A stretch of 64,000 nt of DNA from assembly GCF_005491705.1 (NCBI RefSeq), contig NZ_CP028092.1, positions 1,984,001 through 2,048,000 on the forward strand. The letters run 5' to 3'. Position numbers and translations under genes: made by a program. The stretch is from Pontibacter sp. SGAir0037. GTDB taxonomy: Bacteria > Bacteroidota > Bacteroidia > Cytophagales > Hymenobacteraceae. The number at the start of each line of letters is the position of its first letter. Positions within the stretch are counted from its first letter, which is position 1. This document shows, one piece after another, positions 1-64,000 of the stretch. The notes under the pieces were generated by a model that worked only from the letters and a program-made list of their open reading frames with translations, was not told the origin of the DNA and did no database searches.

Positions 1-296
1 TAAGCAAAGCCGAATGTATGGTTTGGTCTGCTGATGGTAGAAGAAGCATTCACTTGCTCAAAGACATACACTTTCCCGTTGATAATTCTATACCGAAATG
101 CCTCCACTGCATTTGCTGCCTGCAGCGCGCGGTACAGGTAGTACAGGAAAAAGGACTGCTTGTTTTTCTTTGCTTGTGCATAAGCCTTTGTGCAGTCGAT
201 CTGAACTGTTATCCCGAAGAACGGCTCTTCGAACCGGGAGAAGAAATGATAATGTTCTTTTCTGTTCCACTCCGATATGTTTACTTCTTTTTTCAT
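1..296 (-). CDS. Chloramphenicol acetyltransferase (CAT)-like protein, N-terminal part, cut by window edge
   Basis: Reading leftward from an ATG at 296, the frame stays open to the window edge for 98 codons. The start reads MKKEVNISEWNRKEHYHFF and continues with FFGITVQIDC and FFLYYLYRAL. These match the N-terminal half of the CAT (type A, acetyl-CoA dependent) fold, where a conserved W-R-x-H-F-x-F/Y stretch is followed by a conserved Tyr-rich helix. The catalytic His lies in the C-terminal half, outside the window, so activity and substrate cannot be judged. Many genomic CAT-like proteins are not proven resistance enzymes. The ATG overlaps the TGA of the upstream HAD gene by one base, so the two are probably translationally coupled. 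Confidence 0.75.
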   Translation of the reverse strand, partial: MKKEVNISEWNRKEHYHFFSRFEEPFFGITVQIDCTKAYAQAKKNKQSFFLYYLYRALQAANAVEAFRYRIINGKVYVFEQVNASSTISRPNHTFGFA

Positions 297-988
297 CAGG
301 TTAAGTATGGTATTATGTCGCTTATAGTATTAAGTTCTAGCAGGTTCGGATGCTGCAACGCATGTGGGTGTTGCTCGTGCGCCCAGGTGGTGTGGTAAGG
401 CACATGGGCCGCATGGCCCTGCAACTCCAGAACCGGAAGCACATCCGACTTTATGGAATTGCCAATCATCAAAAAGTTTTCAGGCACGCAGTCCAGGTGC
501 TTTAACAGCTTCCGGTAATCGGCAACTTTTTTGTCGCTCATAACTTCTATATGGTGAAAGTAGCTTTCCAGGCCCGACAGCTTCAGCTTTCTCTCCTGGT
601 CCAGCAAATCACCTTTTGTCGCCAGTACCAACCGATACTCCTCATAAAGCGCATCCAGCACCTCTTTTACTCCTTCCAGCAACTCGATAGGCTTTAGCAG
701 CAACTCCTGCCCCAACTGAATTACTTCATCTATCAGCCTGAAACTAGCCATACCACCAGAAACGCTGTAAGCAGTTTCTATCATGCAAAGCATGAAACCT
801 TTAATGCCATACCCGTACAGGTGCAGGTTTTTCATTTCGGTTTTAAACAATTCCTGGGAGACTGAATGATGTGGCAGGAAGTCTTCCAGCAAGGCACAGA
901 ACCGGCGCTCTGTCTCCTGGAAATAAGGTTCATTTACCCAAAGTGTATCGTCTGCGTCGAAGGCAATCGTTTTAATTTTGTTTTTCAT
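296..988 (-). CDS. HAD-family hydrolase
   Basis: This 230-aa cytosolic protein belongs to the haloacid dehalogenase-like phosphatase superfamily. Motif I (FDADDTLW, residues 9-16) carries the nucleophile Asp and the acid/base Asp two residues later. A lysine-containing motif III (VMSDKKVADY region) and motif IV (MIGNSIKSDVLP) with the Mg-binding acidic residue follow. A helical cap lies between motifs I and II, as in subfamily I HADs. The substrate cannot be told from sequence. The gene is divergent from the Crp/Fnr gene at 1068 with about 80 bp between starts. It is followed by the CAT-like gene with a 1-base stop/start overlap, which suggests a two-gene operon. Confidence 0.85.
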   Translation of the reverse strand: MKNKIKTIAFDADDTLWVNEPYFQETERRFCALLEDFLPHHSVSQELFKTEMKNLHLYGYGIKGFMLCMIETAYSVSGGMASFRLIDEVIQLGQELLLKPIELLEGVKEVLDALYEEYRLVLATKGDLLDQERKLKLSGLESYFHHIEVMSDKKVADYRKLLKHLDCVPENFLMIGNSIKSDVLPVLELQGHAAHVPYHTTWAHEQHPHALQHPNLLELNTISDIIPYLT

Positions 989-1067
989 TCTTGCTTCTGT
1001 ACTTTTCAGTCACAAAGTTCAGGTAAGCTTTTATGAGCTGAAAGGACATTTGTCCAAACAAGAAAAT

Positions 1068-1631
1068 ATGCTTCGTACGAATGTTTCTTTCCTGTCATTT
1101 ACCGGGCAGCTCTACGCAAAGCAGGAGCAGGAGGAAAGTATTTCGCTAAAGACTTTTCCGGCTGGTAGCCTGCTTTTGCAACAAGGGGGAAGTGCCTCCA
1201 AAGTATTCATTGTAAAATCAGGTATCACGAAATGCTTTTTCAGCGAGGAAAACGGCAAGGATTATATCCTCGAATTTTTAGGCGAAGGTGAAATTGTAGG
1301 GGAAATTGAGTTTCTGAAGCAGATCCCATGCTTATGCCATGTAGAAGCTGTAACAGAGGTTGAGGCATATGCCATCTCTTTACCTTTTTTCAAATCCCTC
1401 TTAGAAACGAATCTTGAACTGAATAAACTCCTGCTGGATGAGTTGGCAGAGCGAATTATTAATACGAGTAGCAGAGCATCCTTTCAACAGCTCTACACGG
1501 TGGAGCATGGGCTTAAGAAACTGCTGCAACTGCAATCCAAACTAAACATCCATATTCCGAAAGAAGATATGGCCGCTTACTTAGGTATTACGCTGAGAAG
1601 CCTGAACAGGGCTTTAAAAAATGTGGTGTAG
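1068..1631 (+). CDS. Crp/Fnr-family transcriptional regulator
   Basis: The 187-aa protein starts at MLRTNVSFLSF. The frame is open further upstream to 978, but that stretch would overlap the divergent HAD start and does not look like the family. Residues about 25-125 form a cyclic-nucleotide-binding beta-roll (FPAGSLLLQQGGSASKVFIV, then FLGEGEIVGEIEF). The C-terminus is a short HTH (IPKEDMAAYLGITLRSLNRA). The ligand-binding signature is not canonical for cAMP, so the effector is unknown. It probably controls itself or the divergent HAD/CAT operon. Confidence 0.85.
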   Translation: MLRTNVSFLSFTGQLYAKQEQEESISLKTFPAGSLLLQQGGSASKVFIVKSGITKCFFSEENGKDYILEFLGEGEIVGEIEFLKQIPCLCHVEAVTEVEAYAISLPFFKSLLETNLELNKLLLDELAERIINTSSRASFQQLYTVEHGLKKLLQLQSKLNIHIPKEDMAAYLGITLRSLNRALKNVV

Positions 1632-1782
1632 GCTCGGGCCCTGCAGCACCTGCAAGGTAAACCGCCCCTGCTCCCTTTCGTAAACAAACACTGGTAGATG
1701 TCGAGAGAGGCGGAGGCTACACAGAGAAGGAAGAGCCAGAGATGCAGCAGCATGTATCAGCTGCAGTGGAATACTGTTATAG

Positions 1783-1809
1783 TAGCGGCGTCACGGTATA
1801 GCGCCGCTA
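1783..1809. terminator. GC-rich hairpin between convergent genes, possible terminator
   Basis: TAGCGGCG and CGCCGCTA form a perfect 8-bp stem around an 11-nt loop. It lies in the 247-bp gap between the rightward crp/fnr-like gene (ends 1631) and the leftward DUF5694 gene (ends 1879). No T-run follows, so termination is only inferred from position. Nothing else was recognised in this gap. Confidence 0.35.
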
Positions 1810-1878
1810 TATGCATATTGGCGCAGGTGGCTTTGGAAGGTCATTATTCTTTTAATAATCTGGCCGATGGCGGCTATC

Positions 1879-2688
1879 TCATTTGCCTAAAAGAGTACTC
1901 ACCTCCACTACCTCAAAATCCGGGTTCGATTCGAAAAGATGCTTGAGAATGGGAATGTGCCCCTGCCCGTATATAACCAGGATAGCTTTATCAGTCGGCT
2001 TCACCTGCCGCAGGATGTTGGTATAGATGTGGAGGTTCGTTTTGTACCACTCCGCCACGAGTTCTGTTCCTTCGTACTGGCTGCCCTTCCCGATGCGGAT
2101 AAAGTAATTGGTATACATTGCCAGGTTTTTGTTCAGCGTGCTTTGGTTATTCAGGTAAATCAGGTTATCTGCCATGGATAGGCTCTTTTCCTTCTCGTTC
2201 ATTTCCTGCACAAAAGCTTTGGCATAGGTGTCCGTGCTTTCCAGCACAGCCTGCTGCCCGTGCTGCAGGGCCGCTGCCTGACTTGGCTGCGTGTCAAACT
2301 TTCCCAGGTAATTAACACAGGTAAGCTTTGGCAACTGTAGTCTTTTGGCTGTTTGGAAACCTAGCAAATCTATTTCATTTAGTTCCAGCTTATACTTGCC
2401 GGCCAGGTATTGCCGGTACTGCTTGTCAGTGTTTTCCTGCTTTTCCACTGGTACCTCAATGCAGATCTGGTCCGGCTTAAAGGCTGCCAGCCTCACGATC
2501 ACGTGCTCGAGCTCCTTTTTCTTTTGTGCCGTCAGCTTTAGCTCTTCGTTGCTGTAGGCATCCTGTGTGGAGGGGGTAAAGTGCATAGTTCCCAATAAAG
2601 CAATTTTAACTTTCGCCTTTCCTCCTGCCTGCGCTAAGGCAGCGTATGAATACAATAAAAGGATGGTAACTGTAAGAAAAAATTTCAT
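1879..2688 (-). CDS. DUF5694-type exported protein (TraB/GumN-like fold)
   Basis: The 269-aa protein has an N-terminal Sec signal peptide (MKFFLTVTILLLYSYAALAQ, cleavage expected near AQA). The mature part opens with KIALLGTMHF, the G-x-x-H motif shared with TraB/PrgY/GumN-like proteins. It contains QICIEVPVEKQ and, near the C-terminus, AILVIYGQGHIPIL, a second G-x-x-H. Paired G-x-x-H motifs plus a conserved Glu suggest a metal-binding site as in TIKI/TraB-type proteases. The DUF5694 family itself has no established function. It is a single-gene unit between converging neighbours. Confidence 0.8.
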   Translation of the reverse strand: MKFFLTVTILLLYSYAALAQAGGKAKVKIALLGTMHFTPSTQDAYSNEELKLTAQKKKELEHVIVRLAAFKPDQICIEVPVEKQENTDKQYRQYLAGKYKLELNEIDLLGFQTAKRLQLPKLTCVNYLGKFDTQPSQAAALQHGQQAVLESTDTYAKAFVQEMNEKEKSLSMADNLIYLNNQSTLNKNLAMYTNYFIRIGKGSQYEGTELVAEWYKTNLHIYTNILRQVKPTDKAILVIYGQGHIPILKHLFESNPDFEVVEVSTLLGK

Positions 2689-2954
2689 TTCTTTTGTCTA
2701 TAGGTAACGTGTTGTTACTGGGCCAGTGAGTGGGCGCCCGAATTTATCCTTCGGCACGTTAAAAATAACTGATTTTTCAGAACTCATCAATTCCAGCACC
2801 ATACTAATCTCTGCCTTTTTCATCGGCTGCTCTTCCTTTCCGGGCGCCATCTGGGAATAAAGATGTTACTCTCGTAAATGAAGGTAGTTAAATTTTTGCT
2901 TGGCGCAGCACTAGGTTACTCACAACCTGTGGGCTTTCCGGCTGAACCTCCAAA

Positions 2955-3704
2955 CTAAAGCAGCAAATCCTTCTCATCTTTAAGCGCTACCCCCGTAAGC
3001 TTCCTGCGAAGCGCCTCTTGTGCCAGGTAAAAGATTTTGGAGGCAGCAGCAGCATAAGGCAATCCCTCCGGCCGAATATTGGAAACGCAATTGCGGGCCT
3101 CGTCTGTTAATCCCGGTTTGGGGTCAAAGGTAAAATAAGCTCCTAAGCTGTCAGGAGAGCTTAAGCCTGGGCGCTCACCGATCAGGATGATAGAAAGCTT
3201 TGCATGAAGTAATGCCCCGATTTCGTCGGCAATGGCTACCCGTGCCTGCTCCACCACCGTAACAGGTGCCAAGGAAAAATCAGCCTTTTGCATTTCCGGC
3301 AACAACAGTTGCAGCAAAGGTATAGCATGCGCATTCACGGCCGTTGCCGACAAACCATCCGCCAGCACAAGGGCTACATCTGTCCCGGCGGTTCCTGCCC
3401 CTTGCAGCAGCTCATACGATGGCCTGTCCAACCTTCGCCCCAGGTCGGGCCGCTGCAGGTACTCCTGCCGGTCGGTGGCCTGGCTGTGCAGCAGCTGCAC
3501 CGGTATATGCAGGCGCTGCAGGTCGGGCAAAAGCTTCCCTATATCCAGGCTAGAGTAAACGGCATCACGGGCATGGGCATGGGCCATTTTAAAAGCCAAC
3601 GATGCCCGCAACGGGACACTCGTACCTGTTCTGCCCAGCGCAATGCGTGCAGCCGTAAAGGCATTTAAACTATCCCAGGGATCTGTTTCTGTTTTCCGGA
3701 GCAT
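2955..3704 (-). CDS. eutC: Ethanolamine ammonia-lyase small subunit EutC
   Basis: The 249-aa protein is the light subunit of the adenosylcobalamin-dependent lyase that splits ethanolamine into acetaldehyde and ammonia. It shows the family landmarks: an N-terminal LNAFTAARIALGRTGTSVP, then AFKMAHAHARDAV, ALVLADGLSATAVNAHAIPLL (the B12-contacting stretch), ILIGERPGLSSPDSLGAY, and a C-terminal RNCVSNIRPEGLPY. Length is close to normal for the family. It lies 69 bp downstream of a gutted eutB and after an ethanolamine permease, all leftward. EutC has no known activity without a full EutB, so this intact-looking gene is probably non-functional unless another eutB exists elsewhere. Confidence 0.92.
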   Translation of the reverse strand: MLRKTETDPWDSLNAFTAARIALGRTGTSVPLRASLAFKMAHAHARDAVYSSLDIGKLLPDLQRLHIPVQLLHSQATDRQEYLQRPDLGRRLDRPSYELLQGAGTAGTDVALVLADGLSATAVNAHAIPLLQLLLPEMQKADFSLAPVTVVEQARVAIADEIGALLHAKLSIILIGERPGLSSPDSLGAYFTFDPKPGLTDEARNCVSNIRPEGLPYAAAASKIFYLAQEALRRKLTGVALKDEKDLLL

Positions 3705-3773
3705 CAGTTAAAGAATACTTGTACCACAACAAAAGAATTACAGCTATCTCATTAAGCTTCTGCTTCTTCCAGC

Positions 3774-4157
3774 TTACCCCATTATCTTCAGGAGCTGGTG
3801 CCTGCGCTGCGCTGGCTGGAGCTTACCATGTTCATCTACTATCCCCTGCCCTATAAGCCACTGCTCAAATTCCGGGGCCGGCCGAAGCCCCAACACCTTT
3901 CGCACATACAAGGCATCATGAAAAGAAGTGGACTGGTAATTCAGCATGATGTCGTCAGCTCCCGGCACTCCCATCATGTAGAAGGTCTTAAGAGGTACAT
4001 CCGCCAGCACTATCTGAGCAGCTACGCGTTCTTCATAACTGGCAGCTGCCACTCCGGCCAGTGCGTCTCCGGAGCGGAACGGCGAGGCCTTTGCCAGCAG
4101 TTCCTTTAAGCTCCGGAACCGATAAGTATGATGACGAACAGTATAACTATAGTTCAT
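3774..4157 (-). pseudogene. eutB: eutB (ethanolamine ammonia-lyase large subunit) with a large internal in-frame deletion
   Basis: The 127-aa frame starts at MNYSYTVRHHTYRF. It joins the EutB N-terminus (LKELLAKASPFRSGDALAGVAAAS and ERVAAQIVLADVPLKTF) directly to the EutB C-terminus (MMGVPGADDIMLNYQ, SFHDALYVRKVLGLRPAPEFEQWL). Full-length EutB is about 450 aa, so roughly 300 or more residues of the TIM barrel are missing. The missing part includes the substrate site and most cobalamin contacts. The fusion keeps the reading frame. It lies between the permease and eutC. The product cannot be an active lyase. An assembly collapse is an alternative explanation. Confidence 0.85.
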
Positions 4158-4437
4158 GCGTAAGTAGCCAAAATCAATGAAACATTCTTTTTGAGGCACA
4201 TCATATATATACAGCGTCCTGACTTATCGGAATTTGGGATTGTATCGCTCCTGGAAACAGGACACAAGTATCAAGACATAAGACATAAGACTTTTTCTCT
4301 TTTGTATTTTTTGTAAAACTATTTTCAGGAAGTTCTGTCGCTATCAATAATAGACTGATAATCAATACCATCAAAACAAAATCAAATATTCTGTATCGTA
4401 ATGCGTGTATCCTGGTCATCCGATCCGGGTACGGCAC

Positions 4438-5769
4438 TTACTTTACCTCCAGCAGTGCATCACCTGTAATTTTACGGCGATGCTTTCCGAGCAGCAGGTA
4501 CACGCCCAGCATCAGGAACAGGCCGGAAAAGAAAATGATGCTTAGCAGCGGGTTATAATATACAATAGCTCCCAGGCTAACAGCAGACAAGGCTAAAGCA
4601 ATGGCAGGAAACCAAGGATAAAAAGGAGCAGCAAAAGGCCTTTCCAGGTAAGGTTCTTTTTTGCGAAGCGAAAACAGGCTGATCATACTGATGATGTACA
4701 TGACCACGGCCCCTAATACCGAAAGAATAATCACCTGATCGGTGGTTCCTGTGAGCAGCGCCAGGCAACCAACCATACCTCCTGCTACCAGGGCCCGGTG
4801 CGGTGTTCGAAAGCGAGCATTTACACCGGCTAAAAAACCCGGTAAATAGCCGCTTCGTGCCAGGGCAAATAGCTGCCTCGAGTACCCTATAATACAACCA
4901 TGAAAAGAAGCTATCAAACCAAACAAACCAATACTGGCGAAGAGCTGGGTCCAGTTACTGTCTCTGCCCATTACGATTCCGAGTGCTTCAGGCAAAGGAT
5001 AATCTATGCTGCTCAGCCTTTGCCAGTTGGCAACACCGCCTGTTAACACCATAACGCCCATTGCCAATAGCACCAGCGTGCCCAACCCGTAAATATAGCC
5101 TTTGGGGATGTTCCGTTTTGGGTCTTTCACTTCTTCGGCCACCATCGCTACGCCCTCTATGGCCAGGTAAAACCATATGGCAAAAGGCAAAGCAGCAAAA
5201 ATACCCGGCAATTCGAAGGGCAAAGGATCAGCCAGAAAATTAGCCGCCTCAAAATGTGGTGCCACCAGCCCCATGTACAGCAGCAGTTCGCCTACGGCCA
5301 GCAAGGTAACCACCAACGAAAAAGTAGCAGATTCTTTTATTCCGAGCAGGTTAATGCCTATAAACAGAACATAAGAGGCAAGGGCTGTGTACAGTACAGG
5401 AACAGCCGGGTAAAGAAAATGCACATAACTGCCTAGCGCGAAAGCAATGGCAGGCGGTGCAAAAAGGAACTCTATCAGGGTGGCATACCCTGAAACAAAA
5501 CCTCCAACAGGACCCAAAGCTCTGTAGGCATAGGCAAAAGGGCCTCCGGCATGCGGAATAGCAGCAGAAAGCTCTGTAAAACTAAAAATAAAGGTGATGT
5601 ACAAAACCGTGATAAGCAGTGTGGCCACCAGGAAACCTATAGTGCCGGAAACGGCCCAGCCGTAATTCCAGCCAAAGTACTCACCGGAAATAACCAGCCC
5701 CACCGCAATTGCCCACAGGTGTACTGGTTTTAAAACCTTTTTTAAGCCGGGTGTATCTGCCTTTTGCAT
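4438..5769 (-). CDS. eat: APC-superfamily ethanolamine permease
   Basis: The 443-aa inner-membrane protein has about 12 hydrophobic segments and the APC start (LKPVHLWAIAVGLVISGEYF then GWNYGWAVSG). It also has FSFTELSAAIPHAGGPFAYA and the conserved WFYLAIEGVAMVAEEVKDPK loop. This pattern is characteristic of the ethanolamine permease branch of the family. It is the promoter-proximal gene of a leftward set with eutB and eutC, which supports ethanolamine as substrate. The 280 bp between it and eutB hold only a short unsupported frame. Confidence 0.85.
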   Translation of the reverse strand: MQKADTPGLKKVLKPVHLWAIAVGLVISGEYFGWNYGWAVSGTIGFLVATLLITVLYITFIFSFTELSAAIPHAGGPFAYAYRALGPVGGFVSGYATLIEFLFAPPAIAFALGSYVHFLYPAVPVLYTALASYVLFIGINLLGIKESATFSLVVTLLAVGELLLYMGLVAPHFEAANFLADPLPFELPGIFAALPFAIWFYLAIEGVAMVAEEVKDPKRNIPKGYIYGLGTLVLLAMGVMVLTGGVANWQRLSSIDYPLPEALGIVMGRDSNWTQLFASIGLFGLIASFHGCIIGYSRQLFALARSGYLPGFLAGVNARFRTPHRALVAGGMVGCLALLTGTTDQVIILSVLGAVVMYIISMISLFSLRKKEPYLERPFAAPFYPWFPAIALALSAVSLGAIVYYNPLLSIIFFSGLFLMLGVYLLLGKHRRKITGDALLEVK

Positions 5770-5917
5770 ACAACATGGTATTGATCATGCTATCAATATA
5801 CTTATTAATCGTAACATCTTCAGCATGTTGTCAAACGTACCCGGCAGGACACTTACTTCCACAACCTGCAAAACCTCCTGCTCCACGAAAGCGCCTCCTC
5901 CTATGCCTCCGTGCCAC

Positions 5918-6290
5918 ATCGTTGCTCAACAGCAGCCTCTCAAACAGCTGGCTGTTTACCTGCCTTTCCAATTGGCGGGCGGACCAGTTATTTTTAGCTG
6001 CTTCGGCTATATAAAATTCGTGATTATCTTCATTTTCAATGCCTTCAAGAATTTTATAATGTGTCCAGCTGAATTGTGTACACAGTGCGAACACAATTGA
6101 GATAGTACGGTAAAAATGTCCATACCAGTGCAGATGCCGCTTCGAAAAGCCACTGCCAAACTGTGGCTGCAACGCTTCGGCCAATTATTGTATCAGGAAG
6201 GCTCCGTAAGCTGCCCGGTCTTCGCCATGCTGCTCTTCTTCGAAAATCTCCTTCCCAATATGCCAATACATGAGCACCCGCTCCGTGAAA
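5918..6290 (-). pseudogene. Decayed YhcG/DUF1016-type nuclease N-terminal domain
   Basis: Two leftward frames together rebuild the N-terminal domain of the YhcG (DUF1016/PDDEXK_nuc) family. One frame near 6200-6290 gives ERVLMYWHIGKEIFEEE and QHGEDRAAYGAFLIQ. A second, shifted frame gives AEALQPQFGSGFSKRHLHWY, then FSWTHYKILEGIENED and NWSARQLERQVNSQLFERLL. At least one frameshift separates them, and homology stops after LLLSND at about 5918 with no nuclease domain following. The 5' end runs into the IS3-derived repeat, so the gene was probably broken by that insertion. Confidence 0.7.
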
Positions 6291-6539
6291 TTACGATGCT
6301 TTACTGGAGACTTTATTCAGGCAGCGCAGCGACAGCTTGGACGTATAAGAGGTTTTCATATCGGCAAGGAGTCAGGTAGCCAAGCGCTTAACAGCTCCTT
6401 TTCCGGTTATAGAAACCCTCAATGTACTCAAACACGGCCTGCCGAGCCTCCTGCCAGGTGGCAAATTGGTGGTGGTAAGGCCATCTCTGTCTTCATCGTC
6501 TTCTTAAATCTGCTTAACAAAGGTCTCCAGTCAAAGGTA
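6272..6539. repeat. 268-bp direct repeat, copy A: IS3-family orfB C-terminal remnant at left edge of RiPP island
   Basis: This block is repeated in the same orientation at 19122-19389 with about 8 mismatches by eye and no indels. Its minus strand encodes the C-terminus of an IS3-type OrfB (EARQAVFEYIEGFYNRKR, then ALGYLTP in the same frame after a TAA). The preceding FKKTMKTEM is in another frame, so the sequence is decayed. The first ~18 bp belong to the DUF1016 gene next door (TERVL codons), not to the IS. No terminal inverted repeats or complete transposase were found. Confidence 0.85.
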
Positions 6540-6607
6540 ATAACTACAATGTTGGTTGTCTAAGTTTGGGGTACGGATGACAATCCGGAGCGCCGCTCCC
6601 ATCTCGC

Positions 6608-7900
6608 TTACCTGTTTGTGAGCAAGTCCCGAGCGCTGTTGAAGATCCTTCCTAGTAGGCTCCGCTCCTCGGTCACGACTTCTGCCTGGGCCACCAGGCC
6701 TACCTGCAGCTTCACTTCCTTGCCGTACGTTGTCTTCGTTGGCAGCGTCACGGTCGCCGTATAGGCGGTATCGCCGGAGACCACGTCCGAAATATAGGTG
6801 ATCTTTCCCCGCAGCAGCCCGAACTCCTGCGTTGGGTAGGCCTTGAGCCGGATGAGGACGTCCTGGCCCGTCCTGACCTTGCCAAAGGCCTGCTGACTTA
6901 ACGTCAGCTCACCGAAAGGTGCTGCATCCTGTCGTGCATTGGTTATGTAAAGGACAGGCTTGTTCAGCGGCAACCACTGGTTTTGCCGCAGTACCTGGTG
7001 AAATACCACCCTCCCGTCCTGCTCTGCTACCAGCACATGCTCCTTCTTCCACTCGTCCAGCTCACTTTTAAACTTTTGCAGCTTCGCTAAAAAGACAGCG
7101 CGTTGCGCTACCACCTCCTGCGCTACCTGCTGGAGTTCCCACTGCTTTTGCGCCTGGACAATGCTGTTGTTGATCAGGGAGGACCGGGTGCTATTGAGCG
7201 GCAATTTGATGCTGACAAACTTACTCTCCTGTAGTTGGAACTCCTGTAGGGAAATAACTTTCGCCTCGGCCAGTACCTGATGCCGGGCAAACTCCTCCTG
7301 GGCGATAGCATATGCTTCCTGGTGAATCTGCTGCTGCTCGGCCAGTTGCAGTTCCAATTGCTTCAGGGAGTGTATTTCATTCCGGAGCGCCTGCTCCTTT
7401 CCTGCATAGATGCCGCCCGGTGTATACATCAGGAACTGCAGGTAAGCGAGGTAAAACTCCTGCAAAGCAGGCTGCAGTTCACCATAGTGCTTCCTGGCAT
7501 TGAACCTGGCCTGCTGGGCAAGGCGGTCGTTCCCGGCAAGCACCTCCTTCTGCAGCGAGTCGATCCGGCTGCTCAGCTGCAACACTTCCCGGTGGTCCGC
7601 GTTGCTTTCCAGGTACCCCAAAACCTGGCCGCTGCTGACCGCTTGCTCTTCTTTCACCAGCAGCCTTGCAAGCCTGCCTGCTTTGCGCGCCAATACTTCC
7701 TGTGGACGGTAATCTGCATCAACTTTTAGGTTCGCCGGAATGCTGTCGGGTGACTTGATACTGCCGGCAAGCAGCAGCAGCAGCAGCAAAATACCAAAGA
7801 AGAGGCTGATGCCCCAGCGTACTAGCCACCCGGGTACCGCCCCGATGATCTCCTGTACTTCTTCACTGTGTTCCTGCGTAGCAGGTTGGTGTAAAGGCAT
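6608..7900 (-). CDS. HlyD-family membrane fusion protein of the RiPP exporter
   Basis: The 430-aa periplasmic adaptor has one N-terminal membrane anchor (SLFFGILLLLLLLAGSI, residues about 33-50). A biotinyl-lipoyl-like half motif follows (RKAGRLARLLVKEEQAVSSG), then a long coiled coil of about 200 residues (repeated Gln/Glu/Leu) and a C-terminal beta-barrel (VRTGQDVLIRLKAYPTQEFG). This is the usual partner of peptidase-containing ABC exporters. It lies 76 bp downstream of the ABC gene and is the last gene of the leftward RiPP operon. It bridges the inner-membrane exporter to an outer-membrane channel that is not encoded here. Confidence 0.9.
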   Translation of the reverse strand: MPLHQPATQEHSEEVQEIIGAVPGWLVRWGISLFFGILLLLLLLAGSIKSPDSIPANLKVDADYRPQEVLARKAGRLARLLVKEEQAVSSGQVLGYLESNADHREVLQLSSRIDSLQKEVLAGNDRLAQQARFNARKHYGELQPALQEFYLAYLQFLMYTPGGIYAGKEQALRNEIHSLKQLELQLAEQQQIHQEAYAIAQEEFARHQVLAEAKVISLQEFQLQESKFVSIKLPLNSTRSSLINNSIVQAQKQWELQQVAQEVVAQRAVFLAKLQKFKSELDEWKKEHVLVAEQDGRVVFHQVLRQNQWLPLNKPVLYITNARQDAAPFGELTLSQQAFGKVRTGQDVLIRLKAYPTQEFGLLRGKITYISDVVSGDTAYTATVTLPTKTTYGKEVKLQVGLVAQAEVVTEERSLLGRIFNSARDLLTNR

Positions 7901-7976
7901 AAGTCTGAATTAATAACGTTCTTGTTGTATTGTCCTGACAGCGGCGGGTGGACCATAACACCCTTCCCGGATCCGC

Positions 7977-10163
7977 CTAAAACCCCAGTTCCAACTGGTT
8001 GCGGACCAGCTCAAAGTAGGCTCCCTCACGGGCCACCAAGCTCTCATGTGTCCCCACCTCGGTGATCTCGCCGTTGTGCAGTACCACGATCTGGTCAGCG
8101 TTTTTCACCGTACTCAGCCGGTGCGCCACCACCACCACCGTACGTCCCTGGAAAAAGGCGTCCAGGTGATCCATGATCACCCGCTCGTTATTGGCATCCA
8201 GGGCATTGGTCGCCTCATCAAAAAAGATATAAGTTGGGTTCTTGTACACCGCCCGGGCAATGAGGATGCGTTGCTTTTGTCCCTGGCTGATGCCCTTGCC
8301 CTCCGCACCGATCTTAGTCTGGATACCCATAGGGAGCCCCAGCACAAAATCCTGTATGTTAGCCACCTTAATGGCCTGCCAGAGCCGCTGTAGATCGGGC
8401 CGCTCATCGGCCACCGCGATGTTGTTGGCAATGGTGTCCGAAAATATGAACCCGTCCTGCATCACCGTTCCGCAACTCCTGCGCCATTTGCTTGGTTTTA
8501 GATGCTCCAGCCAGGTCGCACCTACCTTGATCTCCCCGTTCTGGGGACGGTAGAAGCCCAGCAGCAGCTTCAGCAGGGTCGTTTTACCACTCCCGCTCAT
8601 CCCGACGATGGCCGTGGTTTTCCCAGCCGGGATGGTCAGGTTGATGTTCCGCAGCACGGCCTCGTTCCCGGCACCCGGGTATTTGAAGCTCACGTCTTGC
8701 AACTGGATGGTCTTGTCTTCGGGGAGCTCAGGCTGGTACGCCCGGTGGACCGGTTCCTCGTTTTCCAGGGCATGGAGCTCGTTGAGACGCTCCATGCTGA
8801 TCCTGGCATCCTGCGAAGCTTGGATAAAGCTCAGCAGCTGCTCCACCGGGCTGTTGAGTTGCCCCAGGATGTACTGCACGGCCATCATGGCCCCCAAGCT
8901 CATCTCACCAGAAACAACGGCCTTCGCCACTAGGAAGATAATGAATATATTCTTGCTCTCGTTGATGATAAAGGCGCCCGCCTGCTGGTACTGCCCCAGC
9001 GACAGGCTCCTGACACTGTGCCGGAAGAGCCCGGCCTGGATGCGCTCCCAGTCCCAGCGCTTCTGCCGCTCACAGCCGTTCAGCTTGATCTCCTGCATGC
9101 CGTTGATGAGCTGCATCAGGGCGCTCTGGTTCTGCGCCGCCACCGTAAAGCGCCGATAGTCGAGCTCTTTTCGCTTTCGCAGAAAGGCCACGATCCATAG
9201 CGTGTACAGCACACTCGCCCCAAAAAACACCAGAAAGACGGTGGCATCGTAATAGGCCAGCACAAAGGAGAACATCACTAGGTTGAACAGGGAGAAAAAA
9301 ACGGTCAGCGACTGGTTCGTCAGAAAAGCCTCGATCCGCTTCTGGTCGCTCATGCGCTGCATGATATCCCCGGTGAGCTTGGTGTCGAAAAAACTGATGG
9401 GCAACTGCATGAGCTTGGTCAGGAAGTCCGACAGAATGGAAACGTTCAAACGCGTGCTGATGTGGAGCAGTAGCCAGGACCGGATAAAATCCACGCTCGT
9501 ACGGCCGATCAGCAACATGAACTGGGCGATCAGCACCAGGTAAATGAAGCTCAGGTTCTGGGTAGTGATGCCCACGTCCACCACCGACTGCATTAGGAAA
9601 GGCAGGAGCAGCTGCAGGACGATGCCGATCAACAGGCCCAGCGTCAACTGCACCAGAAGCTTTTTGTACGGGGCCAGGTAGCTGAGAAAGGTACCGAAGC
9701 TGGCTAGGTTTTCCGCCGCCTCGTCTTCCTGCTCGTAGAAGGCCGGCGCCGGCTCTAGTAGCAACCCGACACCGTACGAACTGCCGTTGTTCTTATAGCT
9801 GTAAAAGTGCTCGCAGAACTCATCGAAGGCATAGTGGATGATCCCTTTGCCCGGGTCGGCCACGGTGCATTTCCCGCGCTTTATCCTGTAGAGCACCACG
9901 AAATGATTTTGATCCCAGTGCAAGATGAGCGGCATCCTAGCTTCCCGGAGCTGTTCCAGGTTTAGCCGGGCCCCACTTACGCGCAGCCCGATCTTCTCGG
10001 CGGCCTCCGCTATGCCCAGCAGGGACACGCCCTCTCGGGTAATCTCCATCAGTTCCCGCAACCGGCCGATGCTGCGGCTCCGGCCAAAGTATCGGGCCAC
10101 CATCCGCAGGCAGGTGGGGCCGCAGTCCATCTGGTCCGGTTGTTTATAAAAAGGGTATTTCAA
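7977..10163 (-). CDS. Peptidase C39-containing ABC exporter (PCAT/bacteriocin type)
   Basis: This 728-aa protein cleaves GG-leader peptides and exports them. Residues 1-140 are a C39 peptidase with catalytic Cys (DQMDCGPTCLRM), His (HWDQNHFVVLY) and Asp (VADPGKG). Six membrane segments follow at about 165-450. The nucleotide-binding domain has Walker A GMSGSGKTT, signature ISQGQKQR, Walker B YIFFDEATNALD and an H-loop VVVAHRLS. The frame begins with a TTG codon; the C39 domain needs that start and no upstream ATG is available in frame. It follows the TlpA gene by 20 bp. Its presence matches the GG leader of the precursor at 11417-11623. Confidence 0.93.
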   Translation of the reverse strand: MKYPFYKQPDQMDCGPTCLRMVARYFGRSRSIGRLRELMEITREGVSLLGIAEAAEKIGLRVSGARLNLEQLREARMPLILHWDQNHFVVLYRIKRGKCTVADPGKGIIHYAFDEFCEHFYSYKNNGSSYGVGLLLEPAPAFYEQEDEAAENLASFGTFLSYLAPYKKLLVQLTLGLLIGIVLQLLLPFLMQSVVDVGITTQNLSFIYLVLIAQFMLLIGRTSVDFIRSWLLLHISTRLNVSILSDFLTKLMQLPISFFDTKLTGDIMQRMSDQKRIEAFLTNQSLTVFFSLFNLVMFSFVLAYYDATVFLVFFGASVLYTLWIVAFLRKRKELDYRRFTVAAQNQSALMQLINGMQEIKLNGCERQKRWDWERIQAGLFRHSVRSLSLGQYQQAGAFIINESKNIFIIFLVAKAVVSGEMSLGAMMAVQYILGQLNSPVEQLLSFIQASQDARISMERLNELHALENEEPVHRAYQPELPEDKTIQLQDVSFKYPGAGNEAVLRNINLTIPAGKTTAIVGMSGSGKTTLLKLLLGFYRPQNGEIKVGATWLEHLKPSKWRRSCGTVMQDGFIFSDTIANNIAVADERPDLQRLWQAIKVANIQDFVLGLPMGIQTKIGAEGKGISQGQKQRILIARAVYKNPTYIFFDEATNALDANNERVIMDHLDAFFQGRTVVVVAHRLSTVKNADQIVVLHNGEITEVGTHESLVAREGAYFELVRNQLELGF

Positions 10164-10183
10164 GTTAATGCCGTTAGGGGTGA

Positions 10184-11332
10184 CTACTTTCTTTCCTTGC
10201 TAACCTGTGCCCCGTACAGGTCCAGTAGCTTGTCCCTGAGCTGTTGCCCTTTGAGGTTTTTCCCGATGATCGTCCCGTCCGGGCCGATCAGGTAGTTGAT
10301 GGGGATTTCATGTATGCCGTACCTGGCTATGGCCAGGTTGCTTTTACCCTCGATGGCAATGACCTGCTGCCAAGTCAGTTTGTCCTTCTGGACTGCCTTT
10401 AGCCAGGCCTCCCGGTTTGTGTCGATGGATACCGACAGAATGGTAAACCCATTGTCCGCGAATTCCTCGTACAGCGCCCGTAACCTGGGATGCTCCGCCC
10501 GGCAGGGGCCGCACCAACTTGCCCAGAAGTCCAGCAGCCAGTACCCCTTGTTGGCAGTCGTACGGAACATAGTCCCGGCAGAATCCGGCAGCGAGAAATG
10601 AATCACGGGGCTTCCTTCCTTCAGGTTCTGGCTGGCCCAGAGTTTTGCCTTCAGCTCACCGTGCAAGGGCACTGCCTTGTACACCCGCGGCATGTTGTCC
10701 AGGAGCGCCATCACTTGGTCTGTGGGCATTACCTTTTCCCCGTAGATGTCCAGGTAGTACAGGGCCGCATAGGAGGCAGGGTACTGGCCTACCAGCCGGT
10801 TGATTGTTCCGTGCAGGTACGCCTGTATCGAGTCCAGTTTAAGCTTGGAGGCCTTCAACAACTGAATTTCCTGCCGCTTACCGTATTCCTTCATTTCGTT
10901 GATGACAGCTTCCTCGCTTTTTTTGATCGCCGCGACCTCCTGGCTGAACACACCCAGGACCTCCATGTCGCGGGACCCGCTGACGCGGGCCTCGTGGATG
11001 GCACGAGCCTCGCCGTCCACCCGTAGCTGGCTCCCGTCGAGGTAAATAATTTTAAAGCTAGGCTGTCCTTTGATAAAAAGGGAATAAGGGCCAGGGGTTG
11101 CCACCTTGCCCGAGAGCCTGAAGCCATTGTTCCTGAGCTTGACAGAATCAATAGGTTGCTTGCTGTCGTTGGGGATGTAAGTGCCTTTCGCCAGGTACAC
11201 CGTTTCCCCGCTCCCCGCAGCCAATTTCCCGGTTATCTTATATGGGTACAGGGCTTGTGCCACTGCACAAAGCGGGAACAACAGGAGACCCAGCACAAGG
11301 CAGCTGAGCGAAGGCAGGTATTTTGCAGTCAT
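10184..11332 (-). CDS. TlpA-type thioredoxin lipoprotein-like protein with DUF4369-like N-terminal domain
   Basis: The 382-aa exported protein was given the start MTAKYLPSLSC because a signal peptide follows it directly (CLVLGLLLFPLCAVAQA). The upstream 17 residues of open frame carry no signal. A DUF4369-like beta domain (YKITGKLAAGSGETVYLAKG) is followed by a helical linker and a C-terminal TlpA/AhpC-fold domain with the active site WASWCGPCRAEHPR. It is predicted to work as a periplasmic thiol reductant or isomerase. In the RiPP operon it sits directly after the Cys-rich precursor, so control of precursor thiols or disulfides is plausible. Confidence 0.85.
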   Translation of the reverse strand: MTAKYLPSLSCLVLGLLLFPLCAVAQALYPYKITGKLAAGSGETVYLAKGTYIPNDSKQPIDSVKLRNNGFRLSGKVATPGPYSLFIKGQPSFKIIYLDGSQLRVDGEARAIHEARVSGSRDMEVLGVFSQEVAAIKKSEEAVINEMKEYGKRQEIQLLKASKLKLDSIQAYLHGTINRLVGQYPASYAALYYLDIYGEKVMPTDQVMALLDNMPRVYKAVPLHGELKAKLWASQNLKEGSPVIHFSLPDSAGTMFRTTANKGYWLLDFWASWCGPCRAEHPRLRALYEEFADNGFTILSVSIDTNREAWLKAVQKDKLTWQQVIAIEGKSNLAIARYGIHEIPINYLIGPDGTIIGKNLKGQQLRDKLLDLYGAQVSKERK

Positions 11333-11416
11333 AGAAGCATTGGTTTTTGATTTAAAAGGAAAGTAACCCAGCCACACCCCCACTGGATGCGCCTGGGTTA
11401 TTGGCGGGCTTTCGCC

Positions 11417-11623
11417 CTAGCAGCTCAGGGAGGCCTCTACAGACACCTCCTCGGTCAAGGCACAGTTACAGGTCACGGTGCCGCCGCTCGAAGAGCAGCT
11501 TCCTTCCGAGCAGCTGCAGCTTTTGTTGCCGCCACCCGGACACGTTACACTGACATTGCATCCGTTAAAGCCGCCAACGATATTCTTCATTTCGGCTCTG
11601 CTAAGTAAATTCTGTGACTTCAT
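11417..11623 (-). CDS. Cys-rich GG-leader RiPP precursor peptide
   Basis: The 68-aa peptide has an 18-aa leader (MKSQNLLSRAEMKNIVGG) of the Bacteroidota double-glycine natural-product precursor type. The core is 50 aa with eight Cys (core positions 4, 10, 18, 20, 25, 34, 36, 50) and fifteen Ser/Thr. Motifs such as SCSC, TCNC and SSSGGTVTC are typical of dehydration/thioether substrates. It lies between the VKOR/thioredoxin fusion and the TlpA gene, upstream of a C39 exporter, with a LanB-type dehydratase in the same island. The final product could carry lanthionines, disulfides or both; sequence alone does not decide this. A 22-bp hairpin lies 9 nt before the start. Confidence 0.85.
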   Translation of the reverse strand: MKSQNLLSRAEMKNIVGGFNGCNVSVTCPGGGNKSCSCSEGSCSSSGGTVTCNCALTEEVSVEASLSC

Positions 11624-11632
11624 GGTATAACC

Positions 11633-11654
11633 TGCTTTTATACATCAAAAAGCA
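11633..11654 (-). promoter_or_regulatory. Leader hairpin of RiPP precursor, identical to the one at 47884-47905
   Basis: On either strand the block is TGCTTTT, 8 nt, AAAAGCA, a perfect 7-bp stem, placed 9 nt before the precursor ATG. The same 22 bp occur upstream of the DUF6520-type gene. In both places a TAAAGTTTTT stretch lies just upstream in the transcribed orientation. It could be an mRNA hairpin controlling translation or a regulator binding site. Confidence 0.65.
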
Positions 11655-11694
11655 GTAAAAACTTTACTTTTATAACTAAATTAACTTCTGTTCT

Positions 11695-11715
11695 GCTACC
11701 GTTTTGGCAGGTAGC
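11695..11715 (-). terminator. Short hairpin between VKOR-fusion gene and precursor gene
   Basis: GCTACC and GGTAGC form a 6-bp stem with a 9-nt loop, 99 bp downstream of the 541-aa gene and 72 bp upstream of the precursor start. It may be a partial terminator or attenuator that separates precursor transcription from the maturation genes. No U-run is evident, so this is weak. Confidence 0.25.
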
Positions 11716-11813
11716 ACACCGTGTCCGGCTACCCCTGGGGTACCAGGACTGCTGCAGGTCAAGGCATAAGAAAGGCTTCTTGGTTAAGGTGAATGATGTC
11801 CTCTAGACTAAGC

Positions 11814-13439
11814 TTATTCCACTTCGCTGATAAGGTAGCGCAGGTCCTCTATCGCATAGGTCTCCGGTACTTTGTAACCGTTGATGAAAAAGGTCGGCGT
11901 AGCCTCCACGTCCGCAATATTCAACCACTGGGCCAGCTTTTCGTCCTGGTACCGGATCGGCGCCTTATGCAGTTGATGGTCCTTTATCCAGTTTTCAGGG
12001 GATAATTTGCCTTTGCTATACCAATCGTGCAGCGCGGCTCTGAGCTTTTCCCTGTCCCCGATCCCCGAGATCCACTCCACAAACTGCCGACGCTTGTCCC
12101 CTTCCTGGGACTGATGCGCAAAAATGGTGGTGACTTTAAAATCCGTTCCCTGTTCCAACCAGGCATCTACCGTGGCATGGGCTTCCGCACAGGGGCCACA
12201 GTAGGGGTTCGAAACAAACACCAGCTCATGGATCGCCGCACTGTTCCCTAAGGTGAATACCTTTAGGTCCTCCGGAATGTGGACCTTCGGCTGCTTTCTG
12301 ATCAAGGCGTGGAAAAAGCCCGGATTGGACTTGAGCTTTTTGTACTCCTGCCTGTAATGCTGGCGCTCCTTGAAGAACTTGACAAATTCTCGGAACGCAA
12401 ACCAGAGCATGGCCGGCAGGACGAAGGCAATGGCCTGGTGCAAGCCGGGCAGAAGGGCCTGTGGCTGGGAACTCGTGTACAACCAGGTAGCTGCCAGCAG
12501 GTTCAACAGCACGATGCCATGCACCAGCATGCACAGCTTACACCATTGCCTGAGGACAAAGGCCTGCAGGTAAATCGCGTAAAGTGAAAACACCGGGGCC
12601 ACCACCGCCAGCAGCATGTAAAAAGCAGGACCCTCAAAGAAAAGCAGTAGGGACGCCGTCCCTGCGAAAAAGAGTAACCCGCCCTCGGCCATGCTCAGCC
12701 ACGGGGTAAGCTGGGAGGATCTGCTGCCCAGCACGGTATCGCACCCTTCCTGCGTATTGCTTTGGCACAACTGTTTCACCAGCACATTGTCCTTATTTAG
12801 GTGCTGCAGGACCAAAACCCAGGACACCCCTACTCCGGCCAAACTTAAGAGCAGGCACAGCAGCTGCGCTGCGGAAAAATAGGCCGTGTTCCAGCCAAGC
12901 AGGTAGCAGCTCAGCAGCAGGGTGCTCCCTGTAACAACCGGCTGGAAATAAGCAGGGTACAGGCCCTTCTCCCCCGAGGAGCGTACCTTCTTCCCGAAGA
13001 CGGAGGGATCCAGTTCCAGCACCACCCCGTCCCATACCCTGGCAAAGTAGTCCAGGGTGTAGTGGCGGGTATCGCCGCTCTCAGTTATAATTTTTACTTT
13101 ACCGCCGGTTAACTGTTCTACCACGGCAAACTGCCCGTTCTGAACGGTTAGGTAAACTAAAACGGGGCGGGAGAAATTTTCAACGAAGGCCTGGGCCTCC
13201 ACTTTGAAGGCACTGTGCGTAATTCCCACGCCATGCAGCACGTCGCTGATACTCAGAAGACTTGGAAAAAAGGGATGCTCCGCCAGCTTTTGTTCGAGTA
13301 CCTCCTGTTTGACGTTGATTTTGTGGCCCCGCAGCAGCCTGCTGATGACAAAACTCACAGGCTGGTGCACATGAAGCGGATTCAGTTGGGGAAGTGCGGT
13401 CGACAGATTCATACGATATAATAAATGCCCTAGGTTCAT
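11814..13439 (-). CDS. C39-like / VKOR / thioredoxin three-domain membrane protein
   Basis: This 541-aa protein has three parts. Residues about 25-150 resemble a C39 peptidase fold (RGHKINVKQEVLEQKLAEHP) but lack the catalytic Cys motif. Residues about 165-350 form a vitamin K epoxide reductase-like membrane domain with a Cys pair in the periplasmic loop (C225, C233) and the quinone-site pair W-C300-K-L-C303. The C-terminus from about 385 is a DsbA-like thioredoxin fold with NPYCGPC (C414/C417). It should oxidise thiols outside the membrane and pass electrons to quinone. The dead C39-like domain may bind the precursor leader. It lies between the two precursor candidates. Confidence 0.88.
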   Translation of the reverse strand: MNLGHLLYRMNLSTALPQLNPLHVHQPVSFVISRLLRGHKINVKQEVLEQKLAEHPFFPSLLSISDVLHGVGITHSAFKVEAQAFVENFSRPVLVYLTVQNGQFAVVEQLTGGKVKIITESGDTRHYTLDYFARVWDGVVLELDPSVFGKKVRSSGEKGLYPAYFQPVVTGSTLLLSCYLLGWNTAYFSAAQLLCLLLSLAGVGVSWVLVLQHLNKDNVLVKQLCQSNTQEGCDTVLGSRSSQLTPWLSMAEGGLLFFAGTASLLLFFEGPAFYMLLAVVAPVFSLYAIYLQAFVLRQWCKLCMLVHGIVLLNLLAATWLYTSSQPQALLPGLHQAIAFVLPAMLWFAFREFVKFFKERQHYRQEYKKLKSNPGFFHALIRKQPKVHIPEDLKVFTLGNSAAIHELVFVSNPYCGPCAEAHATVDAWLEQGTDFKVTTIFAHQSQEGDKRRQFVEWISGIGDREKLRAALHDWYSKGKLSPENWIKDHQLHKAPIRYQDEKLAQWLNIADVEATPTFFINGYKVPETYAIEDLRYLISEVE

Positions 13440-13475
13440 ATACTTTCCTACTCATGCCCGGAAACCGGAGTGGCC

Positions 13476-13631
13476 TTACCCTTTTGCCGGCACAACGGCC
13501 AGGATTGTTTCCCCCGTCACGGTGATCGTCAGCGTCGGGTCCCAAGGCTGCTGGCCCTGGCGTATTTTTTTCTGTGCAAACTTGAAAAGCGTGGTCGTCT
13601 GCAAGTGCATTTTCTTCAGGTGTGTCTTCAT
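13476..13631 (-). CDS. Candidate second precursor peptide, Thr-rich and Cys-free
   Basis: The 51-aa frame starts at MKTHLKKMHLQTTTLFKFAQ; a longer frame to 13775 would overlap the kinase gene. The N-terminal part is basic and leader-like. The C-terminal part has alternating Thr (PTLTITVTGET) with no Cys. Short basic proteins with Thr-rich tails accompany LanB enzymes in Bacteroidota, as I recall, which is the reason for the call. It lies 36 bp upstream of the VKOR-fusion gene and opposite the kinase promoter. With no Cys, a dehydrated product could hold dehydrobutyrines but no intramolecular lanthionine. It could instead be a small regulatory protein. Confidence 0.5.
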   Translation of the reverse strand: MKTHLKKMHLQTTTLFKFAQKKIRQGQQPWDPTLTITVTGETILAVVPAKG

Positions 13632-13756
13632 CAGATTTAGAATAGTTTTAAGAAATCTATTAAACGCCGGCAGACAAGGGAAAAAAATTACACGAACATG
13701 ACTTTTCTGTAGATAAAAAACCTTGCGGCTTTCAAAAATAATCCGTTGGTTTAACC

Positions 13757-14824
13757 ATGCATTCCCGACCGACATACCGCATCCTGCTGCTGCATGCCCT
13801 GGCTTGGACGGCCTTCATCGTTTATGAGATGTCCATGGCGCTCGTCCTCAACCCGACAAGCAACCAGTGGTGGGAATATGCAAGCTATTACCTGGTGAAC
13901 ATTTCCCTGTTCTACCTCAATGCGCATGTGGTGCTTCATTATGTCCTGGAAAGATCTCAACGCCCCCTGCTGCTGCTGGTACTGATCCCCTTTGAACTGC
14001 TGCTCTATACCCTGGTGGAGTATGGCCTGGAACACCTGCTCAACGTCTTTCGCGCTGTTCCCAAACCGATCTTCGTGGACAGCTTCTTTGTCCTGAAGTA
14101 TATCTGGCGCGGGGTTTATTTCCTGGGCTTCAGCACCGCCTACTGGTTCTTCCTGCACACCCTCGCCAACAACAGGCGGATCAACCTGCTGCAGGTACAG
14201 CGCCTGGAGGCCGAGAAAGCACGCTCCGAACTGGAAAGGAACCTAGTCCGGTCCCAGAACGCTTTCCTGCAGGCGCAGATCAGCCCGCACCTGCTCTTCA
14301 ATACCCTCAACTTCATCTATAACGCGGTACAGGATGTCTCTGAGAAAGCCTCCCACGGGGTCCTGCTCCTCTCTGAGGTCATGCACTATGCGCTGACCAG
14401 GGTACACGAGGACGGCAAGACCGACCTGAGCAGCGAGGTGGAACACATCAAAAAGTACGTGGCCCTGAACCAACTGCGCTTCAGTTACCCGCTCTACCTG
14501 AACATGCACTACAACGGCCCGTTCAGACAACACCGCATCCCGCCCCTCATCCTGCTGACCTTTGTCGAGAACACCTTCAAGCATGGGGACCTGACCGATG
14601 CCAGCCTCCCGGCGGCAATCCACATCGGCAGCCACGATTGCCGCCTTGAATTCAGCTCTGTGAACAAGAAAAAAAGGCACCTGAACGGGAGAGGATACGG
14701 GATTGGGATCCAGAACGCGGAGACAAGACTCCGGGACTTTTACGGCGAACAGGGATTCACCCTGCACATCAAGGAGGACGAGCAACTTTACACCCTAACG
14801 CTTAAAATAGATATGACCCAATGA
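13757..14824 (+). CDS. LytS/YehU-type sensor histidine kinase
   Basis: This 355-aa membrane kinase has four hydrophobic segments in the first 140 residues, then a short coiled coil. A His_kinase domain follows with the phospho-acceptor in QAQISPHLLFNTLNFIYNAV. An ATPase N-box (PPLILLTFVENTFKHGD) and a degenerate G-box (GRGYGIGIQNAETRL) complete it. It overlaps the LytTR regulator gene by 4 bp (ATGA), so the two form one unit. The unit is divergent from the second precursor candidate and sits in the middle of the RiPP island. Control of the cluster, perhaps in response to the product, is inferred from position. Confidence 0.9.
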   Translation: MHSRPTYRILLLHALAWTAFIVYEMSMALVLNPTSNQWWEYASYYLVNISLFYLNAHVVLHYVLERSQRPLLLLVLIPFELLLYTLVEYGLEHLLNVFRAVPKPIFVDSFFVLKYIWRGVYFLGFSTAYWFFLHTLANNRRINLLQVQRLEAEKARSELERNLVRSQNAFLQAQISPHLLFNTLNFIYNAVQDVSEKASHGVLLLSEVMHYALTRVHEDGKTDLSSEVEHIKKYVALNQLRFSYPLYLNMHYNGPFRQHRIPPLILLTFVENTFKHGDLTDASLPAAIHIGSHDCRLEFSSVNKKKRHLNGRGYGIGIQNAETRLRDFYGEQGFTLHIKEDEQLYTLTLKIDMTQ

Positions 14825-15558
14825 AATGTTTTGTTGTTGACGACGAGGCGCACGCCCTCCAGGTACTGGCACGCTATATTGAAAAAACCCCCGGCCTTGA
14901 ACTCACAGGCGTGCAGGAAAATCCCCTGGAAGCCCTCCGGCTCATCACGGAAGGGATTGCAACACCGGACATTACCTTTATCGATGTGGATATGCCCCAG
15001 CTCTCCGGGGTGGAGCTTGCAGCCCTGCTTAACTCCTATACCACCGTCGTGTTCACCACGGCCTATTCCGACTACGCGTACCAGGCCTATGAAAAGAATG
15101 CCGTGGACTACCTGCTCAAGCCCATCACCTATGAGCGATTCCTGAAAGCCGTCGGCAAAGTGCGGGACATGTTCGCCGGCAGGCAGCCCGTTCACGCCGA
15201 GCCGGCAGGCAAGGCCGACTACTTCTTTGTCAAGAGCGAGGTAAAGGGCAAGATTGTGCGGGTGGACATTGACGAGATCGAGTTCGTGGAGGCATGGCAG
15301 AATTACATCAAAATCCACACCGGTAGCGGCACCCTGACCACCTACCTAACCATGAAAGAGGTAGAGGAACACCTCCCCATGCACCGGTTCTCCAGGATCC
15401 ACAAATCCTTTATCGTGCACAACGACAAGGTCCGCGCCCTTGAAGGCAACCAGGTCATTCTGAGCAACAAGAAAGTCCTCAGCTTGGGCGCCAGCTACCG
15501 CGCCGACTTTCTCGAGGCCATCACGGCCCGCCTGCTCAAAAGCAAACGGACGCCCTAA
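14821..15558 (+). CDS. LytTR-type response regulator
   Basis: The 245-aa protein has an N-terminal receiver domain (MKCFVVDDEAHALQVLARYI) with phospho-acceptor Asp in TFIDVDMPQLSG, the switch Thr in VVFTTAYSDYA and Lys in DYLLKPITYERF. The C-terminal LytTR DNA-binding domain starts near residue 140 (YFFVKSEVKGKIVRV) and has the MHRFSRIHKSFIVH signature. It is the partner of the upstream kinase, with an ATGA overlap. The stop codon overlaps that of the convergent LanB gene by 3 bp. Confidence 0.92.
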   Translation: MKCFVVDDEAHALQVLARYIEKTPGLELTGVQENPLEALRLITEGIATPDITFIDVDMPQLSGVELAALLNSYTTVVFTTAYSDYAYQAYEKNAVDYLLKPITYERFLKAVGKVRDMFAGRQPVHAEPAGKADYFFVKSEVKGKIVRVDIDEIEFVEAWQNYIKIHTGSGTLTTYLTMKEVEEHLPMHRFSRIHKSFIVHNDKVRALEGNQVILSNKKVLSLGASYRADFLEAITARLLKSKRTP

Positions 15559-18500
15559 GGCCTGGCGCGTGCCAGCTGCGACCTGTAGTGCCTCCACAGG
15601 CAATAATACAGAACCAGTTCCTGCTCCCGGGGCTGGTCCACAAACACCCGGTTCAGGTGCATGTGCACCAGGTCACTGACCAGCTGGGGAACATCTGCCG
15701 ACCGAGTGCGCCTGGCCTTTTCTGCCAGGGCAATAAGGGCTGCGTGAAAGCCCCCCTGCCGCTGCTTCCTGGTACCCTTGCGGCTTTCCGTTGGGCCAGG
15801 GTTGTCTGGCATCAGCCCGGGCACCAGGCTGAGCTCCCGGTACTTCCGGCTCAGCTGCTCCTTCAAGCCCTTGTCCCCCTTGAATTCCTCAAAGAAGCTT
15901 TCAAACAGCTGGGAGAAAAGTGTGGTTTTCTCCTCCAGGCTAAACCCGAAGGCAGCCGCGGTCTCCTCTGCCCCGGCGAAAGCAGTTCTGTAGGGAGCAT
16001 GGTCGGCTTCCGCTGGCGCAGCTTTGCCAATGGCAGCGGCAACCAGGGCACTGCTGGCGCAGAACACCTTTTCCACTGCCTCCATAAGGGCAGGACCATA
16101 GCGCTCCAGTTCCCGCTCATAGGTGGCGACCTGTACATCGGCGACCGTATCATCCTCCACGTAGGGGCTTAACTTCTGGCGAATCGCCTGTAACACCTTT
16201 CCCGTTTCTGTTTCGGGAACGGCCAGCCGGATCCGCAGGTGGTATCCCGGGTCCCGGTAACGCACAAAGAACCACTCCCATACTGCTCCGCTTCGCACCA
16301 GCCGGTTGATGAGCGGCAAGAACGCCCTCGTCAACAGCTCATTGGACCTAACGGGATGGCAGTACACTTTCAGGTACAGCCACTCCTGACCTGGCAGCGT
16401 CTTCCGCTTCACCGCTCTCCCTACCTGTTGGCTCATGTCGGGTAGGGGCAGCGCCTTGTATACCTCCTGCTCCTGGTACAGGCTCGCCACAAACTGGTGT
16501 ATATACGGATTTCCCGTCTCGTCTGTGACCGTTGGGGTTTCCTGCCCCGCGAAAGGATATTCCCGGACCAAGAGGAACTTCTTGTGCCTGATCGCCCGTG
16601 CGAACAGGCCCAGGTCCGCCTCCTGCTCCAGGTCGATGACCAGTTGGTGGTCGTGCTCTGTCAGGGCAATATGCCGGGGCCAGCCCTGCCGCGCGATGGC
16701 CGTACGCAGCCGCTCCGGGTCCTGTACAGCCGCCTGCAGCGCCCCCAGTTCTTCCGTGCCCAAATGCCAGGAGGCCAGCTGCAGGATGGCCGACTTGTAA
16801 ACCACCCGTGGATACTGCCGCATTCCGGGAAAGAACTGCTGCAGGTCCAGAGTGAAGTCCGCCTCGATGCCCTGGTACTGCAGGTCGCACAGAAAACGGT
16901 AAACAGCTAGGTCCTCCCGTGAGAAGTTGTAGGCAGAGCTTAGGCGCGGCACGACCACCTGCTGCAGGTTTTTGGAAAAGAGGACGACCTGGTCCGCCTG
17001 TATACTGACCCACAGGTCCGCCAAGGGCAGCTGCTGTTGCCGGTCGAGCGTGGAATGGACCAGCACCGGAATTTCATACGCACGGAGAGCCTTCCGGTGC
17101 TCGATGTTCGCCACATGGATGTCCCCGAGGTGGGCGATCTCGGCAAAGACCACGCCGGGGTTCGCTGCTTCCTCCTTTTGCACCAGTTCCCGGGCCATGG
17201 CCTCCACCTCCTCGTGAAGCGGGGTAAACCGGCCCAGCAAGGCTGTAGCGCTCACGCCCCCTGCCTGTTCCAGCACGACCTGGTTGTCCAGCACCCGGAA
17301 AAGCACCGAAATGCTGGGCGGCCTGAGGTCTGTCGCCTTCCGCTTCGGTAGCTGCTGCAGTTCCTCCTCGGTCAGCACCAGGGGCGCTGCCGCGTTGCCG
17401 GTAGTCCGCCACTTTTCCATCAGCATGGCATGGGCCGGAGACCAGTCAAAAGGCGTGGCCGCCGCCTCCCCTCCCAGGCACCTCAGGCTGATACCTTCCA
17501 GCAGCTTTGAGACGGCATGGCCATCGGTCAGGTCCTGGTAGCCTATTCCTGCCTCCGGGTCAAGCGCCAGGAGGAGTGGGACGGTCCTGTTTTCGAACTT
17601 TCGCTTGAACGCCAGGCTAAAGTCCTGCAGTCCCTGCGGCCGGCGCGAAGGCAGCAATGCCCATAGGCCTTGCAGGCCGTCGAGGATGTTTTGCTGGTGC
17701 ACGGCATCCACTCCCCCCGTAACCGATCCCAGGTCCAGGTTAACATACAGCCCTGGCTTGCCGGTGTCGGCCCCCACCAGTTTGTCACCAAGCCGGAGCA
17801 GGGACACGCTCCCTTCGCAGATCCCTTCCCGGGACAAGGCCTCCAGCTCTGCCAGCAGAGACGCTAGGCGCTCTGTTCCGGCACTGTCCCGGCCTTCCAG
17901 GTGGCACACGTCCAGCAAGCGGGGCAGGTACTCCGGCCCGGTGCTATTTGGTGCGAGCGTGGACAGGAGCAGCTGCTGCGCCACCAACTGGTCGAAAAAC
18001 TCCTCGCACACCGCGGTCGGAGCCTGAGCCTGCGTCCTTTCCCGGATCAGGCCCACTACCTCCTCCCTGAGCCTGTCCTCTTTACAGAAATGCAGGATGT
18101 CGCGCAGGAAAGCCTGGTAGGGCACCGTATCGATTGAAAAACGGAGGGCCACCTCCCCCACACCCGGTTGCTGGCACGTAAGGAACCGATATGTGCTTCC
18201 AGCCTTGTACAACGACCCGTTTGTCCGGTACGTGTGGCAGTCAGCCAGTTCAGCGTCCAGAATCTTTGCAGCATTCTTTAAGGTCTCGCTGAAGCTCAGG
18301 CTGGCTTTTATCTTGTACTTGTCCTTGTGCATGATAAGCGGCCGACCGGGGGATGCAGCCCAGTGTGCAAGAGCAAAACCGGAGAACAGCCCGAAAGGCG
18401 TAGGCCGGAAACACATCCTGTTGCGGTACTTGGATAGCGCATGCAGGGCGCCCGGGGATAGCAAGGGCACCTGAAAGCTTCTTTTTTTCAGCTCCTGGTA

Positions 18501-18635
18501 AAGGAAAGGACTGGCCAGGAAAATGGCCGCCCTGAAATGCGGTTCCGTCAGCAGCTCCTGGAGTTCAGTTTCAAGGTAGGTGGAGACGGGGTAAGCGGGT
18601 GTGCGCAATAGTAACTGCGAGTAGAATCGATACAT
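15555..18635 (-). CDS. LanB-type lantibiotic dehydratase, full length with fused SpaB_C elimination domain
   Basis: This 1026-aa protein matches class I lanthipeptide dehydratases in length and order. The N-terminal glutamylation domain opens with YPVSTYLETELQELLTEP, LSKYRNRMCFRPTPFGLFSG and later FENRTVPLLLALDPEAGIGY. The C-terminal 'thiopeptide-type' (SpaB_C) elimination domain follows (WLYLKVYCHPVRSNELL, FVRYRDPGYHLRIRL, and ATYERELERYGP). It uses Glu-tRNA to dehydrate Ser/Thr in a leader-bound precursor. It is transcribed toward the rest of the leftward cluster but separated from it by the oppositely oriented kinase/LytTR pair. No LanC cyclase gene is visible in the window. Confidence 0.92.
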   Translation of the reverse strand: MYRFYSQLLLRTPAYPVSTYLETELQELLTEPHFRAAIFLASPFLYQELKKRSFQVPLLSPGALHALSKYRNRMCFRPTPFGLFSGFALAHWAASPGRPLIMHKDKYKIKASLSFSETLKNAAKILDAELADCHTYRTNGSLYKAGSTYRFLTCQQPGVGEVALRFSIDTVPYQAFLRDILHFCKEDRLREEVVGLIRERTQAQAPTAVCEEFFDQLVAQQLLLSTLAPNSTGPEYLPRLLDVCHLEGRDSAGTERLASLLAELEALSREGICEGSVSLLRLGDKLVGADTGKPGLYVNLDLGSVTGGVDAVHQQNILDGLQGLWALLPSRRPQGLQDFSLAFKRKFENRTVPLLLALDPEAGIGYQDLTDGHAVSKLLEGISLRCLGGEAAATPFDWSPAHAMLMEKWRTTGNAAAPLVLTEEELQQLPKRKATDLRPPSISVLFRVLDNQVVLEQAGGVSATALLGRFTPLHEEVEAMARELVQKEEAANPGVVFAEIAHLGDIHVANIEHRKALRAYEIPVLVHSTLDRQQQLPLADLWVSIQADQVVLFSKNLQQVVVPRLSSAYNFSREDLAVYRFLCDLQYQGIEADFTLDLQQFFPGMRQYPRVVYKSAILQLASWHLGTEELGALQAAVQDPERLRTAIARQGWPRHIALTEHDHQLVIDLEQEADLGLFARAIRHKKFLLVREYPFAGQETPTVTDETGNPYIHQFVASLYQEQEVYKALPLPDMSQQVGRAVKRKTLPGQEWLYLKVYCHPVRSNELLTRAFLPLINRLVRSGAVWEWFFVRYRDPGYHLRIRLAVPETETGKVLQAIRQKLSPYVEDDTVADVQVATYERELERYGPALMEAVEKVFCASSALVAAAIGKAAPAEADHAPYRTAFAGAEETAAAFGFSLEEKTTLFSQLFESFFEEFKGDKGLKEQLSRKYRELSLVPGLMPDNPGPTESRKGTRKQRQGGFHAALIALAEKARRTRSADVPQLVSDLVHMHLNRVFVDQPREQELVLYYCLWRHYRSQLARARP

Positions 18636-18731
18636 GGTGACGGATGCTTAGTTGTTTCATAGGGCCTGTGGACTGAGTATAAAGAAATTTACCGTAACGT
18701 GGTTTTTAATTGCTGCACTCCGTGTACAGGT

Positions 18732-19054
18732 TCAGCAGCACTTGTCACCTGCCTCCTGCCATAAACTCACCAGGTTGAACATCTCCCGCATCCGGGAGCG
18801 GACCCGCCTGCCATACATTTTTTCCAGTTCACTGCTGCCCAGGTTGGTGGTGGCGTGCCTGAGGAGCTTTTCCTGCACAAATTAATTTTAGCGGCTGAGA
18901 AAGATATCTCCCATGACATTGCAGGTGTTGCCATAGTACTGCAGGCTGCGCTCCGTACTAGGTTGTGGTAAGTACCGCCTTTTGCAATTATAAGGTTGCC
19001 ATAGTACTGCAGGCTGCGCTCCGTACCCAGATCATCAAATAAAAGAGCCGACAC
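18732..19054 (-). pseudogene. Decayed DnaC/IstB-like ATPase C-terminus
   Basis: Shifted leftward frames carry ALLFDDLGTERSLQYYGN, NTCNVMGDIFLSR, then in another frame RHATTNLGSSELEKMYGRR and VRSRMREMFNLVSLW before a TGA at 18732. These are the Walker B, sensor I and arginine-finger regions of a DnaC-like helicase-loader ATPase. An internal 32-bp duplication, a stop after FLSR and a frameshift show it is dead. It is probably phage- or element-derived debris at the right edge of the RiPP island. Confidence 0.6.
18927..19026. repeat. Two identical 32-bp direct repeats inside the ATPase remnant
   Basis: The 32-bp block at 18927-18958 (starts GTTGCCATAGTACTGC) recurs exactly at 18995-19026, a period of 68 bp. 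It encodes the ERSLQYYGN region of the ATPase remnant. A small tandem duplication within decaying sequence is the simplest explanation. Confidence 0.85.
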
Positions 19055-19121
19055 TGCTCCGGCACCTCTTTGGTGCGGGGCTGGCTGTAGCGCCGGATCA
19101 CTTAGTAGCCCTCCCGCCCGA

Positions 19122-19389
19122 GAGCACCCGCTCCGTGAAATTACGATGCTTTACTGGAGACTTTATTCAGGCAGCGCAGCGACAGCTTGGACGTATAAGA
19201 GGTTTTCATATCAGCAAGGAGTTAGGTAGCCAAGCGCTTAACGCCTCCTTTTCCGGTTATAGAAACCCTCAATGTACTCAAACACGGCCTGCCGAGCCTC
19301 CTGCCTGGTGGCAAATTGGTGGTGGTAAGGCTATCTCTGTCTTCATCGTCTTCTTAAATCTGCCTAACAAAGGTCTCCAATCAAAGGTA
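19122..19389. repeat. 268-bp direct repeat, copy B: IS3-family orfB remnant at right edge of RiPP island
   Basis: This is a near-identical, same-orientation copy of 6272-6539 and shares its decay features. The TAA replaces the same codon after NRKR, and FKKTMKTEM is in the same other frame. Copy B has one additional stop after LTPC. It also carries the same ~18 bp of DUF1016 coding sequence at its left end, although no DUF1016 gene follows here. The two copies therefore come from one already decayed ancestor. Confidence 0.85.
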
Positions 19390-19497
19390 GCAATTCCACT
19401 ACGGATCTGCTCCAGTGCTTATGAAAGAAAGCCAAGTCACTGGTCAATAACCTGTAACCAAGCTTTCAATAGAGTGGACTAAAATAATCCTGTAGTG

Positions 19498-21138
19498 CTA
19501 TACCCTGTCCTCTGGATAAGCATAGGCAAGGTTGTAAAGTTTAACATTGGGAATGTAGCTCCTCGTGATAGTGACTGGTTCTTGGTTATACCCTGCCTTG
19601 GGATACAATGTCACAGTCACTTTTACGACATATTTATTATTCACGTAGGGGTAACGGATGTAGGGTACACCTAAAATCTGTCCGCTTGGCATGCTTGGCC
19701 AAGTGGATGGGTAATCTGGCTCGCCACCATAAATCTCCTCCCCAAATATTTTCCAAAACTCGTTTGCATCATCCTTGTAAATCAAGTTACCACTTGGTGG
19801 AGGTGTACCATAGCCCTGCTCAGGGCCGTTCCAGTTTAATTCACCTTGAAATTTGGCATAGTAAACCAAGTCCACCTTAGTCTCATAGCGGTCTATTTCT
19901 GAAAGAATGTCCGGATTAATAACAATATTAATGGAAGACTGATCAACATATACATCCCTATTGTAAACATACTGGTAACTATTTTGCCCCACCAAAACAG
20001 CCTGAGCTGCCTCTTTTACAACTGGTGTGGTAGCAAGATTCCAAACCCCCAATCTTTTATTGTAATGTGGCAAGTTGTAGGTACTCGACATCTGCGTCAT
20101 GGGAACATACAAATTTGCGATTGGCACCACATTAGATCCGCCCGTTCCCGTTATCTGGCCTGACAGGGATATTGTGCCATTCGTTTTAAACTCTAGGCTC
20201 TGCTTCGTATTAGTTGTGTTGCTTTGCTTTCCTATAAAAGAACCAAACACCAGGTTTATCCCTTCTTTCACTAGCGTGGATACACCTCCTGAAGCAATAT
20301 CAGGCAAAACGCTTGCCGCCAGTTTAATAATCTTGCTGGCATTGTCTTTTGTACCAACATTTTCTTTTATCCACGAGCCGGCTGACTTTCCTGCTGCTTT
20401 GGCAGCATTATTAGTGAAATTTTGTGCCTGATTTGTGGTGTTGGTAGTTATGATAGCCCCCTCAGAGTTTGAGTTAAACCCGCCACTGACGGTAAAGTCA
20501 GAAATATTCTTGTTATAAGTTGCCACACCCATTCTAATACTCTTGTTCAGGTTGCTGTCGTAAGTAATCTCCGTATCAAAAGCGTTCCATCCAAAGGCAA
20601 AAGCTTTGGTTAAAGGTTCCATAGAAATATTGGTAGAGATTGCTATAGGGTTGTTAACTAAATAGTCCATCGGTTTAGCAAAGTACCCTACGTTATTTAG
20701 CAGCGCATGGGTGCCTGGCATGTTAAGAGCCCACATGCCATCATTGGAGTTACCGGAAGGGTTATGGCTAACATAGTAGTAGCTTCTAACCACCCCCGTA
20801 AACTTATTGTAAAAAATCAGGTAGTTCTTACCAGGGTCGCCATCCTCCGAACAGAAGTTATACATCAATTCCCAGCCGTCGGCCTTTGTATACTCTTGCA
20901 AGATGAAATCAGGCAATTGAGTGGGGGCACCGCTGTACCAGGGCAAAGTGTACAGGGTTCCGTCGTCTCCGAATCTAAGTTGGGGAGCATTCTCCCAGTC
21001 AAAGTAAATCGATTCTTTCTTAGTCAACTCATGTTTTAATAAATCAACACCTTGCTCAGTGGGTATCATCTCTTCCTGCTCACAGGAAAACATTAAGAAC
21101 ATGAGCAAAGCCACTCCATATTTTCTCTTTGTCATCAT
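19498..21138 (-). CDS. Large lipoprotein of unknown function
   Basis: The 546-aa protein starts at MMTKRKYGVALLMFLMFSC; the Cys at the end of this segment is a lipobox, so it should be anchored in the outer or inner membrane. The mature part begins EQEEMIPTEQG and is Asn-, Tyr- and Gly-rich, with no domain I recognise. A Gly/Ser/Asn/Thr-rich central segment (VSGGFNSNSEGAIITTNTT) and an amphipathic region (AAKAAGKSAGSWIKENVG) stand out. The latter resembles a glycine-zipper-like helix of proteins that insert in membranes, which is only suggestive. It is a single gene between the RiPP island and IS982 debris, with an AT-rich upstream region. Confidence 0.75.
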   Translation of the reverse strand: MMTKRKYGVALLMFLMFSCEQEEMIPTEQGVDLLKHELTKKESIYFDWENAPQLRFGDDGTLYTLPWYSGAPTQLPDFILQEYTKADGWELMYNFCSEDGDPGKNYLIFYNKFTGVVRSYYYVSHNPSGNSNDGMWALNMPGTHALLNNVGYFAKPMDYLVNNPIAISTNISMEPLTKAFAFGWNAFDTEITYDSNLNKSIRMGVATYNKNISDFTVSGGFNSNSEGAIITTNTTNQAQNFTNNAAKAAGKSAGSWIKENVGTKDNASKIIKLAASVLPDIASGGVSTLVKEGINLVFGSFIGKQSNTTNTKQSLEFKTNGTISLSGQITGTGGSNVVPIANLYVPMTQMSSTYNLPHYNKRLGVWNLATTPVVKEAAQAVLVGQNSYQYVYNRDVYVDQSSINIVINPDILSEIDRYETKVDLVYYAKFQGELNWNGPEQGYGTPPPSGNLIYKDDANEFWKIFGEEIYGGEPDYPSTWPSMPSGQILGVPYIRYPYVNNKYVVKVTVTLYPKAGYNQEPVTITRSYIPNVKLYNLAYAYPEDRV

Positions 21139-21657
21139 AGGTATAATAAATAAAGTTTGTGAATCATAAGAATTTATCTTAAAAGCATTCATGACTTTTC
21201 TTCCCCCTCAACTGATTTTTTTTATTTCTATTGATAGCGTCACATTACAAGCAACTGCACAACAATCCAGGGCCAGTGTTCCTGAAATGTTTTACCTTAA
21301 GAAGCTCAGTCTATTTCAATCAATAATCCTCTTCACGCTGTTGTTTGATTAGTATTAGCCGAATAATATAATTGTGTAAACCAGAAAACTCTAACAGCCG
21401 CTGCTTTTAAAATTTGTTAGAACAATATTGAAAATAAGCAGATAAATTAACAGGAAGGTTTATATACCAAAGTAACATAGGAAATCCCCTTGTTTTTCAG
21501 CAACACTCTACTTATTAAATTGAAACTTAATATTTTAAACAAAATATATAGTTATTTAAAGTAACATTGTATTAGTAAAAATCTTTACCACCATAAAAAT
21601 TTGATTAAGCCATGCAATAACTACAATTGCAAAAAACAGAAACAGCCAATCTGTTGG

Positions 21658-21867
21658 TAAGTCCGGCTTCAACCGTCGTCTACAAGCACTCAAAGAACAG
21701 CTGCCGGCCCTGTTTGCTGCGCTGGGACAAAGTTTGAAGAAGCCCATCAGGACGACTCCTTCCCCGTGGCCGTGTACGACAACATCGGCATCCAGCGTGC
21801 TCACCTTCTTGATGGGGAGGACTACCAGAGTAAATGCGTCAACAAGGAGCACTACTTCAAGATCATG
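21658..21867 (+). pseudogene. IS982-family transposase fragment
   Basis: Two shifted rightward frames give KSGFNRRLQALKEQLPALFA and then QDDSFPVAVYDNIGIQRAHL, DGEDYQSKCVNKEHYF. These correspond to the DDE region of IS982 transposases (DSFPVxVCDNIRI ... KRRYFxGxK). Only about 70 codons remain, with a frameshift and no ends. In the rest of the 21139-22077 gap I see only AT-rich sequence and no supported gene. Confidence 0.65.
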
Positions 21868-22077
21868 CTCCTGCCTTACGACCTGTATAAGACAATAAGC
21901 AACAGGCGAAGCGCTATTCCGGTAACTCAAAGCCACATTTTAGTATGGAAGGAGCCCAATGATGTTGTTCAGGGAAACACTCTGAACCTACTCCGGCCAC
22001 CACTACAGCCATACCTGTAACGCTGCTACACATAATCAAAAAATTGCGTAGCTTTAGCCCAAAACCCCGACCAACCC

Positions 22078-23142
22078 ATGACGGCTCCTGCTGCTGCCCT
22101 GCCTACGTACCTGAAGAAACTGACACACCTGCGCCAGGGCGTCACCAAATACGGGAAAGCACCGCACAAGCCTATCCTGCTGCTCACTTTTATAGAGCTC
22201 TTCGAGAAAGGGGAAATCACAGCTAACAAAGTATATATTTCACCGGAACTGGTAGCGCTGTTTAAAGAGATCTTTGCCCTACTGGTGAAAACGGCCCATA
22301 AGGCAGACTTCTTCTTCCCCTTCTATCACTTATCCGGCGAAGGATTCTGGACCATCAGAACCCGGCTGGGTGTACCGCTGCAGGTTTATATCGGCAACTT
22401 TAACAAGCTTCATGAAGCGGTGGACTACGGATGCTTTTCCGAGGAGCTGTATGCTTTGCTTCACCGCAAAGAACACCGGGACGTGCTGAAAACAGCACTT
22501 CTGGACAGGTATTTTCCCGATACAAAAAACAGTTATCTTGCCATCAAGCAAGGCAGCTACATCCAAAACCTGCAGCGCTACCTGCTCAACGAAAGCACGG
22601 CCAGCTATGCGCTGCCGGAAAGCGCAGCAAACGAGGAAGAGCTGTTTATCCGGGGTGGCCTGTTCAAAAAGCTGGTACCACAGGTATACAACCATACCTG
22701 CTGCATGTCGGGCATGCGCCTGGTTTCCAGTCACGGCTACTCCATGATCGACGCCTGCCATATCGTGCCCTTCAGCCTGAGCAAAGACGACAAGGTTAAT
22801 AACGGGCTGGCCCTCTGCCCCAACCTGCACCGGGCCTTCGACCGGGGACTTGTTTCCGTGAGTGAAAAGCTGCGCATACTCGTTTCGGATGCCATTGCCG
22901 AAGACCTGACCAATGCTTACGCCCTGCTGCATCTCAGAGGCAAAACGCTCACGCTGCCATTCGGGGAGAAGCATTTCCCGAGCGCTGCGAACTTGGCTTG
23001 GCATAGGGAACAGGTGTTTAAGGGTATCGGCCCTATGAACTACATATTTGCTTTGTTTTTGAAGTTCTGCGGGAAGAGGTCTTTGATGTTTTTGTGGTTG
23101 ATGGACATGATGTTTTGCAGGGTGTGTTTTAGCCACTGGTAG
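22078..23142 (+). CDS. HNH restriction endonuclease, 3' end replaced by IS66 sequence
   Basis: The N-terminal domain (YLKKLTHLRQGVTKYGKAPH followed by KPILLLTFIELFEKGEI) is the start typical of a family of predicted HNH restriction endonucleases. The C-terminal HNH domain has CCMSGM, the core IDACHIVPFSLSKDD, NNGLALCPNLHRAFDRG. IS66 has inserted after base 23023, within codon 316. Without it, the codon would be GGG followed by TAA at 25264-25266, so the native protein ends ...QVFKG. The present frame instead reads about 38 codons into the IS, adding a hydrophobic tail. The HNH core is intact, so the enzyme may still work. No methylase partner is adjacent. Confidence 0.82.
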   Translation: MTAPAAALPTYLKKLTHLRQGVTKYGKAPHKPILLLTFIELFEKGEITANKVYISPELVALFKEIFALLVKTAHKADFFFPFYHLSGEGFWTIRTRLGVPLQVYIGNFNKLHEAVDYGCFSEELYALLHRKEHRDVLKTALLDRYFPDTKNSYLAIKQGSYIQNLQRYLLNESTASYALPESAANEEELFIRGGLFKKLVPQVYNHTCCMSGMRLVSSHGYSMIDACHIVPFSLSKDDKVNNGLALCPNLHRAFDRGLVSVSEKLRILVSDAIAEDLTNAYALLHLRGKTLTLPFGEKHFPSAANLAWHREQVFKGIGPMNYIFALFLKFCGKRSLMFLWLMDMMFCRVCFSHW

Positions 23143-24515
23143 GGGTTTACCTCATGCTTTTTGCAGATGGCCAGGAAGGAGTAGATCATACCGGCCCGCT
23201 TTGCAGCATCATGTGAGCCGGCGAACAGGTAGTTCTTGCGTCCCAGGGCCAGCGGCCGGATGGCGTTCTCCACCCCGTTGTTGTCGATGTGCAGGCTGCC
23301 GTCGTAGAGGTAGGCCGAGAGGGCGTCCCAGCGGGCGTAGGCGTAGGCCATGGCTTTGCCGATCTGGCTCTTGGGCAGCGTGCTCTTGATCTCCTCGAAG
23401 ATCCATTTGCCCAGCTCGTTGAGCACCGGCAGCGACTCAGAGAGCCGTAGTTCTTTAATGGCTGCTGCCTCCAGCCCCTCTTCTTTTGCCTTCCTTTCCA
23501 CTGCATACAAGAGCTGGATGAGGGTGAGCGCTTTGCCAGCCCTTGCCTTGTCATTTTCCAGGGCCCGCTCGAACTCTCTTCGGGCATGGGCCCAGCAGGC
23601 CAGGTGGGTGACCTCCTTTTTCCTGCCGTACTTTTCGTACACTGCGTAGCCGTCGGTCTGCAGGTAGCCCCGGAAACCATCAAGCATAAGCTTTACCCCC
23701 ACCGCAGCGCGCGTGGGTTGGTAGTCGAAGAGCACCGTCCTGTCCAGGGGGGCATGGTAGACCCAGTACCAGCCGGTATGGGCGGCACCTTTCTTATCCG
23801 AGTCCAGCACTTTGATCGGCGACTCATCCACCTGCAGGTAGCCTTTTGCCTTGGTGTCGAATACCAGCTGCTCGTAGAGCGGCTCGAGCTTCAAGAGCGC
23901 CTCCTTGGTCCAACCCTCAATGGTGGAGGAGGCTATCTGGATGCCCTCCCGGGCGAAGCGCTGCTTCTGGCGGTAGAGCGGCAGGTGGTCCATGTACTTA
24001 TCCACCAGGATGGAGGCCAGCAGTCCGGCCCCGGCGATGCCTTTGTCGATCACCCGTTCCGGCAGCTGGCCGATCACCACGCTTTCTTTGTCTTTGGCGG
24101 CATACTTATAGCGGATGTAGCGGCGGATGAAGAAGCGGGCCGGCTCGCACTCGAGCTCCTCGGTGACTTCCTGGCCGATGCACACCATCTGGGAGAGGTC
24201 TCCTTCCGGGTGTATCTCTACTTCCTCCACGGGCAGGTGCTCAGGGAGCTTGGCGCGACCGTGGTGGCGGGGGCGACGGCGCACGTAGTCGATCTTCTGC
24301 TTTACCTCCTGGTGCTGCTCTTCTACCTCTTTGGCCGCAGCTTCAAAGGGAAGCTGGAACTGGGAGGCGTCGCCCTCGAAGCGCTCGCGCCTCTGGCCGA
24401 ACTGCATGCGGCGGTACATGGCCACCTGGGCCTCCAGGTAGGCGATCTTCTCGTCACGGCTGGAAATAAGCTCCAGCAGCTCCTGTTTGGAGAGGTTTTC
24501 CAGTACCGTTTGCAT
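23040..24515 (-). CDS. tnpC: IS66 transposase TnpC
   Basis: The 491-aa DDE transposase has the family N-terminal leucine-zipper-like helix (LISSRDEKIAYLEAQVAMYR) and a Zn-finger-like/DUF region (HPEGDLSQMVCIGQEV). The catalytic core has the first Asp in YLQVDESPIKVLD, a second in YLQTDGYAVYEKYG and the Glu in HIDNNGVENAIRPLALGRKN. The C-terminus lies 16 bp inside the left end of the element. Length is usual for the family and no stop or frameshift interrupts it. Confidence 0.93.
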   Translation of the reverse strand: MQTVLENLSKQELLELISSRDEKIAYLEAQVAMYRRMQFGQRRERFEGDASQFQLPFEAAAKEVEEQHQEVKQKIDYVRRRPRHHGRAKLPEHLPVEEVEIHPEGDLSQMVCIGQEVTEELECEPARFFIRRYIRYKYAAKDKESVVIGQLPERVIDKGIAGAGLLASILVDKYMDHLPLYRQKQRFAREGIQIASSTIEGWTKEALLKLEPLYEQLVFDTKAKGYLQVDESPIKVLDSDKKGAAHTGWYWVYHAPLDRTVLFDYQPTRAAVGVKLMLDGFRGYLQTDGYAVYEKYGRKKEVTHLACWAHARREFERALENDKARAGKALTLIQLLYAVERKAKEEGLEAAAIKELRLSESLPVLNELGKWIFEEIKSTLPKSQIGKAMAYAYARWDALSAYLYDGSLHIDNNGVENAIRPLALGRKNYLFAGSHDAAKRAGMIYSFLAICKKHEVNPYQWLKHTLQNIMSINHKNIKDLFPQNFKNKANM

Positions 24516-24561
24516 GCTCTAAAAATAAGCAAAAACAGCCATGGCACCAAGGATAATGCGT

Positions 24562-24906
24562 CTATGGTGGCAAAGAAAATCTTCTCCTGCGGTTGCTCTT
24601 CACCACTTCGATTCCTTCCACCATCAGCACCAGTTCGCTCCAGCTCATGGCGCTGCCCCCTGTCGCTTTGGGCAGCGGAAAGGTGCCCTGCTCGAGCCTT
24701 TTGTAGTAGAGCACAAAGCCCCCGTGTTCCCAGTGGAGCAGCTTGAGATGGGTACGTTTGCGGTTGAGAAACACGAACACTTCACCGCTTGTGGGACTGC
24801 GGCCCAGTTCCGATCCTACCAGACCGCACAAGCCGTCGAAGGATTTGCGCATGTCGCAGTGGCCTCGGTAGAGCAGGTAGCGGAGGGAGGAGGTGAGGCT
24901 GAGCAT
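24562..24906 (-). CDS. tnpB: IS66 accessory protein TnpB
   Basis: The 114-aa protein shows the IS66 Orf2 signature: LYRGHCDMRKSFDGLCGLV, then GEVFVFLNRKRTHLKLLHWE and GFVLYYKRLEQGTFPLP. This accessory protein is required for transposition in IS66 elements where it has been tested; its biochemical role is not settled. It starts immediately after the tnpA stop (24907) and lies 46 bp before tnpC. Confidence 0.92.
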   Translation of the reverse strand: MLSLTSSLRYLLYRGHCDMRKSFDGLCGLVGSELGRSPTSGEVFVFLNRKRTHLKLLHWEHGGFVLYYKRLEQGTFPLPKATGGSAMSWSELVLMVEGIEVVKSNRRRRFSLPP

Positions 24907-25182
24907 TTAGTAAAGGTGCAGCAGGCGGCTCACAAGGGCCAGGTCCCGGGAATCGACCCGTACCTGCACGCCATTGGGATAAATTACCTCCAGGTAGCTA
25001 GCTGCTCGCTCAGCGCTTAGCTGCATAAAACCGGAAGCCGGCTGCTTTTCCTTCCGTACTTTGTGGATCCAGTAGATAAACTGAGAAACTTTTAGGCCCT
25101 GCTCCTGACAGAAGGCCCGCTGGCTCTGCCCGCTTTGCTCATAAACCTCCACTAAGTGGAGCATCTTTTCCTGGTGGGTCAT
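24907..25182 (-). CDS. tnpA: IS66 accessory protein TnpA (HTH)
   Basis: The 91-aa protein begins MTHQEKMLHLVEVYEQSGQS and continues with QRAFCQEQGLKVSQFIYW, the helix-turn-helix of IS66 Orf1 proteins. It ends directly at the start of tnpB. It is the promoter-proximal gene of the element, 71 bp inside the right terminus, where the IS promoter should lie. Confidence 0.88.
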   Translation of the reverse strand: MTHQEKMLHLVEVYEQSGQSQRAFCQEQGLKVSQFIYWIHKVRKEKQPASGFMQLSAERAASYLEVIYPNGVQVRVDSRDLALVSRLLHLY

Positions 25183-25313
25183 CTCTCTCTTTTTACCAGC
25201 AAAACTAAGCCCTGCAACTCAACTACAAAATATGCACTTGGTCGGCCGGATACGTTTAAGGGGTAAGCCAGTTCAAAAATTCTTCTTATTTTAGCCTGCC
25301 CTAACGCTACTCT

Positions 25314-26338
25314 ATGCTGAAAGAAGGAATCTACGAACAGTTAATCTCGGCCTCACTCAAAGAAAAAATCAGTGCTATACCTGCTGAGAAGTTCTTCATC
25401 GCGCAGGCGCTAATCGATAAGGAGGAAGCGGCTAGGGTTCTTTCTAACTACCTGATCAACCTGCTGCAGCTGGCTCTAAAAGAGCTGAAAAAGGAAGACA
25501 TTCGGCAACAGGTGAAGTTCTGCAATGAGGTCATTCAGTTTGTGGATGAAAAGCTCAACCTGGAGGCAAGCGATAGCCTGATTTACCACGAAGAACAAAT
25601 TCTAACCGCTATTCTCTCGAAGATCGGTAAAACAGACAGGCAACTGCACGACGAGCTGCACCGGAAAATTCCGCAGACGGGCCTCTCCGTCAGCAACCTG
25701 TTTACAGGGAGTAACTCGGATATCTCGATTGACACAGAGATTGAGCGCGACATCTTATCGGCGGACAGAATCTACTGGATCATTTCTTTTATCCGGTGGT
25801 CTGGCCTGCGGATTTTTGAGCGGGCTTTGCGAGAGTTTACCTCCCGCGAAGGTGCCGAGCTCCGGATTATCACAACCTCCTACATGGGGGCAACAGAGGC
25901 CCGAGCGCTGGATTTCCTGTCGAAGCTACCCAATACGCAGATCAGGATCTCTTACCAGACCAAGATCGAGCGCCTGCACGCCAAGGCTTATATCTTTGAG
26001 CGGAACACCCGTTTCAACACCGCTTTCATCGGCTCTTCCAACCTCTCCAAATCGGCTTTAAAAAAAGGACTAGAGTGGAATTTACGCGTGACCAGCCAGG
26101 AGAACCCGCACATCCTGGAGAAGGCGAAAGCCACGTTCGACCATTACTGGAACAGCATCGATTTTGAGGACCTCACGATTGGCGGTATCGCTAAATTCGA
26201 AGAAGCCATACAGCAGGAGAAGCAGCGCGCCGGAAGGAGATCCTGGAGCAGGCCATTGCTTCTTTCAGGGCAGTGCTCGGAGCCGGGTTCAACGATTTTG
26301 GGCAGCTCTGGGTAGGCAACCACAGCCTGCTGGATTAA
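25314..26338 (+). pseudogene. Truncated PLD-nuclease N-terminal part of a DEAD/DEAH (DUF3427-type) helicase, frameshifted
   Basis: Residues about 110-290 form a phospholipase D-like nuclease domain, with IERLHAKAYIFERNT carrying the H-x-K and FIGSSNLSKSALKKGLEWN completing the site. In the family this is followed by a superfamily 2 helicase motor, which is absent here. At about 26225-26231 a GCGCGC run shifts the frame. Removing two bases gives continuous sequence RRKEILEQAIASFRAVLGAG to a TAA at 26336-26338, as expected for a GC dinucleotide slip. As it stands, the rightward frame stops at 26315. It may survive as a lone PLD nuclease, but decay looks likelier. Confidence 0.65.
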
Positions 26339-26358
26339 CGGACTTGGCTATGGTGCGT

Positions 26359-27480
26359 TTATGCACTATAGCTGGTGTTGTGCATTCGTGCTTTTTCCTT
26401 GCTTTCCAGTACTTCCATTAACCGCTGGTTTAAGTAGAGTTTTTCTTTTCCTACCTTAGTTGCCCTTAAAAAACCTTCTTGCTCAAGCGCTATCAGGTAA
26501 TTCCCCACAGTCTTTGGTGTTCCCATGTTTGCCTCTATCAGAAACTGACGTTTAGTATAAGGTAGTCTGAACAAAATTTCTATCAGCTCTTTTGAGTATA
26601 CTTTGGGCAATTTCTCCTTAATTTCTTCCGAGGTGGCTTCCATAACGGCCATAATCTCCTCTAGTTTTTTAAGCCCGCTGGTAGCTGTTTTTTCAATCAT
26701 GTCCAGCATGTAGAGAATCCAGCCCTCCCAGTCTCCTGCTTCCGTAACGGCTCTTAGCTTCTGATAATAATCCGCCTTGTGATGTATGATATACTCACTT
26801 AAGAAGAGCGCGGGCACATCCAGCAGCTTTTCCATTTTCAGGTAGAGCAGAAGCAAGATCCTACCTGTACGTCCGTTGCCATCAATGAACGGGTGTATTG
26901 CCTCGAACTGGTAGTGCATTACAGCCATTTTGATGAGCGGATCCAAGGTGCTTTCCTCGTTAATGAAGCGCTCCAGGTTTGCCATTTTCTCGCGTATTAC
27001 CGTTTCCCCTGACGGCGGCGTGTAGATTACTTCGCCTTGTGCGTTGGATAAGGTTGTGCCTGGCGTGGTTCTGATACCTGATGTGTTCTGCTTTATGCAT
27101 TGCATAATCTCCACGCAAAGATTTGTTGTGATGAAGGGTCTCTCTTTGAGTTTTTCCAAGCCGTACCACAACGCCTCCTTATAGCTTATAACCTCTTTTG
27201 CTGCTGTAGATTCATACCTCTTTTCAGCTACGACTGATTTATAGAGGTCATCATTGGTGGTGATGATATTCTCTATTTCAGAGCTTGCCTTGGCTTCCTG
27301 CAGATGAATTGTGTCTAGAAAGAGGCTGGGGTTAGGCAGATTAATGATGGCTCCATTCAACTGAGCTAATGCCCTACTTGCTTTGACGGTCTTTCGCATG
27401 ACTTCCTTAGTTTCCAGATCTGTCTTCGGAGGAAGTAAGGGTAAACCATTGTAAGGTATTTCTCTGTGAAATTGGGTCAT
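26359..27480 (-). CDS. Fic-family AMPylase-like protein with C-terminal winged helix
   Basis: The 373-aa protein has an N-terminal inhibitory helix SSEIEN (S66-x3-E70-N71, the class II pattern) and the catalytic loop HPFIDGNGRTGR at residues 196-207. Its C-terminal winged-helix region reads LPYTKRQFLIEANMGTPKTV and YLIALEQEGFLRATK. It should transfer AMP or another nucleotide to a target; the internal Glu arm restrains it. The wHTH suggests DNA binding and autoregulation. All catalytic residues are present. It is a single leftward gene between the broken PLD gene and HNH debris, in a defence-like setting. Confidence 0.9.
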   Translation of the reverse strand: MTQFHREIPYNGLPLLPPKTDLETKEVMRKTVKASRALAQLNGAIINLPNPSLFLDTIHLQEAKASSEIENIITTNDDLYKSVVAEKRYESTAAKEVISYKEALWYGLEKLKERPFITTNLCVEIMQCIKQNTSGIRTTPGTTLSNAQGEVIYTPPSGETVIREKMANLERFINEESTLDPLIKMAVMHYQFEAIHPFIDGNGRTGRILLLLYLKMEKLLDVPALFLSEYIIHHKADYYQKLRAVTEAGDWEGWILYMLDMIEKTATSGLKKLEEIMAVMEATSEEIKEKLPKVYSKELIEILFRLPYTKRQFLIEANMGTPKTVGNYLIALEQEGFLRATKVGKEKLYLNQRLMEVLESKEKARMHNTSYSA

Positions 27481-27487
27481 GACGAGG

Positions 27488-27568
27488 GTAATAATTACGC
27501 TTATCCTAAATACAAAGGTAAAAATAGAAATTTATTACACTTGTTGTCTGTTTAGAGGTAACTATTAC
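27488..27568 (-). promoter_or_regulatory. Two GTAA-N3-TTAC palindromes upstream of the fic gene, possible operators
   Basis: GTAATAATTAC at 27488-27498 and GTAACTATTAC at 27558-27568 share the GTAA-N3-TTAC form and lie 70 bp apart, a near-integral number of helical turns. The first is 7 bp before the fic start. The winged-helix domain of the Fic protein is an obvious candidate to bind them, but this is inference. Confidence 0.4.
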
Positions 27569-27612
27569 TCTTGTAAGTACTTTTCATACATTGCATAAAG
27601 CACAACTAATGC

Positions 27613-27637
27613 ATAAACGGAATCTTATTCCGTTTAT
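27613..27637. repeat. 25-bp perfect inverted repeat upstream of fic
   Basis: ATAAACGGAAT and ATTCCGTTTAT are exact 11-bp arms around CTT. It lies between the putative fic operators and the HNH remnant. It could be a regulator site, a terminator, or the scar or end of a mobile element; nothing adjacent decides. No other structure was seen in the 27481-27710 stretch. Confidence 0.6.
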
Positions 27638-27710
27638 CAGCTGATTTCGACAGATAGCAGGAATATTCTCAAGACAGCCCTTTTAGACCACTGACTTCCC
27701 CGAGACAACA

Positions 27711-27775
27711 GTGTGAGCAACGGACTGGCCCTCTGCCCCAACCTGCACCGGGCCTTCGACCGGGGGCTGGTTTCC
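27711..27775 (+). pseudogene. 65-bp remnant of an HNH endonuclease gene
   Basis: The segment encodes SNGLALCPNLHRAFDRGLVS and differs from the matching part of the HNH gene at 22796-22857 by only a few bases in the central 55. Homology ends abruptly on both sides. It is therefore a scrap of a second, closely related copy. It lies about 100 bp before the 3' end of the AT-rich methylase gene, at the border of the acquired operon. Confidence 0.75.
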
Positions 27776-27881
27776 ATATTTCTCTTGGGTTGGCTTTGCA
27801 AGCTAAGCTCTTTGACAAAGCTTTGGACTGCGGATTGGCTTTGTGCAGCTTTGGCAATGTGCTTGCAAAATGCTTTGGGCT

Positions 27882-29009
27882 TTATATAATTTTGTTCGTT
27901 ATCAAAAAATCTTTTAATGAGGATGCAACTGCTTTTGCAAGAGGCACAGGAACTCCGTTTCCAATCATCTTAAATTTTTTAGATAAGGGAAGTTCAGACG
28001 GAAGAATGTATTTGTCAGGGACTCCCTGAATTCTTAATGCTTCTCTTACTGATAGTCGCCTGTGTATATATGGATGTAAATGAACTTCGTTGTTTCCATA
28101 ACAAGCCGTTGGACTGTACTTAAAGCGGTGAAGGCGTTTAAAAGAAGGTCTATTTGTTTCCCCTTCTTCAATTGCTTGTAAAGCCTTTTCGGTTATATAC
28201 AAATTAAAAAACTCATTCGCATTTGGCTTAGTGTTTATTTCACGTTGTGAAACCAAACAACTTTCAACACACAATTCTAATGGAACGCCTTCTGGTTTAT
28301 CCAAATTTTTTCCGAATGAAACTTGTTTTCCCCAATTATATTTCGTTGCAGCATCGTGATATTTCTCATTTAAAGGAAAAGGAAACCACTTACCAAACGG
28401 TGCTTGTTCAATAGCTTTTTTACTAAGACAATCTTTTCTAATGCCAATAAAAAAAACACGTTCTCGGTGTTGCGGAACCCCATAATTCAAAGAGTTTAGT
28501 TTTTCGTGGTCAACATAATACTCTTCTTCAACTCTATTTAAAAGTGATTGCAGATATTCCTTTGTTTCTTTTCTTTTCGTCAAACCGGTTACATTTTCCA
28601 TAACGAAAAAAGTGGGTTTCAATTCCAAAATCTTATCAAAGTAAACAATTGTCAATTTACCCCTTTCTCCGTTAAAACCTTTCATCGAACCGTTCATACT
28701 AAAATCTTGGCAAGGCGGTCCGCCTATCATTCCAAAATGTTCGGGTTTACCATTATGGAACGCTTCTTCAATAATCTCTTTTGATTTTACTTCCGTGATT
28801 GATTTAGTATTGAAAATTTCTGCTTTAACGCAATTTCCCTGTGATTTTCGCCACGAAGTCATACCGGCAGCATGAAGTCGTGCGAAAGTTTCATCAAACT
28901 CATTTGTCCAAATAACCTCAAAACCTGCTTGCTCAAAGCCCATATCCATAAAACCTCCTCCTGAAAAGAAAGAAAGAATTGGTATTTTATGTTCTTTACT
29001 CTTACTCAT
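27882..29009 (-). CDS. C5 cytosine-specific DNA methyltransferase (DruM-like)
   Basis: The 375-aa enzyme carries motif I (ILSFFSGGGFMDMGFEQAGF), motif IV with the catalytic Cys (GGPPCQDFSMNG, C100), motif VI (FVMENVTGL), motif VIII (YGVPQHRERVFFIGI), and motifs IX-X (RRLSVREALRIQGVPDKY and MIGNGVPVPLA). The target-recognition region between VIII and IX is about 110 residues, so one target sequence is likely. It is the last gene of the four-gene operon and overlaps the nuclease gene by 8 bp. It should mark self DNA, or methylate as part of a Druantia type II-like system. The gene is AT-rich compared with flanking chromosome. Confidence 0.9.
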   Translation of the reverse strand: MSKSKEHKIPILSFFSGGGFMDMGFEQAGFEVIWTNEFDETFARLHAAGMTSWRKSQGNCVKAEIFNTKSITEVKSKEIIEEAFHNGKPEHFGMIGGPPCQDFSMNGSMKGFNGERGKLTIVYFDKILELKPTFFVMENVTGLTKRKETKEYLQSLLNRVEEEYYVDHEKLNSLNYGVPQHRERVFFIGIRKDCLSKKAIEQAPFGKWFPFPLNEKYHDAATKYNWGKQVSFGKNLDKPEGVPLELCVESCLVSQREINTKPNANEFFNLYITEKALQAIEEGETNRPSFKRLHRFKYSPTACYGNNEVHLHPYIHRRLSVREALRIQGVPDKYILPSELPLSKKFKMIGNGVPVPLAKAVASSLKDFLITNKII

Positions 29010-30075
29010 AAATCATTGTCGTGTCAGTCGCAGAATAAACAAACTCTGTTGCATCTCTTCTTATATTGTAAATTCGTATTTGTTTATTTTTGTTATTGTT
29101 TAGATCATCAAATTCCTTCGAATCAAAATTTTTAATGGTTAAAACTTTATTTCCATTTTGTAAGATTACACTCACATTTCCATTTTGGAATTTTTTAACT
29201 TCTTTAATTTCACCCAAAACATCATTGAAAGAAAAATTTGTTTCGAGTGTCTTGTTAAAGAAAGTACAAGCCGGTCTGTATAGACAATGCTTACAATTTC
29301 CTTCTTGTGGATTTGCTGAAAATAATTTTGTGTTTATACAATGATTTATTGACTTTAAAAGGCTTTTTGCTTCCTCAAAAATCGATTTACATTCTTGTTC
29401 TGAAAACTCAACAGAAAATTTTTGCTTTGCTGAATCAACTAAACTTAAACTTGTTGGAAACTTATTTGTATTTTCAAAATACAAATAAGCGTAAATTTTA
29501 AGTTGTTCTTTGAATTCATTTTTTACTTCTGAATAACTTTCGCCTTCATCATCTAAACAATCTTGTGTAATTGCTCCGGTTTTAAAATCAATAATTTCAA
29601 TGTTGTTTTCGTTTTCAATTACTAAATCTACTTTCCCGCCAATCAATTTATCTTGCGATTCAAACCATTTTTCAGAATGGAATTTTGTATTGCTGAAACT
29701 TATCGGCTGATCGGATTCGCTTCTCAAATGCTTCTTTAGTTGAATTTTTTTCAACCCAAAGTTTCGTATTCTAACTTTTAACGGAACAAAAAAACCAAAC
29801 CCATTTTTTTGTAAATCATCTTCAACTGTTTTCACTTGATTGTCGAATTCTGCATTAAAATCATCTTCACTTTTTATAACTCCTTTTGCAATAAATTCAA
29901 GCATTTTATGCAACACTGTTCCGAAATAAGCATAAGGCGAAAGCGGAAGTAAAGGTTTCTTATCAAACGCTTCTGCCAACAACGATTTGTAAGCACAATT
30001 TTTCATTGAATAAAATTGGCTTGGCGAAATACGTTTGATTTTCTTAAAATTTATTTCTCCAATTTTATTCATCAT
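29002..30075 (-). CDS. RecB/Cas4-like PD-(D/E)XK nuclease with Fe-S cysteines (possible DruG)
   Basis: The 357-aa protein starts at the ATG at 30075, which makes an ATGA overlap with the helicase stop; a longer frame would need TTG. RecB-family motifs are present: SPSQFYSMKNCAYKS near the start, FGTVLHKMLEF, and the catalytic core GGKVDLVIE ... IEIIDFKTG. One Cys near the N-terminus and a C-terminal C-x2-C-x5-C (NCKHCLYRPAC) form the four-Cys Fe-S arrangement of AddB/Cas4 nucleases. It should cut or resect DNA. Sandwiched between helicase and methylase, it is probably the effector nuclease of the system. Assignment as DruG is from gene order only. Confidence 0.85.
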   Translation of the reverse strand: MMNKIGEINFKKIKRISPSQFYSMKNCAYKSLLAEAFDKKPLLPLSPYAYFGTVLHKMLEFIAKGVIKSEDDFNAEFDNQVKTVEDDLQKNGFGFFVPLKVRIRNFGLKKIQLKKHLRSESDQPISFSNTKFHSEKWFESQDKLIGGKVDLVIENENNIEIIDFKTGAITQDCLDDEGESYSEVKNEFKEQLKIYAYLYFENTNKFPTSLSLVDSAKQKFSVEFSEQECKSIFEEAKSLLKSINHCINTKLFSANPQEGNCKHCLYRPACTFFNKTLETNFSFNDVLGEIKEVKKFQNGNVSVILQNGNKVLTIKNFDSKEFDDLNNNKNKQIRIYNIRRDATEFVYSATDTTMIYE

Positions 30076-33000
30076 CTTATTACCAATCTTTCGTAACACC
30101 AACCCGGTCTGCGATGTAAGTTAAAAGTGTCAAATAAACTGATCTTCCCACCGTTGCTGTCAGTATGTTCTTTTATTTCATTATAGATTTCAGCTAACCA
30201 GTTTGCCTCGCTGAAATTTTTCAAATTCCAAAATGGGTGAATAATCATAATTACGTTTCTTTGATTTCTTCCGAATTTGATAATGGGCAAACCATTTATT
30301 TCTGCTGTATATGTAAAACCAAAACTTTGAGCAAAAGCATTTCTCAATTGCATTGCAAATGCAAGCCAATTCTGTAATTCAACAAAATTGAAATTTCCGT
30401 CAGCACCACAAACAAAAGTTGAATCTTTCATCAAGCGAAGCATTGAAAACCCTAAACGCCAATCAAGTAAACTGTGATAGTTCATATTTCGAAACACTTT
30501 CAAACAATCGTAACAAGCGTCATCGCATTTTTCTTGATGAGTTTGAGAATGAATTTTTCCTAAATAACTATTTGCATTACTTGGATTGATCGATTCTGAA
30601 AGAATGTTTTCAAGATTGTTGTATAAATATCTTACAAAGCCCGAACCGTTTTGCAATTCATCTGTCAAAATAATTTCTGCAATTCTTCTGTTTGTTCCAT
30701 CATCAAGAACTTTCATTGAAATGTCTGCAATTTCAATTTCAGTCGGGTCAACGTCAAGTTTATCTGCTAAAATTCTTTGAAGTAAAAATGCTGCGGAATA
30801 ATAACCCGAACGCACTCCGTTACTTTGTGCTTTGACGTGTGGTAAATCTGCTTCACAAAAAAACATATTTAAGTCAAGTTCCAAAGGAACAGTTGACGGA
30901 CTAATTCTGAATATCTCTGTGTTTTTGTGGCTTGCTAATGCAATTTGCTCGTCTATACTTGTTGCATTTTGTTGAACAAACATAGAATGTCCATTGCTGT
31001 CATTTGTATTACCTGAAAAATCATTCAATAACCATTGAGTATTAAACCAAAACCCGCTTTGATTGAAAGGAAATTTGTTGTTAGTATTGTAAAGTTTCCC
31101 TATAAAAAATCTATCAGAATTTGTATTTATACGCCAAGTAACATCATTATCAGAAATAGTTATTGATGCGTTGTTTACAACATTTGGAGTTGTAAAATCT
31201 ACTTTTTCCGCAAAAATTGGTGGACGTGAAAGTAGAAATTCAGAATCGTCTTTTGTATCGCTACCTCCGGAAAGGTTTGTTCTGTATGCTCTTGGTGATT
31301 TGAGCATAAAAGGACGCTGATATTTGTTAGAATTATCTTCACCACAATTAGGGCAAGTATCAAAATGACTTTCACTTTCTAAATTTGTTTTGTCTGCTTC
31401 TGAATAAGTTTCAAAAAATCCACAAGATCTGCATCGTACAAACCAACGATTTAATGAAAATGGAAGTTGATTATTGGTTTCAACATTCGTTACAATTTGA
31501 GAACCATTTCTGCGTTTATTGATAAAATCACTTGTAAAACCAATTACTTGATGAATTGCCTTGTCTTTTGTTTTCTGTGCTCCCGGTGCAAACTCATAAA
31601 TTGCCATTGCTTGTGCCCTGTCTATTGAAAGGGGTTCAAGTCTTTTATTTATGCCATGATATAAATTTCTAACAGTGGTCGGCATTCCAAACATTGGCAA
31701 AATTCCGCCTTCAGCAAATTTTTCAGAAATGTCATTAGAAGCAATCTCTTCGTTAGTAATTATGCTTTGTGTCCTTTCAACTAATCCGTTTGGCGTTGTT
31801 GTGTCTGCAACCCAATTTACATATTCATCTCTTTTTGCCTTTAATTGTGGTGTAAGCAAAGCATCAACTGTCATTTCAATTGCTGTTCTGTTTTCAGTTA
31901 TCCAATTTGAAATTTCAGGTTTGTAAACGGTCCAACTATCAACAGAACCAAATTCACCGTGTACGCTTGATTTTTCATCAGAAGTAATATCAATTTCTCT
32001 TTCAACGTAAGCTCTACGTAAAATCTCTTTTGCAAGTAACCGTTTGAAAATTCTTTCTTGTCCCATTGTCAAGAAAGGTGTTGGTGGTGCATCGCCAGTT
32101 ATTCTTTGTGGATTAGCAAAGTAAAATTCGTCATGACTTCTACCTCTGCAAAAGGTCAAAATAACTGAATAAGCTTGTCCTCTTCGTCCGGCACGACCAA
32201 CCCTTTGTTGATAGTTGAATCGTTGTGGAGGCATATTACCTAACATTACAGCTTGCAAAGAACCAATATCGACACCAACTTCAAGGGTTGTTGTTACGCT
32301 TAACAAGTCAATTGTTTTGACTTGTCTGTTGCCTTCATCGGGTAAAATGATATTTCTAAAATGTCTTTGTCTTTCAAATTGGTCGTCTGTTTGTCCGGTG
32401 AGTTCTTCACAATGCAAACGAATTGGTGGACGTTGTTGCTTGATAGCGTTATAAGAAAGATAATTCTTTTTCCAAACATCATCACAAATTCTATCCGCTT
32501 GTTGTTGTAATGCTGTAACAGAATGTGTGCAAATTCCACCGCTAAAATGCAAGTGTGATCTTCTGCCTCGTTGACTTGTCCAAATTGAATCAGTTGGTCG
32601 TGCAACTTTGATGAAAAGATTTTCAATTTGAATACCTGAATCGCCTCTTAACAAACTACTTGTTGTAAGCGTGTTATAAACTGCTTCTCCAATCTCATTT
32701 TCTTGTTTTGAAAATCTATTTGCAACAGCCCGGATATATTTTTTGACTTGTTCAGGAAAATTGCTGTATGCAATTATGGGAGGATTAAAAGGAATATTGT
32801 CATTATCGACTTTGTTGTATTTATACTTGTCACCTAAAATCCGAATTGTTGAATTTAAGATTTGTAAAAAAACATCTTTTGCTAAAGCAATCGATCTAGC
32901 TTGGTCTGAGATAATTTGCAATTCTGGATTTATACAAACATAACCTAACGCAGAAGATTCAAATGAATAAAACAGAGATCCAAAAAATATTAAAGCTAGA

Positions 33001-36000
33001 CCGCTAAATGAACCTTCTTTCAATTCATCAATATATTCTTGGTTTGCCCCATCTGCCCATTGGAAATTTGAAAAATCAATAAGCTCAAACCAGGGAACAA
33101 AATTTCCATTTAATAATTTTGTTTGAAGTGAAATATCGTTGCCACCCGGATTTATACCTAACCTTATAAAGTGTTTAATAAGTGGTGCAAGGTCTAATGT
33201 GTTGGTAATGTGAACTAAACTTCTCACATTTAATGTAAGGGAACGAATTTCACTCAGTTTTGAAATTGCTATTTCTTTTTCTTTTAATCGATTTGTGTTA
33301 GATCCTGCATAATTTGAATTTTCAACCAAGTATTCAACTTCATCAAAAATTGCTTGAGACTGCTTTTTTAATTCTTCTTGCCTTGTTGAATCTCCATTAT
33401 CAAGAGCATTTACAATTTGGTAACGAAACATCAAATTTGAATGTAATTCATTGACTAGAATTTCACGCATTAAATCTGTAAAGTGATTGCGTTCAATTCC
33501 GTTTGCAATTTGTGCAGCATCTTCACGGCTATCAGAAAACACTATTAATTTTCTTTCATCGTCATTGCTAGGAAGTTGATACATCAATTCTTTGGCAAAT
33601 ATTTGTGTTGTTTTAGCAAAACCGGTTCTAAAACCACGAATGGAAGAAGTTTTAATTTTATCAAAACGTTGTTGCCTTTTTTGATGATTTATACCACAGC
33701 TTGGACAAACACTTGGTAATGCTTTATGTGTTTCAACAATAATATCCGAATTGAAAATATCAAAAGCAATATCTCTGTTAGTAGAATTTGTAATTGTGAA
33801 ATAATAGCCTCTTACCCATTGGGAAGGTATATTATTTGATTTAGTATGTGAAAAATCAATATCACCTGAAATAGAATTTAGGGATGCCGGGATCCAATTT
33901 GCTTCAAAGTCATTTTGATTAGCTCCATTCAATGTAGGTTGTCGCCAGTAATTTTGAGGAATTCCTTGAGCTGCATCGTGTGGCGTAAATTGCTGATTGC
34001 CACATGGCCAAAATACAGCATATTCTTGGTAACTTCTTCTTTCTACTAATTTAGCTGGTGTTTTCTCCGGGATTCCCTCAATGTTAGGACTAATCGGGAG
34101 CATTTCAAAGGAATTGTTTCCGGATTCATTCTTTGTAACTAAGCGGCTTCCGCCAAATAATGTAGTGCCGCAATTATCACAATAGAGCAATTCTAAAACC
34201 CGGTTTCCTTCTCCTGAATTTATTCGCGTAGTTGAATAAAGTGTACCAACAGTTCTTTCTCCATCTGAATATTTTTCATCAATTTCCTCTTGTTTAACAG
34301 AAGCCCAAATTCCTTCAATGTTTCTAAAGAAATAATGAAATCTAAAACGTGGTAATTTTCTATCATCAGGAATTTTATCTGCAATAGTTTTAAATTCTGA
34401 TTCGTCTAAGATTGCTCTAGCAATCAACAAACCACGCAAGGCATTTTCTAAATTTTCTTTGTTTTCGGTAGCTTCAAAAATTGTTTCAGCAAAATATTTC
34501 CTGTTATCCTCATCACCATTTGCTTGCGTTGAACAAACTGCTTTGTAATCTTGACAAGGCGAAAACAAACGTTCTTTTAATTGAAAATTTGGATTGGTTA
34601 TTACAGAAAGTAAATTTGAAATTCCGTTTCCGTCTTGTGGTAAATTAAAAGTTGCTGCAAGTTGTGTTGCACTTGATTCACAAATTGAATTGAAATTTTC
34701 ATCAGTAATGTTTCCTTTTACTTCTGAAAACTTTTCCGCAATTTCTTTGAACGGATTTATTGGAAGTTTTCTTCCGGTTTCTGGAAACGCAGTAATTGGA
34801 TTGTTTTTCCCTTCAATGATTTTGAATTTTAGTTTGAAATGCTCATGGCTTATTCCAAAAAAATCACATACAAAGTTTTTACTTGCTTCGTCTCCTGCTT
34901 CTAACGAAGCACTTGAAGCAAGAATCCGTAACTGTGGATGATGTGAATGTAATCCTAAACGAGTAAGAACAAGTTTGAGCAAATAAGCAACTTCTGTTCC
35001 TTGCGTTCCTCTGTATAAGTGCAACTCGTCAATGATTAGGTGAAAAATGTTGTTTGGATTTTCTTCTAACCATTGTTTTGTTTCATCAAAAATTCCTTTG
35101 TCAATATCACGCATTAACATTATGCTCAACATTGAATAATTTGTGATCATGATGTCTGGCGGTGCTACTTGCATATCGAAACGGCTTCTCATTTCTGCAC
35201 CGTCTAAGCGTTGAAAAAATGATTTTAAATCTTTCGCTTCGTTTCCTGATTTACCAGTTTGCAGAATATATTGTACTACTCGGTTTGAATCCTTTTCAAT
35301 TTGTTGTAATTGTTGTTTGAGTTGGTTGACCTTGTTTGTGTTGATTGCAAGAGTTCCGTCATCTTTTATTTTCTTCAGTTCACCGGCTACAGGGGAACTT
35401 CCGTTGTATCGTCCAAAATAAATTGCGTTCCCGTTTGTGTTTTCGCTTAACCAATTTCTTGTGTCATCAGAATCTAAGGCTTTCCTCAAACGGCTCATTT
35501 GATCTTCAACTAAAGCATTCATTGGGTAAAGTATCAACGCTCTTAATCCGGCTTTTCTTGTTTCGTGATTACGTTGCCTAACAACATTACTCAATGTATA
35601 ATTTGAACTATTGACAATTTGCGTTGGTGTAAGCCCATCATTTTCTTGCCACCAAGTATTTAGTCTTGCCGATTTTTGATTTGGTGCTTGCCAATTTGCT
35701 AGTTCTTTTGAAAGTTGCGCAAACAATGGAAGTAAGAATGATTCCGTTTTTCCCGAACCTGTGCCGGAAGTAATGATACAGTTATTTCCAAGTAAGGCTT
35801 GTTTCAACATTTCTGCCTGGTGCGAATGCAAAGGGAAATTTCCAATAAGCCCGGTATTTACAAGTCCTTTGAATGTTTTAGTTTCCGCTTCATTCAAGGC
35901 ATTTCCTAAATCTTCGGCAGTTAGGTCATTAATTTTTTTGCCGCTTGAAACAAAGTCAGGCAATGGCTCAATCCAAGGCTTTCGATAAAGAACCTTATCG

Positions 36001-36119
36001 TAATTCAATAAGTCGTAACGCTCTTTTTCGATGCCTTCAAATCTAGTTCCGAATGCTGTTTTTACATAGCGTATAAAATTCTCTTTTATGGTTTCAAACG
36101 AACCAATTGGGTCTTTCAT
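30072..36119 (-). CDS. Giant DEAD/DEAH helicase with DUF1998-type C-terminus (DruE-like)
   Basis: The 2015-aa protein has Walker A (TSGTGSGKTES, about 117-127), a DELH box (LIIDELHLYRGTQGTEVAYLL region, about 365) and motif V/VI (VGVDIGSLQAVMLG and FNYQQRVGRAGRRGQAYSV). Several Cys clusters follow: CDNCG, CPSCG, CRSCG with CPNCG, and a C-terminal KCDDACYDCLKVFRN, the Cys signature of the MZB/DUF1998 part. Length and order fit DruE of Druantia systems better than the ~1300-aa DrmA of DISARM. It overlaps the genes on both sides by 4 bp. Codon use is strongly AT-rich. Role: ATP-driven translocation on DNA in anti-phage defence. Confidence 0.85.
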   Translation of the reverse strand: MKDPIGSFETIKENFIRYVKTAFGTRFEGIEKERYDLLNYDKVLYRKPWIEPLPDFVSSGKKINDLTAEDLGNALNEAETKTFKGLVNTGLIGNFPLHSHQAEMLKQALLGNNCIITSGTGSGKTESFLLPLFAQLSKELANWQAPNQKSARLNTWWQENDGLTPTQIVNSSNYTLSNVVRQRNHETRKAGLRALILYPMNALVEDQMSRLRKALDSDDTRNWLSENTNGNAIYFGRYNGSSPVAGELKKIKDDGTLAINTNKVNQLKQQLQQIEKDSNRVVQYILQTGKSGNEAKDLKSFFQRLDGAEMRSRFDMQVAPPDIMITNYSMLSIMLMRDIDKGIFDETKQWLEENPNNIFHLIIDELHLYRGTQGTEVAYLLKLVLTRLGLHSHHPQLRILASSASLEAGDEASKNFVCDFFGISHEHFKLKFKIIEGKNNPITAFPETGRKLPINPFKEIAEKFSEVKGNITDENFNSICESSATQLAATFNLPQDGNGISNLLSVITNPNFQLKERLFSPCQDYKAVCSTQANGDEDNRKYFAETIFEATENKENLENALRGLLIARAILDESEFKTIADKIPDDRKLPRFRFHYFFRNIEGIWASVKQEEIDEKYSDGERTVGTLYSTTRINSGEGNRVLELLYCDNCGTTLFGGSRLVTKNESGNNSFEMLPISPNIEGIPEKTPAKLVERRSYQEYAVFWPCGNQQFTPHDAAQGIPQNYWRQPTLNGANQNDFEANWIPASLNSISGDIDFSHTKSNNIPSQWVRGYYFTITNSTNRDIAFDIFNSDIIVETHKALPSVCPSCGINHQKRQQRFDKIKTSSIRGFRTGFAKTTQIFAKELMYQLPSNDDERKLIVFSDSREDAAQIANGIERNHFTDLMREILVNELHSNLMFRYQIVNALDNGDSTRQEELKKQSQAIFDEVEYLVENSNYAGSNTNRLKEKEIAISKLSEIRSLTLNVRSLVHITNTLDLAPLIKHFIRLGINPGGNDISLQTKLLNGNFVPWFELIDFSNFQWADGANQEYIDELKEGSFSGLALIFFGSLFYSFESSALGYVCINPELQIISDQARSIALAKDVFLQILNSTIRILGDKYKYNKVDNDNIPFNPPIIAYSNFPEQVKKYIRAVANRFSKQENEIGEAVYNTLTTSSLLRGDSGIQIENLFIKVARPTDSIWTSQRGRRSHLHFSGGICTHSVTALQQQADRICDDVWKKNYLSYNAIKQQRPPIRLHCEELTGQTDDQFERQRHFRNIILPDEGNRQVKTIDLLSVTTTLEVGVDIGSLQAVMLGNMPPQRFNYQQRVGRAGRRGQAYSVILTFCRGRSHDEFYFANPQRITGDAPPTPFLTMGQERIFKRLLAKEILRRAYVEREIDITSDEKSSVHGEFGSVDSWTVYKPEISNWITENRTAIEMTVDALLTPQLKAKRDEYVNWVADTTTPNGLVERTQSIITNEEIASNDISEKFAEGGILPMFGMPTTVRNLYHGINKRLEPLSIDRAQAMAIYEFAPGAQKTKDKAIHQVIGFTSDFINKRRNGSQIVTNVETNNQLPFSLNRWFVRCRSCGFFETYSEADKTNLESESHFDTCPNCGEDNSNKYQRPFMLKSPRAYRTNLSGGSDTKDDSEFLLSRPPIFAEKVDFTTPNVVNNASITISDNDVTWRINTNSDRFFIGKLYNTNNKFPFNQSGFWFNTQWLLNDFSGNTNDSNGHSMFVQQNATSIDEQIALASHKNTEIFRISPSTVPLELDLNMFFCEADLPHVKAQSNGVRSGYYSAAFLLQRILADKLDVDPTEIEIADISMKVLDDGTNRRIAEIILTDELQNGSGFVRYLYNNLENILSESINPSNANSYLGKIHSQTHQEKCDDACYDCLKVFRNMNYHSLLDWRLGFSMLRLMKDSTFVCGADGNFNFVELQNWLAFAMQLRNAFAQSFGFTYTAEINGLPIIKFGRNQRNVIMIIHPFWNLKNFSEANWLAEIYNEIKEHTDSNGGKISLFDTFNLHRRPGWCYERLVIR

Positions 36120-38959
36120 AATGTCGTGTTTATTGGTGTTTGACCTAACTTTAGTCTAAATAAATTATGAGTAAAAATACCAGTCACATTTTCATAAACT
36201 CTAAATTTCTTACCTTCAATTTCTATAAAGTCTGGTGCTTTTCCGCTCAAAAGCATTATAGCTTTTGCTAACAATCTGGGTAAGGGTGTTTCAATAGGAA
36301 TAGCGACTTTATTGCTTACACTGTCAAAAAGAATCACATCTTTACTAAAATACTTCAATGCTAAAAATTTCCCCCAATTCACATCGACTTTATAGCATTT
36401 GTTATCTTTCCAAAGTTTGAAATAATAAGTGTATTCGTTTAACTTGTACTTAAGTAAACAAAATGATCTATCAAAAGATAATGTTTCACTTTTGTCAAAA
36501 ACTAATGTTTCAGCATTGAAAATGTATCTTGCCCAATCGTAATCATTTTCATCAATCTCTTCTAATGTATTTTCGTAATCATTAATATTTGATGAAAAGT
36601 CCTGCAAAGCAATTTGTGGAAAATATTTAGATGTGAATTTTATATTTAATTCGTTCACAAATGCTATAATATTGTTTTCCCCATAAGAATCATTTGCTTG
36701 TTGAAAAGCTTTAATTGTAATCACATCAGGTAAAAGCAATATTTCGTTTGACAAAAATTGCTTTGTAATTTCTACTTGCAACTTGTGTTTTGATGCTGCC
36801 GTTATGATTTTTTCAATTAAGGCAGTATCTCTTGCACCAATCAGTAAAATCTTTCTTCCTTTATCTGCAGGTATAAAAATAAATTGCGGTGGATTTAAAA
36901 TAATATTTTTAGTTTCATAATCATAGTCAAGAATTCCGATGTAATCATAAAAATTCAATGACGCTCTTTTAAGTTTTGTAAGATTGTAGTTTGTATTTGC
37001 TTGATGTTCGGAAAATTCTTCTGAATAGAAAAATTCAAATGCTTTAAAAAAATCTTCAGTTGAAAGTTCGCTTTTCAAAGTAAGAAAATTGCAAAAATTA
37101 TTTCCGTTATGATTGTTAAATGTTGCATTTATAATATTTGTTTGGGTATCTAAAAATATAGATGTGAATAATGGGCCATAAGTTGAAAAATATCTTTGGC
37201 TTGATTTATTTGAATTAACAATGTTACTTCCTAAGCAAAACTGTTCAGCATCCTTTATAATATTTCGTCCAAATGAATCACGTTTCTGTAAGTTTAAGCC
37301 ATCAACTTTTATTGCTGTACTATTTGATGAAACAAGATTATATGCAAGTGCATTTCCTGAAAAAGTTTCGTCTTCAACTTTGATGTAAAAATCGGTATTT
37401 ATTGCTGTTTTTTCAGGCAACAACCAACGATTGTTAAGGGATGTTTTTTTAGAAAGATATATCTTTTCGTCTGTGTCTTTGTATTGCAAATACACATTTT
37501 CGTTTCCATCAGAATTTACAATTTCAACTTCCGGTAAAAAGTCATTTATATACGTTCTGAAATTTACTTTTAACCCGCCAACTAATTCAATTCGTTTTTC
37601 GGTGTAAAGTGTAAGAATTGAAATGTCAGTAAGTCCTTGTGTAGGACTCCGAAACCAAAACAGGGAATAGTTGTCAGGTAAACCTTCAAAATCTTCTTGC
37701 TTAAAATTTCCATTACCAAATGTTTTGCCCCATTCCTTGATTAATTCTTGTTTGTCGCTTTTGCAGAGCAAATACATTTGCTCTGTTTTTGAAAGTAAAT
37801 CAGTTTCAATCCAAAAATCATTACTCAATTTAAATCTTCCTGCACTTACAAATAACCTTATATCACGGTTTGGAAATTTCGCAATCCATTTGTTGAAATT
37901 GTCTTCAAGTTCAAGTGCTTCGTAAAATCCAAGGGGAAGAGTTTTAGACCAACCATTGATTTCATATAAGTTTTCGTAATTTTCAAATTTCAAATCTTCT
38001 GGATAATCATTTGAAGAATACATTCTGTAAGAGAACAAAATCACTTCATCATTTGTGTTTACTTTAAATTGAAGAAACAAAGGTGCAACCGTATAATTTC
38101 TTTTCTTTCTTGTTGCTGTTCCTTCTTCAATTTCTATATGTGTCTCGCCTGACCATTTTTTGTATAGACGTTGGATTGTTTGAATGATAGATTTTGATAA
38201 TTCATCATCTTTTTTCAAAAACTCTAGTGTGCTTTTGGGGATTAAGTCTGTTCGGCTGTTTTTAACTTTTTCTTGTAAAAATTTTTCATCATAAAAAGTA
38301 TTCGGCACTAAACCAATAGATTCAAACAATTCTGGCAAGCGGTTCAGTAATTTTGGTGGCAAAACACATTGCGAAAAAACTTTTCCAACATAAATCCAAT
38401 TGGCGTTTGAAAAGGGAATTACATTGAATAAACCTAATTCACCATTTTTTATGATATTAGCCCATTTTGACAAGTCTTCCCATAAACAATTTATTTGATT
38501 GTCACTAAAATCGGTTGTTCCGATGTTTTCGTTTATTTGATGACTTTGAAGGAATGAGTTAAGCCTGCCATAATAGTTGTTTGGTCTTAGGTTAGCGTTA
38601 TCAACATTTTCAACTAACGGAAGCACCATAAAAGTTAAATAGGAAATGTGTGGCGGAAATAATACAGGAATACCGTCTATTGTAGCAAACGTTCCATCGG
38701 CTTTCTTTATACCAACAAGTTTGTGCTTAGAATGAGCAAATTTTGCCTTTGCAATTATATTTCCGTTTGAACCAGGTACACCACGTTTTATGGCATTGAT
38801 AAAATCTGCCCAAATTTCATCTTCTGTTTCTATATCAAAATGTTGTCTAGCAATGTTTATTATGTCATTTTTTGTTAGATATAAATAAATGTCTTTCCCT
38901 GCGTTGGCAGGATTAAAAAAGTATGACGATATGATGTTGTTCCACTCTAAATACTTCAT
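36116..38959 (-). CDS. Large protein of unknown function, first gene of Druantia-like operon (possible DruF)
   Basis: The 947-aa protein is Asn/Lys/Ile/Phe-rich and has no signal peptide, membrane segment or motif that I recognise. It starts MKYLEWNNIISSYFFNPANA. It is the promoter-proximal gene and overlaps the helicase by ATGA, so its product is made with the helicase, probably as a partner. In Druantia types II and III a large uncharacterised protein (DruF or DruH) accompanies DruE. Which one this is, if either, cannot be settled by eye. The base composition matches the rest of the operon and differs from the chromosome. Confidence 0.7.
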   Translation of the reverse strand: MKYLEWNNIISSYFFNPANAGKDIYLYLTKNDIINIARQHFDIETEDEIWADFINAIKRGVPGSNGNIIAKAKFAHSKHKLVGIKKADGTFATIDGIPVLFPPHISYLTFMVLPLVENVDNANLRPNNYYGRLNSFLQSHQINENIGTTDFSDNQINCLWEDLSKWANIIKNGELGLFNVIPFSNANWIYVGKVFSQCVLPPKLLNRLPELFESIGLVPNTFYDEKFLQEKVKNSRTDLIPKSTLEFLKKDDELSKSIIQTIQRLYKKWSGETHIEIEEGTATRKKRNYTVAPLFLQFKVNTNDEVILFSYRMYSSNDYPEDLKFENYENLYEINGWSKTLPLGFYEALELEDNFNKWIAKFPNRDIRLFVSAGRFKLSNDFWIETDLLSKTEQMYLLCKSDKQELIKEWGKTFGNGNFKQEDFEGLPDNYSLFWFRSPTQGLTDISILTLYTEKRIELVGGLKVNFRTYINDFLPEVEIVNSDGNENVYLQYKDTDEKIYLSKKTSLNNRWLLPEKTAINTDFYIKVEDETFSGNALAYNLVSSNSTAIKVDGLNLQKRDSFGRNIIKDAEQFCLGSNIVNSNKSSQRYFSTYGPLFTSIFLDTQTNIINATFNNHNGNNFCNFLTLKSELSTEDFFKAFEFFYSEEFSEHQANTNYNLTKLKRASLNFYDYIGILDYDYETKNIILNPPQFIFIPADKGRKILLIGARDTALIEKIITAASKHKLQVEITKQFLSNEILLLPDVITIKAFQQANDSYGENNIIAFVNELNIKFTSKYFPQIALQDFSSNINDYENTLEEIDENDYDWARYIFNAETLVFDKSETLSFDRSFCLLKYKLNEYTYYFKLWKDNKCYKVDVNWGKFLALKYFSKDVILFDSVSNKVAIPIETPLPRLLAKAIMLLSGKAPDFIEIEGKKFRVYENVTGIFTHNLFRLKLGQTPINTTL

Positions 38960-39033
38960 TATATTTTTAATAGTACAGATTTAATTTGGCAAATAGGGTT
39001 GGTTAAAAATAGCTCTTTTGGTTTTGTGAAAGG

Positions 39034-39288
39034 TTAGCTTGTGTATCGAGCTAAACCAAGTGTGCCGTTTATGCGGCTGGCTAAAAGAAATTTTAAAAAA
39101 TGCGAAGTGTTGGCTTTTCCTATTCCTTTTATCACCTGTCCCAACAGCAAAACGCGATCAGCTTGTTTGTCTGTCCGTTTGATCGAAATGGTCTGTATGT
39201 TAAGTCCATTTTCAGTCATTGCCTTGCTATGTCTTCTGTCTTTTTTAACATTGATGCCAACTACAAGGCAGCAGGAGTGCCAACTCAC
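39034..39288 (-). other. Short unassigned frame between the operon and HTH genes, possible gene remnant
   Basis: The 84-codon leftward frame contains FLKFLLASRINGTLGLARYT and QADRVLLLGQVIKGIG, which look like real protein rather than random translation. I cannot assign a family. It may be the tail of a decayed integrase or transposase. A rightward frame overlaps it and is not better supported. Nothing else was recognised in 38960-39306. Confidence 0.2.
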
Positions 39289-39306
39289 ATTAGCTGCATT
39301 GTGTAT

Positions 39307-39960
39307 TCACTTTAGCGCTTTCACAAACACCTCCCGAGAGCTCTCATTCCTTCCCTTCACCAACCTAGGAGCTTTCCGTTTTCCGGTATAAAAGCCCAAA
39401 GCATCAGCAACAAAAGCTGGCTTTAAAGGAAATCCCAATTTTGCCACACAGTAGTTAAATACCTCCAACCCTGTCCGCGGTTCATCAAAATAACCACTAG
39501 CAAATAATTCATACACATACTCCTGCACTTGCTGCTTAGTGGCAGTACTTTCTAACGACAGTTTAAAGCCAGCAGGCTCTTCTTCAAAGTCCAGAAAATG
39601 TTCTTTGACATTGCCTCGTAAAAGTGAGATAGTATAACTTTTGTTACCAGAGGCAGAATTAAAGCTATGCTCGACCTGCACCTGGTAAAACGGCTCCTCA
39701 ATTCTGCCAAGCATCAGCTCCGAAAGCGGGCAACCAAAAATCAACCGCAGGTAGTTGGTCTCAGCAGCGTTGTACTTCTTGGTAGAGGTCGGATCTTCCA
39801 AATTCCTCACGTACAAAGGGTGGTAACCAAGCAGGAACGACAGCTCTCTGGCTGTGTAGCCCATTGCAAGCCTCTTCTGCCGCACACGGTAAGTTTTATC
39901 AAACTCTATGGAAGAAACGGGAAAAGTCGAAACCACTACTGTATATTTATGTTCTTTCAC
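39307..39960 (-). CDS. HTH (XRE-like) DNA-binding protein
   Basis: The 217-aa protein begins at a GTG and has an HTH near residues 25-75 (YRVRQKRLAMGYTARELSFL followed by GYHPLYVRNLEDP). The rest is a conserved-looking domain without a name known to me. It contains RLIFGCPLSELMLGRIEEPF and a C-terminal basic tail (GKRKAPRLVKGRNESSREVF). It lies 47 bp downstream of another XRE gene and upstream of the Druantia-like operon, all leftward. A regulatory role for the defence operon is inferred from position. Confidence 0.6.
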   Translation of the reverse strand: MKEHKYTVVVSTFPVSSIEFDKTYRVRQKRLAMGYTARELSFLLGYHPLYVRNLEDPTSTKKYNAAETNYLRLIFGCPLSELMLGRIEEPFYQVQVEHSFNSASGNKSYTISLLRGNVKEHFLDFEEEPAGFKLSLESTATKQQVQEYVYELFASGYFDEPRTGLEVFNYCVAKLGFPLKPAFVADALGFYTGKRKAPRLVKGRNESSREVFVKALK

Positions 39961-40007
39961 AGACTCTAATTAAAGCAATTTCATATTAATAAAAAAAAAC
40001 AAACTAT

Positions 40008-40538
40008 CTACACCTTCTGAAATTTTACAACGATTTGCTTCTTACCATTCTCCTCTATCTCTACCTCCATTCTCTTTAAAACTCCCGCTTCTACTTTTCG
40101 TGCCAGTATAGCCGTAAAGTCAGTTTCAGGTCTTGATTCTTTGTTTTCTCCGTTAATTAAAGCAGTAATTTGTTTAGCTGTCCTCGGAGTTTTAAGATAA
40201 TCTTCCTCTGCTTCAATTATAACATTTAACATTCCTGTTGGGCCCATTCCTTGAGGAAATTTATCCACGATCTTCTTTTGAGGAAAGTCGCTTAATACAT
40301 GTTCAGGATAAAAATCATGAATACTGCAATTGAGTATGTTAGCTATTATGTTCAGATGGTGATCAGTATATTTATGCGATGTTGTATCACTTTCAATTTT
40401 ACCAATCATCGACGTATCCTCAGAAGGACTAATTAATTTTGAAAGCTTCTTCTGAGAGATATCAGCCTCATTTCTGAGTGCCCTTACCCTATTTATAATG
40501 TATAAATCTGTCGGAGTGATTAGAACCTCTTTTCCCAT
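40008..40538 (-). CDS. XRE-family transcriptional regulator
   Basis: The 176-aa protein has an N-terminal helix-turn-helix: INRVRALRNEADISQKKLSK, then MIGKIESDTTSHKYTDHHL and IIANILNCSIHDFYPE. The C-terminal half has a second small helical domain (TAKQITALINGENKE and TAILARKVEAGVLKRME) ending in a basic beta hairpin (GKKQIVVKFQKV). It is the first gene of the leftward run that continues into the defence operon. The 220 bp upstream are AT-rich and may hold the promoter. Confidence 0.75.
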   Translation of the reverse strand: MGKEVLITPTDLYIINRVRALRNEADISQKKLSKLISPSEDTSMIGKIESDTTSHKYTDHHLNIIANILNCSIHDFYPEHVLSDFPQKKIVDKFPQGMGPTGMLNVIIEAEEDYLKTPRTAKQITALINGENKESRPETDFTAILARKVEAGVLKRMEVEIEENGKKQIVVKFQKV

Positions 40539-40755
40539 GCCTCAAGGAGCAGGGAAAAATACTTATACATAGGTTCCAAAAATTTTGAATTTATTAATCA
40601 ATTATATATATTAGCTGTTGAAATAATAAGATAGAATATAGAATAGATATTACGATTAGATATCCAAGCATCTGGATTCTGAATCTTGCGCTGAAAATGT
40701 AGGAACCTTTCTGTGAACGCAAGATGCAGGAGTTGATGCCCATTTACTATCTTTG

Positions 40756-40840
40756 CGATAGTGATGGGCCCGCTCTTGTATGTTGTTCACAGCCCTCCTA
40801 CAGGTTTCAGCATCATACGGAGTGGGTCCCATTACTATCG
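40756..40840. repeat. Imperfect long inverted repeat upstream of the SusCD-type operon
   Basis: CGATAGTGATGGGCCCGCTC at 40756-40775 pairs with the complement of 40820-40840 with one gap and few mismatches, leaving about 44 bases between the arms. It is 240 bp before the 107-aa gene. It may be a miniature element or a structured leader. The rest of the 40539-41077 gap is AT-rich promoter-like sequence near 40600 with no gene supported. Confidence 0.5.
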
Positions 40841-41077
40841 TTTCTTTAATGGCCCTTTCTTAAGATTCATTGTTCAGTGCGCTAAATAGTCAGAACAATG
40901 AACCAGTACCCCAGCTTCATCTACCAATTGATCATTAGTGCACCGGAGTAAGTTTATCTGGTGAGTAACTTCCTTTTGCTCTCTTTACCTCCTTTTCATC
41001 CAGTAGCTTCACTTCTGGCAAGCCCCACCACAGGCTTACCCGGAACCTTATTGCCTTTACTTAACCCATTACATCCC

Positions 41078-41401
41078 ATGGAAGTACCTGAAACCTTTAC
41101 CGCCCTGGAAGCGCCGCTTGCCCCCGAGCAGGTGCTGCAACGCTTCTGCGCCACTTACCCGTTGCAGGAAGCGCAGCGGGAGATCTGGAAGTGGTTCCTG
41201 CCCGTGCTCAAGGCCAGCATTTCTAACCCGGAACGTTCCGAGCGGCTCACCACCTTTTTTGATCACCTGGAGCGGATGCTGCACGCCCTCTACCGCCTGC
41301 ATGCCGATCCCGATGCCGCCGTACCCGAGCAGGAAACCATCACGGAACTGCCCGATACCTATTTCCGCCTCTGGGTGCTGCTTACCTCACCGCCGGAGTG
41401 A
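41078..41401 (+). CDS. Small protein of unknown function, first gene of SusCD-type operon
   Basis: The 107-aa protein starts at MEVPETFTALEAPLAPEQ; a 39-codon upstream extension is Pro/Leu-rich and unlike a coding start. It is acidic and helical with Trp/Phe-rich segments (REIWKWFLPVLKAS, FFDHLERMLHALYRL). It has no signal peptide or known motif. It lies 146 bp before the TlpA-like gene. Function unknown; it may act in the cytoplasm with the SusC/SusD-associated system. Confidence 0.55.
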   Translation: MEVPETFTALEAPLAPEQVLQRFCATYPLQEAQREIWKWFLPVLKASISNPERSERLTTFFDHLERMLHALYRLHADPDAAVPEQETITELPDTYFRLWVLLTSPPE

Positions 41402-41547
41402 AGACAAAATCCAACTACCCGTAGCCCCTCCTACTCGCTTGGGGCCAGTTTCTGAATGTCGTGCTACCTGATACACCTGATGCCTTACATGAAAATGCCT
41501 AACATCTAAAACCTAGCATCTAACTACTACCATTTAACCTCTAAAAA

Positions 41548-42921
41548 ATGAAACCACAAAAATGGCTTCCCGGGCAGCTATTGCCTATACTTTTCCTGTT
41601 AATGGCTTTGCTCCTGCAACTCCTGCCGGGCTTTTGGCTCACCGTTTGCCGGGCTCAAGGTAAGGTAGCCCAAGGGCTTGGTCCAGGCCAGCAGGTGCCG
41701 CAGCATCTTTCTTTGCAAATGGTCAACCACCCTACACCCACCGCCACGCTCTCCGACTTTAAAGGCAAACTGCTGCTGCTCGATTTCTGGGCTACCTGGT
41801 GCAGCTCGTCCAGGGCACCGCTTCCTTTACTGGATTCCCTGCAACATGCATACGGGGACCAGCTGCAGGTGCTACTGGTAAGCTATACCGCCGCCCGTGA
41901 CAACAAGGCCAGCGTCACCGCCTTTTTTGAGAAGTGGCGCAAACCCGACGGCTCCCGCTACCGCCTGCCTTCGGTGGTAGAAGATACCAGCCTGATCAGG
42001 CTCTTCCCGCACACCCCTATTCCGCACTTTGCCTGGGTAGCTCCCGATGGCACCGTGCAGGCTATTACCCGCTCCGAACAGGTAACGGCCCATAACATCA
42101 GCAGCGCGATAAGAGAAGGTATAATGCCGCCCACCCTGCGCCCGGACCTCGACCTGAGCCGCCCCCTGCTGACAAATGAAGCGATCCCGCCACAGGCCGC
42201 GCGCTACTACGCCACATTGCTGCAGGGCTCGGTAGACGATGGCCCTGCCAGGTTGCAGGTGCGCCAGAACGGTGACGCGGAAAGCGGCTTGGTGGCCGCC
42301 AACATGTCGCTGCTCGAGCTGTATACCACTGCCAAACGCAACCTGTACCCCGAGTTCGGCAGCAAAGGGCTGGTACTGGAACTTGTCGATTCGGCCCGCC
42401 TCTTTCCCACTAAATCCGGCCTTGCGGCAGCCGACTGGAAAGCCCGCCATACCTATACCTACGACCTGCTGTTGCCCGAGGGTACCTCCGAAAACCCGTA
42501 CCGTGTGCTGCTCGACGATCTGAACCGCTACTCCGGCTACCGGGCCACCCTGGAGCCACGTGAAACAGACTGCCTGCGGCTGGTGCGCAAAGGCCGGAAA
42601 GACAAACTGAAAAGCAAAGGAGGCGAACCGGAGAACAGGCTCTACAGCAAAACTGCGCCTTCCATGCAGCACATGCCGCTCTCTACGCTGGTAGCCCGCC
42701 TCAACAGCAACAATACGCTGCCCCTGCTGGTGGTGAACGAAACCGGGTATACCGACCTCGTGGACATTGAACTGAAAGCCGGCTTTACTGACCTGCCCGC
42801 GCTGCGGAAGGAATTGCGGGCCTATGGGCTGGACCTGGTGCCGGCCCGCCGCAAAGTGCCCCTGTTCGTGCTGCGGGAACTGCACACCTCCACCGATAAC
42901 AACTCACATCTAACTCCTTAA
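41548..42921 (+). CDS. TlpA-like exported protein with single-Cys active site and DUF3738-like C-terminus
   Basis: The 457-aa protein has a hydrophobic N-terminal segment (ILFLLMALLLQLLPGFWLTV) and a thioredoxin-fold domain (LSDFKGKLLLLDFWATWC). The active site is WCSSSR, so the second redox Cys is Ser. Such a site cannot cycle as an oxidoreductase, though it could form mixed disulfides. Residues from about 300 to the end resemble the DUF3738/TIGR03435 domain (MQHMPLSTLVARLNSN, TDLVDIELKAGF, GLDLVPARRKVPLFVLRE). It is the gene before susC, 17 bp away. Confidence 0.75.
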   Translation: MKPQKWLPGQLLPILFLLMALLLQLLPGFWLTVCRAQGKVAQGLGPGQQVPQHLSLQMVNHPTPTATLSDFKGKLLLLDFWATWCSSSRAPLPLLDSLQHAYGDQLQVLLVSYTAARDNKASVTAFFEKWRKPDGSRYRLPSVVEDTSLIRLFPHTPIPHFAWVAPDGTVQAITRSEQVTAHNISSAIREGIMPPTLRPDLDLSRPLLTNEAIPPQAARYYATLLQGSVDDGPARLQVRQNGDAESGLVAANMSLLELYTTAKRNLYPEFGSKGLVLELVDSARLFPTKSGLAAADWKARHTYTYDLLLPEGTSENPYRVLLDDLNRYSGYRATLEPRETDCLRLVRKGRKDKLKSKGGEPENRLYSKTAPSMQHMPLSTLVARLNSNNTLPLLVVNETGYTDLVDIELKAGFTDLPALRKELRAYGLDLVPARRKVPLFVLRELHTSTDNNSHLTP

Positions 42922-42938
42922 CCAAAACACATTACTTT

Positions 42939-45900
42939 ATGAAAAGATCAGTACTCTTGTTTAGCCTGCTGCTCTGTGCCCTCACCGGGATGGCACAGCA
43001 GCCGGTACGCGGGAAAGTAAGCTCCGCCAAAGACAATACTCCTCTGCCCGGTGCCAGCGTGGTGATAAAAGGAACCGATACCGGCGTCACGACCAACGCC
43101 GAGGGTGAATTTACCCTGCCCCGTGTGCCCGACAACAGCCTATTGCTTGTCACCTTCCTGGGCTATGTTGCCCGGGAAATAGCCGTGGAGCTGCCGCTCT
43201 CGCAGCCTCTGCTCATTGCCCTGCAGGAAAACGAGCACCAGTTGCAGGAAGTGGTGGTGAGCACCGGCTACCAGAACATACCGCAGGAGCGGGCCACCGG
43301 CTCCTTTGCCCAGGTAAGCCAGGAGCGGTTTAACGAGCAGGTGAGCACCGATGTGCTCGGCCGCCTGGAAGCCGTAGCCAACGGCATTACCGTAAACCGC
43401 GGCACCCTGGAAAGCGGCAATATTATGGTGCGCGGCCTGAGTACCATCCAGGGCCCCAAAGCCCCGCTTATTGTGGTGGACAACTTCCCCTACGAAGGCG
43501 ATATCAACAACATTAACCCCAACGATGTGGAGCAGATCACGGTGCTGAAGGATGCCGCTGCGGCCTCCATCTGGGGTGCACGGGCAGGCAACGGTGTGAT
43601 TGTGATCACTACGAAACAGGGGCGTTTTAACCAGCCCCTGCGCGTGGAGTTTAACAGCAACGTTACCTTTACCGGCAAACCCGACCTCTCCTATAGCAAC
43701 CAGATGAGCAGCGCCGACTACATAGAGGTGGAGCAGATGCTCTTCGACAGGGGGTATTATGATTATGATATCACTTCACCTTACCAGGCACCACTTTCCC
43801 CGGTAGTGGAGCTCTTATTACAGCAGCGCAACGGCACTATATCGGCACAGGAAGCGGAAGCCCAACTGAGTTCCCTGCGCCAGCAGGATGTGCGCAATGA
43901 GTACAGCCGGTACATGTACCAGCCCGGCCTGAACCAGCAGTACAGCCTTGGCCTGAGAGGAGGCTCTGCCCAGAACGCCTGGCTGCTTTCTGCTGGTTAT
44001 GATAAGAATGTGGACAACCTGGCCGCTTCCTTTAACCGCCTGAACCTGCGCTTCCAGAATACGCTCAGGCCTGTAAATAACCTGGAGCTAACTACTGGCT
44101 TGTACTACACCCAGAGCGGCGGCGGCAGTGGCAGACCTGCCTACGGAACAGGAAATTCCGGTAATACCACGCTGTATCCCTACACCCGCTTTGCTGATGC
44201 ACAGGGCAATGCTTTGCCAACTATCCGGGATTACAGGCAAGCCTATAAAGAAACGGCCGGAAACGGGCAGTTGCTGGACTGGAACTATTACCCGCTGGAA
44301 GATTACAAACACGACAGAACCACTACAGCATTGCAGGAAGTGCTGGGAAATATCGGGGCCAGCTACCAGTTGCCGCTAGGTCTGGAGGCCCTGTTTCGCT
44401 ACCAGTACCAACGGCAGCAGACTACCTCCCAAAACCTGCAGGGGGAGCAAAGCTACGCAGCAAGAAACCTGGTTAACCTGTACACCCGGATTGACCCGGA
44501 GACAAACACGGTTAGCTATGGCATCCCCAGAGGCGCTATCCTGGACCGGGGGCAGGCCTTGCTGGAGGCGCATAATGTGCGGGCACAGCTGAACTTTAAC
44601 CATACCTGGGGCCTCCACGAAGTAGCCGCACTGGCAGGTGGGGAAGTACGGCATGCCCGCACTACTGGCAGCAGTACCCGCATGTACGGCTTTAACGAAG
44701 CCATCCTGACCACGGGGCTGGTTGATTACGTGAACAGGCAGCCCACCTTTATCGATGGCAGCCTGGCCCTGGTACCGAACCGCGATGGCCTCAGCGACAG
44801 GCTCAACCGCTTTGTATCTGTGTTCGGAAACGGCGCTTATACTTACAGAGGCAGGTACACACTTTCCGGGAGCGTCCGCCGGGATGCCTCCAACCTGTTC
44901 GGGGTACTGTCTAACGACCGCTGGAATCCGCTCTGGTCCTCCGGCCTGAGCTGGGACATTTCCAGGGAACCGTTTTATAAGCTGGCTTTTCTGCCTTACC
45001 TGAAGCTGCGGGCCACCTATGGTTTCAGCGGGAATACCGATCTGAGCAAAACCGCTGTTACCACCATACAATACGCTGCCGTTTCGCCGTATACCTTAGC
45101 CCCTTATGCTACTTACGATAATTACGCCAACCCCGACCTGCGCTGGGAAACGGCCCGCATGACCAACATCGGCCTCGATTTCAGGCTAAAAGGCAACAGG
45201 GTAACAGGCAGCCTGGAGTATTTCAGGAAAAAAGGCATAGATCTGTTTGGCAGGGAACAGCTGGAAAGCACGGCCGGGATAGGCTCCACGATTGTAAAGA
45301 ACGTGGCCAGCATGAAGGGCTCCGGCTTTGACCTGGAACTTAATAGCCTGAACCTGCAGATAGGCGGATGGCAATGGGCCTCCCACCTGAATACCAGTTA
45401 TGCCCGCGAAGAGGTAACCGAATACTACCTGAGCAACCTGAACGGGAGTGCATTTGTAGGATCTGTGCCAACCGTATCGGCGCTGCCCGGAAAAGCTGTA
45501 TATGCTATTTACTCCTATCGCTGGGCTGGGCTCGATCCGCAAACAGGAGACCCGCAGGGTATTGTAAACGAAGAAATAAGTACAGATTATGCCACTCTAA
45601 CCGGGGCCCAGACGCAGGTAACCGACTTGAAATACCACGGCTCTGCCCTGCCCACCCTGTTCGGCTCGTTTGGTAATACCTTCTCCTTTAAAGGCTTTTC
45701 GCTTACAGCAAGGTTTTCCTACAAACTAGGCTACTACTTCCGGAGAGAATCGCTCCACTACGGCAACCTGTACGCGATTGGGCTCGGGCATGCCGATTAT
45801 GCCCTGCGGTGGCAGCAACCCGGCGATGAAGCCTTTACGAACGTTCCATCACTGCTATACCCGGATAATTTCAGAAGAGATGCCTTCTATAGTGGTTCGG

Positions 45901-46139
45901 AGGCCCTGGTGGAGCGTGGCGATCACATACGGTTCCAGTATGTTACAGCCAGTTACGAACTCACAAAAGAAAGCTGGAAACAGCTGCCTTTTAGCAGGCT
46001 ACAGGTATACGGCAGTGTCAACAACCTGGGCTTGCTCTGGGCAGCCAACAACAAAGGTATAGACCCGGATTTCAACCTGAACAGCTATGCTATTCCGCCT
46101 GCCAAAAGCTTTTCACTCGGCCTGAGAGCATCCTTTTGA
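42939..46139 (+). CDS. SusC/RagA-family TonB-dependent outer-membrane transporter
   Basis: The 1066-aa protein has a signal peptide (MKRSVLLFSLLLCALTGMAQ) and a carboxypeptidase-regulatory-like domain (VRGKVSSAKDNTPLPGASVV). A TonB box-like QLQEVVVSTG is followed by a plug domain (MVRGLSTIQGPKAPLIVVDN, DVEQITVLKDAAAASIWGAR) and a 22-strand barrel ending in SFSLGLRASF with a terminal Phe. With SusD it forms a lidded importer for oligosaccharides or peptides. The neighbours contain no glycosidase. A TlpA-like protein and a small exported protein accompany it, so a peptide or protein ligand is at least as likely as a glycan. Confidence 0.93.
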   Translation: MKRSVLLFSLLLCALTGMAQQPVRGKVSSAKDNTPLPGASVVIKGTDTGVTTNAEGEFTLPRVPDNSLLLVTFLGYVAREIAVELPLSQPLLIALQENEHQLQEVVVSTGYQNIPQERATGSFAQVSQERFNEQVSTDVLGRLEAVANGITVNRGTLESGNIMVRGLSTIQGPKAPLIVVDNFPYEGDINNINPNDVEQITVLKDAAAASIWGARAGNGVIVITTKQGRFNQPLRVEFNSNVTFTGKPDLSYSNQMSSADYIEVEQMLFDRGYYDYDITSPYQAPLSPVVELLLQQRNGTISAQEAEAQLSSLRQQDVRNEYSRYMYQPGLNQQYSLGLRGGSAQNAWLLSAGYDKNVDNLAASFNRLNLRFQNTLRPVNNLELTTGLYYTQSGGGSGRPAYGTGNSGNTTLYPYTRFADAQGNALPTIRDYRQAYKETAGNGQLLDWNYYPLEDYKHDRTTTALQEVLGNIGASYQLPLGLEALFRYQYQRQQTTSQNLQGEQSYAARNLVNLYTRIDPETNTVSYGIPRGAILDRGQALLEAHNVRAQLNFNHTWGLHEVAALAGGEVRHARTTGSSTRMYGFNEAILTTGLVDYVNRQPTFIDGSLALVPNRDGLSDRLNRFVSVFGNGAYTYRGRYTLSGSVRRDASNLFGVLSNDRWNPLWSSGLSWDISREPFYKLAFLPYLKLRATYGFSGNTDLSKTAVTTIQYAAVSPYTLAPYATYDNYANPDLRWETARMTNIGLDFRLKGNRVTGSLEYFRKKGIDLFGREQLESTAGIGSTIVKNVASMKGSGFDLELNSLNLQIGGWQWASHLNTSYAREEVTEYYLSNLNGSAFVGSVPTVSALPGKAVYAIYSYRWAGLDPQTGDPQGIVNEEISTDYATLTGAQTQVTDLKYHGSALPTLFGSFGNTFSFKGFSLTARFSYKLGYYFRRESLHYGNLYAIGLGHADYALRWQQPGDEAFTNVPSLLYPDNFRRDAFYSGSEALVERGDHIRFQYVTASYELTKESWKQLPFSRLQVYGSVNNLGLLWAANNKGIDPDFNLNSYAIPPAKSFSLGLRASF

Positions 46140-46162
46140 TTTTCACCTTTAAAACAACCATT

Positions 46163-47524
46163 ATGCAATACATCGCTAAAAGAGCAGTATACCTGCTGCT
46201 GTTGCTCTGCCTGGCTACGGGCTGTGAGAGTTTCCTGGATGAGAAACCAAATAAACAACAGGTAGTGCCGGAAACGCTGGCGGATTTCCAGGCCCTGCTG
46301 GATAACTTCTCCATTATAAACGACAGCGACCCCAGCTCCTCTGAAATCAGCTCCGACGACTACTACCTGACAGACGCGGACTGGGCAGGTTTGACAGAGG
46401 AATACCGTCGGGTTTACGTATGGGAGAAAGACCTTCTTTTTGCCCGGGGCGCTACAAATAACTGGGCCTACTCCTACAGGCCGGTGTATACGGCAAATAC
46501 CATCCTGGAGAATATCGGTAAAGTGGACCGCAGTACCTTTAACCAGGTGGAGTGGGATAATGTGAAGGGGCAGGCCTTGTTTATACGCGGAAAGTCTTTC
46601 CTGCAGGTAGCCGCAATGTGGGCAATGGCTTATGATGCCTCCACCGCCGCAACAGACCTGGGCATACCGCTTCGCCTGGATACGAACTTCGACAGCAGAT
46701 CAACGCGGGCCAGCCTGCATGAAACCTACGACCAGGTGCTCTCCGACCTGAAGGCTTCTGTCTCTTTGCTGCCGGAGGTACAGGTACACCCTACGCGGCC
46801 TACAAAGGCAGCCGCCTACGCGCTGCTTGCCCGAACTTACCTGTACAGGCGACACTACTCTGAGGCAGCAGCATATGCAGATTCCAGCCTGCGCCTGCAC
46901 AGCTACCTGATGGATTTTAATACCCTGAATCCCTCGGCCACCTACCCTGTCAGGCAGGACAACCAGGAGATTATGTTCCGCAGTATCATGCGTGTACCTG
47001 CTCCTTTAAATGTAAGCAGGGGAAAAATAGAACCGGCACTCATTCAATCGTATGCAGCCGATGATCTCCGAAAAGTAATTTTTTTCCGGAATAACGGGAA
47101 CGGCACCTATGGGTTCAAGGGGAGTTATGAGGGCGCTGCAAATCTTTTCAGTGGTATAGCCACTGATGAAGTATACTTGATGCGGGCCGAAGCACAGGCA
47201 AGGCTGGGAAAAACGGATGAGGCGATGGAAGACCTGAACACGCTGCTGGTAACACGCTGGAGAACCGGCACCTTTGTACCGTTTACAGCAGCTACGCCAC
47301 AGGAAGCTGTTGACCTGACCCTGCAGGAGCGCCGGAAAGAGCTGCTCTTCCGGGGCCTGCGTTGGATGGACCTGAAACGACTGAACAAGGAAGGCGCTGA
47401 TATAACCCTAACCAGATCGCTAAACGGGCAGATATATACTCTCGCGCCTAACGACCCACGTTACGCCTTGCCTATTCCAGAGGATGTAATTGAATTAGCT
47501 GGTATACAACAAAACCCGCGCTAA
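46163..47524 (+). CDS. SusD/RagB-family outer-membrane lipoprotein
   Basis: The 453-aa lipoprotein was given the ATG start MQYIAKRAVYLLLLLCLATGC, whose final Cys is the lipobox; an upstream TTG-initiated frame overlaps the susC stop. The SusD fold is recognisable from FLDEKPNKQQVVP, ANTILENIGKVDRS, FIRGKSFLQVAAMWAMAY, AAAYALLARTYLYRRHYSEA and the C-terminal ERRKELLFRGLRWMDLKRLN. It caps the SusC barrel and binds ligand outside the cell. It is followed by a strong terminator at 47526-47570. Confidence 0.92.
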   Translation: MQYIAKRAVYLLLLLCLATGCESFLDEKPNKQQVVPETLADFQALLDNFSIINDSDPSSSEISSDDYYLTDADWAGLTEEYRRVYVWEKDLLFARGATNNWAYSYRPVYTANTILENIGKVDRSTFNQVEWDNVKGQALFIRGKSFLQVAAMWAMAYDASTAATDLGIPLRLDTNFDSRSTRASLHETYDQVLSDLKASVSLLPEVQVHPTRPTKAAAYALLARTYLYRRHYSEAAAYADSSLRLHSYLMDFNTLNPSATYPVRQDNQEIMFRSIMRVPAPLNVSRGKIEPALIQSYAADDLRKVIFFRNNGNGTYGFKGSYEGAANLFSGIATDEVYLMRAEAQARLGKTDEAMEDLNTLLVTRWRTGTFVPFTAATPQEAVDLTLQERRKELLFRGLRWMDLKRLNKEGADITLTRSLNGQIYTLAPNDPRYALPIPEDVIELAGIQQNPR

Positions 47525-47525
47525 T

Positions 47526-47570
47526 AAAAAATCCGCCCCTATCATGTGTTGCTATAGGGGCGGATTTTTT
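47526..47570. terminator. Bidirectional intrinsic terminator
   Basis: AAAAAATCCGCCCCTAT and ATAGGGGCGGATTTTTT are exact 17-bp arms with an 11-nt loop. The A-run and T-run at the ends make it work in both directions. It lies between the susD stop and the convergent DUF6520-type gene. Confidence 0.95.
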
Positions 47571-47580
47571 AGAGCGGTTA

Positions 47581-47874
47581 TTAGTCTTTAAGCGTCTGTG
47601 CGTCTTCCAGAATTTGCGCATGGTCTCTGGCGTTTAACCAGGTACCTATGCTTCCGCTTTGAACCGAAACCACACACGGCAGGTCTTCACCACTGCAAGC
47701 AGGGCCACTGCCACTCACAGCCGTCCACAGGTTCGTGTTGTACACATCATTCATGTTAGTACCAATAAACTGGTACTGTACCGCTACGGCAGCCTCTTCT
47801 GCCGGTGCCTTTGTAAAAGCCGTGGCGGCAACGGCCACTACCAACACGGCTAAACTTAACATATACTTTTTCAT
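47581..47874 (-). CDS. Small exported protein, DUF6520-like
   Basis: The 97-aa protein begins MKKYMLSLAVLVVAVAATAF, a Sec signal peptide. The first of two tandem ATGs (47877) is possible, but the second places the start 9 nt after the leader hairpin, as in the RiPP precursor. The mature part has YQFIGTNMNDVYNTNLW and a Cys pair in PACSGEDLPCVV. This pattern resembles DUF6520 proteins of Bacteroidota, which are of unknown function. It is convergent with susD across a shared terminator. It may be the cargo, ligand or signal handled by the SusC/SusD pair, which is inference. Confidence 0.7.
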   Translation of the reverse strand: MKKYMLSLAVLVVAVAATAFTKAPAEEAAVAVQYQFIGTNMNDVYNTNLWTAVSGSGPACSGEDLPCVVSVQSGSIGTWLNARDHAQILEDAQTLKD

Positions 47875-47883
47875 CATACAGGA

Positions 47884-47905
47884 TGCTTTTATACATCAAA
47901 AAGCA
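47884..47905 (-). promoter_or_regulatory. Leader hairpin of DUF6520-like gene, identical to the one at 11633-11654
   Basis: TGCTTTT, 8 nt, AAAAGCA forms a 7-bp stem just before the start codon, and TAAAGTTTTT lies a few bases upstream in the transcribed orientation, as for the RiPP precursor. The identity covers 22 of 22 bases while the flanks differ. It marks shared control of two small exported peptide genes. Confidence 0.65.
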
Positions 47906-48231
47906 AGCGAAAAACTTTAGTTTGAAATAGGTATATCACGTGTTCTGGCGACTCCTTCGGCCGCCCACGCAGGCCATGCCCTGGAGGCTGCACAGCCTAT
48001 ATGTTCATCTGTCTTATTGCGATGCCTGCCTGCGGCACCGCCTGTTGCTCATGCGGGTATAGAGAAGACATACCTCCTTTCTGAAGATGGAAAAATGAAG
48101 ATGATTTTATAGGGCAAAAGCCTGTCGGCCTGTGACGTTTTGGGAGGAGAAGGAAGGGCAGGTACTGCGCAACCCTCTGAACAAATTTACGGCGCAGGGA
48201 CAGCGAAAAACAAAGAAAAGGAGCACCAAAA

Positions 48232-48312
48232 GCGATGAAGTAGAGAAAATGGCCCACGAAGTATGGAAATCCGATCACGAAGTAGAAAAATCGAGCCACG
48301 AAATTCGGGTGC
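48232..48312 (+). repeat. Array 1 of imperfect 21-bp repeats coding for HEV-x-K heptads
   Basis: About four units of 21 bp built on CACGAAGTAxxGAAA. In the plus frame they read DEVEKMA, HEVWKSD, HEVEKSS, HEIRVHF, a heptad series. A frame from a GTG at 48132 to 48338 (68 aa) runs through them, but it has no other sign of being a gene. The remaining part of the 47906-48446 gap shows nothing else apart from the hairpin at 48379-48429. Confidence 0.7.
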
Positions 48313-48378
48313 ATTTTACCGGTTCTCACGGGGGTTGACTGAGAGGCCCGTCGCATATTTAGCTCCGGGGGGAGCATA

Positions 48379-48429
48379 CCCCAACAGGAAAAGCCTTCGC
48401 TGTGGCAGCGAAGGCTTTTCCTGTTGGGG
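48379..48429. terminator. Perfect 23-bp inverted repeat, probable terminator
   Basis: The arms 48379-48401 and 48407-48429 (starting CCCCAACAGGAAAAGCCTTC) match exactly around GTGGC. It lies 17 bp downstream of the stop of the leftward 48447-48833 gene. Without a long T-run it relies on stem strength; a mobile or recombination role cannot be excluded. Confidence 0.65.
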
Positions 48430-48446
48430 TCCGGCTTCGGGCTCAG

Positions 48447-48833
48447 CTACTCATAACTAAAACGGATGGTGAGGGTGCCATCCACCAGGAATCCGCCTCC
48501 CGGCGAAGTGGAGGAGGTAAAAGAATCGAGCTCCTCGATCCGTTTGCCAACGCCCGGGGCTTCGGAACCGGTATCTTCCGGGTATTCCAGCTGTACCTCC
48601 AGCCTGTTGGCTACCGCAAAGGCGCTGTCGGCTGCCAGGCGCTGGATAAAACGCTCGTCCAGCCCGGCCAGGTACGCCTGCTGGGCACTGTTGAGTTCAA
48701 AATGCCCGATCACCCAGTTCCTGAAATCATCCCGCAGCAAGGCTGCCTGCACCTCTAGCTCCTGGTCGGCCAGGGCATACAACAAATCCTGTTGCTGCTG
48801 TACCCCCTCCGGTGTAAATGGAAATTTTTGCAT
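48447..48833 (-). CDS. Small protein of unknown function
   Basis: The 128-aa protein starts at MQKFPFTPEGVQQQQDLLYA; an ATG nine codons upstream is the alternative. It is acidic, with a helical N-terminal half (FRNWVIGHFELNSAQQAYLA, LDERFIQRLAADSAFAV) and a beta-rich tail (GGGFLVDGTLTIRFSYE). It has no signal peptide. It is bracketed by two arrays of 21-bp repeats and followed by a strong hairpin. I do not recognise the family. Confidence 0.55.
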   Translation of the reverse strand: MQKFPFTPEGVQQQQDLLYALADQELEVQAALLRDDFRNWVIGHFELNSAQQAYLAGLDERFIQRLAADSAFAVANRLEVQLEYPEDTGSEAPGVGKRIEELDSFTSSTSPGGGFLVDGTLTIRFSYE

Positions 48834-48920
48834 CGCATTTTCTTTAAGGTGTAACATCATAATTCATTCCCTATACTTACGCCACACTCCCTGGCAGAAA
48901 TCCAGTTAAGGCCATAGAAA

Positions 48921-48996
48921 ATGCACGAAGTAGAGAAAATGGCGCATGAAGTAGAGAAATAAGCCCACGAAGTATGGAAACAGGGGCACAAAATCA
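48921..48996 (+). repeat. Array 2 of imperfect 21-bp repeats (same family as 48232-48312)
   Basis: Units again follow CACGAAGTAxxGAAA. Plus-strand translation reads HEVEKMA, HEVEK-stop-A, HEVWKQG, HKII, so the frame is broken by a TAA. It is related to array 1, and both arrays degrade at the last unit. Between here and 49194 there is only AT-rich sequence ahead of the LytTR gene. Confidence 0.7.
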
Positions 48997-49194
48997 TCCC
49001 CCTGCAAGGCTAGTTTCAAAGGTGGGCCTTTACTGGCATAATTATTTTTGCTTAACACCAGCCATAATTAATAGTAATTTTTTATTATAGGAAGAATAAC
49101 ATACTATTACCACAAACTTTACATAGCCCAGCCCCAGAAAACGGAGTAATTAAAAGCTATATGCTGCTTTACTCACACCCGAAAACAAACCAGT

Positions 49195-50019
49195 ATGATT
49201 GCAACTATTTATATATCCCTGCTCCCCTTCAGGCACCGGGAATCGTACTTCCGGCCAGTCGCTGCCCTGGCAGCGGCCCATTATTTGACCACCCTTGGCG
49301 AGGAAGACAGCCTGGCAGACATGCTCCTGTCCTATTCCTACTATATTGCCCTGGCAGCCGGTTTCGTGATCGCATACGCGCTTATTGCCCTGGTAAGTTT
49401 TGCGACAACACAGCTCGACCGCCGCCTCAGCTGGCAACAGCAGCCGGTACTGCGCCTGGCGGCCCAGGTTGTGCTGGGCTTTGCCCTGCCGGCTATGCTC
49501 GCTTACCTGCTGGCAATGGCTTATTTCGCGATTTTTGGTGTCGACATCCTGGAAACCACCTACCCACGCTACGAATTTCCGTTTGTGCGCCTGCTCCTGG
49601 TGCTGCTCAACCTGTATTACCTCTTGTTGTATGTGCTGCATGTAAGCAGCCGGAAAGCCCCTGCTCCCGTCACAAAGGCGAAGGAAGTATTCCCTGTGCG
49701 GACGGCAACGGCTACCATTTCTGTTCCGACAGATACGATCTGCTGCTTTTACAGGAAAAACGGGGCAAACTACCTGCGCACCTTTGCCGGAGACGTACAC
49801 CTGATTTCGGGCAGCCTGGAGCAGGTTGAACTGCGGATCGGAACCGATACCTTTTTCCGTGTAAACAGGCAACTGCTCGTGCATTACAGGGCCTGCGTGC
49901 AGTTCAGCCCTCTGGAGCACGGCAAACTGGAGCTCCGGCTCAGCTGCCGGGAGCCCAGAACTGCCGTTATCAGCCAGAAACAGGCACCGGCTTTCCGGAA
50001 ATGGCTGCTGGAGCGGTAA
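49195..50019 (+). CDS. Membrane-anchored LytTR transcriptional regulator
   Basis: The 274-aa protein has four hydrophobic segments in the first 150 residues (for example YYIALAAGFVIAYALIALV and LLLVLLNLYYLLLYVLHV). A C-terminal LytTR DNA-binding domain starts near 175 (CFYRKNGANYLRTFAGDVHL, TFFRVNRQLLVHYRACVQF). It has no receiver domain, so it senses directly through the membrane part or a partner. Its position 1.3 kb from the DUF6520-like gene makes control of that gene or of susCD possible. Confidence 0.82.
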   Translation: MIATIYISLLPFRHRESYFRPVAALAAAHYLTTLGEEDSLADMLLSYSYYIALAAGFVIAYALIALVSFATTQLDRRLSWQQQPVLRLAAQVVLGFALPAMLAYLLAMAYFAIFGVDILETTYPRYEFPFVRLLLVLLNLYYLLLYVLHVSSRKAPAPVTKAKEVFPVRTATATISVPTDTICCFYRKNGANYLRTFAGDVHLISGSLEQVELRIGTDTFFRVNRQLLVHYRACVQFSPLEHGKLELRLSCREPRTAVISQKQAPAFRKWLLER

Positions 50020-50105
50020 TTTTAAACCATCTTTTCTACTGTTCACGTACAAGGGAGCCATCACACTCCTATTCCGTATAGTTGAACAGAGAAACACATA
50101 AGCGC

Positions 50106-50942
50106 ATGCACAACGGCTTTACAGGAGGCAGGCCTGCATCAGATTCCCTGAAAGAATACGCCCGTGGCATTGTCGGGGGCCTGATCTTCAGTTTTCCCAT
50201 GCTCTACACCATGGAAGTGTGGTGGGCAGGGTTTATAGCCGGTCCGTTTCATTTCGTTGCCCTGGTGCCGGTTACCTTTTTCCTGCTGCTGGGCTATAAC
50301 CGTTATGCGGGCATGCGCCCGGGCTCCTCCTGGCGCAGTATTTTCGTAGACTCCATCGAGGAGATGGGGATCGGGCTTGTGCTTTCTTTCTTCCTGCTTT
50401 TCCTGCTAAAGCGTATCGAGTTCCAGGGAATGGGGCTGGAGGAAATAATGGGAAAGGTGGTGATAGAGGCGATGTTCGCCTCCATTGGCGTTTCTGTGGG
50501 CACCGCCCAGCTCGGGAGCGATAGCGGCAATGAGGAAAAGGAAAACAGGAAAGGGATGCAGGCGATGCTGTCGCTGGCCCTGTGCGGCGCCATACTGGTG
50601 GGTGGCAACGTTGCCCCTACAGAGGAAATCGTGATGTTGGCCATGGAGGCACGACCGGTGGAAATGCTGGCAATGGTGCTGTGCTCCCTGCTGCTCAGTT
50701 CGGTAGTCGTATACTTCAGCGATTTCAGGGGCTCCGCCAGAGAGGCACCCCGCGACATGGCTTTTTTTGTCACGCTCGACGCCTGCCTGAGCTACTTGGT
50801 AGCCCTTCTTTCCTCGGCCTTTGTACTCTGGTTTTTCGGAAGGTTTGAAAGCGTTTCTTTTGAAGTGGCCTTTGCCCAGTGCGTTGTGCTGGGGTTTATT
50901 GCCAGCCTGGGTGCCTCTGCAGGCAGGCTGCTTATTAAGTAG
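50106..50942 (+). CDS. TIGR02587-like integral membrane protein
   Basis: The 278-aa protein was given the ATG start MHNGFTGGRPASDSL; a TTG eight codons upstream is possible. It has about seven membrane segments, and the family landmarks include YARGIVGGLIFSFPMLYTME, GGNVAPTEEIVMLA and FVTLDACLSYLVALLSSAF. TIGR02587 proteins have no known function but are nearly always encoded next to TIGR02588 proteins, as here. The two genes are 19 bp apart and form an operon. Confidence 0.85.
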   Translation: MHNGFTGGRPASDSLKEYARGIVGGLIFSFPMLYTMEVWWAGFIAGPFHFVALVPVTFFLLLGYNRYAGMRPGSSWRSIFVDSIEEMGIGLVLSFFLLFLLKRIEFQGMGLEEIMGKVVIEAMFASIGVSVGTAQLGSDSGNEEKENRKGMQAMLSLALCGAILVGGNVAPTEEIVMLAMEARPVEMLAMVLCSLLLSSVVVYFSDFRGSAREAPRDMAFFVTLDACLSYLVALLSSAFVLWFFGRFESVSFEVAFAQCVVLGFIASLGASAGRLLIK

Positions 50943-50961
50943 AAGTTATCAGGATATCCAT

Positions 50962-51372
50962 ATGCCGGAAAAGAACCATCAGAACGATACGGTAGACCAG
51001 AAAAACCCGCTGGAGTGGACCGTTTTTAGTATAAGCCTGCTCCTGGTGCTGGGGGTGCTGGGCTATTGGGCCTACCGGGTATACAAGTACGAGGAGTTGC
51101 CCCCGGAGCTGTACGTAGAAAAAATTCCGGCTCCCTCCGAACAAACGCCCTACCGCTATCAGGTAAGTGTATTTAACGGAGGCGGGCAAACGGCCGAAAA
51201 CACAACCATAGAAGTGGTGCTGGAGCGCGACGGCGTGGAACTGGACAAGGCAGAGCTGGAAATCCCATACCTGCCCAAAGGCTCAAAGCGGGAAGGCTGG
51301 GTGCTCTTTCGGGAGGACCCGGCCAAGGCAGACACCATGATTGCCCGGGTAATCAGCTACAAGAAACCTTAG
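50962..51372 (+). CDS. TIGR02588-like single-pass membrane protein
   Basis: The 136-aa protein starts at MPEKNHQNDTVDQKNPLEWT and has one membrane segment (VFSISLLLVLGVLGYWAY). An extracytoplasmic immunoglobulin-like beta domain follows (YRYQVSVFNGGGQTAENTTI, YLPKGSKREGWVLF). It is the standard neighbour of TIGR02587 proteins. The pair is likely one membrane complex; the role is unknown. An upstream in-frame extension overlaps the previous gene and was not used. Confidence 0.85.
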   Translation: MPEKNHQNDTVDQKNPLEWTVFSISLLLVLGVLGYWAYRVYKYEELPPELYVEKIPAPSEQTPYRYQVSVFNGGGQTAENTTIEVVLERDGVELDKAELEIPYLPKGSKREGWVLFREDPAKADTMIARVISYKKP

Positions 51373-51416
51373 GGCCGGAACAATCTGAACAAATTAATCA
51401 ACCAAAATAGCATCGC

Positions 51417-52472
51417 ATGGGTTTACTGATATTATACTTACTGATAGCGCTTTTCTTCTCGTTCCTGTGTTCGCTCCTGGAGGCTTCCCTGCTGAGCATC
51501 ACCCCCTCCCATGTCGGCATTGTAAGCCAGCAGAACCCGGCCATTGGCAGGGATCTGCAGCATTTCAAAGACAACATCGACCGGCCGCTGGCCGCCATCC
51601 TCACCCTGAACACCTTTGCCCACACCATCGGGGCGGCGGGCGTGGGGGCTCAGGCCCAGCTGATCTGGGGCGAGGAATACCTGACCCTGATCTCGGTGCT
51701 GCTGACCATCCTGATCCTGGTGCTCACCGAAATCATTCCCAAAACACTGGGAGCCAACTACTGGCGGCAGCTCACCCCTTTTACCGTGCGCACGCTCAAG
51801 ATAATGATTTACTCCCCCATCTACCCGATTATTGTTCTCTCGCAGTTCATTACCAGGCGCCTGAAGCAGGAAAAAGACAGAAGCGTGCTCAGCCGGGCCG
51901 ACTTTACAGCCATGGCCGAGCTGGTGACCAAGGAAGGAGTGCTGCAACAGGACGAGTCTCGGGTGATCAACAATGTGCTGCGCTTTAACGTGGTGCAGGC
52001 AGGGCATATCATGACGCCCCGTACTGTTATGAGGGCGGCACCCGGGCGGCAGCTCATCCAGGAGTTCTATAGCAACTCAGCCAACCTGCGCTTTTCCCGC
52101 ATCCCTGTTTTCGACGGCTCTATTGACCAGGTGACCGGCTATGTGCTCAAAGACGAGGTACTGCACCGCCTGGTACAGCAGCAGGGAATGCTGGCCCTGG
52201 AGGAAATAAAGCGCCCGATCCAGGTGGTGCACCAAGGCACTCCGGTGCCGGAGCTGTTTACCCGCCTGATGGAGAGCAAGGAGCACATTGCGCTGGTGGT
52301 GGATGAATACGGGGGAACGGCAGGCCTGGTCACGATGGAGGACATTATTGAGACGCTGCTGGGGCTGGAGATCACCGATGAATTCGATGTAGTGGAGGAT
52401 TTGCAGAAATGGGCCCGCGACAGGTGGCAAAAGCGCTCTAAAAACATGGGCCTGCAGGACGACAACCTCTAG
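51417..52472 (+). CDS. CNNM/CorC-type transporter-like protein with CBS pair
   Basis: The 351-aa protein has a DUF21/CNNM membrane domain in residues 1-150 (LIALFFSFLCSLLEASLLSI, ILTLNTFAHTIGAAGVGAQA, LTEIIPKTLGANYW). Two CBS domains follow (HIMTPRTVMRAAPGRQLIQE and FSRIPVFDG; then HIALVVDEYGGTAGLVTMED). The usual C-terminal CorC/HlyC domain is absent. CNNM proteins mediate Mg2+ or Na+/Mg2+ movement in characterised cases. The gene lies 44 bp after TIGR02588 on the same strand. Confidence 0.88.
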   Translation: MGLLILYLLIALFFSFLCSLLEASLLSITPSHVGIVSQQNPAIGRDLQHFKDNIDRPLAAILTLNTFAHTIGAAGVGAQAQLIWGEEYLTLISVLLTILILVLTEIIPKTLGANYWRQLTPFTVRTLKIMIYSPIYPIIVLSQFITRRLKQEKDRSVLSRADFTAMAELVTKEGVLQQDESRVINNVLRFNVVQAGHIMTPRTVMRAAPGRQLIQEFYSNSANLRFSRIPVFDGSIDQVTGYVLKDEVLHRLVQQQGMLALEEIKRPIQVVHQGTPVPELFTRLMESKEHIALVVDEYGGTAGLVTMEDIIETLLGLEITDEFDVVEDLQKWARDRWQKRSKNMGLQDDNL

Positions 52473-52567
52473 CCTGATTCCGGCAGCGACACCGGGTATT
52501 CGCGCCGCTGCCGGAATAAAGCATCACGCAACGATAAGGTATGTCACATTACGCTGCGTACCTGATG

Positions 52568-54319
52568 TTACGGGTTCTTCTTTGCAGTTGAGGTCTCGTA
52601 GATGGCGTCGTTGCCTTCGTAGTTAAACCAGTCGAACGAAGCTTTTCCGGTAGAAGCCTTGCCTTGCGAGGTGGCGTACATACCTAATGTTACCCCTACA
52701 AAACCGCCTGCTGTGCGTGTACTTAAAAAAGTACCGTCTACATTGTCTTTCAGCAGGGTCCAATCGCCTTCTTTGGAACCATAATAGAAGGCATACTTGC
52801 CTGCGTTGAACTCAATTTTCAGGTAAAGCGGCTTTTTGGCATCTTTCTTTTTTACAGGCGCTTCGGCCAGCACAGAAGTTTCGGGGCCGCCCTCGGTAGC
52901 TTTTTCAGACTTGCGCAGCTGCACTACTTCCTTGCCGTTGGCCATTGTTTTACCAATGGTATAGTAGTGGGACTCGTTCTGGAAAGCCACGATACCGGCA
53001 AATTCATCGGAAGAAGCGGGTTTGAAATCCATTTTAGCACTGGCAGTGCCACGGATGTGCTGTTGCCTCCTGGCCAGAAAAGAAGGGTTGGCGTCACCGG
53101 AGATTGTTTCAGGGCGCACATCCAGGGTAACACTTCCGGCAGGCTTGCTCAGGCTGTACCACTCGGAGCGCGGCGTACGCAGCATCAGCCAGTGTAAAGG
53201 CAGGGTACTTTCCCGGAATTCATCTTTGTAGGTAAAGTTGCCGTTGAGCGGAAGCTTCGGAGCCTCGCCTGCCGGTAAGTTGGGTCGCTTGTAGGAATAC
53301 TGCACTTCTTCGTGGCCGGGATTAATAATAGGCCAGCCGTCTTTCCACTCCACAGGGGCCAGGAAAGTTTCGCGGCCGATATTATAGTGGTCTTCGGTGT
53401 CGTAAGGGCGGGTAGCCAGGAAAACAGCCCACCATTCTCCGTTCTGCGTCTGCACCAGGTCGGCATGGCCGGTGGCAGAAACCGGGTTCTTCCGGTTGGC
53501 CGGCAGGTGGCGCTGCGTCAGGATCGGGTTGCCCGGGAAAGGCACATAGTCCGCATTTACTTTCTGGCTTCGCAGGATTACTTCGGAGTGGTTTACACTG
53601 GTACCACCTTCTGCGGCCATCAGGTAATAGTAGCCGTCTTTCTTGTAAATATGCGGCCCTTCAATCCAGACAGGCTTTTTAGAGATGTCGACGCCGCCGT
53701 TTACCAGGATAACAGGAGCACTGGTGGTTTTCAGGTTTTTATAGTCGAACTCCTGCAGCCGGATGGTGCGGTGCCCGCTGTAGAGCGGCTTGTTATCGGG
53801 GGCGTCTCCGTTATAGATCACATAGGCTTTCCCATTGTCGTCGAAAAACAGGGACGGATCGATGCCATGCACATCGCGCAGCCATACCGGTTCCGACCAC
53901 GGACCGGCCGGGTTGGTCGCTGTCACTACAAAATTACCGCCTCTGTCTATCAGGGTTGTGATCATATAATATACGCCATCGTGGTAGGAAAGAGTCGGGG
54001 CAAAAATTCCTCTCGACACGCCGTGCTTATCCAGGTTCAGCTGCTCCGGCCTGTCCAGGATGTTGCCAATCTGGTTCCAGTTTACCAGGTCTTTGCTATG
54101 GAAGATAGGTACACCCGGATAGTAGGCAAACGAAGAAAGGATGAGGTAATAGTCGTCGTTAACCCGGCAGATGGCGGGATCCGGGTAAAACCCGGCCATG
54201 ATAGGGTTCAGGAACTTCTGGTTTTCCTGCGCATAACTGGCCGAATGCAAGAGGCCGAAGCAGCAGGTAAGTAACAGGAATGCTTTTGTTAGAAAACGAT
54301 TCATTAGATTCATACGCAT
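52568..54319 (-). CDS. GH43 glycosidase, beta-xylosidase / arabinofuranosidase type, with C-terminal beta-sandwich
   Basis: The 583-aa exported enzyme has a signal peptide (LLLTCCFGLLHSASYAQ; MNRF is an alternative start). The five-bladed propeller carries the three GH43 acidic residues: Asp in FYPDPAICRVND, Asp in HGIDPSLFFDDNG, Glu in WIEGPHIYKKDGYYYL. The C-terminal concanavalin-like domain (GNFTYKDEFRESTLPLHWL, FAGIVAFQNESHYYTI) is typical of GH43 beta-xylosidases. It should release xylose or arabinose from xylo-oligosaccharides. It is the last gene of the leftward xylan cluster. Confidence 0.9.
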   Translation of the reverse strand: MRMNLMNRFLTKAFLLLTCCFGLLHSASYAQENQKFLNPIMAGFYPDPAICRVNDDYYLILSSFAYYPGVPIFHSKDLVNWNQIGNILDRPEQLNLDKHGVSRGIFAPTLSYHDGVYYMITTLIDRGGNFVVTATNPAGPWSEPVWLRDVHGIDPSLFFDDNGKAYVIYNGDAPDNKPLYSGHRTIRLQEFDYKNLKTTSAPVILVNGGVDISKKPVWIEGPHIYKKDGYYYLMAAEGGTSVNHSEVILRSQKVNADYVPFPGNPILTQRHLPANRKNPVSATGHADLVQTQNGEWWAVFLATRPYDTEDHYNIGRETFLAPVEWKDGWPIINPGHEEVQYSYKRPNLPAGEAPKLPLNGNFTYKDEFRESTLPLHWLMLRTPRSEWYSLSKPAGSVTLDVRPETISGDANPSFLARRQQHIRGTASAKMDFKPASSDEFAGIVAFQNESHYYTIGKTMANGKEVVQLRKSEKATEGGPETSVLAEAPVKKKDAKKPLYLKIEFNAGKYAFYYGSKEGDWTLLKDNVDGTFLSTRTAGGFVGVTLGMYATSQGKASTGKASFDWFNYEGNDAIYETSTAKKNP

Positions 54320-54366
54320 TATTTAAAACTTGAAAATACATGTAGTGCAACCGGCACGGGCGCTTC

Positions 54367-55956
54367 TTATTTCACCCCGGTAATTCCCTCTCCGCTCAGG
54401 CGGTCGTTTATATGAAAAAAGTCGAAGTCAGCATAGCCCCCCGGTGTTTTGGTGGCGTAGTTGAACAAGCCAAAGCGATAACCCATGAAATGCGGCAGAG
54501 TGTACTCCATCTTGAGGGAGGAGCCTATTTTTTTCCAGGTCTTCCCATCCAAACTGTAAAAGAAATTAGCCACATCCCTGCGATCGGTAAAATCGCATTC
54601 CGCTTTCAGGTACACCGTTTTTTGGTGGAGCGGCACACGTTCAGCCTCCACAGCGCTGTCCGTTTGTGCATTTACCATAACAATGGATTTAACGCCATTT
54701 TCAAATTTAACGCCTACCAGCCCGTACTTTTTCTGCAACAGGGCAAGCCCGGCGAAGTCGCCTTCCTTCAGTTTAGAAACATCCAGTAAGGTAGAACCGG
54801 CACTCTCCGGCCCGATGGTGCGCTGGGTAAGCGTATTCCGGGCTGCTAAAAAATCATTGTCCGTGCGGCCGGTTGTCAGGCGCAGGTAACCCTTTCGCTG
54901 CGAAACCGACCAAAGCGCATGGGCGGGGTTGTGGTTCCACTGCCACACCAGCGGCAGTGCAGACTCTCCTTTTTTACGGGTAAACTCGTCGGAGGCCACA
55001 ATACCCGGCAGTAGGCCTTTGCTGGCAGGCAGCTGTAAGGTTTCCGGCACTTTGCCATCCTCCCCTAGTACGGGCCAGCCATTCTCCCATGTCACCGGCA
55101 CCAGGTATGGGATGCGGCCTACAGCGCCATTATCGCGGAACAGGTAAGCGAACCACTCGCCCCTCGGCGTATCAATTAACCCTCCCTGTGCCACCCCTTT
55201 GTCCTGCAGGGCCACCCTTCCTTCGTAAGGACCTGTAATCTTATCCGCACGGTGCACGATAACGGTACGCATGCCGCCTTTGGGCCAGGCAATGTTAAAC
55301 AGGTAGTACTTGCCGTTTACTTTAAACAGCTGGGAGCCTTCGGCAGGCAGCCCGACTTCCGGACCGGCCGGTGCAGTGGCGTTTTCGATCAGCACTTTTT
55401 CCGTGCCGGGCTTTAGCCCCGACAAATCCGGCTGAAGCTCTGCGATAGAAAGTTTACCGCCGCCCCAGATGATGTAAATGCGCCCGTCGTCATCGAAAAA
55501 GAGGGTATGGTCGTGGAGGGAAGGTTGAAAGGAGGTTTCCTTCCAGGGGCCTTTTTCGATGTCTTTTGTGGTATAGATATGGGTTTTGCCTGTGGTTTGG
55601 GCAAAGGTGGATACGTAGTAGGTGCCGTTATGGAACCGCAGGCTGCTGGCCCAGGAACCCCTGCCATAGGTGCTTTTCCCGTTGTTCAGCGTCAGCTCAT
55701 CCACCTCGCCAAGCACATCGTAGGCATAACTCACCAGTTGCCAGTTTACCAGGTCCTTCGATTTCATGATTGGCACGCCGGGACTCATGTGCATGGTGGT
55801 GCTGCTCATGTAGTAGGTGTCTCCTACCCGTATCATGGCCATATCGGGCACATCGGCGTGTATCAGAGGGTTTTGCGCCACCTGCCCGCTGACAGGTATG
55901 GTTACCGCCAGGAAGAAAAGTGCGAACAGAACCCGATTCAAGAAGTTATATTTCAT
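54367..55956 (-). CDS. GH43 glycosidase (second), GH43_12-like
   Basis: The 529-aa exported enzyme starts MKYNFLNRVLFALFFLAVTI with a signal peptide ending near VSGQ. Catalytic acids are Asp in HADVPDMAMIRVGDTYYM, Asp in HDHTLFFDDDGRIYIIWGG and Glu in PAEGSQLFKVNGKYYLF. A C-terminal beta-sandwich starts near 320 (DEFTRKKGESALPLVWQW). It resembles subfamily 12 enzymes acting on arabinoxylan side chains or xylobiose. It is 47 bp from the other GH43 gene and 14 bp from the GH8 gene, so co-transcribed. Confidence 0.88.
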   Translation of the reverse strand: MKYNFLNRVLFALFFLAVTIPVSGQVAQNPLIHADVPDMAMIRVGDTYYMSSTTMHMSPGVPIMKSKDLVNWQLVSYAYDVLGEVDELTLNNGKSTYGRGSWASSLRFHNGTYYVSTFAQTTGKTHIYTTKDIEKGPWKETSFQPSLHDHTLFFDDDGRIYIIWGGGKLSIAELQPDLSGLKPGTEKVLIENATAPAGPEVGLPAEGSQLFKVNGKYYLFNIAWPKGGMRTVIVHRADKITGPYEGRVALQDKGVAQGGLIDTPRGEWFAYLFRDNGAVGRIPYLVPVTWENGWPVLGEDGKVPETLQLPASKGLLPGIVASDEFTRKKGESALPLVWQWNHNPAHALWSVSQRKGYLRLTTGRTDNDFLAARNTLTQRTIGPESAGSTLLDVSKLKEGDFAGLALLQKKYGLVGVKFENGVKSIVMVNAQTDSAVEAERVPLHQKTVYLKAECDFTDRRDVANFFYSLDGKTWKKIGSSLKMEYTLPHFMGYRFGLFNYATKTPGGYADFDFFHINDRLSGEGITGVK

Positions 55957-55970
55957 AGGAAGTGTTTTGT

Positions 55971-58204
<2,234 letters not shown>

Positions 58205-58417
58205 TCAACTAATTGTTTTTTCACCAGTAACAGATGTAAACTGGTACTTCCTTTGTCCCCCCTATTAAAGTGAGACTTTTCTTGCTGTACATTGTTCAAG
58301 AGTAGTACACAGCCAGATGTCCGATGAGCTATTGTTTATATTCCGGGAGCATCATTTCTAACTTCTAACTTTTAATTTCTCATTTAACAACGTGCTAGTT
58401 AGCACCAATACCTCCTC

Positions 58418-60883
58418 TTATTTCTTCAGGCTTATAGTGTAAGTTCCTCCTGCTTTGGTGGCAAGGTCGTATTCATACACTTGTTTCAGCTCCGCGTTTG
58501 CAGCCTTTGCTTCCGGTGAAACTAAGGGTTGTTTTATGGCATCTACCTGGTAAAAAGAATTCGCATTTGTGCCCTTTGCCTTTTTGAGGCCTTTGCCCGT
58601 GAGCGGGTAGTAGGAGCGGATGCGGCAATTGCCTCCCAAAGCCGATTGAATGGTTACTTCCCCCGGTTTGTTGTCGGCCCAGTTCATATCAATTTCAAAA
58701 CCACCCTTGGCTCTGAGCCCGCTGATGCTTCCGGTTTTCCAGGCATCGGGCAGGGCAGGCAGCAGGTGCAAGGCACCGTCGTGGCTTTGCAGCAGCATTT
58801 CGGCGATACCGGCCGTACAGCCGAAGTTTCCGTCGATCTGGAAAGGCGGGTGTGCATCGAACAGGTTCGGGTAGGTACCTCCTTTTTGCTTCCCGTCTGG
58901 CTGGATAGACGGCGACAGCTGGTCCTGAATGAGTTTAAAGGCATGATTGCCATCCAGCAGCCGCGCCCACAGGTTCACCTTCCAGCCCATCGACCAGCCC
59001 GTGGATTCGTCGCCACGAGCCAGCAGGGAGGTACGGGCCGCCGCAAACAGCTGCGGCGTGCGGTAAGGCGAAATCTGGTTAGATGGATAAAGGCCGTACA
59101 GGTGCGATACGTGGCGGTGCTCGTCTTTGGGGTTGTCCCAGTCGTGCATCCACTCCTGGAGCTGCCCCCATTTGCCTACCTGCATCGGCGGCAGCCTTTG
59201 CAGGTGCTGCTTTAGTTGCGCCACCAGTTCCGGGTCGGTTTTAAGAAGTTCTGCTGTTTTAATGGTTTTATGAAACAGGTCGAATACCAGTTGGTTATCC
59301 ATGGTGGTACCTGCCGCCACGGCTGAGCCAGGGTGTACGGAAGGTGCGTTTTCAGGTGAAACGGAAGGAGCCACCACCAGCCATTTATGCTCCGGCTCCT
59401 CTACCAGCACATCGAGAAAAAAGCGGGAGGCTTCTTTCAGCACCGGGTAAACGGAAGCCAGGTATTGCTTATCGCCCGAAAAGGCATACTTCTCGAACAG
59501 GTGCTGCGACAGCCAGGCGCCGCCCATGGGCCACATACCCCAGAAAGCACCGTCTACCGGCCCATTGATGCGCCAGAGATCGGTATTGTGGTGCAGCACC
59601 CACCCGTTTGCTCCGTACATGTCGCGTGCTGTCTGGCGGCCCGATTCAGATAACTCATGAACCATCTGCACCAGGGGCTCGTTGAGTTCAGTCAGATTCG
59701 TGATTTCGGAGGGCCAGTAATTCATCTCGGTATTGATGTTAACGGTATACTTGCTGTCCCAAGGTGGTGTCAGCTGGTCGTTCCAGATCCCCTGCAGGTT
59801 TGCCGGCTGCCCGCCCGGCCGTGAAGCAGAGATCAGCAGGTAGCGCCCGAACTGGAAATACAGCGCCACCAGGTGCGGATCGTTGCCTGTTCTGAACTGC
59901 GCTATCCGCTGGTTGGTTGGCAGCTTTGCTGCTTCAGTTTCACCTAGGTTCAGGCTAACCCGGTCGAAAAGGTGCTTATAGTCGGCAATATGATCCTGCC
60001 GGATAGCCTCTGCGCCTTTGCCGACAGCTTTCTGCAGGTAACGCTCTACCCGCTCCGCCGGCTGGCCGCTGATATCGCGGTAGTTGTTAAAATTGGTGGC
60101 GATGGCGATGTACAGCGTTACCTCATCGGCCTGCTCCACCCGTAGTTCCGTTTGCTGTGCCCGAATGCTACCGCCTTTGCTCCTGACCTTTGCCGATGCC
60201 TGGAACATTACCTGCCCCTTCTCCCCCTCAAAATCGCTTGTTTTTCCTGTCAGTACCAATTCGCCTTCGCCTCTGACAGAAACCTTGGCATTGGCAGGCC
60301 TGTCCATGGTTGCCGTAAAACTGATGGAACCGGGTTTATCGGCTGTGATACGGTAAATGATAACCTGGTCAGGGAAAGAGGAAAGCACCTCTGTTTTGTA
60401 GTTGACGCCCTTGCTGCTGTAACGGGAGGTTACCAGTGCATTTTCGAGATCGAGCTCCCGTTGGTAAGCGGTAAAGTTCTCGTGCCCGTCGAAGGAGAGC
60501 CGCAGGTTACCCACCGTTTCGTAGGGCATGCCATGAGAGGATTTGCTGATAAACGTCCGGTTGGTAAGCTCCTGTGCCTCGTCGTATTTTCCTTCAAAAA
60601 TCAGTTTCCGGACCTCCGGAAGCGCGTCTTTTGCAAGCGGGTTGTCGTTGCGGTTGGGCTGCCCGGCATACACCGTATTCTCATTCAGCTGGATGATTTC
60701 TTTGGCAGGATGCCCGTAAACCATCGCGCCTAAACGCCCGTTCCCGACAGGCAGGGCCTCCACCCATTGCTGCGCCGGCTGGTCGTACCAGAGCCTGAGG
60801 GGAGTGTGATGCTGCCCAAGCACATTAAACAGCACCGCCACTTGAAGCAATAAGCAACAAATACAACTCCTGGTTAATTTCAT
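58418..60883 (-). CDS. GH95 glycosidase (alpha-L-fucosidase / alpha-L-galactosidase)
   Basis: The 821-aa exported enzyme has a signal peptide (SCICCLLLQVAVLFNVLGQ). The N-terminal beta domain opens LRLWYDQPAQQWVEALPVGN and GRLGAMVYG. The (alpha/alpha)6 domain follows, with NINTEMNYWPSE, GWVLHHNTDLWRINGPVDGA and FWGMWPMGGAWL, all GH95 hallmarks. In a xylan cluster the target is more likely an L-galactose or L-fucose decoration of complex xylans or xyloglucan than host glycans; this is inference. A promoter may precede the next gene at 58154-58417. Confidence 0.9.
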   Translation of the reverse strand: MKLTRSCICCLLLQVAVLFNVLGQHHTPLRLWYDQPAQQWVEALPVGNGRLGAMVYGHPAKEIIQLNENTVYAGQPNRNDNPLAKDALPEVRKLIFEGKYDEAQELTNRTFISKSSHGMPYETVGNLRLSFDGHENFTAYQRELDLENALVTSRYSSKGVNYKTEVLSSFPDQVIIYRITADKPGSISFTATMDRPANAKVSVRGEGELVLTGKTSDFEGEKGQVMFQASAKVRSKGGSIRAQQTELRVEQADEVTLYIAIATNFNNYRDISGQPAERVERYLQKAVGKGAEAIRQDHIADYKHLFDRVSLNLGETEAAKLPTNQRIAQFRTGNDPHLVALYFQFGRYLLISASRPGGQPANLQGIWNDQLTPPWDSKYTVNINTEMNYWPSEITNLTELNEPLVQMVHELSESGRQTARDMYGANGWVLHHNTDLWRINGPVDGAFWGMWPMGGAWLSQHLFEKYAFSGDKQYLASVYPVLKEASRFFLDVLVEEPEHKWLVVAPSVSPENAPSVHPGSAVAAGTTMDNQLVFDLFHKTIKTAELLKTDPELVAQLKQHLQRLPPMQVGKWGQLQEWMHDWDNPKDEHRHVSHLYGLYPSNQISPYRTPQLFAAARTSLLARGDESTGWSMGWKVNLWARLLDGNHAFKLIQDQLSPSIQPDGKQKGGTYPNLFDAHPPFQIDGNFGCTAGIAEMLLQSHDGALHLLPALPDAWKTGSISGLRAKGGFEIDMNWADNKPGEVTIQSALGGNCRIRSYYPLTGKGLKKAKGTNANSFYQVDAIKQPLVSPEAKAANAELKQVYEYDLATKAGGTYTISLKK

Positions 60884-60921
60884 GTTCTATTCTTTAAAGC
60901 ACTTCGTGGGTGCTCAGGTGT

Positions 60922-62883
60922 CTACTGGTTTATAACGATTCCTCCCTGTGGCTGTATTACCACCTGCACCTCTCCTTTTTTATTTATTTTCAGGCTTTTG
61001 GAAAAACTGTTGCCGCCCGCTTCGTCGCCATAGAAGGTAACTTCCTGGCCCGCCAACATCGGTAACTTTATTTTCAGCTGCACGGCTTCTGCCTGCGCAT
61101 TAATGCCTGCTACATACCATTTCCCCTGATGCTGCCGAGCCAGCACACAGTACTTGCCCGGGTACCCTTCTATAAACATGGTCTGGTCCCAGGTGGTCGG
61201 CACCTGCTTCATAAAGTCGATGGCAAAAGCAGGCGCATCAGTCAGGTTGTTGGGGGCGAGGGCAAAAAACTGTACCGGGTTCTGGAACAGCACAGCCGTG
61301 GCCAGTTGAAAAACGTCGGTTGTTTTCCGGTAATTTCCACCGTTGTTGCCCCGGTTGTAGCGCTTGTTCAGCACCACTCCTCCAAATTCCATACTGCCCA
61401 CGGCGTTGCGGATAAAAGGGTGTATCGTGGCATTGAAAGCCTCCCTGTCGTTGGCACCCTGGCTAAACATCAGGTTTTCGGATGCCAGCACGGCCTCACT
61501 TCCTGCATAATTCGGAAACATGCGTTCCCAGCCGCGGGGCAGAGTTGCGCCGTGGAACACCGCCATCAGGCCATAATCATTGGCATCGGAAAGAATGTCT
61601 TCGTACAGGCGCATGATTTCCTGCTTGTCGCCTCCAAAGAAGTCTACCTTAATGCCTTTTACCCCATTCTGCTTCATCCACTGCATCTCCTTTTTGCGGG
61701 CAATGGCTGTGTTCATTTTATTTTTAGGTGTTTGCGGGGCATCGTTGGCAACCCCGTTGGAGTTATACCACAGAAACACGCCTACTCCTTTCGAAGCAGC
61801 GTAACGGATTAGTTCCTCCATCCGCTTATAGCCGATGTTTGCATCCCACAGGGCATCGATCAGGATGAACTGATACCCCAAGCGTGCGGCCAGGTCTATA
61901 TAGGTTACCTGGTCTTCGTACGTCATGCTCTGGTCCTGCCACATAATCCAGCTCCACGTTCCTTTGCCGTACGTATAGGCAATAGAGGGTTCATACAAAG
62001 GCTCCACCACATCAAAGGCAATGGTGGTTTCCACGATGGGTTTTAAGCTGTTGCCAACGGTAATGGTGCGCCAGGGCGTTGTTGCAGGCAAGCCAATGGC
62101 GGCTCCAGTGCTCCCGAAGCCGTTGTTTTCTGTTGTGTCCGGAAAGGCGATGGTGTAGAGCCCGTCCTTTGTCGGGTCGCTGAGGTGAGCGCCGCAGTAG
62201 GTTGACCTGACACCGGTTTCGGAAAGCAGTACCCAGTTGCTTTTAACCCGGAACAGGCCCGGGAAGGTATAGCCCAGGCCGGCCGCTGATTTTGCCGCAA
62301 TGTCCTGTTCTATATAATACCCTTCTTCATAGCTGGGCTTTGTTCTTGCAAAACCAACCATGGACTTGGATTGAGGCGTTAAAAAACCTTTGGCCTCCTG
62401 CGGAAAATTAAACCCGGTGGCCTCTTTTTCCACCACCAGTGCTAAAGGATCACCGGAGGCGGGCAGGGCATAACGGAAAGCAATGTTGTTGTTGCTGACC
62501 CTGAACACAACTTGTATCTCCTTCTTGTCTTTGTTTACAAAGGAGCAGACTAATTCGTTGGCCTGGTACTGCACTTGAGACTGCTTCATCCTATCCAGGC
62601 GGTACTGCTGGTTAATTGTATGCTGCTCGGTTTTAAGCAGTGTCAGCTGGCTGTCATAATCTACCAGGTTGGTTACAACCCCCAGGGGAGAATCTTCCAG
62701 AACCATTTCCCCTTTGAATACTACCCGGTAATGCGCCCGGCCGTTTTGTAAGAACACCTCGACCTGCAATTGCTGATCAGGGCTTGTAACTTTTGCGGGC
62801 AGCTCCTGCCCCAGGCAAAACAACATGGTGCTGATGAAAAGTCCGCAGCATAAAAACAGACTCTTTAAGGTGGTTTGATGCAT
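60922..62883 (-). CDS. GH97 alpha-glycosidase
   Basis: The 653-aa exported enzyme has a signal peptide (LKSLFLCCGLFISTMLFCLG). The N-terminal GH97 beta-sandwich (VTSPDQQLQVEVFLQNGRAH, LVVEKEATGFNFP) is followed by a TIM barrel. KGTWSWIMWQDQSMTYEDQV, LGYQFILIDALWD, VFLWYNSNG, and GVKGIKVDFFGGDKQEIM mark the barrel; the Asp in KVDFF is where retaining family members hold the nucleophile. A C-terminal beta domain ends GEVQVVIQPQGGIVI. GH97 covers alpha-glucosidases and alpha-galactosidases. It is 38 bp from GH95. Confidence 0.88.
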   Translation of the reverse strand: MHQTTLKSLFLCCGLFISTMLFCLGQELPAKVTSPDQQLQVEVFLQNGRAHYRVVFKGEMVLEDSPLGVVTNLVDYDSQLTLLKTEQHTINQQYRLDRMKQSQVQYQANELVCSFVNKDKKEIQVVFRVSNNNIAFRYALPASGDPLALVVEKEATGFNFPQEAKGFLTPQSKSMVGFARTKPSYEEGYYIEQDIAAKSAAGLGYTFPGLFRVKSNWVLLSETGVRSTYCGAHLSDPTKDGLYTIAFPDTTENNGFGSTGAAIGLPATTPWRTITVGNSLKPIVETTIAFDVVEPLYEPSIAYTYGKGTWSWIMWQDQSMTYEDQVTYIDLAARLGYQFILIDALWDANIGYKRMEELIRYAASKGVGVFLWYNSNGVANDAPQTPKNKMNTAIARKKEMQWMKQNGVKGIKVDFFGGDKQEIMRLYEDILSDANDYGLMAVFHGATLPRGWERMFPNYAGSEAVLASENLMFSQGANDREAFNATIHPFIRNAVGSMEFGGVVLNKRYNRGNNGGNYRKTTDVFQLATAVLFQNPVQFFALAPNNLTDAPAFAIDFMKQVPTTWDQTMFIEGYPGKYCVLARQHQGKWYVAGINAQAEAVQLKIKLPMLAGQEVTFYGDEAGGNSFSKSLKINKKGEVQVVIQPQGGIVINQ

Positions 62884-62921
62884 CAGAATAAGGGTTAATT
62901 GTTCTTAACTGTAAACTGCTG

Positions 62922-64000
62922 TTACGCCGCTTTCATGATAGCGTTTACGACAGCTTTTGGTTTGTTTTCGCGGTCGAAAAGCAAAGGATAATCGGTTCTG
63001 CCGCGCACAGGCCAGTCGTTTTTCCAGGACTGCGCATCGCTCACTCCCCAAAGGGTTACCCGCTCGATCTTATCCTGGTGCTTTACAAATAAGTTGAAGA
63101 AGCTTAGGTAACGCTCATTGAAAGCTGTACTCACAGAATCCGGCAAGCCCTTGGTATACGGATTCATTTTCTGCTGATATTCAAAACTGGCAGATACGTC
63201 GGCCCCAACGTTTCCCCATGGCGAAGGAAGCACCGAAATATCTAATTCGGTTATGGAAACCTTTACCCCCAGGCCGGCAAAGGCCAGCAGGCTTTTCTCA
63301 AATTCCTCTGTGGTCGGGAAGTCTAGCCCCAAGTGCCCCTGCATGCCTATTCCGTCTATTTGCACCCCCTGCTCCTGCAGTTTTCTTACCATGGCCACCA
63401 CTCCTTTCCTTTTACCGGGCAGCGACATGGAATAATCGTTGTACATTAATTTAGCGGCAGGGTCTGCCTCATGCGCAAACTGGAAAGCCAGTTTCACAAA
63501 GTCCTCCCCTATTATTTCGTAGAACTTGCTTTTTCGCCAGGAACCATCATCCAGGATGGCTTCGTTAACCACATCCCAGGTATGCACGCGCCCCTTGTAC
63601 CTGCCCACCACAGTATAGATATGGTCTTTCATCCGCTGCACTAAAACCTCACGGGACACCTGGTTGCCGAGGCTATCGGTAAAAAACCATCGCGGAGCCT
63701 GAGAATGCCAGATAAGCGTATGCCCGTTGATGAACATGTGGTGCTGCTCTCCGAACGCTACAAATTGGTCGGCCAGCTCGAAGTTAAACTGCCCCTGCCT
63801 GGGTTGGATCATACCGCTCTTCATGCAGTTCTCTGCCACAATAGCATTAAAGTGCTCTTTCACCACCTGAATCGAAGCCACATCGCTTCCTGTAATCTGG
63901 CCCGTATTTAGAGCCGTGCCTATATAGAATTTTCCTTCGAAAGCACTTTTAAGGGTTGCTTCTTCGGCTTCGGTTTTTGTTACCCTGCAGGCACCGGCTA
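62922..64000 (-). CDS. GH10 endo-1,4-beta-xylanase lipoprotein-like, 5' end beyond window
   Basis: The leftward frame is open to the right edge, where it reads [14 protein letters not shown], probably the lipobox region, so only the signal peptide lies outside. The GH10 barrel has [42 protein letters not shown], the acid/base Glu in [13 protein letters not shown] and the nucleophile Glu in [13 protein letters not shown]. It ends [20 protein letters not shown]. It cuts the xylan backbone. It leads the xylan cluster in this window, with more genes possible to the right. Confidence 0.92.

Follow-up and report, generated by a model that had tools for sequence, protein, structure and literature searches.

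A cysteine-free, threonine-rich peptide as the probable substrate of a LanB dehydratase without LanC in Pontibacter

Background

LanB enzymes dehydrate serine and threonine in a tRNA-Glu-dependent reaction. The window analysed here – a stretch of 64,000 nucleotides from Pontibacter sp. SGAir0037 (contig NZ_CP028092.1) – encodes a LanB with no cyclase gene beside it, together with a cysteine-rich peptide and several thiol-redox proteins. The question raised by this locus is what the LanB modifies, and why no LanC accompanies it. A sequence-only reading of the window had taken the cysteine-rich peptide to be the precursor, and proposed that the cyclase lies elsewhere, that rings close without an enzyme, or that the product combines dehydro-residues with disulfides.

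Gene content of the locus

The ORFs named in that reading are all present, and domain search confirmed its C39 exporter, VKOR-thioredoxin fusion and TlpA protein. The features of the region are as follows.

6272..6548, plus strand: 277-nt direct repeat, left copy, flanking both proposed modules
6608..7900, minus strand: HlyD adaptor (domain search)
7977..10163, minus strand: C39 peptidase-ABC exporter (domain search)
10184..11383, minus strand: TlpA-like thiol-disulfide protein with DUF4369 (domain search)
11417..11623, minus strand: GG-leader peptide of 68 aa with 8 Cys; probably disulfide-bonded, and unlikely to be a LanB substrate
11814..13439, minus strand: C39-like/VKOR/thioredoxin fusion, beginning 36 bp past the stop of the Thr-rich peptide; part of the adjoining cassette
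13476..13631, minus strand: 51-aa Cys-free Thr-rich peptide, proposed LanB substrate, with an L..F.F leader and a DPT.T.T core (HMM matches)
13689..13717, minus strand: LytTR-like tandem half-sites (13710-13717 and 13689-13696) 21 bp apart, upstream of the Thr-rich peptide
13757..14824, plus strand: histidine kinase (PF06580), divergent from the Thr-rich peptide
14821..15558, plus strand: LytTR response regulator (PF00072 and PF04397), convergent with LanB
15555..18635, minus strand: LanB, full-length class I dehydratase of 1026 aa, in a clade linked to histidine kinases (domains, tree, model)
19122..19398, plus strand: 277-nt direct repeat, right copy (96%), flanking both proposed modules

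The cassette genes (HlyD, C39-ABC, TlpA, the VKOR fusion and the GG-leader peptide) are thus all on the minus strand. PADLOC models had no match to LanB, the histidine kinase, the response regulator or a 564-aa ORF.

The source genome encodes a single LanB, as found by genome-wide search, and no LanC: LANC_like (PF05147) had no match at E ≤ 1 across the complete genome (5.38 Mb, 2 contigs, completeness 100). This search, which the sequence-only reading had proposed as a check, bore out its description of a full LanB without a cyclase and ruled out a LanC located away from the cluster.

A LanB clade associated with histidine kinases

A scan of named genomes for LanB gave 79 loci, taken from the best 80 of 111. 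The LanBs closer to that of the window mostly had a convergent response regulator and histidine kinase, and many of the more distant ones had LanC, as detected with custom HMMs. A tree of 90 LanBs was split at its midpoint into 47 and 43 rows with an SH-aLRT of 100; it is a quick LG+G4 tree, midpoint-rooted, with a warning of long branches meeting. In the 47-row clade, which contains the window LanB, 44 rows have a histidine kinase within 2.5 kb and 2 have LanC within 1.5 kb. In the other 43 rows, 24 have LanC within 1.5 kb and no histidine kinase, 3 more are in LanC clusters, 2 are beside a histidine kinase inside LanC clusters, 4 have a histidine kinase only, and 10 have neither. The clade has records from Pontibacter, Chitinophaga, Mucilaginibacter, Pedobacter, Hufsiella, Pararcticibacter, Daejeonella and Sphingobacterium. 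The tree excludes LanB ORFs shorter than 750 aa; one further locus, L070, whose LanB is broken across two frames, was assigned to the clade from its neighbourhood.

Among 59 genomes searched, 9 of the genus – Pontibacter, according to the named records – carry this LanB, including the source; the other 8 proteins are 44-48% identical to it, and one genome (G004) has a LanB remnant. The transporter, VKOR fusion, TlpA protein and 8-Cys peptide are not conserved in the Pontibacter LanB neighbourhoods. What recurs near LanB is the histidine kinase-response regulator pair, along with a small ORF, rich in Thr and free of Cys, that lies upstream of the kinase on the opposite strand.

LanC is missing from 6 of the 9 Pontibacter genomes with this LanB (no match at E ≤ 0.01) and from 18 of 35 others with a clade LanB. 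In total, 24 of 44 such genomes, drafts and MAGs included, have no LanC, and 20 do have LanC somewhere. The 35 are what is left of 38 genomes after L069, L119 and L129, each with LanC, were set aside; L080 is not included.

A conserved Cys-free, Thr-rich peptide

In the window, the small ORF (13476-13631) lies within a longer frame between the VKOR and histidine kinase genes, and did not figure in the sequence-only reading. A small ORF upstream of the histidine kinase, on the opposite strand, is found in 45 of the 48 clade loci (the 47 tree rows and L070); in a few, the annotated start of the kinase overlaps it. Two of the three loci lacking the peptide, L055 and L069, have no histidine kinase in the locus, and in the third, L084, the contig ends within the kinase gene. 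The genome of L055, P. litorisediminis G011, has a peptide-kinase-regulator unit 12.6 kb from its LanB.

Of these 45 peptides, 38 have no cysteine, 6 have one, and 1 has two. From residue 23 to the end they are 25% threonine, with 7 cysteines in 1334 residues, and D-P-T is at least 90% conserved among 30 aligned peptides. An HMM matched the peptide at E ≤ 1e-3 in 35 of the 48 clade loci, 22 of which were seeds; 10 of the 45 peptides were assigned by place and composition. An HMM made only from peptides outside Pontibacter (14 of them) gave the window ORF as the sole match listed in a 15-kb stretch (E 2.1e-7) and ranked the peptide first in 9 of 10 Pontibacter loci, all but L055. In a whole-genome profile search the window peptide (E 3.2e-14) was the sole match in the source genome. 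All ten close pairs of peptides had a pN/pS below 1 (0.13-0.80, pooled 0.34), which indicates that the peptide is under purifying selection.

Pfam gave nothing for the window peptide, and NCBIfam had no relevant family for six Cys-free peptides of this kind. No conserved exporter or leader protease was found beside the peptide, and no conserved gene was seen downstream of it in 31 loci. Crp-like and MauE genes come after the peptide in some Pontibacter; Pfam gave nothing on three other genes downstream of it.

The peptide follows LanB across genomes. In the profile search of the 59 genomes, it was present in all 9 Pontibacter genomes that encode this LanB and in 1 of the 28 that do not (Fisher p 8e-8 over 37 genus genomes, with relatedness not corrected). 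The one exception, G017, has the peptide, kinase and regulator without any LanB. All 14 copies in the genus adjoin a histidine kinase and a response regulator – the arrangement of a peptide-pheromone two-component system, with a small peptide gene beside both – and 5 of these are at least 12 kb from LanB or in a genome without it (two in G011 and one each in G012, G021 and G017). Across the phylum the peptide is uncommon at the sensitivity used: among 395 Bacteroidota genomes drawn independently of LanB, it was found in 4 (the source, G194, G175 and G233). The peptide of G194 is identical to that of locus L068, so it is not a new case. G175 and G233, whose LanBs are outside the 90-LanB tree, have 5 and 6 tandem peptide genes between histidine kinase and response regulator, beside LanB; G233 has three further peptide-kinase-regulator units, four in all.

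A tandem repeat upstream of the peptide gene

LytTR regulators fit a site spacing near 21 bp. Of 43 regions upstream of the peptide, 12 have a tandem pair of TT.[GA]T.TA half-sites with 21-bp spacing, where 500 shuffles gave a mean of 0.13 and at most 2; the motif was drawn by eye after some regions had been viewed, and the 12 include several from close relatives. In the window the half-sites are at -65 and -86 relative to the peptide. Of six regions outside the motif design, 3 have the pair (shuffle mean 0.0035). In a last set it was present in 1 of 6, the region of G194, which has the same peptide as L068. A generic count of direct repeats in the peptide upstream regions, which predates the specific motif, was not significant (11 observed; shuffles averaged 5.0 and reached 18). 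Upstream of LanB the pair was found in none of 45 rows with a histidine kinase and no LanC, four of them outside the clade. A simple Bacteroidota promoter pattern gave nothing consistent.

The LanB enzyme

The window LanB matches PF04738 at 31-677 (312.6 bits) and PF14028 at 752-1017 (223.4 bits). With both Pfam domains on one protein, glutamylation and elimination domains are fused, and the description of a 1026-aa dehydratase with a fused elimination domain holds. This sets the protein apart from the PEARLs, which have no elimination domain, and from the split dehydratases of the thiopeptide type. In a plasmid collection, all 29 records were below 60% identity to it.

The equivalents of NisB R14, Y80, R83, R87, T89, R464, W616, R784, R786, E823, R826 and H961 are retained in the window LanB, those of R14, Y80 and W616 having been assigned by eye from alignments. 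The PF14028 region holds R801, R803, E842, R845 and H991. Substitution of NisB Y80 (Y80F) or H961 (H961A) is reported to abolish activity (PMC4341554). Two aspartates are not retained in the same way. Where NisB has D299, the aligned residue is D in 42 of the 43 rows outside the clade and mostly N, L, G or A within it, and the QxD stretch that holds it is mostly Yxx within the clade; the register of this region is uncertain, as HMMER sets NisB two residues off relative to MAFFT and MadB. The position of NisB D121 is S in the window LanB. Both matching Asp residues are given as essential in MadB (PMC12241602).

An AlphaFold model of the window LanB had a pLDDT of 84.6 and a pTM of 0.69. Its best PDB matches were MadB, MibB and NisB, over the full length at 18-20 Å rmsd, and the TbtB glutamylation domain matched at 3.6 Å. 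The good fit of a single domain and the large full-length rmsd suggest that the domain folds are right and that their arrangement either differs or is badly modelled. Among the PDB matches listed, no fold from outside the LanB family reached a similar Z across the full chain.

The cassette of the 8-Cys peptide

The GG-leader precursor of 68 aa has, by eye, 8 Cys and 15 Ser/Thr after the GG, in agreement with the sequence-only reading, and the VKOR fusion additionally has a C39-like N-terminal domain. Relatives of the fusion were found in 32 of 296 Bacteroidota genomes, including the source. Among 20 VKOR loci of other genomes, compared with the window sequence alone as query (one earlier VKOR HMM had included an off-frame row with X for stops), 16 have a C39-ABC gene, 11 HlyD, 10 a TlpA-like gene (often weak), and 1 a LanB. 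GG-leader peptides with 3-10 core cysteines are present in 15 of the 20, and the number of cysteines is even in 25 of 27 such peptides, a count from which three short ORFs (L163, L164 and L166) were left out as chance matches. As LanB is missing from 19 of the 20 loci, this type of cassette does not need LanB, and the one locus with LanB has its own LanC and precursor. At E ≤ 1e-10, the VKOR fusion is absent from all 8 other Pontibacter genomes with this LanB. The VKOR cassette as a constant partner of LanB was rejected on these two counts. On the contrary side, a LanB is encoded somewhere in 20 of the 31 other genomes with VKOR, a count without a baseline from VKOR-less genomes, and two of the listed VKOR places are within 10 kb of a LanB by coordinates (G152, which is L170, and G359).

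The window cassette, with its GG leader, C39-ABC exporter, HlyD adaptor, thiol oxidant and even number of cysteines, has the composition of a double-glycine cassette. The 8-Cys peptide is probably disulfide-bonded and not a LanB substrate, judging from these comparisons, and the earlier substrate assignment is thus probably wrong. In the co-occurrence comparisons, LanB went with the Cys-free peptide, histidine kinase and response regulator; a constant partnership with VKOR and the 8-Cys peptide was not supported.

Proposed mechanism and alternatives

On balance, the locus appears to hold two modules side by side – a Cys-free peptide modified by LanB, with a histidine kinase-response regulator pair, and a separate disulfide-peptide cassette. 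The Thr-rich peptide is most likely the LanB substrate, given its conservation and its association with this clade, and it is likely, if a little less so, that it is dehydrated. Dehydration, export, cleavage, sensing and binding by the regulator are here read from gene content. By the tRNA-Glu route, LanB would turn threonines of the short, Cys-free leader/core peptide into dehydrobutyrine. The proposed precursor has no cysteine to cyclise, so no lanthionine would form and LanC would be unnecessary, which would explain the missing cyclase. The modified peptide would most plausibly be the signal, or else a regulated product, of the adjacent kinase-LytTR pair; that it is the signal of the adjoining kinase is a possibility rated slightly short of evens. 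The LytTR regulator would bind the tandem repeat ahead of the peptide gene. The 8-Cys peptide would be made and exported via VKOR-thioredoxin, TlpA, C39-ABC and HlyD, from a cassette that is directly downstream of the Thr-rich peptide and may share its promoter.

That LanB instead dehydrates the 8-Cys peptide, with rings closing without LanC or with dehydro-residues alongside disulfides made by VKOR and TlpA, is very improbable. The two gene sets are adjacent in the window, with only 36 bp between the Thr-rich peptide and the VKOR operon, and a VKOR gene is beside a peptide-kinase-regulator unit in G233, as is a VKOR remnant in G017. This recurrence makes common regulation plausible; common chemistry is not supported. 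The fusion is missing from the other Pontibacter genomes with this LanB, LanB is in 1 of the 20 VKOR loci, and a different peptide is conserved with this LanB. The idea of an unusual RiPP type is thus likely to stand, without the combination of dehydro-residues and disulfides on the 8-Cys peptide. HK-RR pairs also control lantibiotic operons such as that of nisin, and the Cys-free peptide might be an antimicrobial or other product of LanB whose expression the pair merely controls. Tandem peptide genes, as in G175 and G233, would suit a demand for large amounts of product. However, the peptide has no conserved exporter or protease gene next to it, an immunity gene was not recognised, and peptide-kinase-regulator units are found away from LanB and several to a genome, as expected of cognate signal-sensor pairs; the antimicrobial reading is therefore considered unlikely.

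A further alternative concerns the enzyme itself. With its D299 and D121 positions changed, a clade LanB might stop short of dehydration, adding another aminoacyl group or leaving glutamyl esters. The change from QxD to Yxx runs across the clade, and PEARLs, which are LanB relatives, are described as attaching amino acids instead (PMC11962472). Yet the elimination domain is kept in the window LanB, together with the equivalents of R784, R786, E823, R826 and H961, and D121A and D299A variants of NisB are reported to keep most dehydration activity in vivo (PMC4341554), which makes this alternative improbable.

Relation to known systems

The nearest known things are linaridins, thiopeptide-type LanBs and nisin-type regulation. 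Linaridins such as cypemycin are linear, dehydrobutyrine-rich peptides with little or no thioether, and the predicted product of the Thr-rich peptide would resemble them; the dehydration enzymes of linaridins are unrelated to LanB. The TbtB/GodF-type systems have separate glutamylation and elimination enzymes and also make azoles, whereas here the two domains are fused in a single protein, and no enzyme for azoles was recognised among the genes beside LanB. Thiopeptide and goadsporin enzymes of this type are alike in dehydrating by the LanB route without LanC, as described for goadsporin (PMC5303826), and their folds are among the PDB matches.

Class I lanthipeptide systems (NisB/NisC) share the full-length LanB with glutamylation and elimination domains and the Ser/Thr core after a basic leader, and nisin-type regulation resembles the kinase-regulator pair beside the Thr-rich peptide. 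The locus has the LanB of that class, without LanC and without cysteine in the core of the proposed precursor. The family differs further in having almost no cysteine, no conserved exporter or protease, an L....F.F leader and a distinct LanB clade. Bacteroidota examples of class I lanthipeptides are described from Chryseobacterium and Runella (PMC9993889). The 8-Cys cassette is ordinary in kind, sharing its GG leader, C39-ABC, HlyD, VKOR fusion and even cysteine number with the VKOR-linked, Cys-rich double-glycine peptides of Bacteroidota, and differs from them by adjoining a peptide-kinase-regulator-LanB module.

In the open-access literature no paper was recognised on LanBs without LanC acting with Cys-free peptides, which is weak evidence of absence. 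The large lanthipeptide survey of Walker et al. is described as seeded on the LanC domain (PMC7268733), a design that could not reveal clusters lacking LanC.

Implications

Read in this way, an apparently incomplete lanthipeptide cluster becomes a coherent system in which the missing cyclase would be explained, and a family of modified signal peptides is indicated. The recurrence of the peptide, histidine kinase and regulator in several Bacteroidota groups points to modified signal peptides of a new kind. That these form an unrecognised Bacteroidota RiPP class – Cys-free, linear, Dhb-rich peptides with a dedicated, LanC-independent LanB and cognate HK-LytTR readers – is proposed tentatively, with the balance somewhat against it. 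If true, a single LanB would act for several peptide-sensor modules of the same genome, as with the four units of G233, and diverse genes nearby would come under the control of these modules, among them the disulfide-peptide cassette of the window. On this reading, the histidine that directly follows serine or threonine in the core of 15 of the 45 peptides could even permit a crosslink other than a thioether, such as the histidinobutyrine of noursin (PMC10206099). If confirmed, the system would be a LanB that naturally makes dehydro-peptides without rings, and peptide signalling in these Bacteroidota would become open to direct test.

Possible mobility of the LanB module, and its neighbourhood

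The peptide–histidine kinase–LytTR response regulator–LanB module and the neighbouring 8-Cys GG-peptide cassette lie between two direct repeats of 277 nt (6272–6548 and 19122–19398 in the window), which share 96% identity. Weaker pieces of this repeat are found at other places in the genome, the best with 74% identity. The bracketing of both modules by these repeats suggests that the island has moved, or that duplication took place at its edges. In three loci from Pontibacter relatives, the LanB of the kinase-linked clade has relaxase and coupling genes (L033 and L034) or Rep3 and ParA-like genes (L037) in its vicinity, and the LanB module can therefore be mobile.

Upstream of LanB, a short frame (18767–19054) contains the motif FDDLGTE and may be a broken DnaC-type ATPase. 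A 564-aa ORF (19498–21192) had no match in Pfam, NCBIfam or PADLOC at the cut-offs applied. Further along the window, AT-rich DNA encodes a Druantia-like defence system, adjoined by a SoFic protein.

Defence genes in the window
26359–27480: SoFic protein, adjoining the Druantia-like system
27882–38959: Druantia-like system, with the components
DruE (PADLOC, 1901 bits)
DruF/DruL-like fusion
DruK-like nuclease
cytosine methylase

Variation in other genomes

Similar Cys-free peptide genes occur in tandem, with the kinase and regulator on either side, in L205 (five genes, 7798–8773) and L207 (six genes, 10719–11661); the C-terminal half of these peptides varies least. In two Chitinophaga loci the peptide is followed by an NRPS gene, with a condensation domain in L061 (16037–17461) and condensation and adenylation domains in L063 (17563–23067).

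A second Pontibacter LanB, not of the clade, is located in clusters with the cyclase LanC (L041, L043 and L046), where a histidine kinase and a Ser/Thr-rich peptide poor in Cys lie next to it. LanB, kinase and peptide may have come together on two separate occasions.
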